DNA of 34,569 nucleotides, from assembly GCA_947499715.1 (NCBI GenBank), contig CANMPL010000019.1:1-34569 (forward strand), written 5' to 3'. This DNA comes from an uncultured Paracoccaceae bacterium. GTDB taxonomy: Bacteria > Pseudomonadota > Alphaproteobacteria > Rhodobacterales > Rhodobacteraceae. Positions 1 through 34,569 of the stretch are shown piece by piece. The notes under the pieces were generated by a model. The model was not told the origin of the DNA, made no database searches, and saw nothing but the letters and a program-made list of their open reading frames with translations. The position numbers and the translations under genes are program-made. Positions within the stretch are counted from its first letter, which is position 1. Every line of letters begins with the position of its first letter.

Positions 1-77
1 TGCTGTCGCCGGTTGACTATGAAGCAAGAGCGTTGAAACTGAACAAAGCAGGCGTCTAGGAAACTAGGGGCACCTCA
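1..77 (+). mobile_element. 3' end of a truncated IS3-family insertion sequence
   Basis: The first bases read in one frame (3-59) as the last 18 residues of a transposase, beginning LSPVDYEARAL and stopping at TAG 57-59. That wording is typical of the C-terminus of IS3-family OrfB proteins (SPVEYE-like). It is followed by about 18 bases ending CACCTCA at 77, which look like the terminal inverted repeat of such an element. The rest lies outside the window, so the family call rests on a short match. It is a different element from the complete IS that starts at 114. Confidence 0.55.
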
Positions 78-113
78 GTTCGGAAATTTACACGGCCTAC
101 TTCAACATTGGTG

Positions 114-139
114 TGAAGTGGTCCCAGAAAACTGGACAG
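114..139 (+). repeat. Left terminal inverted repeat of the IS3-family element
   Basis: The first 14 bases are identical to the reverse complement of the right end. After a mismatched stretch, GGACAG matches again at 134-139. Confidence 0.85.
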
Positions 140-179
140 TCGGCTAAGGTGTATCCCAAACCTTTGAAGGGATACGAGA

Positions 180-455
180 ATGGCGAAGCGCCGGAATTTT
201 ACAGACCAGTTTAAGGCCAAGGTGGCGTTGGAAGCGCTGCGTGGCGACAAGACGGTGCAGGAGATCGCAGCGAAGCATCAGCTTCACCCTAACCAGGTCA
301 GCACATGGAAGCGGCAGGCCATAGAGGGCATGGCCGACGTGTTCTCAGGCGGCAAGCAAAGCGGACCAACGGAAGCTGAGGTCAAGGAGCTGCATGCGAA
401 GATCGGGAGGCTGGCGGTCGAGAACGATTTTTTGTCGGAAGGGCTGAAGCGATGA
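180..455 (+). CDS. IS3-family transposase OrfA
   Basis: This is the 91-residue helix-turn-helix subunit of an IS3-family transposase, which binds the element's terminal repeats. The opening MAKRRNFTDQFKAKVALEAL followed by VQEIAAKHQLHPNQVSTWKR is the classic HTH_Tnp_1 region (residues about 1-45). The C-terminal part (KELHAKIGRLAVENDFL) is the leucine-zipper-like stretch used for multimerisation. The stop TGA (453-455) overlaps the orfB ATG (452-454), giving an ATGA coupling site. A T-TTT-TTG heptamer sits in the zero frame at 428-434, and the -1 frame is open from there into orfB, so an OrfAB fusion made by frameshifting is possible. Confidence 0.93.
   Translation: MAKRRNFTDQFKAKVALEALRGDKTVQEIAAKHQLHPNQVSTWKRQAIEGMADVFSGGKQSGPTEAEVKELHAKIGRLAVENDFLSEGLKR
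428..434 (+). other. Candidate -1 ribosomal frameshift heptamer in orfA
   Basis: T TTT TTG falls in the X-XXY-YYZ phase relative to the orfA frame (codons TTT 429-431 and TTG 432-434). A slip of -1 enters the orfB frame, which has no stop between 431 and the orfB ATG at 452. IS3-family elements are known to make OrfAB by programmed -1 frameshifting. The ATGA overlap just downstream is an alternative coupling route. Confidence 0.5.
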
Positions 456-1306
456 GCCCAGATAAAAAACGCGCGATGATCAAGCGGGACCATCCACGGC
501 TCAGTATTAGCCAACAATGCAAACTGGTGCAGCTCAGCCGGTCGGCGTTCTACTATACGCCGGTTGGGATCGGCGCGAACACGCTGGCGATGATGAAAGA
601 GATCGACCGCGTGTTCACCAAATACCCGTTCTTCGGGTCACGCCAGATTGCAGCCTATCTGCGTCGAGAAGGCACGGTCGTCGGGCGGCATCGCGTTAGA
701 AGACTGATGGCGAAGATGGGTTTAGAGGCAATCTACAAACGCCCCCGAACCAGTCAGCCGCATCCCCAGCATCCGGTCTTCCCGTATTTGCTGCGAAAAA
801 TGCAGATCGTCCGTCCCAATCAGGTCTGGTGTGCCGACATCACCTTCGTGCCCGTCAAGAATGGCTTCCTGTACCTGGTTGCGATCATGGATTGGGCCAC
901 GCGTAAGGTGCTGAGCTGGCGGCTGTCAAATACGATGCACGCGGACTTCTGTGTGGACGCTCTGAACGAGGCTATCGCCAAACACGGCCCACCCGAGATC
1001 ATGAATACGGATCAAGGCAGCCAGTTCACCGGATCGGCTCGGATCACGACCCTGACCAACGCTGGGGTGCGTATCTCGATGGATGGACGGGGCCGATATC
1101 TCGATAACATCTTCATCGAGCGTCTCTGGCGGAGCCTGAAGCAGGAAGCGGTCTATCTCGAAGAAATCACTGACGGCTTCCAGGCCCGACGCGTCGTCAA
1201 GGATTGGATGGCATTTTACAATACCGAGCGACCCCATTCGGCGCTTGATCGGCAAACACCGGACGAGGCATATTGGACCAGCTTGCAACAGCAAAAAGCA
1301 GCATGA
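452..1306 (+). CDS. IS3-family transposase OrfB (DDE integrase)
   Basis: This 284-residue protein is the catalytic half of the IS3-family transposase, with an rve retroviral-integrase-type core. An HTH_21-like segment (residues about 45-100, KYPFFGSRQIAAYLRREG) precedes the catalytic domain. The DDE residues can be placed at D129 (VWCADITFV), D187 (NTDQGSQFT) and E223 (IFIERLWRSLK). The C-terminus (FYNTERPHSALDRQTPDEAY) is complete and of family length. It starts at the ATG overlapping the orfA stop. No damage is visible. Confidence 0.95.
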   Translation: MSPDKKRAMIKRDHPRLSISQQCKLVQLSRSAFYYTPVGIGANTLAMMKEIDRVFTKYPFFGSRQIAAYLRREGTVVGRHRVRRLMAKMGLEAIYKRPRTSQPHPQHPVFPYLLRKMQIVRPNQVWCADITFVPVKNGFLYLVAIMDWATRKVLSWRLSNTMHADFCVDALNEAIAKHGPPEIMNTDQGSQFTGSARITTLTNAGVRISMDGRGRYLDNIFIERLWRSLKQEAVYLEEITDGFQARRVVKDWMAFYNTERPHSALDRQTPDEAYWTSLQQQKAA

Positions 1307-1341
1307 ACCTAAACCCGATACACCTTAGTAAAGCTGCAAAG

Positions 1342-1367
1342 CTGTCCGAAATACTGGGACCACTTCA
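1342..1367 (-). repeat. Right terminal inverted repeat of the IS3-family element
   Basis: Read on the minus strand it begins TGAAGTGGTCCCAG like the left end, then diverges for about six bases and ends CGGACAG. It lies about 35 bases beyond the orfB stop. Confidence 0.85.
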
Positions 1368-1608
1368 ATGGACAACTATAGTTTTGCCACCAGGACAATG
1401 TACTAGCCGGATGGTGTTTGACGCAGATTATGTCTGGTTCCGGGAGCGATGGCACAAGTGTTTTGGGCCATTGCCTTGTTTGGTGTCGGACAACCACGTA
1501 TTTTTCAATCCCCGAGGGACCCCAGGAATTCTTCCAAATCTGCCCTGGCCATTCTGGGCTCCGCCGGCGCCAAAAATAAAAGCTGATTGTTGTGGCCACG
1601 ATGAATAG
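1368..1608 (+). pseudogene. Possible gene remnant cut by the IS right end
   Basis: Immediately after the IS, one plus frame stays open to TGA/TAG-free position 1608. It encodes a Trp/Pro-rich C-terminus that includes LPWPFWAPPAPK and ends CCGHDE. There is no native start, because the open frame runs back into the IS. It could be the tail of a gene interrupted by the IS, perhaps a toxin tip like the Rhs fragment downstream. The minus strand is also partly open and I recognise no family, so this is a weak call. Confidence 0.25.
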
Positions 1609-1646
1609 TCAATCAGATTCTTGCAAAAAATAGATTGGTTTACCAA

Positions 1647-2000
1647 ATGACCAAGTTTAGATGCCTTTTATTGATGTCCTTTTGGTTTGCGTTGCTGGCA
1701 CCCTTGACCATTAAATTGGGAATATTTCTATCCGAAATCTATGTCGAAACCAAGTTTGAGGAGGTACGCTGGGGGCCGCACGGATCAATAGATGAGGTTG
1801 ATCATTCACTATCATGGTTTCGGCGAGAAGAAATCGCTGAATCTCTCATAGCTCCATATTATTTGCGAGGCCCGAACATCGAATCAATTTTGAAACAATC
1901 TAATTTGAAATTTGTCTCCTACTATGTTGGGCGGTTTGGTTTCGTTGTCATTTATGATGAGAAAGGCGATAAGCTCTCGCAAATCAAGACAAACATCTAG
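1647..2000 (+). CDS. Small hypothetical protein with N-terminal membrane or signal segment
   Basis: The predicted 117-residue product starts MTKFRCLLLMSFWFALLAPL. This is a basic start followed by a hydrophobic stretch (residues about 5-25), so it is either exported or an N-terminally anchored inner-membrane protein. The remaining 90 residues are polar, with FVVIYDEKGDKLSQI near the end. I chose the ATG at 1647; a TTG four codons upstream is possible, and neither has a clear ribosome binding site. The stretch is more AT-rich than the tra operon, which suggests separate ancestry. It sits between an IS and an Rhs tip fragment, the kind of place where immunity genes of polymorphic toxins are found. 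No immunity family is recognised. Confidence 0.5.
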   Translation: MTKFRCLLLMSFWFALLAPLTIKLGIFLSEIYVETKFEEVRWGPHGSIDEVDHSLSWFRREEIAESLIAPYYLRGPNIESILKQSNLKFVSYYVGRFGFVVIYDEKGDKLSQIKTNI

Positions 2001-2137
2001 GGTCAGGACCCATTGATTTCCACCAGGTCGTGCGCCGCCTGACGCAGATGAACCAGACGATCCACTCAATCTATGACCGAACGGTCAAACGACGTGCTCA
2101 TCGGTGTGTTCGTAAGCGTCCGTTGAACCCGCCCTAA

Positions 2138-2563
2138 CGCGTTACAACAGGCCGATACATCCAGGCCGACCCACTGGGGCTGGTAGATGGTGCATCCGTA
2201 TATGGATATGCACTGCAAAACCCAGGGAGGTACACAGATCCGAGAGGGGAAGAAGTGCCCTCCTCCGTTCCCAGTTTCCTTGACGAATATGGACCATGGT
2301 CGCCGAAAAGTGGTGGAAGACCGGGTCGTTTTCAAGGGGGCAGATCTTCGACGGGAGCCGGTGCTCTATTTGGGTTTTCCGGCGAATTTGATTCTTGTAT
2401 TCCAAATCTGGTTTCGATTGTTGATGTCGCTTTGGATGAAATGGCGATATTTGAATTTCTGTGGGACTTGGAGACCAAAGCAATGGGGCTTCCAGGTGAC
2501 GAAACCCGAACCCGTGAAGCTGCAAAACAAATTCTTGCGCTAAAGGGCATACCCATCCAATAA
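2138..2563 (+). pseudogene. Detached C-terminal tip of an Rhs/YD-repeat polymorphic toxin
   Basis: From an in-frame stop at 2135-2137 the frame runs to TAA 2561-2563. It begins with the Rhs-associated core ending: GRYIQADPLGLVDG, then YGYALQNPGRYTDPRGE. Known Rhs proteins have this boundary (TGRFxxxDPxGL...YxYxxNP...DPxG) just before their variable toxic tip. About 105 residues follow and would be the tip. They show no nuclease or deaminase motif that I recognise. There is no start codon before the core motif, and the large repeat region is missing. It is therefore either a relic or an orphan tip module kept for recombination into a full-length rhs gene. No convincing immunity gene follows. 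Confidence 0.7.
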
Positions 2564-2765
2564 CGAATAGACTAATCTGCTGCCATCAGTTTATTAGGGA
2601 CTGTTGCGTTATTGGGTCACGATCAAAGCCGCGCTGCGGCGACCCGGCATTTCACGCTGCAATTTACAGCTGGCTGATGAACTGGATCTTGCCTTTGACA
2701 ATTGGTTGTCTGTTATGGAGGCGGCCTCGTTTGATGGTCCGGAGTATGCGCCCGATCTGACCGCC

Positions 2766-2880
2766 CTACGGTGTGGATTTCCATGGCAGAAGATCGTCGA
2801 TACGGTTGATCTTGTAGTCCGGGATGCGGGCGAGCGTGTCAGCCAGCCATGCCTGAAGATCGACACCACTCAGTTTTTTC
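2766..2880 (-). pseudogene. IS66-family transposase TnpC, C-terminal scrap
   Basis: On the minus strand a frame reads KLSGVDLQAWLADTLARI and then RIDDLLPWKSTP before TAG. This is the usual C-terminal signature of IS66 TnpC (VDPxAWLxDVLxRI...LLPW). Nothing of the catalytic domain remains; the match ends where a plus-strand tnpA scrap begins. The next 160 bases to the left (about 2605-2765) are probably the IS66 end region. Confidence 0.65.
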
Positions 2881-2889
2881 TTTTTCAAT

Positions 2890-2967
2890 CGTCGTAGGTG
2901 TCCGCGTTGGCCGCGCGATCTGAAGGCGCGGATCGTGGCTGAGACGTTGATTGATGGCGCAACGGTT
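2890..2967 (+). pseudogene. IS66-family TnpA, N-terminal scrap
   Basis: The plus frame reads RRRCPRWPRDLKARIVAETL and then IDGATV, the start of the IS66 TnpA helix-turn-helix (WPxxLKARIVAESxxPGAxV). It is then replaced, out of frame, by RTX repeat sequence. It points away from the adjoining tnpC scrap, so at least one rearrangement joined two IS66 pieces here. It is a remnant with no function. Confidence 0.6.
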
Positions 2968-4783
2968 AAGGGTCAGCGGTGGTTCCGGTGATGACACGGT
3001 CAGCGGCAATTCTGGAAGCGACACCGTTGTCGGCGGATCTGGCGAAGATCAAGCGAGTGGCGGGAGCGGGAGCGACACCATCGACGGTGGCAGCGGCAAT
3101 GACGTCGTGAATGGTGGCTCTGGCAGCGACGTTCTAGACGGCGGCGGCAGCCACGACACGATAACCGGCGGTTCTGGCAGCGATTACATGACCGGGGAAC
3201 ATGGCAATGATCTCATGTACGGCGGTGACGGGTCAGACGAGATGTTTGGTGGGCTTGGCGTGGACTCCATGTTTGGTGGCGTTGGCTCGGACTACATGGA
3301 CGGGGGATCATTCAACGACTATCTCAATGGCGAATTTGGCAATGATGATGTGCGCGGTGGCGAAGGCCACGACACTGTCTTTGGCTACAATGGTACGGAC
3401 CGCCTCGAAGGCGGCGAAGGCAACGACACGCTCTATGGCGGGTTTGATGACGATGTCATCTTTGGGGATTCAAGCGATCCTACCGAGAGCTTTGACGGCG
3501 CGGATTCCCTCTACGGTGGCCATGGTCGCGACACGCTGATGGGCGGCCTTGGGGCTGACCTTTTGGATGGCGGCAACGGCATTTTGGATGTCGCGAACTA
3601 TCAAGAATCCAATGTAGCCGTCAGCGTAAACCTTTCGACCGGCAACAACCTCCATGGTCATGCGCAGGGTGATACGCTCATCAATATCGAAAACCTCGTC
3701 GGGTCAGCCTATGGCGACACACTGATGGGCGACGATATCGACAATGTTCTTGAAGGTCTTGACGGGAACGACACCATCCGAGGGTATCAGGGCCACGACA
3801 TTTTGGTCGGTGGAGACGGCGTTGACTATTTGCATGGCTACGAAGGTGATGACCGTCTTTGGGGCGGAAACAACAGCGACGAGATCCACGGGAGTTATGG
3901 CGAAGACCTTCTCTACGGAGAGGCTGGCAATGACGTCATGACTGGTGGCGACTACGGCGACACGCTTTATGGCGGTGCCGGTAACGATACCATGGATGGC
4001 GGCAACGACGGCGATACGATCACGTGCGGGGGCGGTGACGATACCCTGAACGGCGGTGCTGGAAACGATACGCTCGATGGTGGATCGGGTCTGGACAAAG
4101 TCACAGCGGGTGCCGGCGATGACCTGATACGTTCGGGTCTTGGTGAGAGCCATCTGCATGGCGGTGATGGCGTTGATACGGTCACCTATGCGCACGTGAA
4201 CATTGGCATGTTTGTTGATATGCGCGATGTGGCCGGTCTCGGGCGTGACACCTTCTCGGGCGTTGAGATCATCATTGGTTCTGGCCAGGGCGACGACAAA
4301 ATCATCGGCAATGAGTTCGGGCACGAAATTTTTGGCGCTGGCGGCGACGACACCCTGTTTGGACGTGAAGGCAATGATGTGCTGGATGGCGGCACTGGTT
4401 TTGACACACTTTATGGCGGTGATGACGCGGATACGCTCTTTGGTGGCGATCGCTACGATATCTTAGATGCGGGCGACGGCGACGACGACCTACGTGGCGG
4501 CAACGGTGCGGATCGGTTTATTGGCGGGCGCGGCGACGATACTTTGCGGGGCTATGATGGCGGAGATGTCTATTTCTTTGAAACGCAGTCGAGCTCGGGT
4601 GATGACGTTGTGATCGACTTTGCGGATGGCTACGACAGTATTGAAATGTCCGGCCTGACCTTTGGTGATCTGACAATCACGACCGCAGGACCGGATGTTC
4701 TGGTTGCATGGGACAACGGCTCGGTTCGGCTTAATCAGACCGACATTGCATCCATCACGCAGGACGATTTTGTCTTTGTCTAA
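2954..4783 (+). CDS. RTX calcium-binding repeat protein, probably 5'-truncated
   Basis: The 609-residue frame is almost entirely glycine- and aspartate-rich nonapeptide repeats (GGxGxDxLx, such as GGSGNDVVNGG and GGAGNDTLDGG). In RTX proteins these fold into calcium-loaded beta rolls after type I secretion. The last 80 residues (VYFFETQSSSGDDVVIDFAD onward, ending DDFVFV) resemble the uncleaved C-terminal secretion signal of this class. Repeats begin right at the N-terminus with no effector or adhesion domain. The first codons lie inside the IS66 tnpA scrap, so the original 5' end is lost and the present ATG (2954) is probably accidental. No hlyB/hlyD-type exporter is nearby. It may be silent. 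Confidence 0.75.
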   Translation: MAQRLRVSGGSGDDTVSGNSGSDTVVGGSGEDQASGGSGSDTIDGGSGNDVVNGGSGSDVLDGGGSHDTITGGSGSDYMTGEHGNDLMYGGDGSDEMFGGLGVDSMFGGVGSDYMDGGSFNDYLNGEFGNDDVRGGEGHDTVFGYNGTDRLEGGEGNDTLYGGFDDDVIFGDSSDPTESFDGADSLYGGHGRDTLMGGLGADLLDGGNGILDVANYQESNVAVSVNLSTGNNLHGHAQGDTLINIENLVGSAYGDTLMGDDIDNVLEGLDGNDTIRGYQGHDILVGGDGVDYLHGYEGDDRLWGGNNSDEIHGSYGEDLLYGEAGNDVMTGGDYGDTLYGGAGNDTMDGGNDGDTITCGGGDDTLNGGAGNDTLDGGSGLDKVTAGAGDDLIRSGLGESHLHGGDGVDTVTYAHVNIGMFVDMRDVAGLGRDTFSGVEIIIGSGQGDDKIIGNEFGHEIFGAGGDDTLFGREGNDVLDGGTGFDTLYGGDDADTLFGGDRYDILDAGDGDDDLRGGNGADRFIGGRGDDTLRGYDGGDVYFFETQSSSGDDVVIDFADGYDSIEMSGLTFGDLTITTAGPDVLVAWDNGSVRLNQTDIASITQDDFVFV

Positions 4784-4795
4784 ATGATGTCTTTT

Positions 4796-4817
4796 GGGGC
4801 TTCTTGAGTGAAGCCTC
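4796..4817. terminator. Stem-loop between the RTX gene and luxI
   Basis: GGGGCTTC and GAAGCCTC can pair (8 bp including one G-U) around a TTGAGT loop, 12 bases after the RTX stop. There is no clear T-run on the plus side. It could serve the RTX gene and, from the other side, the convergent lux operon. Confidence 0.4.
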
Positions 4818-5083
4818 AAGAGATTTACTGATCAGACTCGTTATTCTTCAATCGATCAGATCCGAAGGATTGGGCTCAAAAATGGCGAACCTTGCATCCC
4901 TATGAGAAAGATGAGTGAACGCTCTCAGAATGGTGGCATTCAAAAAGGAGGAGTATTGGGCGGTACATCGATGGAGAATTGAATAGATACAGCCGACACG
5001 GCGTCGCGCAGATTTATCAAGCTTGGAAGAGTGTATCGCTCGTATAGCGCAGCAGCGTCGGCCATCAGCCTCCGTGCCAAGTT

Positions 5084-5656
5084 TTAAGCTCTTACCGCAC
5101 ACGAAAATGCAACGAACGAGCCGTCGTTATTTCGCACAGTGGGACCGAGTCGGGTAGGGGTATAGCCCATCGTCTGCGCCAACCTAAGGAATGCAGGTGG
5201 CCCGAGAAACAGGCATCTGACCGCCCCTTCAGCGGCTAGGAATCTATTCGCCGCATCTAGAATGGAACGAGCTACGTTGGTGGTTGGCCGCGTGGCCAGC
5301 CGCGTCAGCTCCCATATATTGCCATCTTCCGGAGGCGGTTCGTAACAGATTCCCCCTGGCATGCCGGGAAGAAGCCCATCAAAGGCATCCTTTATCATAT
5401 AGGTATATCGAATATTTCCAGTTCCAACTGTTTGATCGGTACGAATTAGGCGGGCACCCCCGTAAACTTCCGATCCTGCATGAGCAATTACATAAACCGA
5501 ATTGAAAGTGTCATATTGCTCAAACTCGATATCCTCGTATTCGAACAATGGCCACGCTAACCGATCAATGAATATTGCACGGCGCAAAGCGAGAAACTTC
5601 CTTACGAGATCATATCTCTCAAAGCAATTCGCTCGCACAATGGTAATTTCTGTCAT
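5084..5656 (-). CDS. luxI: Acyl-homoserine-lactone synthase (LuxI family)
   Basis: This 190-residue autoinducer synthase makes N-acyl-homoserine lactone from S-adenosylmethionine and an acylated carrier protein in the cytoplasm. The conserved LuxI landmarks are present: R25/R26 with F29 and W35 (LRRAIFIDRLAW), the acidic stretch leading to D49, R69 in GGARL, and E116 with R119 in WELTRLA. Length is normal. A clear AAGGAG precedes the ATG, which overlaps the stop of the upstream orf94, so it is translated as the last gene of a luxR-orf113-orf94-luxI operon. The acyl chain length cannot be read from sequence. An F-type transfer operon starts about 1 kb beyond luxR, so conjugation is a plausible output. 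Confidence 0.93.
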   Translation of the reverse strand: MTEITIVRANCFERYDLVRKFLALRRAIFIDRLAWPLFEYEDIEFEQYDTFNSVYVIAHAGSEVYGGARLIRTDQTVGTGNIRYTYMIKDAFDGLLPGMPGGICYEPPPEDGNIWELTRLATRPTTNVARSILDAANRFLAAEGAVRCLFLGPPAFLRLAQTMGYTPTRLGPTVRNNDGSFVAFSCAVRA

Positions 5657-5937
5657 CGTATCTCCTTACGACCGATGTCTCCATGACGGTGCTCGCTAAA
5701 CTTGTATGCAGATCCCAAAAATTGCCGTGTATGTGTGTACGGGTTAGGAAGCCACAACCCCCTCGTCGTAACTTCAACTGATACAACGCCATCTGTCGCA
5801 TATTGATCGAAATGAGATGTGAGCGTGATTGCCATGTCGATCGTAAAATCAGCGGTCGCCTGCAGTTGCGGCTTAGCCAGAGGATCAATCGGGAATATCA
5901 TTGTGTTCTTTCGTACTTTTTCTTGCTTCGGGAACAT
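5653..5937 (-). CDS. Unknown small protein between luxR and luxI (orf94)
   Basis: This is a predicted soluble protein of 94 residues, or 82 if translation starts at the internal Met (5901). Neither start has a strong ribosome binding site; the internal one has a weak GAAAGAA upstream. The text includes QATADFTIDMAITLTSHFDQ and VSVEVTTRGLWLPNPYTHTR. I see no membrane segment, signal peptide or known motif. Its stop overlaps the luxI start (ATGA on the minus strand), so it is co-translated with the synthase. That supports a real gene with a role in, or dosage tied to, quorum sensing. I do not recognise a family. Confidence 0.55.
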   Translation of the reverse strand: MFPKQEKVRKNTMIFPIDPLAKPQLQATADFTIDMAITLTSHFDQYATDGVVSVEVTTRGLWLPNPYTHTRQFLGSAYKFSEHRHGDIGRKEIR

Positions 5938-5973
5938 TGTCGCTTAGGTCAAAATGACGACACATAAAGAACA

Positions 5974-6315
5974 TCAAAACACTAGCCGGGCATTGAATTC
6001 GGTGAGTCCAAAAAGCTTAACACGAGCGATCTCCCCAACTGTTTCGACAAATCCAATTTCAATAAATTTCTCGGAAATTGGACCGTTGATTATTGCCGTA
6101 ATACTTCTCCGGGTGGGCCATGTAGAGCCCCCGGTCGGAATCGGAAACTCCAATTCGCTCCCCGCGGTCGGAAGTGCGAACAGGCACAATTCGAATGTTC
6201 CGTCTGAGTACCGAACCAGGTTCCCTGCTTCCGTAGAAAACTGATTTTCAGCATTCGACATTGTGATACCAGCTGCGATTTCACATACACCAATGGGTAA
6301 CTCATTATGTTTCAT
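5974..6315 (-). CDS. Unknown protein between luxR and luxI (orf113)
   Basis: The predicted product has 113 residues and starts MKHNELPIGVCEIAAG. I chose the ATG at 6315 because AAGGACGG lies about 6 bases upstream on the minus strand; the frame is open 16 codons further. It is a mixed alpha/beta-looking soluble protein with no signal peptide or membrane segment. There is a Pro/Thr-rich centre (FPIPTGGSTWPTRRS) and a hydrophobic end. It lies 69 bases after luxR in the same operon. I recognise no family. A role as an anti-activator or co-factor for the LuxR protein is possible from position only. Confidence 0.55.
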   Translation of the reverse strand: MKHNELPIGVCEIAAGITMSNAENQFSTEAGNLVRYSDGTFELCLFALPTAGSELEFPIPTGGSTWPTRRSITAIINGPISEKFIEIGFVETVGEIARVKLFGLTEFNARLVF

Positions 6316-6384
6316 TTGCCGTCCTTCGTTACAGCCAATGAAATGGCTTCCATACAAAGACAAGGCAACACTGAAGGAAGATTT

Positions 6385-7056
6385 TTACCAGATCGGGGAA
6401 CCGTACGGTCTTATCAATTTTCGCGCATGTGCGATGGTGACTGCTTCTGTTGTATTTGACGCACCCAGAATGGCTCGTGCGGCATCAAGATCCTTCTTCA
6501 CTGTCGCTTCGGAAAGGTTTAGTCGGGAAGCGCAATCCGCATATTTTAATCCAGTTGAGAACTCGGTTAGGATCTGAATCATACGCTCGGTTAGGTGAGC
6601 TTCTGGGTTCAACTGCGACAATAGTGCTTCGAAGCTTGCAGCTGCTTCGCTTAACTCAGAGTCATGAAATTCGCGATCATCGCGTGCGATAGATAACAAC
6701 TGCTTTCGCTTCTTGCCTACTCGTGTGGTCCGAACAACGGCTAGTCCATAGTTGAGCTGATGAGCCCTTGCATCCGCAAGAAAATTATCTGTAACGAATG
6801 GCACTTTGAGTCGAAAAAGTTCAGACCAACGGAATGCTCCATCACCAACGGCAAGTTGATGGATTACCGGATCAAACAGAGTATAGCTCTTATCATTGTA
6901 ACGCTCGATCCAACCTTCATCAAAGGTCGAGTGGTAGAACTCTGGGGTGACGTTTCTGATGTTCAACGCAACTGTGTAGCCTCTGGGCCCAAGCGCATTG
7001 AACATTGTGTCATAGACGGTGAACCTCGGAATGAAGCGCTCCAACATGGCCAGCAT
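6385..7056 (-). CDS. luxR: LuxR-family quorum-sensing transcription factor
   Basis: This 223-residue regulator has an N-terminal autoinducer-binding domain and a C-terminal GerE-type helix-turn-helix. In the ligand domain the usual signal-contacting residues can be placed at W49, Y53, D62-P63 and W77 (GWIERYNDKSY, LFDPV, FRWSEL). The HTH spans about residues 155-215 (LTERMIQILTEFSTGLKYAD, SRLNLSEATVKKDL, TTEAVTIAHARKLI). It presumably binds the lactone made by the luxI product of the same operon and controls nearby promoters. The ATG at 7056 is preceded by GGGGAAAA and, just upstream, by a near-perfect GATC-centred palindrome that may be its own operator. An ATG three codons in is an alternative start. 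Confidence 0.92.
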   Translation of the reverse strand: MLAMLERFIPRFTVYDTMFNALGPRGYTVALNIRNVTPEFYHSTFDEGWIERYNDKSYTLFDPVIHQLAVGDGAFRWSELFRLKVPFVTDNFLADARAHQLNYGLAVVRTTRVGKKRKQLLSIARDDREFHDSELSEAAASFEALLSQLNPEAHLTERMIQILTEFSTGLKYADCASRLNLSEATVKKDLDAARAILGASNTTEAVTIAHARKLIRPYGSPIW

Positions 7057-7064
7057 TAGGATTT

Positions 7065-7080
7065 TTCCCCGATCGGGTAA
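7065..7080. promoter_or_regulatory. Lux-box-like palindrome upstream of luxR
   Basis: TTCCCCGATCGGGTAA is a 16-bp dyad with a single mismatched pair and a perfect CCCGATCGGG core. It lies 9-24 bases before the luxR ATG. LuxR-type operators are typically 16-20 bp dyads of this kind. Its closeness to the start suggests autorepression, or a promoter element reading towards luxR. Confidence 0.45.
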
Positions 7081-7357
7081 CGTTTAAGGCGAGCGATCAG
7101 CGACAAACTCAACCATATTCTCCATGGCGGGATACAGAATCTCAAGATTGCCAGCAACCTAGAACTTCTCCCATCACGTTTCATTTGCACATGGCCCAGG
7201 TTTGGTTGCAACGTTCAAACTCCGTGGCCGAATTCTCGCTACCACATTGTCCTCTATTCATAGGCCACATCATTGATACCGGCATGTGAGGCAATGTTGC
7301 CTTTCGTTTCAAAGTTACTAGCTTTAGTCTAGGTAAGACGTAAATCACAGGTGAGCT
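7081..7357. other. Divergent intergenic region luxR / 7358 gene
   Basis: About 280 bases with no supported gene lie between the divergently transcribed luxR and the 7358 gene. They must hold promoters for both directions. The one distinct site is a perfect dyad at 7289-7302. I could not assign -35/-10 boxes with confidence. Confidence 0.4.
7289..7302. promoter_or_regulatory. 14-bp dyad upstream of the 7358 gene
   Basis: AGGCAA-TG-TTGCCT is a perfect inverted repeat (6-bp arms, 2-bp spacer) 56 bases before the ATG at 7358. Its size and position fit an operator of a dimeric regulator. It does not resemble the GATC-centred dyad next to luxR. Confidence 0.35.
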
Positions 7358-7738
7358 ATGTACCTTCAATTTTACACCAGCAACGGCATCCGTTGGGATG
7401 ATGCGTTAGATCGCGTCCAATCGGGTGACGGTGAAGTGTTTGTTTGCGTTGTGAAGACGCCGAAGAAGGGTACGCAGCAGTTTGAACTTGCCTATGGGAT
7501 GTTCTACCGCGATTCCCAAGGCACCTTGTGTGACTGCCTCCAACCGACCCGAACGGCTCTAAAAACAACGCGGTCCGCGGAAGTTGCTTTTCAGTTTTTG
7601 CGAGAAGCGTATCCAGACTGCTGGGACTTCAGCTTGCCAGTTCTTGATGAACACAATGTCATCGAAACCGGGAAAATTGGTGATCGGACCGTGCTAAAGC
7701 ACAAGGCCCAAGTACGATTGAATGAGCAACGGTCCTGA
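7358..7738 (+). CDS. Unknown soluble protein, first gene of a two-gene unit
   Basis: This 126-residue protein has no signal peptide or membrane segment. It contains two cysteine-bearing stretches (VFVCVVKTP, LCDCLQP) and ends KHKAQVRLNEQRS. A good ribosome binding site (AGGTGAG) precedes the ATG at 7358. Its 3' end overlaps the next small gene by 17 bases, and a terminator follows that gene, so the two form a separate unit between the quorum-sensing operon and the transfer operon. The product is not recognised. A regulatory or accessory transfer role is only suggested by location. Confidence 0.6.
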   Translation: MYLQFYTSNGIRWDDALDRVQSGDGEVFVCVVKTPKKGTQQFELAYGMFYRDSQGTLCDCLQPTRTALKTTRSAEVAFQFLREAYPDCWDFSLPVLDEHNVIETGKIGDRTVLKHKAQVRLNEQRS

Positions 7739-7892
7739 AGCAAGCAAAACTGCGATATCTATAAGGTCCAAAGGGCTTCTGTTCATATCCGTTTTTTTGG
7801 TGGGTTGTGTCCTTGGCGTTCCAAGCACGGCGCTCCTCGTGCTTTTCATAGCCGTACAGTTGCGCTTGATTCGTGGCCCCTTGAACGAATAA
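7722..7892 (+). CDS. 56-residue membrane protein
   Basis: From ATG 7722 a short frame runs to TAA 7890-7892. It starts MSNGPEASKTAISIRSKG and then has one long hydrophobic stretch (LLFISVFLVGCVLGVPST, continuing through ALLVLFIAVQL), enough for one long or two short membrane spans. It overlaps the preceding gene and is followed after about 60 bases by a terminator. Both support translation as the second gene of that unit. No family is recognised; a small transfer-related or exclusion-type membrane protein is possible. Confidence 0.5.
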   Translation: MSNGPEASKTAISIRSKGLLFISVFLVGCVLGVPSTALLVLFIAVQLRLIRGPLNE

Positions 7893-7953
7893 CGCCTCTG
7901 AGACCCTCCACTTAACCCGCTAAATTCCCCAAAACCACGACACCAGCCGTTGC

Positions 7954-7983
7954 ACCCGCGTCGAAAGATGCGGGTATTTTTGT
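7954..7983 (+). terminator. Rho-independent terminator before the tra operon
   Basis: ACCCGC (7954-7959) pairs with GCGGGT (7970-7975) and is followed directly by ATTTTTGTG. It closes the 7358-7892 unit and insulates the transfer operon, so traA should have its own promoter within 7984-8097. Confidence 0.75.
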
Positions 7984-8036
7984 GTTTCGTGGTTATTGGG
8001 CGTTATATTCTTTATGTTGCCGGGCTAGACAAATTT

Positions 8037-8067
8037 GCGAAACAGCGTAAAGATGCGAACAGCGCAA
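8037..8067 (+). promoter_or_regulatory. Imperfect direct repeat in the traA leader
   Basis: GCGAAACAGCGTAA (8037-8050) and GCGAACAGCGCAA (8055-8067) form two near copies about 18 bases apart, 30-60 bases before the pilin ATG. They could be an activator site or part of the leader RNA. No convincing -35/-10 pair was identified around them. Confidence 0.3.
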
Positions 8068-8097
8068 TAAACGCGCTTTTGCAACTAGGGAAAATCC

Positions 8098-8469
8098 ATG
8101 AAAAAAATCCTCAAGATCGGTAACGTCGCTGCTGCGGCTCTTCTTTCAACAGCCGGCGCGGCCATGGCCGCGGGTTCCGGTACAGGTATTGAAGCTGGCT
8201 TCACTGACGTCGGTACAGACCTCAACACGCTTCTGAACGGGGCAGGTGGTTTCATCATCATCATCGTTTCGATCATGCTCGCTGCACTGATGTTGGCGAT
8301 CGGTCGCGGCTGGGTTTATGCCGCCACCGCTTTCGGGTGTGCCATGTTCCTCGGCTATGGCGTGACCGCCTTCCAAGGGATCGCCGGTGTTACCGCGACA
8401 ACCGACATCTTGCTGAGCGCCGAAAACGCTCAGGCTGAGAACGTCCTGTACGTCGAAGCATCCATCTAA
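8098..8469 (+). CDS. traA: F-type conjugative pilin TraA
   Basis: This 123-residue propilin is the first gene of the transfer operon, as in F. It has a signal peptide (KK near the start, hydrophobic to residue 22, cleavage expected after AMA at about 24). It then has a short polar segment and two hydrophobic segments (about 50-68 and 72-95, GGFIIIIVSIMLAALMLAIG and YAATAFGCAMFLGYG). That is the pilin plan of TraA/VirB2/TrbC proteins, and the length is close to F TraA. AGGGAAAA lies just upstream of the ATG. The operon also encodes an S26 peptidase, so the subunit may be trimmed or cyclised as in RP4-type or H-type pili. A strong stem-loop follows the gene. Confidence 0.85.
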   Translation: MKKILKIGNVAAAALLSTAGAAMAAGSGTGIEAGFTDVGTDLNTLLNGAGGFIIIIVSIMLAALMLAIGRGWVYAATAFGCAMFLGYGVTAFQGIAGVTATTDILLSAENAQAENVLYVEASI

Positions 8470-8478
8470 GGAATAAAA

Positions 8479-8502
8479 GGGCAGGCCGATTTTGGCCTGC
8501 CC
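8479..8502 (+). other. Strong stem-loop after traA
   Basis: GGGCAGGCC and GGCCTGCCC form a perfect 9-bp stem with a six-base loop (GATTTT), starting 10 bases after the traA stop. No T-run follows, so it is not a standard terminator. It fits an RNA 3'-end stabiliser or processing site that would raise pilin mRNA above that of the downstream genes. Confidence 0.65.
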
Positions 8503-8525
8503 GCAACTCATGAGGGCTTGCGGAT

Positions 8526-8807
8526 ATGCTCGTAAAAATTGAACAGCGGCTCCAAGACCCGCCACGGTTTTTGATGGTTCCTGCGGACGAAGCATTCGTC
8601 TTTGGATTTCCCGTCATGATGGCGATGCTTGGAAAGGTTATTCTCACCGGTTTCGTTGTCGGCCTGGTTCTGTGGACGATCTGGCGTCGCATGAAAGGCG
8701 ACGGCGGTTTGGTCATGATGATCGGTGCACTTTATTGGTATCTTCCCTCTGCGACGAACATGTTCGCGGGCCTTCCTGAGTCATCAGTTTCGGTTTGGGA
8801 GGGCTGA
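8526..8807 (+). CDS. traL: Type IV secretion protein TraL
   Basis: This 93-residue inner-membrane protein matches the TraL/VirB3-like family in length and layout. A short cytoplasmic start (VKIEQRLQDPPRFLMVPADE) leads to a hydrophobic hairpin (about residues 25-52) and a second hydrophobic part near residues 62-80. In F, TraL takes part in pilus assembly. It follows traA and precedes traE as in F. A GAGGGC sequence lies upstream of the ATG. Confidence 0.85.
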   Translation: MLVKIEQRLQDPPRFLMVPADEAFVFGFPVMMAMLGKVILTGFVVGLVLWTIWRRMKGDGGLVMMIGALYWYLPSATNMFAGLPESSVSVWEG

Positions 8808-8808
8808 C

Positions 8809-9363
8809 ATGGATTTTCATCAACTGAAGTCAGCAGTTTCGCGAACCCGGGCACAGCGCAACGTCGCGCTCGCAGTATGTGCTGTGATGCTGGCAACGAA
8901 TGCACTTTTGGCCTTTGACATCAACGCGCGAAGCAACCAGGTAATTCTTGTCCCAACGAATGTGTCAGACGGGATGGTTGCTCGGGGTGCGTTCGACAAG
9001 CGATACGTCGAGAGCTTGGCGCTCGACGCCGTCTATAGCCTATACAATGCGACCCCGGCGACGGCAGATTATGGGCGTGATGTCATTACGCGTCTTGCAG
9101 CGGTCAAGGATCGAAATGCGCTCCTGACCAAATATGACGATATCACAAAAGACATGCGTGAACGCGATATCTCGACGGTCTTTTACCCCCGTACAATTGA
9201 ACACAATCTCGACAAGCTGGAAGTCGTCATCGACGGCGACCTGCAGACATTTGTGAACACTGTGCCGGTGACCAATGAACCTCGTCGGCTGTTGTTGGGC
9301 TTTGTCACCGAAGCGGGTTCGATCCGGCTTTCCTTTATCAATAGCGTCGAGGTGGAATCATGA
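8809..9363 (+). CDS. traE: Type IV secretion protein TraE
   Basis: The 184-residue product corresponds to F TraE (VirB8-like), an inner-membrane protein with a short cytoplasmic tail, one membrane span (about residues 18-36, VALAVCAVMLATNALLAF) and a periplasmic domain. Such proteins scaffold the assembly complex. The stretch FVTEAGSIRLSFINS near the end and the overall length are typical. I chose the ATG at 8809, one base after the traL stop; the open frame runs further upstream but inside traL. The gene end overlaps traK. Confidence 0.85.
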   Translation: MDFHQLKSAVSRTRAQRNVALAVCAVMLATNALLAFDINARSNQVILVPTNVSDGMVARGAFDKRYVESLALDAVYSLYNATPATADYGRDVITRLAAVKDRNALLTKYDDITKDMRERDISTVFYPRTIEHNLDKLEVVIDGDLQTFVNTVPVTNEPRRLLLGFVTEAGSIRLSFINSVEVES

Positions 9364-10076
9364 TGCGTTTTTTTGCGCGGAGCATTCCATCCGCTGTTCT
9401 TGTCATCGCCCTAACAACGCAGATGGCGATTGCCGCCCAAAATGTGCGGGCAGCTCCGGACGGGAGCATCGGTTTCAATGTGTCGACATCCGCGGTCACT
9501 CGGTTGAGCGTGAAAAATGATCGGATCCGCCGGATCGTATTGGATGATTCCGCGTTTGAGATGTCCAACGATGCAGAGACAGGGGATGTTTTCTTCCGTG
9601 TGACGCGCCCGACAACGGCCAGTGAAAATGGATACATCATCACGGAGTCTGGTCACACCATCGGGTTCACGCTCGCCGCGACATCCCGAGTTGTTGAGCC
9701 TGTAATTGTAACACTCACGGGCGTTGCTGCGCCGGCCGCTCCTACGGCGCAAACGGCATCAAGCGGCGGTTCTGATTTTGTTGGAGGCGGCGGGTTTGTT
9801 GATGATGTCGCGACGTCCATGACAGAGATCATGCGCAAGGTTGCGCGCGATCACATTGTCGGTCGGTCAGTTCCGTCAGGTCGTAACGGCAAAGTTATTC
9901 GAACGGTCAACGGTACTGGATGGCGCGCAGAAGTCTTGATCGCGACTGCGGGCGCGTCCGGGCGGTTGGTCCGCGAACAGGACTTTTACGGCAATCGCGT
10001 GCAGGCCGTTTGGGTGGTTCAGAACAGCCTCCCCGCAAATGGACGAACGTTCGTCGTCGTCGTGAAAAAGAGGTGA
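9360..10076 (+). CDS. traK: Type IV secretion core protein TraK
   Basis: The 238-residue protein has a signal peptide (to about residue 26, ending QMAIA). Its periplasmic part is rich in beta strands, with a Gly-rich spacer (SSGGSDFVGGGGF) between two domains. TraK is the secretin-like, VirB9-type partner of TraV and TraB in the F outer-membrane core complex, and length and gene order agree with that. Its ATG overlaps the traE stop, indicating translational coupling. Two ATG codons lie in tandem at 9360 and 9363. Confidence 0.8.
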   Translation: MMRFFARSIPSAVLVIALTTQMAIAAQNVRAAPDGSIGFNVSTSAVTRLSVKNDRIRRIVLDDSAFEMSNDAETGDVFFRVTRPTTASENGYIITESGHTIGFTLAATSRVVEPVIVTLTGVAAPAAPTAQTASSGGSDFVGGGGFVDDVATSMTEIMRKVARDHIVGRSVPSGRNGKVIRTVNGTGWRAEVLIATAGASGRLVREQDFYGNRVQAVWVVQNSLPANGRTFVVVVKKR

Positions 10077-10081
10077 TCAAA

Positions 10082-11335
10082 ATGGATCGTAAATCCCAGC
10101 AGAACCTGTTTCTTGTCGTCGGCGTTGTAGCGATCGCTGTGTTGTTTTTCGTCGTTTTCGTGGTGCTCGCGCCGAAACAAGTCGCGAACGCCGGCATCGG
10201 TGCAAATGAGGCGCCAGCCATTGAGACATCGATTATTGCTGATCGGACCTCGTCGGCGGCACCGGAAATGTCGTGGATCACCACGAGCCGGATTGAAATT
10301 GAAGGTCTTCGCGCACTCACTGAAGATCTCAAGCAGGAGATCGCGGCCGAACGTGTTGGTCGGGATCAAGCAATTGAGCTGATCCACGAAGAGTATGCCT
10401 CGATCATTGAACAGCAAATGATGAAGATCGAAGAGTTGGAGGTGGCCGTCACAAATCTGCCAGCGACAATGCCGGCGCAGCTCCCAGGGACCTCAATTGA
10501 CGGCGAAGGGTTCGAAGATACGGGCAGCGAGTTTATCCGAACCCGGACCGGAGCGCCTCAAAACGTCACACCGTTTGCGCCCACGAATACCCGCGAGACA
10601 CCGCGCCGCTCAGCAGTACCCGGTGATCCGGTTCCATCGGCGCCGCGTTCGTTTGGGAACGATTTCCAATTGTCCGAGCGCGAGGAAATGGTCGAACAAG
10701 CGAGCGTCAATACGCTGCACAACTACATTCCGGCTGGATCTTATGCTCCAGCGGTTGTGTTGTCGGGTGCTGATGCGGCCACAAATGTTGTGAACCGAGA
10801 GAATCCGATCCCTGTTCTGTTCCGTATCTCCGGCCCTGCCGTAACCGCTGGCGTAGGTCGGGGAAGGGGCGCTCGGGTCAATATTACTGGTTGTACTGTT
10901 CAAGGGTCAGCCATGGGTGATCTGAGTTCGGAGCGGGTTCTTGTCCGTCTTCTGACTTTGACCTGCTTGCGGCAGAACGGCGTGATCATGGAAACCGAGA
11001 TCTCGGGATACATGACAGGATCTGGCAAGGCCGGTGTGCGGGGCAGGGTGGTCAGTCGCGAAGGGAATCTCGTGACAAACGCCGGAATCGCAGGCGCGCT
11101 TCAAGGCTTGTCCGGTGCGTTCACCGGAGCGGCCGGATCTGATGATGAGGGCGCGGACCTGGCGGGAATTGCACAAGCAGCTGGCGCAGCTGCGGCAGCT
11201 GGTGGCGTGCAGCAGGCCGCCACAACGCTCTCGGAATATTACATCAATCGCGCTGAGCAATATCAGCCGGTGATTTCTCTCAATGGCGGGACAAACGTTG
11301 AACTCGTCTTTTTGGAAGGTGTTTCTCTACAATGA
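10082..11335 (+). CDS. traB: Type IV secretion core protein TraB
   Basis: This 417-residue TraB/VirB10-like protein spans the envelope, joining the inner membrane to the TraK-TraV outer ring. Visible parts are a short cytoplasmic start, a membrane span at about residues 9-30 (FLVVGVVAIAVLFFVVFVVL), a coiled coil at about 70-125 (IEGLRALTEDLKQEI, EEYASIIEQQMMKIEELEVA), a Pro/Thr-rich linker and a C-terminal TrbI-type beta-barrel domain (GRGRGARVNITGCTVQGSA onward). The ATG at 10082 follows a GAGGTGA site six bases after the traK stop. The 3' end overlaps traV by four bases. Confidence 0.88.
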   Translation: MDRKSQQNLFLVVGVVAIAVLFFVVFVVLAPKQVANAGIGANEAPAIETSIIADRTSSAAPEMSWITTSRIEIEGLRALTEDLKQEIAAERVGRDQAIELIHEEYASIIEQQMMKIEELEVAVTNLPATMPAQLPGTSIDGEGFEDTGSEFIRTRTGAPQNVTPFAPTNTRETPRRSAVPGDPVPSAPRSFGNDFQLSEREEMVEQASVNTLHNYIPAGSYAPAVVLSGADAATNVVNRENPIPVLFRISGPAVTAGVGRGRGARVNITGCTVQGSAMGDLSSERVLVRLLTLTCLRQNGVIMETEISGYMTGSGKAGVRGRVVSREGNLVTNAGIAGALQGLSGAFTGAAGSDDEGADLAGIAQAAGAAAAAGGVQQAATTLSEYYINRAEQYQPVISLNGGTNVELVFLEGVSLQ

Positions 11336-11757
11336 CCAACTCCCTCTTGTTCGGTATTCGCCGTCGTCTATGGATTGCTCTCCCGCTCCTTGCTGTCGCG
11401 GGTTGCGCAGACAACACCCAAGGCGATTTTCTATGTGAGGCACAAATAGGAAGCCCTTGTTCGACGATCAGTCAGGCTGACGGTGGCGGTGTTCCAAACG
11501 TGAACACCGTCAATGAACATGCCGAAGATCGGCTTTCCGACACAATCACGCAGCAACCACTCGGAGTTGGCAAGGGTGGGGCGGCGCAGTTCGCCGGGAT
11601 GCCGGACGGTGGTTTTCCGTATCAAACGAACCGGTATCGTGTCCCTGAGCTTGTGGGCCGGATCTGGATCGCGCCATATCATGATGAAAATGAGATCCTT
11701 CACGAAAGTGCATATATCCATGCCGTGATCGTCGACGCACATTGGGCGACACGCTGA
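11332..11757 (+). CDS. traV: Type IV secretion lipoprotein TraV
   Basis: The 141-residue product has a type II signal peptide with lipobox LAVAGC (lipidated Cys at residue 25). It carries further cysteines soon after (CEAQIGSPC), as TraV/VirB7-type proteins do. It would anchor the TraK-TraB core complex in the outer membrane. The C-terminal segment RVPELVGRIWIAPYHDENE is the conserved TraV end. The gene overlaps traB at its start (ATGA) and traC at its stop. Confidence 0.85.
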   Translation: MTNSLLFGIRRRLWIALPLLAVAGCADNTQGDFLCEAQIGSPCSTISQADGGGVPNVNTVNEHAEDRLSDTITQQPLGVGKGGAAQFAGMPDGGFPYQTNRYRVPELVGRIWIAPYHDENEILHESAYIHAVIVDAHWATR

Positions 11758-14231
11758 TGGGTATTCAGGATTTCTTTGCCAGTCTCTTTGGGGACGCAGG
11801 CTTCAGCGAACCGCGCGAACGCGACATCACCTGCGAAGCGCTTTCTAAGATTTTGCCCTATGAGGTCTTTGATCCTGAGAAACGGCTCTACTTCAACGAT
11901 CATACGATTGGGTTCATCTTTGAAGTCTTTACGACCGTGCAATCGGACGCACTTCAAAATTTCCACGGCGCCATACAATCGTCGATGCCGGTTGGATCTG
12001 GATTGCAGATCTTAAACTGGTCTTCACCGGATATCTCGCGGAGCCTGGAAGATTGGGCGCGCGCGCGCGTTGGAGGTGGCGATATCGGTGAGGCGATGGC
12101 GGCCGCCCGGGTTGCTCATCTTCAGAATCTTCGGTTTGGAACAACCGACGCCGTGAAGGCCCTCCCTTTGAACCGTCGGCGCTTTGTCGTTGGTTGGGTG
12201 CCATCCGACTCAAGCAAATCAGCAGTCGCTGATCTGGATGATTTTCGGCGGGCCATTCTCGGTGCGATTGGCATGGATCAAACCGCTACCATCCTGCCTT
12301 GGGAGTTGATCACTCTGGCAAAAGAACTGCTCCACGCGGAAAACTGGTCTACGCCGTCACCGATGGATTACAGTGACAATCTCCCGATTTCAGCTCAGCT
12401 TTATGGATCTTCGATCAAGGTTACGACCGAAGGACTGACATTCAATGGGAAGCCCCAAATGTCTGCGCGTGTCCTCACGGCATCAAAGTATCCCAACGAA
12501 TGGGAGACGGGTTTATCGATCGTGTTGTCCGGCGAGCCAGACCGGATTTCAGATCGGCCTCATGGTCCGGTCTTAATGTCGCTGAATGCGCAAATGATTC
12601 CGGTTCAGAAGGCCACGGCTGGGATTATCGCACAGCGGGCCAAGATGGAGCACTCCAAGAAGACAGGCTTTGCGAAATTTGCGACCGACTTGGGTGGCAA
12701 GGAGCAAGAACTTCATAGTCTTGCTGAAGAATTGGAAAATGGCGAAAAGCTTCTGTCCACTGTCACGACGGTTGTTTGTTTCGCGCAGGGTGGCGTGGAC
12801 GAGTCGCGGGCGGCAGCCGCTGAAATGATGAAGATTTGGCGGCGCGCAGGCATCATCCTGCGCCACGAACGCTATCTTCAACTGCCGATCTTCATGAACG
12901 CTTTGCCCATGGGCGCTGCGCCAAAACAGATGGCGACGCTCGGCAAAATGATGCGGACCCGCCTGCTGAAAGGCGCGGCTGTCGCTGCGCTTGCGCCGTT
13001 TCACAGTGAGTGGAAGGGCAATTCGCTCGGCGAAGGTGTTCTACTCGTCGGCCGCCAGGGGCAGGTTTTCACATGGAGTAACTTCATCAGCGAGGGCAAC
13101 TACAATGCCTCGGTTGTCGGAAAATCGGGCGCGGGCAAGTCAGTCTTTATGCAAGAGCTTGTCTCCTCTCTGGTTTGCAATGGGGGCCGGTGTCTTGTGA
13201 TCGACGACGGCTACTCGTTTCAGACGATGGCCGAAATCATGGGCGGGCGGCACGTCGCCCTCGACGGGAGCGCACCCATCAGACTCAATCCATTCTCGAT
13301 GCTGGATGCGGACCGCATGGATGGTGAGGAATATGCAGCTGAAGCCGTCGAGCTGTTGGCACGTGTTATCTCGACTATGGGGGCCTTGGGCGAGCAACGC
13401 GAAGGCCGTGTGTCCAACATGGAAGAAGGCTTTATTGCTGATGCGGTAAAGCAGGTTTGGGCTGCGAAGGGGTCGGAAGGGCAAGTTGGAGATGTATACG
13501 AACTTTTGCTAGCGAAAGTGCCATCTGAACCGCGCTTGAAGGACGTTTGTCAGAAACTTTCGAAGTTCATTCCGAGCGGCACATATGGTGCCTATTTCGA
13601 AGGGCCGTCCAACATAACGTTGGATACGCCCCTCACCGTCATCGAGCTTTCGGACATCAAGACTCAACCGGAACTCGAACAGGTCGTCCTTCAGATCGTG
13701 ATGTTTCTGGGAACAGAGCTGATGTATAAAACGGACCGTTCGGTTCGTGTTGCGATTGTCATTGATGAAGCCTGGAGCCTCTTGCGGGGGGCAGGGACAG
13801 CACATTTCATCGAAGGCGTTGTGCGACGTGCCCGCAAATACACCGGGGCACTCATCACCGGAACGCAAAGCGTCGATGACTACTACGACAACCCGGCGGC
13901 CCTAGTCTGCCTGCAGAACTCCGATTGGCAAGTCTTTCTTGCTCAGAAACCAGAAACCATTGATCGATTAGAGGCTGATGGCCGGCTCTCCGCACCCCCA
14001 GGCACGGGTCGGCGATTGAAGTCTCTAACCTCGGTTCCCGGCCAGTTTTCTGAACTGGCGATCAAAGGATCCGAGGGGTGGGTCTTTGGGCGGCTGCTGC
14101 TTGACGCATTCTCCTTGACGGCAGTGTCGTCCAAAGGCTCAACCGTTGCTGAACTCAACCGACTGAAATCCGAGGGGCTTTCAACTGTCGAAGCCGTTGG
14201 CGTAATTGCAAAAGCGGGGACGGCGCAATGA
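11757..14231 (+). CDS. traC: Type IV secretion ATPase TraC
   Basis: This 824-residue VirB4-type ATPase powers pilus assembly at the inner membrane. Walker A is G455-S462 (GKSGAGKS) and Walker B is around D670-E671 (VAIVIDEAW). The N-terminal half is the TraC-F pilus assembly domain, including the stretch ending NPFSMLDAD shortly after Walker A. It then continues into the RecA-like fold, with GTQSVDDYYDNPAALV matching the conserved late motif. The ATG at 11757 overlaps the traV stop; a TTG five codons upstream is open but unnecessary. Length is close to F TraC (about 875). No defect is visible. Confidence 0.95.
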   Translation: MGIQDFFASLFGDAGFSEPRERDITCEALSKILPYEVFDPEKRLYFNDHTIGFIFEVFTTVQSDALQNFHGAIQSSMPVGSGLQILNWSSPDISRSLEDWARARVGGGDIGEAMAAARVAHLQNLRFGTTDAVKALPLNRRRFVVGWVPSDSSKSAVADLDDFRRAILGAIGMDQTATILPWELITLAKELLHAENWSTPSPMDYSDNLPISAQLYGSSIKVTTEGLTFNGKPQMSARVLTASKYPNEWETGLSIVLSGEPDRISDRPHGPVLMSLNAQMIPVQKATAGIIAQRAKMEHSKKTGFAKFATDLGGKEQELHSLAEELENGEKLLSTVTTVVCFAQGGVDESRAAAAEMMKIWRRAGIILRHERYLQLPIFMNALPMGAAPKQMATLGKMMRTRLLKGAAVAALAPFHSEWKGNSLGEGVLLVGRQGQVFTWSNFISEGNYNASVVGKSGAGKSVFMQELVSSLVCNGGRCLVIDDGYSFQTMAEIMGGRHVALDGSAPIRLNPFSMLDADRMDGEEYAAEAVELLARVISTMGALGEQREGRVSNMEEGFIADAVKQVWAAKGSEGQVGDVYELLLAKVPSEPRLKDVCQKLSKFIPSGTYGAYFEGPSNITLDTPLTVIELSDIKTQPELEQVVLQIVMFLGTELMYKTDRSVRVAIVIDEAWSLLRGAGTAHFIEGVVRRARKYTGALITGTQSVDDYYDNPAALVCLQNSDWQVFLAQKPETIDRLEADGRLSAPPGTGRRLKSLTSVPGQFSELAIKGSEGWVFGRLLLDAFSLTAVSSKGSTVAELNRLKSEGLSTVEAVGVIAKAGTAQ

Positions 14232-14614
14232 GGTTTACGGACCTACCTCGTTTCATTGCTTTCTTCTGTCTTGGTGCAATTCTGTTTGAGTTGTCCGTCA
14301 TGGCTTTTTTGCGGTTTTCCGATCTTCAGGAGCAGGCGCAAGCCTCGCAGCCAAGCCGCCAGCCTCAAATCCTCACTGTGGATCCTGATGCTATTTTGAA
14401 GTTGTTTGTTGAGCAGCGCGGCTTGGGACTGGAAGGTGATGCCTTCACCCTCGCAGTGAGAAAACTCGACAGTATCGTGGCGAGAGAAGCGTCTCGCGTT
14501 CACGCTGAATTTGGGGTGCTTGTGGTCAAAGCTGATCTCGTCCTTGCGGGTGGGACTGACTACACAATGCCATTTCTGGAGCGTGTCCTGCAAACTTGGG
14601 ATGCGACGCCATGA
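14228..14614 (+). CDS. trbI: Type F conjugation protein TrbI
   Basis: The 128-residue inner-membrane protein has one span (about residues 8-27, RFIAFFCLGAILFELSVMAF). A periplasmic domain follows (ILKLFVEQRGLG, VLVVKADLVLAGGTDYT). Length and position between traC and traW match F TrbI, which affects pilus outgrowth and retraction. It overlaps traC by four bases (ATGA) and the following peptidase gene in the same way. Confidence 0.75.
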   Translation: MRFTDLPRFIAFFCLGAILFELSVMAFLRFSDLQEQAQASQPSRQPQILTVDPDAILKLFVEQRGLGLEGDAFTLAVRKLDSIVAREASRVHAEFGVLVVKADLVLAGGTDYTMPFLERVLQTWDATP

Positions 14615-15165
14615 CCTTGGATTTCACCAAAGGCAAAAAGACGCGTCAGCCGCTGAAGCGGTGGCATTGGATCGCTATCACTTTCGTAGCCCTGCTTTCG
14701 GTGTGCGTGTTCTACATGCTTTCGGCAACGCGGGTGGTGGTCAACGGCACAACGTCTTTGCCACACAACGGCTATCTGATGGTGACCTGGCCCAAGATGG
14801 TCCGGATCGACTCGTATGTTGCATTTGATGCGCCCGATGAGATCTCCGACAAGTTCGAACATCTGGTTTTCATCAAGCGGGTCGTTGGTGTGCCAGGTGA
14901 TCTTGTGACGTCCAATGATGGACGCGTGTGTGTCAACGCAGAATGCCGGACGCTCTTGCCAGAGATGGCGGCGAACGGATACGCGGCCCTTCCGGCGCAC
15001 GTGTTGCCTGCCGGCCAATTTGCCGCGTTCGGAGATGCGTCCGACTCTCTGGACAGCCGTTACGCCGCAATCGGAACGGTCAAAAGATCTCAGATCGTCG
15101 CCGTTGGTTACCCAATCTCAATGCCACATTGGAAGGAGCTTGGAACATGGCTCGGTACGTTTTAA
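14611..15165 (+). CDS. S26-family peptidase (RP4 TraF / TrhP type)
   Basis: The 184-residue protein has an N-terminal membrane span (about residues 20-38) and the S26 signal-peptidase signatures. The probable nucleophile is Ser49 (NGTTSLPHNGY) and the general base is Lys89 (FIKRVVGVPGD). Near the C-terminus, GDASDSLDSRYAAIG is the usual last box. In RP4 and H-type pilus systems this class of enzyme processes the pilin and closes it into a ring. A leader peptidase role for other Tra proteins is also possible. It is translationally coupled to trbI (ATGA), and its 3' end covers the traW ribosome binding site. Confidence 0.85.
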   Translation: MTLDFTKGKKTRQPLKRWHWIAITFVALLSVCVFYMLSATRVVVNGTTSLPHNGYLMVTWPKMVRIDSYVAFDAPDEISDKFEHLVFIKRVVGVPGDLVTSNDGRVCVNAECRTLLPEMAANGYAALPAHVLPAGQFAAFGDASDSLDSRYAAIGTVKRSQIVAVGYPISMPHWKELGTWLGTF

Positions 15166-15779
15166 TGACTGCAGCTGCGCTCGGAGCGCTGTTGTGGAGT
15201 GATCCAACTGTCGCCAAGGATCTTGGGACGCACGGACCAGTTTTTGAGATTGCGGAGCCGTCAATTCTTGATGCTATTCATGACCGTTTGCGCGGCATGG
15301 TGGCGAGCGGCGAACTCGATCAGATGCGTCAGGACATGGAGGACACGACACGGGCCTATGTGCAACGGCCACGGCCGGTCGCTGGTCTCACACGTGCGGT
15401 TGAGGACAGATATTTTGCTGTTGATCTTTCGATCACGGTTGAGCGGGATCTGACTGATCATCGCGGCGTTGTATTTGCGCGGGCAGGGGATGTCATCAAC
15501 CCCTTAGATTATTCGATGTTCGGCAAACGCATTGTGATGCTCGATGGCGATGATCCCGAGCAAGTGGCCTATGCGCTGTCTCACGGCACAGAGATCGACA
15601 CGCTTCTGATCCTGACAAACGGCGAGCCGCTCGCTCTCACCAAACAACATGGTCGACGCTTCTATTTCGACCAAGATGGCGTGATTTCCTCCCGCTTCGC
15701 CATCACTGCCCTGCCCGCCGAAATCGTGCGCGGGCAGGGCGTCATGAATGTCCACGAAGTTGCACTGGGAAGGAATTGA
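15147..15779 (+). CDS. traW: Type F conjugation protein TraW
   Basis: This 210-residue periplasmic protein has a signal peptide (to about residue 23, ending PTVA) followed by KDLGTHGPVFEIAEPSILD. That is the hallmark start of mature TraW (xDLGxxGxxxxIxExDLL). In F it works with TraU and TrbC in pilus assembly. I chose the ATG at 15147 because GGAAGGAG lies at 15131-15138; the frame is open upstream inside the peptidase gene. The late segment GRRFYFDQDGVISSRFAI is the conserved TraW end. A perfect 11-bp stem-loop lies inside its last codons. Confidence 0.9.
   Translation: MARYVLMTAAALGALLWSDPTVAKDLGTHGPVFEIAEPSILDAIHDRLRGMVASGELDQMRQDMEDTTRAYVQRPRPVAGLTRAVEDRYFAVDLSITVERDLTDHRGVVFARAGDVINPLDYSMFGKRIVMLDGDDPEQVAYALSHGTEIDTLLILTNGEPLALTKQHGRRFYFDQDGVISSRFAITALPAEIVRGQGVMNVHEVALGRN
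15708..15740 (+). other. Perfect 11-bp stem-loop inside the 3' end of traW
   Basis: GCCCTGCCCGC (15708-15718) is the exact reverse complement of GCGGGCAGGGC (15730-15740), with an 11-base loop. It lies 40 bases before the traU start and has no T-run, so it could influence RNA processing or translation at the traW/traU junction. Confidence 0.6.
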
Positions 15780-15781
15780 GC

Positions 15782-16762
15782 ATGAAGACGCTATTGTTGG
15801 CATTGGCGTTCATCTGTGTGTCCCAAGGGGCCATCGCCAAATGCAATGCAAAGTTCCTAAATCCAATCACTGAAGTGTGTTGGGACTGCATTTTCCCGAT
15901 ATCGGTTGGTGGATTGAGTCTCTTCAACAGTCGCCCTGACACGTCAAACCAAGCCTTTCCCCTGTGTCTTTGCTGGACGGGTCTTCTGCCGCGCGTCGGC
16001 TTGTCAATTGGGCTTTGGGAGCCAGCGCGACTTGTTGATGTGGCGAATGAAGCCGGTTGCTTTGTCAATATCGGGTTTGACATGGACTTTGGTCTTTTCG
16101 CCGCCGGGACATCAACCGCGACGGCCGCAAACGGCGGGGAGACCGGTTCATCATGGCAAGCGCACTACTATTACTATCCGCTAATCAGTTGGTTGGGGAC
16201 AGTGGTTGATGGCCTCTGCCTCGAAACCACGGCCTTCGATATTGCCTACATAAGCGAGATCGACCCGCTCTGGAACGATGTCGAACTCAATAACCTGCTC
16301 AATCCCGAGGCAATCTTGTTTGCAAATCCGATTGCGCAGTCAGCGTGCGCAGCGGAATGTGTACGTGCGTCATCGGGGAACTTGTCGATGGATGCCCTGT
16401 TTTGGTGCAACGGGTGCCAGGGTGGCGTTTATCCAATCGCAGGTGAGGTGAACTCCAGCTACGGCGGCATTATGGCCAGCCAATCCGTAGCCACCCGCAT
16501 CACGGCGCGGATGCACAGGCTGCTATTGGCAAGAAAGACGGCCAACAATCCAACGACGTGCGCGCCAAGGTCTGCGCCCATCATCCCCAAGAGCCAGTAC
16601 CGCCAGCAGGTGACAAGACCGCGCGCGACAACTTCTGGGCGTTACGCGGGAGCACCTATCGGATCAAGCACACAGTTCGTTGATCGATTGCGGGAATACC
16701 CATTCGACGGAGAAAGTTTTGGCTGGTTGATTTGGAGGAAACGCAATTGCTGCGCGCTTTAA
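15782..16762 (+). CDS. traU: Type F conjugation protein TraU
   Basis: This 326-residue cysteine-rich periplasmic protein is needed for DNA transfer and pilus assembly in F. A signal peptide (to about residue 19, ending GAIA) precedes KCNAKFLNPITEVCWDCIFP, which is nearly the family consensus. Further landmarks are CLCWTG, GLWEPARLVDV and the C-terminal IPKSQYR, followed by FGWLIWRKRNCCAL. The segment between the last two is divergent and lacks the Cys often seen there, but the frame is continuous and I see no frameshift. AAGGA lies upstream of the ATG. The gene end overlaps trbC. Confidence 0.93.
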   Translation: MKTLLLALAFICVSQGAIAKCNAKFLNPITEVCWDCIFPISVGGLSLFNSRPDTSNQAFPLCLCWTGLLPRVGLSIGLWEPARLVDVANEAGCFVNIGFDMDFGLFAAGTSTATAANGGETGSSWQAHYYYYPLISWLGTVVDGLCLETTAFDIAYISEIDPLWNDVELNNLLNPEAILFANPIAQSACAAECVRASSGNLSMDALFWCNGCQGGVYPIAGEVNSSYGGIMASQSVATRITARMHRLLLARKTANNPTTCAPRSAPIIPKSQYRQQVTRPRATTSGRYAGAPIGSSTQFVDRLREYPFDGESFGWLIWRKRNCCAL

Positions 16763-17532
16763 TTACAGCTGGTGCGATTATCGCGGTCGTCGCCTTTATC
16801 GCCATTGGGGGTCCTGCGTCGTCCCAGACCTCGGTCGTTGACGACCAGTCAGGCGAGGGCATGCAAGAATTTGCGCCAGGTGCGCAGGGTCAGATCCGAC
16901 CATCCATTCCAACGATGTTGAACGATGCAGAGGCCTTGGCGGAAGCCTGGCAAGAGCGCCTTCAGATACAGGAGCCGCAGGCCTATCAGCCGCGCGTGGA
17001 TCTCGAAGAGCTGCGGCTGCGCGCTCTGAATCATCCGCGTGTGCGCGCACTTCTTAATGCGGATGACGGCGATGCAAATGGCGGCGCGGCCGATCAGCCG
17101 CGTTATGCGTCAAATCAGGTCTTTCTGTTCGCGTCCTTCTCAATGCCGGAACCGAGCTTACGTGCCATGATGGCCGAGGCGGATGCGCTTGATGTGCCGG
17201 TGCTATTCCGCGGTTTTGTGAACAATTCCGTGTTTGATACCCAAGAGAAGCTGCTTGATGTCTTTGGCCAAGACGCCAACATCATTGGCTTCTCCATCGA
17301 TCCGACCATGTTTGTTCGTTTTGGCATCGAAACCGTGCCCGCCATTGTGATTACGGCCGAGCCTGTTGAGCCTTGCGAGACGTCTGGTTGCGCAAACGAT
17401 CTCTCTCCGCCTCACGATATCATCCGGGGCAACATTCCACTTCTTTCGGCTTTGGATCTCGCCGCCAGGGCGGGCGGCGAAGGGGCCATCGCAGCAGATG
17501 ATCTGCGCAGTCAAGCAGGTGTGAAGCGATGA
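16747..17532 (+). CDS. trbC: Type F conjugation protein TrbC
   Basis: The 261-residue product is the periplasmic TrbC, which in F works with TraW. The family core is FLFASFSMPEPSLRAMMAEA followed by the thioredoxin-like FVRFGIETVPAIVI. I propose TTG at 16747 as the start. GGAGGA at 16734-16739 is seven bases upstream, and the resulting N-terminus LLRALITAGAIIAVVAF is a good signal sequence. The start lies inside the last codons of traU. The region between the signal and the core is acidic and Gln-rich, and longer than in F TrbC (about 212 residues). Confidence 0.85.
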   Translation: MLRALITAGAIIAVVAFIAIGGPASSQTSVVDDQSGEGMQEFAPGAQGQIRPSIPTMLNDAEALAEAWQERLQIQEPQAYQPRVDLEELRLRALNHPRVRALLNADDGDANGGAADQPRYASNQVFLFASFSMPEPSLRAMMAEADALDVPVLFRGFVNNSVFDTQEKLLDVFGQDANIIGFSIDPTMFVRFGIETVPAIVITAEPVEPCETSGCANDLSPPHDIIRGNIPLLSALDLAARAGGEGAIAADDLRSQAGVKR

Positions 17533-18731
17533 ATGTTTTGAGCCCTGTCATTGTCGCTGGGATTTTTCTGAGCTTTGCAGGCGCCGCCTATGCCGCAAGT
17601 CATACTGAGAGGGATGCCGCGGAAGACGCGTTGAATAGCCTGGGCCCGGTTACCGATCAGATCACAAACGGAAACATGCAAAATACCGTTGTTCCTTTTG
17701 GTGGCACAAACATCGACGAGGCCAATTTGGAGCCCTCTGAGTTTGACCGCGAGATTCTGGATATTCGTGCGGGTAGCGGCCAAGATGGGCGGGCGCACCA
17801 ATCGACCGTCGATAGCTTCAATAACCGACCCCAGATCGATCTGGGGTCTGATCCTCTCGCGCTCGCCGACGACTCGGTCGAGAATGCCGAAGCAGGGTTG
17901 GGCGGGCTGTTCTCGGCAAACAGTGGCACCTGTGATGCCTTCTTTCAGGACGGGTCTTACGACGGGCTGAAGCTCTGTAACGCGATTTTGAAACGCGACA
18001 TTCGGGTCTGCGAAGTTTGGCGCGATATTTCGGTGGACCGGGAAGACTTCTGGGCATGTGAGATGGCCGAGCGAGACTTTACGCGAACGTGCACACGTAA
18101 TGTGTCCTGGACGTGTACGGGGATGACAGGTGCGGCTTGTCGCGCGGACCGGCTTCGCGCAAATCGATCGTTCACATGGGAACATAGCAATCGTCAGATG
18201 CGGTTTCACTTTGCTGGCGACGATACGTTCCAGGTTTGCTTTGTTCGGTCGCAGCGGATCGTGCTCAAGTCCTATGTCGGGTTTGATATCACGCAGTTGG
18301 ATGTTTCGCGTTTTGCATTCAGCGGAATAGGGCAGATCCAAGTGAATGGTGATGTCGTCTGGACGACTGGCACTGATTCACGCGGGCCGCTCAACATCAA
18401 GTATCTCGACGCTGGCGGGAAAGACGGCTCCAGCGGGCTGTCGGCCGTCGTCCATGCGGGTGCGACCCCGATTGACTTTTGTCCGCCAGCCGGCGCGCCG
18501 ACGGTATCTGCACCGCGGCTGTCACTGTTGAGCTCGGTTCAGATACCACGACCTGGGCCAAGCCAGATCAATGCGAACAATCGCCCGTTTATCCCAATGG
18601 GCGAGAAGGAAGACATCGTCATCGACCTTTTGGTCGCGAACATGACGATGAAACCAGACATTGAATTTCGACTGAATGTTGATGGTGCTTGTTGCTCGCA
18701 CATCTCCGCGACGGGCGGTGAGACATGTTGA
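17529..18731 (+). CDS. TraN-like mating-pair stabilisation protein, first part
   Basis: The 400-residue protein has a signal peptide (to about residue 22, ending GAAYA). Its N-terminal region (about 30-120) is acidic and low in cysteine. From about residue 145 on, cysteines are spaced through the sequence (12 in all, including CEVWRDISVDREDFWAC and CTRNVSWTC). The position between trbC and trbB/traF, and the following Cys-rich gene, identify the pair as the counterpart of TraN, the outer-membrane adhesin that contacts the recipient. It ends normally at TGA 18729-18731, seven bases into the next gene. Whether it should be called TraN alone is uncertain. Confidence 0.65.
   Translation: MNVLSPVIVAGIFLSFAGAAYAASHTERDAAEDALNSLGPVTDQITNGNMQNTVVPFGGTNIDEANLEPSEFDREILDIRAGSGQDGRAHQSTVDSFNNRPQIDLGSDPLALADDSVENAEAGLGGLFSANSGTCDAFFQDGSYDGLKLCNAILKRDIRVCEVWRDISVDREDFWACEMAERDFTRTCTRNVSWTCTGMTGAACRADRLRANRSFTWEHSNRQMRFHFAGDDTFQVCFVRSQRIVLKSYVGFDITQLDVSRFAFSGIGQIQVNGDVVWTTGTDSRGPLNIKYLDAGGKDGSSGLSAVVHAGATPIDFCPPAGAPTVSAPRLSLLSSVQIPRPGPSQINANNRPFIPMGEKEDIVIDLLVANMTMKPDIEFRLNVDGACCSHISATGGETC
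17827..17848. repeat. 22-bp perfect palindrome inside the first traN ORF
   Basis: GACCCCAGATC (17827-17837) is followed directly by its exact reverse complement GATCTGGGGTC. It encodes part of the acidic N-terminal region. It could be a protein binding site or form a hairpin in the mRNA. Confidence 0.6.
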
Positions 18732-20101
18732 GAATTCTGGCCTGCCTCATGCTGTTGTCCATCTTGCCAAGTATGGCCTTCGCTGCGACCTGCACCCGAG
18801 AATCAGCCACCTGTGTGCGTACAACAAACCCCACAGTGGATGGCGTACGATTGCAAAGTGTCTGTCGCGAGGTAGAGCTGGAGGAGCTTTGCGAACGGGA
18901 TAATCCGGTCAACGAATGCGTTCCTTTCAATGCTGCTCGCATCACCCACAATAATGCGCTTCGCGACGGAGAGTGCCGGCGCACGTCACGCGAGTGTACG
19001 CGCTATCGCAACGGCGACTGCGATCGGTGGCTGCTGAAGTTTACATGTTGGAATGGTCCATTGGAGCATTCCCCGGCTGACCTTGAAGATCGCGTTTTCC
19101 ACAATTTTGAGGAACGGAACGTCGATAGTTGTGGCCCCTTGAACAGCGACCCAAACTGCACCCGTAAGAATGATGTCATTACGGAAGATTACGAGACGCG
19201 CAACATCAATGGGTTGGATGTCACGCGCGCCTGGTGGCGTCGGGATCGCAATTATGACTGCACAGATCCGTCGCTCGATGAGACCTGTGGCCCTTTTGAG
19301 GGCAATCCGGTTTGTACAAGGACAACAGATGAACTCTGCCTCATGCGCGCGCCCGATGGCACCTGTATTCACGCGCAACTGAGCTATGATTGTGATGTGG
19401 ATGCGAACTTCACCGCATCTTGTCAGTCGATAAACGTGTGCGTCGGGAATAACTGCACCGGTATCGACAGCGAGGCTTCGCAAGACTTTCCGAAGGCGGC
19501 CGCCTGGCTCAACGTCCTTGATAGCATGGCCGACGATTTTGGATGTAGCCCCGATGGCGACGTTATAGATCCCACCACTGGAAATCTGGATCTGGCCGCT
19601 TGCCCGGTGGATCCCGCTCTCATGAATGCGTTCGATCCGCGGTTGTTTACGGGCACGTCAATGATCTGCAATCGTGGATTATTCAACTGCTGTGACGGTG
19701 ATGGCCAAGGGAGTTGCCCCCCTGAAGCCGAGGAACTGGCAAACTTTCGGGACGCCGGCGTTACTCACTTTGTCCAGTCTGAATGCACAAGTGAGGCCCT
19801 TGGGATCTGCCTGAACGTCAGGGAGTATCACTGCGTCTACAAATCCAAGTTTGCGCGTGTATTTCAGGAACAAGCGGACCTGCAAACAGGTGTGCAGTTT
19901 CCCTCACCGCACTCGGTTCTCCCGTGCCCCGCGCTCGATATCTATCAGCTGGAACTGTTGGATGTGGATGCGATGGATCTCTCAGAAGTCTTTGGTGATC
20001 TGTTCGATCAAATTGAAGAGCCCAAACAAGACGACATCACCAATCAGTTGACCAACGGCGTCACAACCTTTGCACCGGAGGTCCAAGATGTCTTTGAATA
20101 G
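18725..20101 (+). CDS. traN: TraN-like Cys-rich mating-pair stabilisation protein, second part
   Basis: This 458-residue protein has its own signal peptide (MLRILACLMLLSILPSMAFA, cleavage at about 20). About 30 cysteines are spread through the mature part, as in TraN, the disulfide-bonded outer-membrane protein that stabilises mating pairs. Two related units are visible, CGPLNSDPNCTR and CGPFEGNPVCTR, about 55 residues apart. The C-terminal CNRGLFNCCDGDGQGSC and the closing Cys-containing segment resemble the conserved TraN tail. It overlaps the preceding ORF by seven bases, and its signal peptide argues against simple damage of one long gene. The disulfide enzymes TrbB and TraF follow immediately. 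Confidence 0.8.
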   Translation: MLRILACLMLLSILPSMAFAATCTRESATCVRTTNPTVDGVRLQSVCREVELEELCERDNPVNECVPFNAARITHNNALRDGECRRTSRECTRYRNGDCDRWLLKFTCWNGPLEHSPADLEDRVFHNFEERNVDSCGPLNSDPNCTRKNDVITEDYETRNINGLDVTRAWWRRDRNYDCTDPSLDETCGPFEGNPVCTRTTDELCLMRAPDGTCIHAQLSYDCDVDANFTASCQSINVCVGNNCTGIDSEASQDFPKAAAWLNVLDSMADDFGCSPDGDVIDPTTGNLDLAACPVDPALMNAFDPRLFTGTSMICNRGLFNCCDGDGQGSCPPEAEELANFRDAGVTHFVQSECTSEALGICLNVREYHCVYKSKFARVFQEQADLQTGVQFPSPHSVLPCPALDIYQLELLDVDAMDLSEVFGDLFDQIEEPKQDDITNQLTNGVTTFAPEVQDVFE

Positions 20102-20495
20102 GCGCGCCCTTTTGTCCTTGATGATCGGCGGCGTTGCAGCCTCAGTATCATCGAAGGTGTCAGCACAGGCTGCGGAATCAACTGGCATCATCTTTGTCGG
20201 CGCAAGCTGGTGTCCAGTTTGCAAACAGGCCTCACCAATGCTGGACGTATTCGCACAGCGTCACAACATTCCCATTCTGGTGGCGTCTCATGATGCCAGG
20301 CCGATCACGCCCTTCACGGAGTTCGTCGATGCGCGTGACCATCCGATTGCATCATCAGTCAGGGCATTTCCAACAACCTTTGTTTTTTCTTCGCGCACCC
20401 AAGAAATCGTTGGTGGGTTTGAGGGATACCGAAGCCCGCAATGGTATCTGGGAAACCTGCTGGATCTTGTTCGCCAATCTGAGGGGATATCGTAA
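20088..20495 (+). CDS. trbB: Thioredoxin-fold protein TrbB
   Basis: The 135-residue exported protein has a thioredoxin active site, W41-C42-P-V-C45. It also has the cis-proline region AFPTTFVF, so it is a periplasmic disulfide oxidoreductase or isomerase. In F, TrbB helps fold Cys-rich Tra proteins such as TraN and TraU. The N-terminus carries NRRALLSLMIGG, which resembles a twin-arginine signal; ordinary Sec export is also possible. The ATG at 20088 follows GGAGG by seven bases and lies inside the end of traN. It is shorter than F TrbB (181 residues). Confidence 0.85.
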   Translation: MSLNRRALLSLMIGGVAASVSSKVSAQAAESTGIIFVGASWCPVCKQASPMLDVFAQRHNIPILVASHDARPITPFTEFVDARDHPIASSVRAFPTTFVFSSRTQEIVGGFEGYRSPQWYLGNLLDLVRQSEGIS

Positions 20496-21340
20496 TGCAT
20501 CCAGCCGTTCTTGTTGCAATCGCTTCATCAGCAATTCTGCTTGGTGTCCCGAATTATGCGGCTGCAGAGGCATTCCGTATTACCAAATGTGAGACTCGCG
20601 AGACCACGGGATGGAATTTCTATTGCCGAGATCCTGAACCTGAAGAAGAGCCCACGGCGCCAGAACCCGCTCCAACGCCTGAAATCACACAGGCACCTGA
20701 GCCTGAACCGGTGCCGGAGGCACCGCCAACGGCGACTGAGCAAATGATGGCATTTCGGGCGCAGGTGGATGAGATCAAGCACCGCGCGGTCCTCGATCCA
20801 ACGCCAGAGAATGTCTTAGCCTATATGGAAATCAATAAGCTTGTCGCTGATCGGGCAGGGGACTTCGCGGAGCAATGGCAACGGGTTTTGTTTGAAACCC
20901 CGCATCTCAACGCGAATGTGGACAGCCCATTGGCGGCTGCGGGCATCAGCGTTTTCCAAGATCAAATGAAGGCGGCGCGGGAAGCGGCGTTCGTCAAAGT
21001 GGCCCAAACCTCAGGCATCTTGTTCATTTTTGAAGGCGATGCGCGCTGTGGCATTTGCCGTGTCCAGGGTGAGGTCCTTGCGCAGATGCAGGAGAATTTC
21101 GGGGTCTCCATTCTAGCCGTTTCCAAAGACGGGGGCGGTAACGCCTATTTTCCGAACGCCTTCGCCGACAATGGACGCCTGGACGAGTTGGGGCTGTCGG
21201 ACTTCCCGGCGCCAACCTTGGCTCTGATCGATCCGGTTACCCGTGACGTCTCTGTCATGGGATCTGGTCTGATTACCGCCGATCAGGTGCTCGAACGCGT
21301 CTTCTTAATCACTGAAGTTCCAGTAGGGGAGCAGTATTAA
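20495..21340 (+). CDS. traF: Type F conjugation protein TraF
   Basis: This 281-residue periplasmic protein has a signal peptide (to about residue 24, ending YAAA), then a short Cys pair (KCETRETTGWNFYC). A Pro/Glu-rich linker (about residues 48-80) leads to a thioredoxin-like domain. The linker is longer than in F TraF. The putative active site is C185-G-I-C188, whereas F TraF lacks a CxxC, so this version may be catalytically active. FPAPTLALIDP holds the cis-proline. The start ATG overlaps the trbB stop and the stop overlaps the traH start. Confidence 0.88.
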   Translation: MHPAVLVAIASSAILLGVPNYAAAEAFRITKCETRETTGWNFYCRDPEPEEEPTAPEPAPTPEITQAPEPEPVPEAPPTATEQMMAFRAQVDEIKHRAVLDPTPENVLAYMEINKLVADRAGDFAEQWQRVLFETPHLNANVDSPLAAAGISVFQDQMKAAREAAFVKVAQTSGILFIFEGDARCGICRVQGEVLAQMQENFGVSILAVSKDGGGNAYFPNAFADNGRLDELGLSDFPAPTLALIDPVTRDVSVMGSGLITADQVLERVFLITEVPVGEQY

Positions 21341-22728
21341 TGTTCGTTTCAAAGCAAACGGCAATTGGTGCCATTCTTTCGCTTTTCATGGCCGGCCCTG
21401 TGTCGGCCGATGTCGCCGGAGATCTGGAGAACTTCTGGACGAACTCGGGCGGCGGCGTGAATGTAAGTCGGCCGATGACCTATGATGGTCAACGTGCGGG
21501 CTATGCGACGCTCGGCTCTGTTCAGGTTCGGACGCGAAGCCGGAACAGCAATCTGGTTAATATCCAATTGCCTTCTGTGCGTGCTGGTTGTGGCGGCATC
21601 GACCTCTTTGGCGGTGCGTTTTCGTTCATTTCGAAAGACGAACTTATCGCCTTGATGGAAGCGATTATGCAAAATGCGTCGGGCTTCGCGTTTGAGCTGG
21701 CGCTGGAGAGCATGTCACCTGCTGTTCAGGAGACCGTGGCGAAGCTCAGAGATCTTGTTCAGCAAGTCAACGCCATGAATATCAACAGTTGTGAGGCGGG
21801 TCAGATCCTGACGTCGTCTCTTTGGCCGGCCATGGAAGGTGCGAGCCAGCACATCTGTCAAACAGTAGGTTCCTACCAAGGATTGTTCGCGGATCGAATT
21901 GCGTCCCGGCACGGGTGTGGTGTTGGTGGGGATCACATCGATACGATCAATCAAGCTGCCGGAGAACTGCAGGAACAAGTTCCATACGACATTAACTATG
22001 CATGGGAAGCGACGAAGAAGAACGCATTTCTATCTTCGGATCGTCGCCTTGCCGAATTTTTCATGACTTTGACAGGGACGATCATCACGCGGGCACCTGC
22101 GAACGACAATGAAGGTCCGCAGCACCGTCCAATTGCACCACGCGCTGGCAGTGAGGAGATGCTTCGGGTCCTTGTCGAAGGTGGGACAGTCGAAGCGCTC
22201 TATTGTGGAGGTCAGACCAATTGTCTGAACCCTGTTCTGCGTAATCTCACCATTCCGCGCAACCGGGCGCTCTTCCAATATACGGCAGATACGATCGCGG
22301 GGATCCGCGATGCCATCCTGGCAGGGAACGCCACAATTTCGGATGAGGCTGTGGCGCTCTTGGGTATGACCTCGGTACCCGTTCTGGACATGTTGGTCAC
22401 CGGCATGAGTTACCAACACGTCTTTGTCGATAGCGAGATCCAAGCGATGGCTGAAGTCGTTGCTGTTGATTTGGCCATGATTTATATCGACCAATCCCTT
22501 CGGGAGATGGGAGCTTCGGCTGGTCGGATCGCGACGTTCGGCGACTTCACGATCAAATACCAAGAGCAAATTCAGCAGACGCAGAACAACTTTGCCGGTC
22601 TTCGGCAGTTGGCGGCAGAGCGATATTCACACGCGATGCGGACGCTGGAGAGGTTGGCATTGGCCAAAAAGGAACTGGCAGCATATTCGTCGTCCCGTTT
22701 CGCCGCGATGCTTGGGTCTAGCCAGTAA
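21340..22728 (+). CDS. traH: Type F conjugation protein TraH
   Basis: This 462-residue periplasmic/outer-membrane-associated protein is needed for pilus assembly. A signal peptide (to about residue 23, ending GPVSA) precedes the characteristic DLENFWTNSGGGVNVSRP and SVRAGCGGIDLFGGAFSFIS, close to the family consensus. CEAGQIL around residue 150 and the C-terminal coiled-coil stretch (RQLAAERYSHAMRTLERLAL) are also typical. Length equals that of F TraH. Both ends overlap neighbouring genes by one base. Confidence 0.95.
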   Translation: MFVSKQTAIGAILSLFMAGPVSADVAGDLENFWTNSGGGVNVSRPMTYDGQRAGYATLGSVQVRTRSRNSNLVNIQLPSVRAGCGGIDLFGGAFSFISKDELIALMEAIMQNASGFAFELALESMSPAVQETVAKLRDLVQQVNAMNINSCEAGQILTSSLWPAMEGASQHICQTVGSYQGLFADRIASRHGCGVGGDHIDTINQAAGELQEQVPYDINYAWEATKKNAFLSSDRRLAEFFMTLTGTIITRAPANDNEGPQHRPIAPRAGSEEMLRVLVEGGTVEALYCGGQTNCLNPVLRNLTIPRNRALFQYTADTIAGIRDAILAGNATISDEAVALLGMTSVPVLDMLVTGMSYQHVFVDSEIQAMAEVVAVDLAMIYIDQSLREMGASAGRIATFGDFTIKYQEQIQQTQNNFAGLRQLAAERYSHAMRTLERLALAKKELAAYSSSRFAAMLGSSQ

Positions 22729-25700
22729 TGTCCGAGTTCGAGATTTATACGACGGGCGGCGGATACTATCTTTGGGATCTGTTCAACTATCTCGCTATCT
22801 TCACCGGCAACGGCGCTTGGATGGAGTTGCTGACAATCGGCATTCTCGTCGGCGTAATCTGGAAAACGATCCAGATTGCGGTGACCGGTTCTATGCAAGG
22901 GACCTGGACCTATTTGGTCGTCCTTGCGGTTGTTGGTGCTCTGGGTGTTGGACCGAAAGCGCGCGTCATCATTATTGATTCAACGTTTCCGCTGGGGATC
23001 TACGGTACAGTCGACAATGTGCCGTACTCAGTCGCATTGGTAGCCAATGTCACCAGTAAAACCTCCCACACCTTAACTCGACGTATGGAGGCGCTGTTGG
23101 CCACACCAAACAGCCTCACATACCAGAAAAATGGGATGATCGTGGGGGCGAGTCTGCTTGCCCAAGCGGCACGCTGGCGCGCGGTGACACCAACGATTCA
23201 GACGAACCTCGTCAACTTCATGGAAAATTGCATGATTGATGGTGCCAATGTCGGTCTCGTGGACATCGACGCGCTGGCGCGTGCCAATTATTTGCCAACT
23301 TTCATAACAGCTAATGTTCCAGGAGCGTTGGCGTACTTCGATGAGACGCAAGGCGCCACGGTTCGCTGCACTGATGGCTGGGCGAACCTTTCAAGCACGG
23401 TCAATGACGAAGTTGACAACATCTTGCTTGCCGAGGCCGCTGGCAATGCGCCAGCTGATCGGTTTGGTAATCGAAACAACTTTGACCCCAATGCGTTGAC
23501 TGGATCCATTGAGGATTTCCAAGCCATGTTGGGCCTCGCTGGGATGCAGGCCACGGGCTATATCCAGCAATCGATGCTGATCACCGCGCTTGATGATGCA
23601 TCAGGTCGGCTTATCGCAAACTCCGGGAATGCGGCTGCGATGGAACTTTACCAAAGGGCGCGCGCAGAGAGCCAAACGAGATCAAGTTATCAGATCGTGG
23701 GGTCATCAGCCACGAAGTGGGTTCCGATCCTGAAAATCACGTTTGAAGCGTTGTATCTTGGGGCGTTTCCGCTGGCGATGCTCTTGATGATGACCCCCAT
23801 GGCGATGACGGTCGCGCGAGGTTATTTTGGCGGCTTTGTTTGGCTTGCTGCTTGGGAGCCGATGTCTGCAATTCTGCACACAGTCGTATTGAAGTCTGCG
23901 ACAGGTTGGTATCGCGATCAGATGGTAACGATCGACGGGTCCACCGTCCAAAACGCGTTGACCTGGGCCAATCATTTGGGCGTCCATTCGGTTGAGGGTG
24001 ATGTCGGCGTTGTGGCGGGCTATCTAATGATGTCGGTGCCGTTCCTGTCGTTTGCCGTCCTCTTTGGGGCCAATAAGATGGCTGGATTGGCGACCTCGAT
24101 GTTGAATGTCAGCCAAGGTGCTGCAATTGAGACCGGCCGCGAGGCGGCAACTGGGAACGTGTCTTTGGGCAATGGTTCAATGAACAACATGCGTGCGAAC
24201 CAATATACCGCTTCAGCGATGGTCGATACGGGACGCTCAAGCTACTACACCGCCGATGGCGGCGTTACGACATCGAATGCGGACGGCTCGCGGACATACC
24301 AATCTGGATCTGCTCAATCTAATGTTGGAATGAGTGCGAGTGTGGGTCAGACGGTCCGCGAGGAGGTCTCCGATCGTTCGGCAGAGGCATGGCGATCTGT
24401 TGAGACATCAAGTGAAGAGTTTGGCCGCAGTCTTTCTGCGACGACGGGGCAACTCAGTGATTTTGCACGGTCTGCGAGCTACACTCAAACAGCTGGCGGC
24501 GAACGCAGCTGGAGTGGTAGCGAAGAAGAAAGGCAGCAGGTCGAAGATACATGGCGTCAGGTTGAGCGACTTGCGGAGAACCATGGTCTTTCTACCGATA
24601 TTGCGTTGTCCGCTGCGGTCTCTGCTGGTGCGGGTGTCACAGCGGGTGTCGCACGTGCTGGTCTTGAAGCGAGCGGAAAATTGAATGCAGACTCTAGGGA
24701 ATCCTTTGATCGTGCATACGAAGACGCCAAGACGAGTGGATTGTCGAGTTCAGTTAGCCAGACCATATCTACCTTGGATCGCGCCTATTCTGGATCGTCC
24801 TCTTCTGAGGGGGAATCTGGAACAAACTCTGTCCGAAGCAATTTCGAATCGATGCAAAACGAAGCGCAACGATACTCGTCGTCCTATGAGCAAGCACAAA
24901 CGCTGGATCGCGCGAATGCGTGGTTGCAATCGAAAGACTACAGCTACAATCAACGCATCACAGATGCGGTCATCGGCGAGCTGGAGGAACAAGGCTATGG
25001 CCCTGACCAGATATCCAGACTTGTAAATCCCAAGACGACCGCCGGGATCAGGCGTCAGGAGGAAGTTGTCGGAGCCATCCTACCAGACATCATCCAGGAT
25101 CTTGGTATTATGGGAGGTCGACCCAATGCAGAACCTCCGGCATCTGGCCCGAGTTATTATGGAAGTGGCAATGTCGTTGCGACGCCCGTAGATCCCGCAT
25201 CCGCCAACGTAGTGCGGCCGGATGTCGGGCATCGTCAGATGGCCGAAGAGAATGCCAACCGGCTTTCTGATGCTGTATTTGATGATGTGAATGAACGCCT
25301 GAATGACGCCGATTCAGGGTCAGACAACCGTCGTGCGAATGTTGAGCGGCGATTGTCCGATGGGGCCAAAGAGACCGATCGCATGGTGGGCGGTGCGTTT
25401 GTCGATCGTGCGGCCGGCGTCGTTGGATTGGGCCCAGTGTTTGGTGACATGCCGTCTCAAGGGTCTACACCGCAATCGCCTCCCGCCCCAGCACCGCAAC
25501 CTCGCTCTGGTCCGTCTTCCTTCAATACGCCGTCAACGCAACGCGATCTTTCGGCATATGAAAAGGATGTCATGGTCCGGACAATCATCGGGGAGGCTGC
25601 GAACGAAGGAGTTGTTGGTCAGGCCGCAGTGGCTCATACGATCCGTAATCGGGTGTTGGATAGTCGTTGGGGCGATGATCCAGCTGAAGTCTCGCTGCAG

Positions 25701-26000
25701 TTCAAACAGTTTTCTGCCTGGAATGACGGGGCAGGGGGCAACAGCCTCCCGACGAAATACAATCCCGGAGACGCTCTGTATGACAGGGTGGCAGAGACTG
25801 TGGACAATGTCTGGAGTGGGCAAACACCAGACATGACTGGTGGTGCGACATTCTATTATTCTCCAGCAGGTATGGACGCTCTTGTGAACGAAGGGTCTCA
25901 GTCCAACAGCCTGCCTAGCTGGTTGTCACAGGAAAATGCAGACAGGGGTGCGCCCCCCGCGCGTATCGGGGGACACATTTTTACCGGCCGGGTCAGGTAG
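22728..26000 (+). CDS. traG: TraG mating-pair stabilisation protein with C-terminal cell wall hydrolase
   Basis: The 1090-residue protein starts with the TraG-N inner-membrane domain: FEIYTTGGGYYLWDLFNYLA, spans near residues 35-80, and further spans around 340-460. A long Ser/Gln/Glu-rich periplasmic region (about 480-780) is followed by a Pro-rich linker. Residues about 940-1088 form a SleB/CwlJ-type hydrolase (Hydrolase_2): VRTIIGEAANEGVVGQAAVA with probable catalytic E956, HTIRNRV, and GATFYYSP. F TraG (938 residues) has no such domain. Here it may replace the separate lytic transglycosylase that opens peptidoglycan for the channel. It is the last gene of the operon; a convergent gene ends eight bases away. 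Confidence 0.9.
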   Translation: MSEFEIYTTGGGYYLWDLFNYLAIFTGNGAWMELLTIGILVGVIWKTIQIAVTGSMQGTWTYLVVLAVVGALGVGPKARVIIIDSTFPLGIYGTVDNVPYSVALVANVTSKTSHTLTRRMEALLATPNSLTYQKNGMIVGASLLAQAARWRAVTPTIQTNLVNFMENCMIDGANVGLVDIDALARANYLPTFITANVPGALAYFDETQGATVRCTDGWANLSSTVNDEVDNILLAEAAGNAPADRFGNRNNFDPNALTGSIEDFQAMLGLAGMQATGYIQQSMLITALDDASGRLIANSGNAAAMELYQRARAESQTRSSYQIVGSSATKWVPILKITFEALYLGAFPLAMLLMMTPMAMTVARGYFGGFVWLAAWEPMSAILHTVVLKSATGWYRDQMVTIDGSTVQNALTWANHLGVHSVEGDVGVVAGYLMMSVPFLSFAVLFGANKMAGLATSMLNVSQGAAIETGREAATGNVSLGNGSMNNMRANQYTASAMVDTGRSSYYTADGGVTTSNADGSRTYQSGSAQSNVGMSASVGQTVREEVSDRSAEAWRSVETSSEEFGRSLSATTGQLSDFARSASYTQTAGGERSWSGSEEERQQVEDTWRQVERLAENHGLSTDIALSAAVSAGAGVTAGVARAGLEASGKLNADSRESFDRAYEDAKTSGLSSSVSQTISTLDRAYSGSSSSEGESGTNSVRSNFESMQNEAQRYSSSYEQAQTLDRANAWLQSKDYSYNQRITDAVIGELEEQGYGPDQISRLVNPKTTAGIRRQEEVVGAILPDIIQDLGIMGGRPNAEPPASGPSYYGSGNVVATPVDPASANVVRPDVGHRQMAEENANRLSDAVFDDVNERLNDADSGSDNRRANVERRLSDGAKETDRMVGGAFVDRAAGVVGLGPVFGDMPSQGSTPQSPPAPAPQPRSGPSSFNTPSTQRDLSAYEKDVMVRTIIGEAANEGVVGQAAVAHTIRNRVLDSRWGDDPAEVSLQFKQFSAWNDGAGGNSLPTKYNPGDALYDRVAETVDNVWSGQTPDMTGGATFYYSPAGMDALVNEGSQSNSLPSWLSQENADRGAPPARIGGHIFTGRVR

Positions 26001-26008
26001 AGATTCGC

Positions 26009-26272
26009 TTAGTTTTTGTCCCAGCTGTAAATATTGGCTGTTGACGTAGAGTCGTACGGAACAAGACTCTCAACAGAGCCACTCAGGTTTTCACTGGTTG
26101 TGATGGAAGGTTGGAGTCCCTGGGGTTTCGCGCCCAAAGCAAGCAGAAGTGCCCACCACGCGCTGAAGCCCGCAAATGCCCACCAACCGGGTGCCAGGAC
26201 GTAGCCGAGCACGGCACAGACAAATGCAATCGCCAAAGCGACTGCGACGCCATTTGTGAATTTCAAAATCAT
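26009..26272 (-). CDS. Small inner-membrane protein next to traG
   Basis: This is an 87-residue protein on the minus strand. The ATG at 26272 is preferred because AAGGAG lies nine bases upstream; the frame extends 12 codons further. Two hydrophobic segments (about residues 6-25 and 28-47, VAVALAIAFVCAVLGYVLAP and WWAFAGFSAWWALLLALG) form a hairpin, and the polar C-terminal half is Ser/Thr-rich. It converges with traG, eight bases between stops. In F-like plasmids an entry-exclusion membrane protein (TraS) sits next to traG and acts on it. This is a positional candidate only, with no sequence match claimed. Confidence 0.6.
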   Translation of the reverse strand: MILKFTNGVAVALAIAFVCAVLGYVLAPGWWAFAGFSAWWALLLALGAKPQGLQPSITTSENLSGSVESLVPYDSTSTANIYSWDKN

Positions 26273-26348
26273 GAGCGGCAGCTCCTTCAAAGTCAGGGTT
26301 GTTATCATAGCAGGAACAAAACAAGAAAACTACCCGCCGAAACATGAC

Positions 26349-26377
26349 CAGAGGCAGGCGTGGCCCTGCTGCCTCTG
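26349..26377. other. Stem-loop between the H-NS gene and the 26009 gene
   Basis: CAGAGGCAG (26349-26357) and CTGCCTCTG (26369-26377) pair perfectly around 11 bases, and TGA/TCA outside a bulge extends the stem. There is no clear T-run. It lies about 90 bases past the H-NS gene stop on that gene's strand and could be its terminator or an operator. The rest of 26378-26468 shows nothing. Confidence 0.45.
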
Positions 26378-26468
26378 TCAGGTTGAGGTGGGGTGAGAAT
26401 GTGACCTCGGCTGTGATGATGGCAAGGACTTTAAAGCAGATTTGCGATCAGAAAATTCGCAACAATGT

Positions 26469-26810
26469 CTAGATTGCGAGATCATCCGGCTTTTTGCCAG
26501 CGCTCATAGCATCTTTGAACCATTGCGGCTGTCGTCCTTTGCCGGTCCAGGTCTGTGACGGATCATCTGGGTTGGCGAACTTTGGTGGACTACTTACCTT
26601 GGGCTTCTTTGCCGCGCGCTGCTTTTTAGGGCCAGCGGTATTTTTGCCCAGAATTTCGTTCAGCGAAAACCCCAATGCCTTTGCAGCCTTCTCAGCGGCA
26701 GCCAAAGCTTCCTTCCGGTTGGAGTTGTCGATCTTCGCCAGCTTGGCATCAACGCGGTCTCGCAATTGCTCCAGTTGCTTGCGGCTCATTCCCTTGAGTG
26801 AAACTGGCAT
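26469..26810 (-). CDS. H-NS-family nucleoid-associated silencer
   Basis: This 113-residue DNA-binding protein has an N-terminal coiled-coil oligomerisation part (about residues 8-50, MSRKQLEQLRDRVDAKLAKI) and a basic Lys/Pro linker. The C-terminal H-NS DNA-binding motif is FANPDDPSQTWTGKGRQPQW (residues 78-97). I preferred the ATG at 26810 because AAAGGA is about six bases upstream; the frame extends 12 codons. Alphaproteobacterial members include HvrA/MvaT-like regulators. Carried on a mobile element, it may quiet the transfer genes or help the element enter a host without disturbing the chromosome's own H-NS balance. It has its own promoter region to the right (26811-27060). Confidence 0.88.
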   Translation of the reverse strand: MPVSLKGMSRKQLEQLRDRVDAKLAKIDNSNRKEALAAAEKAAKALGFSLNEILGKNTAGPKKQRAAKKPKVSSPPKFANPDDPSQTWTGKGRQPQWFKDAMSAGKKPDDLAI

Positions 26811-27060
26811 CGCGGTCCTTTCGTTTCGTTTGATTGGGGCACGCATCGGTGCTCAGTGGCCAAGTTGTTTCTGTGCACTTCAATGAACATTGAGAGCGTC
26901 ATGCACTTAGCAGGTTTGCCCGCTTTTTGTGGGATTTTCGTGTGGATTACCAGATCTGGTAAACTTTGCCTCCGGATGTTGCCCCAAAAGAAACAATCGT
27001 GCACCCATATTGATGTGGCAGCGCCTCGGAAGTTTGCCGCCTTGATACCGTTTTATCCTG

Positions 27061-27507
27061 ATGAGAAAGATGACAATGACGGTCGTGGTACATACTGACT
27101 ATCCTGTTTCGACAGAAAGGCTCTGGGAAGTTGCGATTGACTACGGCGCCCTTGCGCGTGTCATGAAGGGCTTGGTCAGTTTCGAAGGGTTACCCGCGGG
27201 ATCTGCACAAGCCGGAAAGAAATTAAATGTTTCAGTCTCGCTTCTCGGCCTTTTGCCAAAGAGCCCGTATGTCATCGAGGTTCTAACGTGTGACTCCGAC
27301 GCGATGATCATGAAGACCGTGGAATATGGATCCGGCGTCAAATCCTGGCGTCACACGATGACGGTTTCCGAGACCCCGGAGGGAAGTCGGCTTACGGACC
27401 GGATTCAGATCGAGGCCGGCATACTAACCTGGCCTGCCGCAATGTTCGCAAGATACATCTATCGGGCTCGGAAAGAACCACGGATGCAGATCTTGATGGG
27501 GAAGTAA
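27061..27507 (+). CDS. SRPBCC-fold (polyketide cyclase/START-like) protein
   Basis: The product has 148 residues, or 143 if translation starts at the third Met (27076), whose spacing to AGAAAG is better. The opening TVVVHTDYPVSTERLWEVAI followed by DYGALARVMKGLVSFEGLP is the first strand-helix of SRPBCC proteins, which form a deep hydrophobic ligand pocket. KSWRHTMTVSETPEGSRLTD in the middle is also typical. The ligand and role are unknown. It stands alone, about 550 bases from any other supported gene on its 3' side. Confidence 0.75.
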   Translation: MRKMTMTVVVHTDYPVSTERLWEVAIDYGALARVMKGLVSFEGLPAGSAQAGKKLNVSVSLLGLLPKSPYVIEVLTCDSDAMIMKTVEYGSGVKSWRHTMTVSETPEGSRLTDRIQIEAGILTWPAAMFARYIYRARKEPRMQILMGK

Positions 27508-28063
27508 CGCGCTGGTCCTGATTCTGGTCGCAGCTGAATTTTCTGGATAAGGTGTGGAACGTCAAACACCTTTGACTCGATGAGGCGAATTTCCTGAATC
27601 CTATCAACAAGCCGCGTCACGCAAAATTGGCCCAAACGTCAAGCATTTCTGACCTAGCCCGGTCCTAGAGCACGGTATGGGTCAAGACGGTAATGCGGGA
27701 CGAAGTTGCCGTTCACATGGACCGTAAGAATGGCGGGTTTGAGCCCAAAATGTAGGATGCCGCACCGTGCACCAATATCCGCTCCTCGGCAAACTCTTTA
27801 ACGAAAGTCTCGTATCGTCACAGAACGAAGCTCAGGAGAAATCCACCACTTGGAAGGGTCTACAACCGATATCGACCACGCTTGTCCCTCGGCAATCTCA
27901 CGCCGTAGTTGGTGACGGTCATTGAACTAGATACCTTTGAACATGAGCTTGGACGCCAAGGCCGTATCGAGCCAGAAACCAACTATGGCATTTCCACCAA
28001 GATTGAAGAAAAATCGTCTACCGGGATACTTTGTTTAAACCATAATCTAATTCGGACCGAGCT
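27508..28063. other. Gene-poor stretch, probably decayed
   Basis: About 560 bases without a supported gene. Short open frames exist on both strands (for instance a minus-strand frame near 27820-27900 reading EIAEGQAWSISVVDPSKWW), but none has a start, binding site or family match. It looks like relic coding sequence. Confidence 0.4.
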
Positions 28064-28657
28064 CTATGTTGATCCATCCCGATCATCATAATTTATGTCT
28101 TTCGCTCGGAAAAAAATCACTGCTGGCGTGTCTATCCCTACTTGAACCTTTAACTTTGCGTAGCCGCCCGGATTGGTGAAATCAATCACATAGGGGCCGA
28201 AATCACCGTATTCTCCGATGCCCTTGCTCGGCCGTCTATAGTTAACATTTTTGCCATTGATCGTTGCCCAGATCCTAGTCATATCAACGGGGCTTCCGTC
28301 TTCATCAATAGCGCGCACGGTGACCTGGAAGTTATACGGGGTTCCGGTCGTGAAACTCCTGTCTATCGTGCGAAGACGCTCAAACGGCCGAGCCAAAACC
28401 TTATACTCTTCACCATCCTTTCGGTTAGCCTCTGCAATAGGACGTAGGCGGCGCCGTTCCGCTTTAAGCTTTTTCTTTTTTTCTGCGGCTTCTCGTGCGG
28501 CTGCTAAAGTTGCTTCATTGAACATTCAAAAAACCTTTTCAATAATTGGGTCCGCCACGCAGAAGCTTGGAGCCAAAGCTATGATGCTCAGCATCAGAAC
28601 GAATATTTGAAGTGCAGTATTTTTCGCACCAAGAGTCAATAATTTGTTGCCGGACAT
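28064..28657 (-). pseudogene. Exported protein gene interrupted by an in-frame TGA
   Basis: Read on the minus strand, ATG 28657 begins a signal peptide (MSGNKLLTLGAKNTALQIFV, hydrophobic to about residue 34, then FCVADPIIEKVF). It meets TGA at 28526-28528 and continues in the same frame from the very next codon (ATG 28525) for 153 residues. These start MFNEATLAAAREAAEKKKKL, a Lys/Ala-rich helix, followed by a beta-rich domain (PYNFQVTVRAIDEDGSP, GPYVIDFTNPGGYAKLKVQV). Together they make a coherent periplasmic protein of about 197 residues. The 153-residue part alone would stay in the cytoplasm. Either a nonsense mutation or re-initiation is involved. No family is recognised. Confidence 0.5.
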
Positions 28658-28926
28658 CGCCCTACGGCTGATCGCGCAGCCGCCATACGAGCTCGAAGCG
28701 GCGTTGCACTGCTTCATCTCGGCTTGCGCGGCCCGTGAGCACTGACGCACTCTCCGAAGCTGACCTTGGCGCAGCCGCAGCGAATTCACCCTTCGTCCCG
28801 CATCATGCCAGTTCGCTCACGGTGCAGCGAACGGCCATCCTTCCCGAACCGGCCCTTCGTGACCGGCGCGGCGGATGACGGCAAAGAGCCCTTACTACCC
28901 GGTTTCTGCATAGCGGCGATTGACCG
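28658..28926. other. Intergenic filler without recognisable gene
   Basis: This GC-rich stretch has phrases such as GGTGCAGCGAACGGCCATCC and CGGCCCTTCGTGACCGG. They resemble non-coding filler common between genes in Rhodobacteraceae. No gene or terminator is supported. Confidence 0.3.
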
Positions 28927-29418
28927 CTAAGCAGAAAAGGACGAGTGCCGCATAGCCAACGCGACTGCGACAAGGGAAATGCCGCTTGTCAGCACCCGAA
29001 GCCAGTTCCATCGTTGCCAGTCCACGCTGTAGCTGGCCCAAAGATCGGCAAGATCAGCTTGGTCATAAGTGATCGTTAGTCCATCTAAAATCTGGTTCAG
29101 CGGCACATTCAGAGTGACGGTGACAACCATCATCCCTATCCACCCAGTCATGCCAAGGAAAAGCCAATTTCGGGCAGGCCGAGCCTGCCAATAGAGTGCG
29201 ATACAAGCAAGGAGTGCGACCGGTGTCCCCAGGAAGGCGACGAAGAAAAGCGATTTTTGGGTGGCCCGCCCGATGTCCTGATTAGCCGTGATTGCAGCAT
29301 AGGGCTCGGTCAGATCAAACCCCGGCATGATAGAAACCGACATAGTGAAATAGAAGCCAAAGAGCGCACCCGCGCCAAGAGTCGCAGCGATCAACGCTGC
29401 GAATTTTACGTTGTTCAT
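28927..29418 (-). CDS. DUF1772 / anthrone-oxygenase-like membrane protein
   Basis: This 163-residue protein has four hydrophobic segments (about residues 5-25, 55-77, 85-105 and 142-158). It carries the family marks of DUF1772 proteins: VTLNVPLNQILDG after the third span and WQRWNWLRVLTSG before the fourth. Biochemical roles of bacterial members are mostly unknown. It is preceded by GAGGGA and starts nine bases after the marR stop, so the two form an operon. A second protein of similar plan is encoded at 31836 in the divergent operon. Confidence 0.8.
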   Translation of the reverse strand: MNNVKFAALIAATLGAGALFGFYFTMSVSIMPGFDLTEPYAAITANQDIGRATQKSLFFVAFLGTPVALLACIALYWQARPARNWLFLGMTGWIGMMVVTVTLNVPLNQILDGLTITYDQADLADLWASYSVDWQRWNWLRVLTSGISLVAVALAMRHSSFSA

Positions 29419-29427
29419 GTCGTTCCC

Positions 29428-29874
29428 TCAATTAGAGGCAACACCTGCGGCTTTTTGCAAAAGAGCCATGACAGACTGACGTTCCTTGGCCGAGAACTCG
29501 TGTAGCACTTCGTCATTCACTTTTTTGACGATTGCGGGCAAGTCGGCGGCTTTGGCACGGCCTTCGTCCGTCAGAAAGATAAGAAATGACCTGCGGCTAT
29601 CAGGATCAGGACGACGTTCGGCAAGACCGGCATCCACCAGTGCATCGACGTTGCGGCTCGTGAAATACTCAGGAAAATTAAGACGTTGGCCGATCTCGCG
29701 CTGATTGATGCCGTCTTGTTGGCCGAGCATCATCAGGTTGGCGAAGACTTTGATGTCTACGCCAATTTCAGCAAGCGCGACCTTCATCTTCGCATCCAGT
29801 GTGCGGGCGAGTGTTTGGATTAGAAAACCAAAACTGTCCTCACGCCGATGATCTTTCAATTCAATCTGAGTCAT
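29428..29874 (-). CDS. MarR-family transcriptional regulator
   Basis: This 148-residue winged-helix regulator starts MTQIELKDHRREDSFGFLIQ. The ATG at 29874 has GAGGA upstream; the frame extends 17 codons. The recognition region is GINQREIGQRLNFPEYFTSR and the wing is LAERRPDPDSRRSFLIFLTD, the standard MarR layout. Such proteins repress their own operon and a divergent one until a small ligand or oxidant releases them. The divergent region 29875-30030 holds repeated TGCAAGT/CTTGCA motifs that are likely its operators, linking it to the redox genes on the plus strand. Confidence 0.92.
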   Translation of the reverse strand: MTQIELKDHRREDSFGFLIQTLARTLDAKMKVALAEIGVDIKVFANLMMLGQQDGINQREIGQRLNFPEYFTSRNVDALVDAGLAERRPDPDSRRSFLIFLTDEGRAKAADLPAIVKKVNDEVLHEFSAKERQSVMALLQKAAGVASN

Positions 29875-29911
29875 CAGGAAACATCCTCTGACCATCGACA
29901 TAGCTCCAATG

Positions 29912-29985
29912 CTTGCAGCGTGCAAGTGTTGCGTTTGTTTTTAGCATTTACAAGACTTACAAATGCAAGTATCGCATATGCAAGT
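29912..29985. promoter_or_regulatory. Probable MarR operator array in the divergent promoter
   Basis: CTTGCA-GCG-TGCAAG (29912-29926) is a perfect dyad. ACTTAC-AAAT-GCAAGT (29955-29970) is a near-perfect one, and another ATGCAAGT lies at 29978-29985. TGCAAGT therefore occurs three times in 65 bases, between marR and the EF-hand gene. The 7-bp unit and dyad size fit a MarR dimer site covering both promoters. Confidence 0.6.
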
Positions 29986-30030
29986 CAAGACCAACTTTCG
30001 AGTCACCCCTTAGCCAACGGAGACTGCACA

Positions 30031-30540
30031 ATGTTTGCTACTCATATAATCTTCACTCTTTCACTCGCCGCTTTGGTCGCTGCTGGAACGCCATTGTTGG
30101 CGCAGGAACAAGCCGCAGGACGCGAGCTGGCTCAGCAAGCCTTTGCCAACATCGCGGGGTCAGATCGCGGATGGATTGATCAAGGCGGGTTCGCGAATTT
30201 CGGCAGCGATGTCTTCGCGGCGATGGACTACGACGGCGACAACAAGTTGTCTCTGAGTGAGTTCATGGTTTTTGACACAGGGATGCGGGGCATTGCTGAA
30301 GATGCCGGACGACTTGAAAGCCATGACACCGCAATGCGCGTTGTTTTCGCCTTCTGGGATCGTGACGGTGACGGTCTTGTGTCGAAATCCGAGCATACAC
30401 GGTCGTTGAGCTATGACTTCCAACGGGCCGACATCAACGATGATGCCCGTCTGGAAATGGAAGAGTTCACAAACGGGTTTACCGTGATGGTCGCGCTGCG
30501 TGCGGCGATCAATCCTGCCCCTATTGAGCCAATCGAATAA
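30031..30540 (+). CDS. Exported EF-hand calcium-binding protein
   Basis: This 169-residue protein has a Sec signal peptide (cleavage after LLAQ or at LLA, about residue 24). It has three EF-hand-like loops. The first two keep the full ligand set: D66-D68-D70-K72-E77 (DYDGDNKLSLSE) and D110-D112-D114-L116-E121 (DRDGDGLVSKSE). The third is D134-N136-D138-R140-E145 (DINDDARLEMEE). It probably senses or buffers periplasmic calcium. It is the first gene of the plus-strand redox run, 29 bases before the ferric-reductase-like gene, downstream of the MarR sites. GGAG precedes the ATG. Confidence 0.85.
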   Translation: MFATHIIFTLSLAALVAAGTPLLAQEQAAGRELAQQAFANIAGSDRGWIDQGGFANFGSDVFAAMDYDGDNKLSLSEFMVFDTGMRGIAEDAGRLESHDTAMRVVFAFWDRDGDGLVSKSEHTRSLSYDFQRADINDDARLEMEEFTNGFTVMVALRAAINPAPIEPIE

Positions 30541-30569
30541 CGCCAGCACCACAAGGGAGGGGGCCAGCT

Positions 30570-31829
30570 ATGCTTCAGAAAAAGGGTATCTTTGCCATTG
30601 TCGGACTGGTTCTGGTTTTTGCAGTGGTTCATCTTGCATTTCCACCAGAACAACATGATCCGCGCACAACCGGCACTGTAATGCTTGGTGGCATCGCGTT
30701 TCTGCTCATGACCAGTTCTATCTTCCTGTCGACCCGACTTGAGGTGTTTGAAGATTGGTTTGGCGGTCTCGATCGGATGTATCAGGTTCACCGCGTCGCA
30801 GGAGTCTTCGCCGCTCTGACAGCCCTTGTTCACTTCTTCGGTGTTCCCAAGGAATTGCCAGAAGGGGTGGACCCTGTAGTGAATACAATTTTCCCGTCTG
30901 GCCCATTGGGCATGCTGGGTCTGATTTTTCTCGTGATTGGGCTGTTCATCGCCTTGAATCGGAAAATTCGGTATTCTCGCTGGCGTCCCACACACAAGGT
31001 CATGGGCCTCGTGTACTTCCTGATCATCGGTCACTTTATGACAGCCCCGGGGATCTTCTTCGAACGGTTCAGCGCATCGGGGATCATCCTGATTATCGCT
31101 GCTGCTGTTGGTGTCGTTGCGTTGCTCTACTCGGTCTTCGGAATGAACAAGCGCACAGCGCTGCCGTTTGAGATTGAAGCGGTCAACGCACTGGAACGCG
31201 CGACAGAGGTTGTACTGAAACCAGTCGATAAGATGCTTGATTTCAAGCCTGGCCAGTTCGCCTTCGTCGAAGTTGAAGGCAAAGGCTGGGATGAGCCGCA
31301 CCCATTTACGATTTCCAGCGCACCGGGCGAAGACCGGCTTCGTATCACCATGAAGGTTCTCGGAGACTGGACGCGCAAAGTGCGTGAAGAACTGAAGCCC
31401 GGCGGCAACGTCCAAGTGCGCGGACCCTATGGCCGCTTTGACACCACGAAGGCGGGCAAGAAGCAAATCTGGCTGGCTGGTGGTATCGGCCTGACGCCTT
31501 TCTTGTCGAAAATCCGCGACATGAAGGAAGGCGATGATCGTCAAATCCACCTCGTTTATGCCGCCCGCGAAGAACAGGACGCTATTTTCCTTGATGAACT
31601 GAAGGACCGTGCTGCCGCGCTCAGCAATGTGACTTTGGTTCCACTGTTCTCTGACGAAGGAAACTTCGCCCGTGTCGATATGATGAAGCAAAAGCTGCCT
31701 GATCCGCTCGACACCTACGAATACTTCATGTGCGGCCCAACACCGATGGTGAGCGGCATCATGGCGGACCTTAAAAAAGAGGGTGTAAAGCGGGCCAACA
31801 TCCACACTGAAGCCTTTGAGTTCCGGTGA
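30570..31829 (+). CDS. Ferric-reductase-like membrane flavoprotein
   Basis: The 419-residue protein has an N-terminal ferric-reductase-like transmembrane domain (about residues 5-190). Candidate haem-ligand histidines in the spans include H74, H88, H142 and H155. A cytoplasmic ferredoxin-NADP-reductase-type domain follows: FAD site HPFTISSAP from H244, NAD(P) site GGIGLTPF at 304-311, and CGPTPM from C388. It should move electrons from NAD(P)H through FAD to membrane haem and then across the membrane to an unknown acceptor (ferric iron, oxygen or a periplasmic partner). A strong AGGGAGG lies upstream. The coding sequence looks complete. Confidence 0.9.
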   Translation: MLQKKGIFAIVGLVLVFAVVHLAFPPEQHDPRTTGTVMLGGIAFLLMTSSIFLSTRLEVFEDWFGGLDRMYQVHRVAGVFAALTALVHFFGVPKELPEGVDPVVNTIFPSGPLGMLGLIFLVIGLFIALNRKIRYSRWRPTHKVMGLVYFLIIGHFMTAPGIFFERFSASGIILIIAAAVGVVALLYSVFGMNKRTALPFEIEAVNALERATEVVLKPVDKMLDFKPGQFAFVEVEGKGWDEPHPFTISSAPGEDRLRITMKVLGDWTRKVREELKPGGNVQVRGPYGRFDTTKAGKKQIWLAGGIGLTPFLSKIRDMKEGDDRQIHLVYAAREEQDAIFLDELKDRAAALSNVTLVPLFSDEGNFARVDMMKQKLPDPLDTYEYFMCGPTPMVSGIMADLKKEGVKRANIHTEAFEFR

Positions 31830-31835
31830 AGCGTA

Positions 31836-32297
31836 ATGAAAAAGTTTGAACCCTCCCTGCAACTGATCGCCCTGCTTGGCGGGGCGGTCACTTTTGGGAC
31901 CGCATACTATCTTCTGTTTCTGGCGCATCCGGCTTGGTCCGCTGCACCGTTCGAGGCATTCTTGCCGGTGTTTCAAGGTCTCATCCTGAAAATCGGCATG
32001 AGCCAGATCATCGTATCAAACATCGCGCTTGTGGCTTGTGTCGTCCTGTTCTTCATCTCGAAGGATTGGTCTTGGCTCTTTGCTGTTGCAATGCTGCTGG
32101 TGAGCCTTCCGGTGACGATTTACCTGCTCATGCCCATCAACTTCGCCTTCATCGACGCAGTAGACCCGGACCTCGCTACCAAAGGGCCGGACATGCTCAA
32201 GAGCTGGGGGCATTATCAAATCATCCGCACAATCGCAGACGGTCTCGCCTTCGTGGCGATGTGCAAGCCAGTCATCTGGCCAAAACAACGGGCCTGA
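31836..32297 (+). CDS. Four-span membrane protein, DUF1772-like
   Basis: The 153-residue protein has four hydrophobic segments. The pattern resembles the DUF1772 protein encoded at 28927: a Leu-Met-Pro-Ile-Asn-Phe motif (LLMPINFAFID) after the third span and WGHYQIIRTIADGLAFVAM at the fourth, against NVPLNQ and WQRWNWLR there. The gene starts six bases after the ferric-reductase gene and so belongs to the same operon. Function is unknown; a quinone- or haem-associated role would suit the context. The ribosome binding site is weak. Confidence 0.65.
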   Translation: MKKFEPSLQLIALLGGAVTFGTAYYLLFLAHPAWSAAPFEAFLPVFQGLILKIGMSQIIVSNIALVACVVLFFISKDWSWLFAVAMLLVSLPVTIYLLMPINFAFIDAVDPDLATKGPDMLKSWGHYQIIRTIADGLAFVAMCKPVIWPKQRA

Positions 32298-32318
32298 TCG
32301 GCCTTTAGGGAGAATACT

Positions 32319-32720
32319 ATGAAAGACGCACCATTCAACATCACCACAGTTCTGCTTGCCGTTCTTGGCGTGGGGCTGATCGCAGGCGGCATCTGGGGGG
32401 GCATCCTTAGCGCGATGGGCCTGACCGGCTTCTGGGGGATTTTCCTCGCCGGTTGGTTGCCTGTGCCTTTGGCATCGCTGATCCGTCAGGGCGTAGCAAG
32501 CAGTGCCGCAAGCATGGAAGGGGCCGGTGGCAGTTCTCCGATGGCATTTTCCTTGCCGGTTCGCCTCAGCGTAGCGGCAGTGATCGCAGCGGGTATCGCC
32601 TACCTCTTCAGCCTAAGCGACTTCTACAGCTTCGGGTTCCTGATGGGCGCTGTCGCGAGCCTTTTGGTTCAGACCTTGCTCATTCTGATTTTCTACATCG
32701 CTGTTTCCATGCGCAAGTAA
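32319..32720 (+). CDS. Unknown four-span membrane protein
   Basis: The 133-residue protein is very hydrophobic, with about four membrane segments (TTVLLAVLGVGLIAGGIWGG, FWGIFLAGWLPVPLASL, VRLSVAAVIAAGIAYLF, GFLMGAVASLLVQTLLILIF). A Ser/Gly-rich loop (ASSAASMEGAGGSSP) lies between spans two and three. AGGGAGA precedes the ATG, 22 bases after the previous gene. I recognise no family; it is presumably part of the membrane redox complex encoded around it. Confidence 0.6.
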   Translation: MKDAPFNITTVLLAVLGVGLIAGGIWGGILSAMGLTGFWGIFLAGWLPVPLASLIRQGVASSAASMEGAGGSSPMAFSLPVRLSVAAVIAAGIAYLFSLSDFYSFGFLMGAVASLLVQTLLILIFYIAVSMRK

Positions 32721-32734
32721 AGGGAGTTCCCACC

Positions 32735-32923
32735 ATGAACATTTGGCTGTTTGTTGTGATCCAAGCGATCACCTCTGTGATGATTACCTTCGCATTGTTC
32801 ATCGTCATCCTGACGAATGACATGGCGACGGGCATGAACTTCGTTTGGTCATTCTTGATCGGCCAGGTGTTGTCATTTCCAGCCGCGTGGCTCGTTTACA
32901 AACGCATGAACATCAAGAAATGA
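32735..32923 (+). CDS. 62-residue two-span membrane protein
   Basis: ATG 32735 follows AAGGGAG by eight bases. The protein has two hydrophobic segments (MNIWLFVVIQAITSVMITFA and WSFLIGQVLSFPAAWLVY) with a short Asp/Thr loop, and ends KRMNIKK. The same reading frame is open far upstream inside the previous gene, but this start has the binding site and the sensible protein. The stop overlaps an ATG of the next frame. Family unknown; it is probably a small subunit of the same membrane system. Confidence 0.6.
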   Translation: MNIWLFVVIQAITSVMITFALFIVILTNDMATGMNFVWSFLIGQVLSFPAAWLVYKRMNIKK

Positions 32924-32970
32924 TGACGGCGGATGCAGTTGATCCTCTCCGGCCAAGAAAGAGCGATTTC

Positions 32971-33456
32971 ATGAGAAAATTGATCTCGTTCCTGCATGAG
33001 ATAGGCACCATCATGTATGTGGGGGGTATCCTCTCGCACATCGTAATCGGGATCATCTTTAGCCACAGCGATCCCGAGACGACGATCACTGTCTACACCT
33101 ACAAGCTACAGAGCGCTTACATCCTGATCCTGCCCGGCCTGGGGATCAAGATCATCACCGACCTCATTTTGTGGTTTGGCTACCTCGAACGTGCATGGTG
33201 GATGCGCCTGAAGCTCGTATGCACCGCGTTCCTGACGGTCAACGCTTTCGTTTTCCTCGTACCGATGATGCCGCAACTGCTGGCACTTGCGGAGGCGTCC
33301 ATTCCGGCAGGCACACTCAGCGAGGCATTCCTCGATCTGGAAGGTCGCGAAGCGCTTGTCGGTATGTCCAACGTCATCCCCTTGATCACTGAAATGGTGA
33401 TGGGTGCGTTCCGCCCAGCCCTGAGCTGCCAAGAGCGGTTGCAACGGACTGCATAG
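32971..33456 (+). CDS. Unknown four-span membrane protein with His near the N-terminus
   Basis: From ATG 32971 the product has 161 residues, starting MRKLISFLHEIGTIMYVGGI. AAAGAG lies eight bases upstream; an ATG at 32920 overlapping the previous stop would add 17 polar residues. The four membrane segments include HIVIGIIF, LQSAYILILPGLGIKIITDL, LVCTAFLTVNAFVFLVPMM and a C-terminal one. The first-span His in LHEIGTIMYVGG is a feature of some haem or DUF2269-type membrane proteins, but I cannot assign a family. Part of the redox operon by spacing. Confidence 0.6.
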   Translation: MRKLISFLHEIGTIMYVGGILSHIVIGIIFSHSDPETTITVYTYKLQSAYILILPGLGIKIITDLILWFGYLERAWWMRLKLVCTAFLTVNAFVFLVPMMPQLLALAEASIPAGTLSEAFLDLEGREALVGMSNVIPLITEMVMGAFRPALSCQERLQRTA

Positions 33457-33458
33457 CA

Positions 33459-33662
33459 ATGGCCAGGGTCCCTATTTCAGCCGACACGATTGTCGATGAT
33501 CTGCTGAGGGACAAACCAGAATGCGCCCGACCTTTTCTTGCCCACAAAATGCTCTGCGTTGGCTGCCCCGTCGCACGGTTTCACGACCTCGGCTACGCCT
33601 GCGACAAGCATGACGTAGACCTGGCAACTTTCTTCAATCAGCTAAAGGACGTTGCAGAATGA
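33459..33662 (+). CDS. DUF1858 redox-disulfide protein
   Basis: This 67-residue protein consists of one DUF1858 domain (hybrid-cluster-protein-associated redox disulfide type). A short helix (ADTIVDDLLRDKPECARPFL) is followed by the C33-V-G-C36-P motif and LATFFNQL. Such domains are found alone or fused to proteins of nitric oxide and anaerobic redox metabolism, where the CxxC pair is thought to be redox-active. It begins two bases after the previous stop and overlaps the next gene by four, so it belongs to the same operon. Confidence 0.85.
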   Translation: MARVPISADTIVDDLLRDKPECARPFLAHKMLCVGCPVARFHDLGYACDKHDVDLATFFNQLKDVAE

Positions 33663-33940
33663 CATCCCAAAATACGGCTTCCGCTCTTAGACTTCGGAAT
33701 GTTTTGTTACCTTGGCGGTTGGCCGCATCAGTACTGTACACCGAAGAGAATCAGGAACAAGCCACTCGGTCCGTGTTCTGTCTCATGCTGCTTACAGGGC
33801 TCTTTGCTGTCTTTGCTACCATGTTCGGCCTCATGGGTACTGACGCGCTGTGGACTTGCAGTGTCGTCGCGGCGGCGTACTGCGCTGCACTTCTCACCTT
33901 CAGCTTTGTCATTCTCAACGCTCTTTCGGTGCGTCGCTGA
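33659..33940 (+). CDS. Unknown two-span membrane protein, last gene of the redox run
   Basis: This 93-residue protein has a polar start and two hydrophobic segments (about residues 40-62, VFCLMLLTGLFAVFATMFGL, and 66-88, SVVAAAYCAALLTFSFVIL). The ATG overlaps the DUF1858 stop (ATGA). No family is recognised. No terminator was seen in the following 290 bases, which hold no supported gene. Confidence 0.6.
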   Translation: MTSQNTASALRLRNVLLPWRLAASVLYTEENQEQATRSVFCLMLLTGLFAVFATMFGLMGTDALWTCSVVAAAYCAALLTFSFVILNALSVRR

Positions 33941-34227
33941 AACAGAAAAGCAGCCTTTCGCAATTAGGAGTTCAACGCCGGCTTTGTCCCGCAGACCAGA
34001 CCTTCAACGTGGGAGCCACCATCGAAATGCCTCCAAGATTCACGGACAGCAGCTTTGCGGACGTTTCCTGACCTTCGCTCCAAGTGCACCAATGCCCGGT
34101 TCGGCGAAACGTTCAACAAACCGTTTTTTTTGAAGTTTATGCGATTGGGCTCTTAGGCAACGAGTTAGTGATGTTGGTTCTGTCCCTGATGTGACACTCG
34201 TGATGTTCAGGAAATTTGGAGAGATAG

Positions 34228-34524
34228 ATGTTCGGTATATTTAAACGACAACAATCCAAGTCCACGAACGAAGCCCAACAAGATAAGATTGCCCTATACG
34301 ATAAGGCGTCGATTGCTCACAGCTCATTTCTACGCGCGCTTGATGAAGATGTTAACGATCAGGAATTTCTTTCGTCTGCGTTTGGGGCTATCGACGGCAC
34401 GATACAGGCGCTCAACATGAGGTTAGACGATGTCCAAATGCTGGCAATGGGATCAACTTTTGCACTTAGACGCCTACGTGAAATGGAACGCCTTGGACCT
34501 GTCCCGCTTTCGTGCCGCCCCTAG
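34228..34524 (+). CDS. Unknown 98-residue protein
   Basis: ATG 34228 is preceded by TTGGAGAGATAG, a good binding site. The protein begins MFGIFKRQQSKSTNEAQQDK and appears mostly helical and soluble (DEDVNDQEFLSSAFGAIDGT, MRLDDVQMLAMGSTFALRRL). It may end prematurely, because the last residues PVPLSCRP look unlike the rest and a different sequence block starts near 34525. No family is recognised. It is separated from the redox run by a non-coding stretch with a T8 tract near 34124. Confidence 0.5.
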   Translation: MFGIFKRQQSKSTNEAQQDKIALYDKASIAHSSFLRALDEDVNDQEFLSSAFGAIDGTIQALNMRLDDVQMLAMGSTFALRRLREMERLGPVPLSCRP

Positions 34525-34569
34525 TGCTCGTTTAAGCCACTTTCCTTTCGAAGGCGACAGGGCTTTTCC

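Follow-up and report, generated by a model that had tools for sequence, protein, structure and literature searches.

Why should a conjugation protein of the F type end in a domain of the kind that cuts bacterial cell walls? The question is raised by the last gene of the transfer operon in the window, by which we mean the whole analysed stretch of 34,569 nucleotides (contig C19 of an uncultured Paracoccaceae bacterium). This F-type operon runs on the forward strand from a pilin-like gene to traG (22728..26000), and Pfam names its members: the pilin-like TrbC/VirB2 gene itself (8098..8469; E 0.0075, under the cut-off), traE (8725..9363), traK (9360..10076), a TrbI/TraB-like gene (9920..11335), traV (11332..11757), the ATPase gene traC (11742..14231), an S26 signal peptidase gene (14596..15165), traW (14928..15779, by TraW_N), traU (15776..16762), trbC of the F type (16732..17532), traN (18725..20101), traF (20495..21340) and, immediately 5' of traG, traH (21340..22728; TraH at E 1.7e-103). 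The true starts of traE, the TrbI/TraB-like gene and traW probably lie further in, and the ORFs at 14228-14614 and 17529-18731 have no significant Pfam match. Convergent with traG, on the reverse strand, is a small membrane-protein ORF (26009..26308), which has no Pfam match and is a candidate entry-exclusion gene. We dropped an immunity role for it against the hydrolase, because a comparable ORF lies behind four tail-less TraGs too. The sole coupling-protein match of this genome is on another contig, C12.

TraG has 1090 residues, and two domains, the only Pfam matches on it, share its single reading frame: TraG_N, the membrane part according to Pfam and fold matches (residues 5-466, 22740..24125; E 1.7e-86, 291 bits), and PF07486, Hydrolase_2 (residues 959-1085; E 1.7e-11; 45 bits, cut-off 27). 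The five hydrophobic segments are all upstream of residue 447. Residues 467-792 (24126..25103) begin with low confidence (447-503) and are then mainly helical and rich in Ser and Ala, by composition and pLDDT; residues 793-942 (25104..25553) form a Pro/Ser-rich tether that is predicted to be disordered, with pLDDT below 50 for 793-938 and 12% Pro and 13% Ser over 861-945; and residues 943-1090 (25554..25997) are the SleB-type domain as delimited by Pfam, model and Foldseek. This is the architecture read by the first-pass annotation, which had proposed a TraG fused to a Hydrolase_2-like C-terminal domain through a long Ser- and Pro-rich tether; the ORF list, the motifs and Pfam bear it out, and we recover in the tail the motifs it had picked out, IIGEAANEGVVGQ, HTIRNRV and ATFYYSP. 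It was also right that F TraG lacks such a domain. The F protein (938 aa) resembles ours in its TraG_N and its position behind traH, but Pfam finds TraG_N alone in it, without a hydrolase, and F has a separate SLT gene.

An AlphaFold2 model from 19 aligned TraGs (mean pLDDT 62.8, pTM 0.34) has pLDDT largely in the 80s from residue 943, falling to 56 around 1001-1010. Its top three Foldseek matches are SleB chains (4f55, 4fet; E 2.3e-3 to 4.7e-3, probability 1.00, TMt 0.73-0.79, rmsd 5.2-6.4), and nothing was returned at E 1e-3 or better. By sequence the tail matches SleB weakly (E 0.0053 and 0.019); SleB differs in being a Bacillus germination enzyme, a spore cortex-lytic one, outside any transfer machine. 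With a Pfam score over the curated cut-off, SleB chains as top fold matches and the fusion present in several genera, we reject a chance match, and the hydrolase fold assumed at the outset holds; a relative of SLT is ruled out by the fold matches and by Pfam, where SLT (PF01464) is absent. Glu956 (codon 25593..25595) aligns with the GE of 4f55. Its position, which we take to be that of the catalytic Glu of SleB (GEA motif), is occupied by E in all 64 aligned rows, the window among them. In one pairwise comparison, that of the window with its nearest relative (L031), the hydrolase domain shows the least amino-acid change of four TraG regions, with pN of 0.093 against 0.130 in TraG_N and 0.197 and 0.278 in the tether; pS is 0.71-0.85, and the comparison is given as pN/pS, dS being saturated outside TraG_N. 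Judged by sequence, then, the tail represents a hydrolase domain of the SleB type in which the Glu at the catalytic position is intact. Foldseek ranks next after SleB the VirB6/TrwI-VirB5 stalk chains of R388 (E 0.18-0.41, probability 0.63-0.66); because these matches are weak, we go no further than to say that they suggest a kinship of this TraG with VirB6.

How far does the fusion extend? TraG_N at E <=0.001 is present in 13 of 390 genomes of the order, and in 10 of these 13 the tail domain is in frame with it; in G328 the two are fragments on separate contigs, and in G302 and G322 no tail is found at TraG_N. A survey of TraG homologs, which the first-pass annotation had called for, gives Hydrolase_2 (E up to 0.01) in 29 of 33 Rhodobacterales-type tails, namely the window, 31 others from Rhodobacterales-type elements and Maritalea; this is no unbiased frequency, because the sample was collected by similarity to mainly tailed TraGs, and near-copies (e.g. 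L055-L058) were retained. Dropped before the count were a TraG interrupted by IS256 (L012), four incomplete ones (L037, L051, L059, L028) and two with weak TraG_N that the TraG profile missed (L029, L030); L125, a longer stretch of L029, has no tail match. In L036 an extra, degenerate Hydrolase_2 copy precedes the normal one. Among 38 tails taken from elsewhere in the alphaproteobacteria and from the phylum at large, searched over at most 400 residues each, Pfam detects no wall enzyme at E up to 0.1. An accidental gene fusion or an assembly artefact is hardly credible, since the identical architecture is found in complete plasmids of Leisingera, Phaeobacter, Pukyongiella, Cereibacter and Gemmobacter. 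The fusion is real and recurs in several genera. The trees allow a single origin for it without demonstrating one (p-AU 0.159).

The tail also has matches outside the 13 genomes with TraG_N: in G094 a 59% match in a 425-residue frame by masked bases, with TraG-tail-like sequence, in G230 a fragment with a 43% match, and otherwise chromosomal genes at up to 42%. G246 and G266 have additional tail matches, in a frame of 605 residues (42%) and in a stretch interrupted by stops (59%).

Four tails lack Hydrolase_2 (L013 from Maritalea, L015 from Yoonia, L050, L052) and end in a different domain, for which Pfam gives no peptidase family at E up to 5. Three proteins, one of them cut off, have both: in L035 and L038 a weak, divergent Hydrolase_2 is followed by the second domain, and in L037 Hydrolase_2 is followed by the start of the second domain, where the contig ends. 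A model of this domain (mean pLDDT 68, pTM 0.72) has Hedgehog at Foldseek ranks 1-9 and the phage endolysin LysB4 at rank 10, with poor E values of 0.18 to 2.1. Hedgehog and M15 peptidases have a common fold, and HxxGxAxD is the zinc motif of peptidases of the M15/Hedgehog type; one of six second-type TraG tails (L015) has it, as do both viral-contig rows (L145, L146). On the model, we tentatively regard the second tail as an M15/Hedgehog-like domain. Searches of the PDB with phmmer and profiles were unproductive for it, as was the comparison with PHROGs, and among phage records there is no match; order-wide it is found in 2 of 380 genomes, each time partially. One of the 38 distant tails (L131) is M15-like by eye, for which Pfam and PHROGs gave no support.

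The divergent Hydrolase_2 beside the second domain in L035, L037 and L038 could be taken to mean that our domain is a wall-binding anchor or a regulator and that catalysis is unneeded. There is a parallel for this in pCF10 PrgK, two of whose three hydrolase domains are reported as inactive or regulatory (PMC11323569). In our opinion such a role is very improbable here, given a glutamate kept in every aligned row and, in one pairwise comparison, less amino-acid change in the domain than in the other regions of the protein.

The first-pass annotation had further supposed that the fused domain replaces the usual separate transglycosylase. We searched whole plasmid records with the SLT profile (22 records, 19 counted), taking as tail-less those where neither tail is found by profile. 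A VirB1-type SLT gene is present in one of ten complete plasmids with a tailed TraG and in eight of nine tail-less F-type plasmids (Fisher 0.0011, assuming independent plasmids); the plasmids are related, so that the counts overstate independence. The tailed plasmids without SLT are those of Leisingera aquaemixtae, C. sphaeroides, Maritalea, Yoonia, C. azotoformans pORIO3 (traG interrupted by IS256), pORIO2, Phaeobacter, Pukyongiella and Gemmobacter; the tail-less ones with it are F and those of Sphingopyxis, Brevundimonas (a weak, partial match of 22.9 bits against 21.3), Novosphingobium, Aurantiacibacter, Vibrio, Polymorphobacter and Pantoea. Three records where an F-type TraG is not in play stayed uncounted, IncU pFBAOT6 (no SLT), pHNFP671 (one below the cut-off) and pDE3 (one). 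In pFBAOT6 a stand-alone SleB-like gene (29% identity) occupies the VirB1 position before topA-virB2.

In the genome of the window itself, no SLT match lies on C19 or on C12 with its coupling protein. Against the replacement, Leisingera caerulea has a tailed TraG together with an SLT gene, lipoprotein-like and ~6 kb off traG, and in Bandiella profile searches detect neither SLT nor either tail. Moreover, the seven SLT matches of the host genome (contigs C1, C2, C3, C7, C9), where two ~3.3 kb stretches around matches look chromosomal by eye, could act in trans. VirB1 function is, moreover, described as not invariably essential (PMC12857230). In favour of the replacement, an unrelated, wall-enzyme-like tail occupies the same place in some TraGs. 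As far as gene content can tell, the TraG tail appears to replace a separate lytic transglycosylase, and a fused wall-cutting tail would be a simple reason for most of these F-type plasmids being without SLT.

We therefore favour, as the probable explanation, that a tethered lytic transglycosylase of the SleB type stands in for VirB1. TraG would be an F-type, VirB6-like subunit of the inner membrane, whose periplasmic region ends in the transglycosylase. We take the periplasmic side of the tail over from F, since the C-terminus of F-like TraG is reported to be periplasmic (PMC9797247). Anchored at the base of the pilus or transfer channel, TraG would hold the hydrolase on a flexible tether of ~150 residues and let it cut peptidoglycan locally, so that the channel may be built or passed. 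The fused domain would do the task of the separate soluble SLT of the VirB1 type in other F-type plasmids, and in some relatives a second, zinc-peptidase-like domain would take the place of the SleB-type domain or accompany it.

Where might such a domain have come from? Host chromosomal Hydrolase_2 enzymes were rejected as its origin, as they form a group of their own (branch length 2.2-2.3, at most 38% identity to the window), and so were three stand-alone plasmid enzymes (27-28% identity). As a refinement of the first-pass annotation, the nearest kin found are neither of these, they are phage domains. The closest non-TraG relatives found reach 55.6% identity and lie inside proteins of 1076-1300 residues adjoining tail genes of T7-like podophages; a search of 50,697 phage records gives 90 that match the tail at E <=1e-3, with best rows 49-56% identical, and the tail matches PHROG 15649 at E 2.9e-47. 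We looked at the context in seven T7-like phages, six filed as Autographiviridae and Oiolarie just as Caudoviricetes. There the domain is internal, at about residues 220-390 of the large protein, whereas in TraG it is C-terminal. The gene order is two tail genes (called tail tubular protein A and tail tubular protein B in some phages, unnamed in SI01), a ~170-residue protein, then the SleB-bearing protein; the gene 3' of it carries the annotation internal virion protein or internal capsid protein in five of the seven, in Atu_ph03 it is large and unnamed, and Oiolarie deviates. In an N4-like phage the domain is in the gene preceding the virion RNA polymerase. Position and size suggest that these large proteins are probably virion proteins. 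Among the eight best-scoring of at least 80 IMG/VR contigs, the domain is internal to frames of 1089-1206 residues in six and stands at the beginning of shorter frames in two.

In a tree of 81 rows, a branch with support 96/96 separates 26 TraG tails and 15 domains of large phage proteins from 16 small viral lysins, 16 further long viral frames and 8 chromosomal enzymes. Its 40 viral-contig domains were chosen by score; L208, the extra domain copy of L036, three plasmid rows and 10 of the 18 chromosomal ones were left out; and since it is unrooted, the direction of transfer between phage and plasmid is not readable from it. A tree of 56 rows places TraG with five phage rows at weak support (85/41) and leaves two T7-like rows unplaced. 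Judging from these alignments, the TraG tail belongs to a subfamily in common with the domains of large podophage proteins. The best relative of the M15-like tail outside TraG (54% identity) lies within a protein of 735 residues, whose gene follows an ORF of 181 residues and genes that match PHROGs 394 and 376, both of tail proteins, by gene order a phage position similar to that of the SleB-type domain; another relative lies within a tape-measure-like protein. That the closest relatives of the SleB-type tail sit in phage proteins with a presumed part in the entry of phage DNA suggests that two unrelated machines of DNA delivery, conjugation and phage, use the same tool for passing the wall.

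Such kinship brings up a serious alternative, that the tail acts chiefly on the recipient, TraG presenting the hydrolase beyond the donor envelope to open the recipient wall as ejected virion lysins do. The first-pass annotation had allowed for cutting of the recipient's wall, and the phage kinship lends that idea circumstantial support. For both tail types the nearest non-TraG kin found lie in large phage proteins by tail genes, and the tether is long. For F, TraG* is reported to encounter TraS at the inner membrane of the recipient (PMC9797247), and T7 gp16 is described as cutting peptidoglycan upon ejection, its wall-cutting domain serving genome entry and being able to swap to a gp15 homologue (PMC8954989). 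We nevertheless consider chiefly recipient-side action unlikely: kinship of domains does not dictate where they act, the phage protein is labelled endolysin by PHROG 15649 and several records while its place in the virion comes from gene order and size, and a need in the donor accounts equally well for the SLT pattern, for which action there is therefore sufficient. Rather doubtful, too, is the broader proposal that conjugation and tailed phages draw on one pool of wall-piercing modules, with TraG carrying and presenting, perhaps delivering, a phage-type entry lysin that opens the recipient wall before the DNA arrives, and with either a glycan cutter or a peptide cutter, or the two together, fitting the same socket.

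How does the stand-in for VirB1 that we prefer compare with known systems? VirB1-type SLT enzymes share its probable task, local opening of peptidoglycan, but they are separate soluble proteins of another family, PF01464; all known Gram-negative VirB1 homologues are assigned to the GAMMA class alone (PMC12857230). The Gram-positive PrgK of pCF10 and TraG of pIP501 (not an F-type TraG) are likewise membrane-tethered wall enzymes of T4SSs, yet they are of the VirB1 class, have other domains and are not fused to a VirB6-like subunit. The muramidase domain of PrgK is described as similar to the tail lysozymes of phages; a phage origin is put forward by the authors as speculation (PMC11323569). Among the polyvalent proteins of phages and conjugative elements, a small number contain PF07486 and a limited subset contains DD-peptidase domains, with a proposed role in breaching peptidoglycan (Iyer et al. 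2017, PMC5512222); the text of that article has 0 occurrences each of TraG and VirB6. Polyvalent proteins with PF07486 and DD-peptidase domains (PMC5512222) and the phage-like muramidase of PrgK (PMC11323569) are the nearest precedents. By titles and abstract starts, we recognised no description of a fusion of TraG with SleB or Hydrolase_2 among the papers listed from the open-licence literature, where TraG together with PF07486, and orf169 together with F plasmid and transglycosylase, gave no match.

To our knowledge, how DNA passes the recipient wall in Gram-negative conjugation is an open question. As to extended VirB6 proteins, how their complex domains contribute 'is not yet known' (PMC12857230). 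Here we have a TraG, VirB6-like by weak fold matches, with an identifiable, predicted wall-cutting domain of a subtype shared with large podophage proteins, and with natural relatives in which the tail is swapped. Because the domain is identifiable and the tails are swapped in nature, both questions would become testable through single-residue loss-of-function mutants.

Directly behind traG in the window lies a short convergent ORF (26009-26308, - strand), and an ORF of this kind, convergent and short, follows traG in all 14 loci that we compared, i.e. the window and 13 plasmid loci. Across these 14 loci the encoded products measure 71-144 aa, each has one or two hydrophobic segments, and there is little similarity between groups. 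We regard this ORF as a candidate for a fast-evolving entry-exclusion gene. In four further loci, those of Bandiella, Vibrio, Polymorphobacter and Pantoea, no such ORF is annotated behind traG.

In C. azotoformans pORIO3 a copy of IS256 (L012 12656-13927) is inserted within traG and parts TraG_N from the hydrolase. The frame of another TraG locus, L036, carries at residues 999-1095 an extra, degenerate Hydrolase_2 copy that precedes the normal tail domain. The TraG tail of an alphaproteobacterium of another family (L131 2044-3243) contains, as judged by eye, an M15-like motif (HYDDRALD, DHLHV), for which database support was not found. Separate SleB-like hydrolase genes occupy the VirB1 position, before topA-virB2, in IncU pFBAOT6 (L016 8872-9609) and in pHNFP671 (L017 7860-8606); a search of pFBAOT6 for SLT, the VirB1-type lytic transglycosylase domain, gave no match.

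Because the only coupling-protein (TrwB_AAD_bind) match in the window's genome is on a different contig (G000:C12:47535-48686), the transfer element is probably divided between contigs in this assembly. The window also encodes, at 2951-4783 (+), an RTX-type calcium-binding repeat protein with 17 repeat stretches. A LuxI-type synthase and a LuxR-type regulator (5084-5656 and 6385-7056, - strand) adjoin the tra operon, and it is possible that transfer is under quorum-sensing control.
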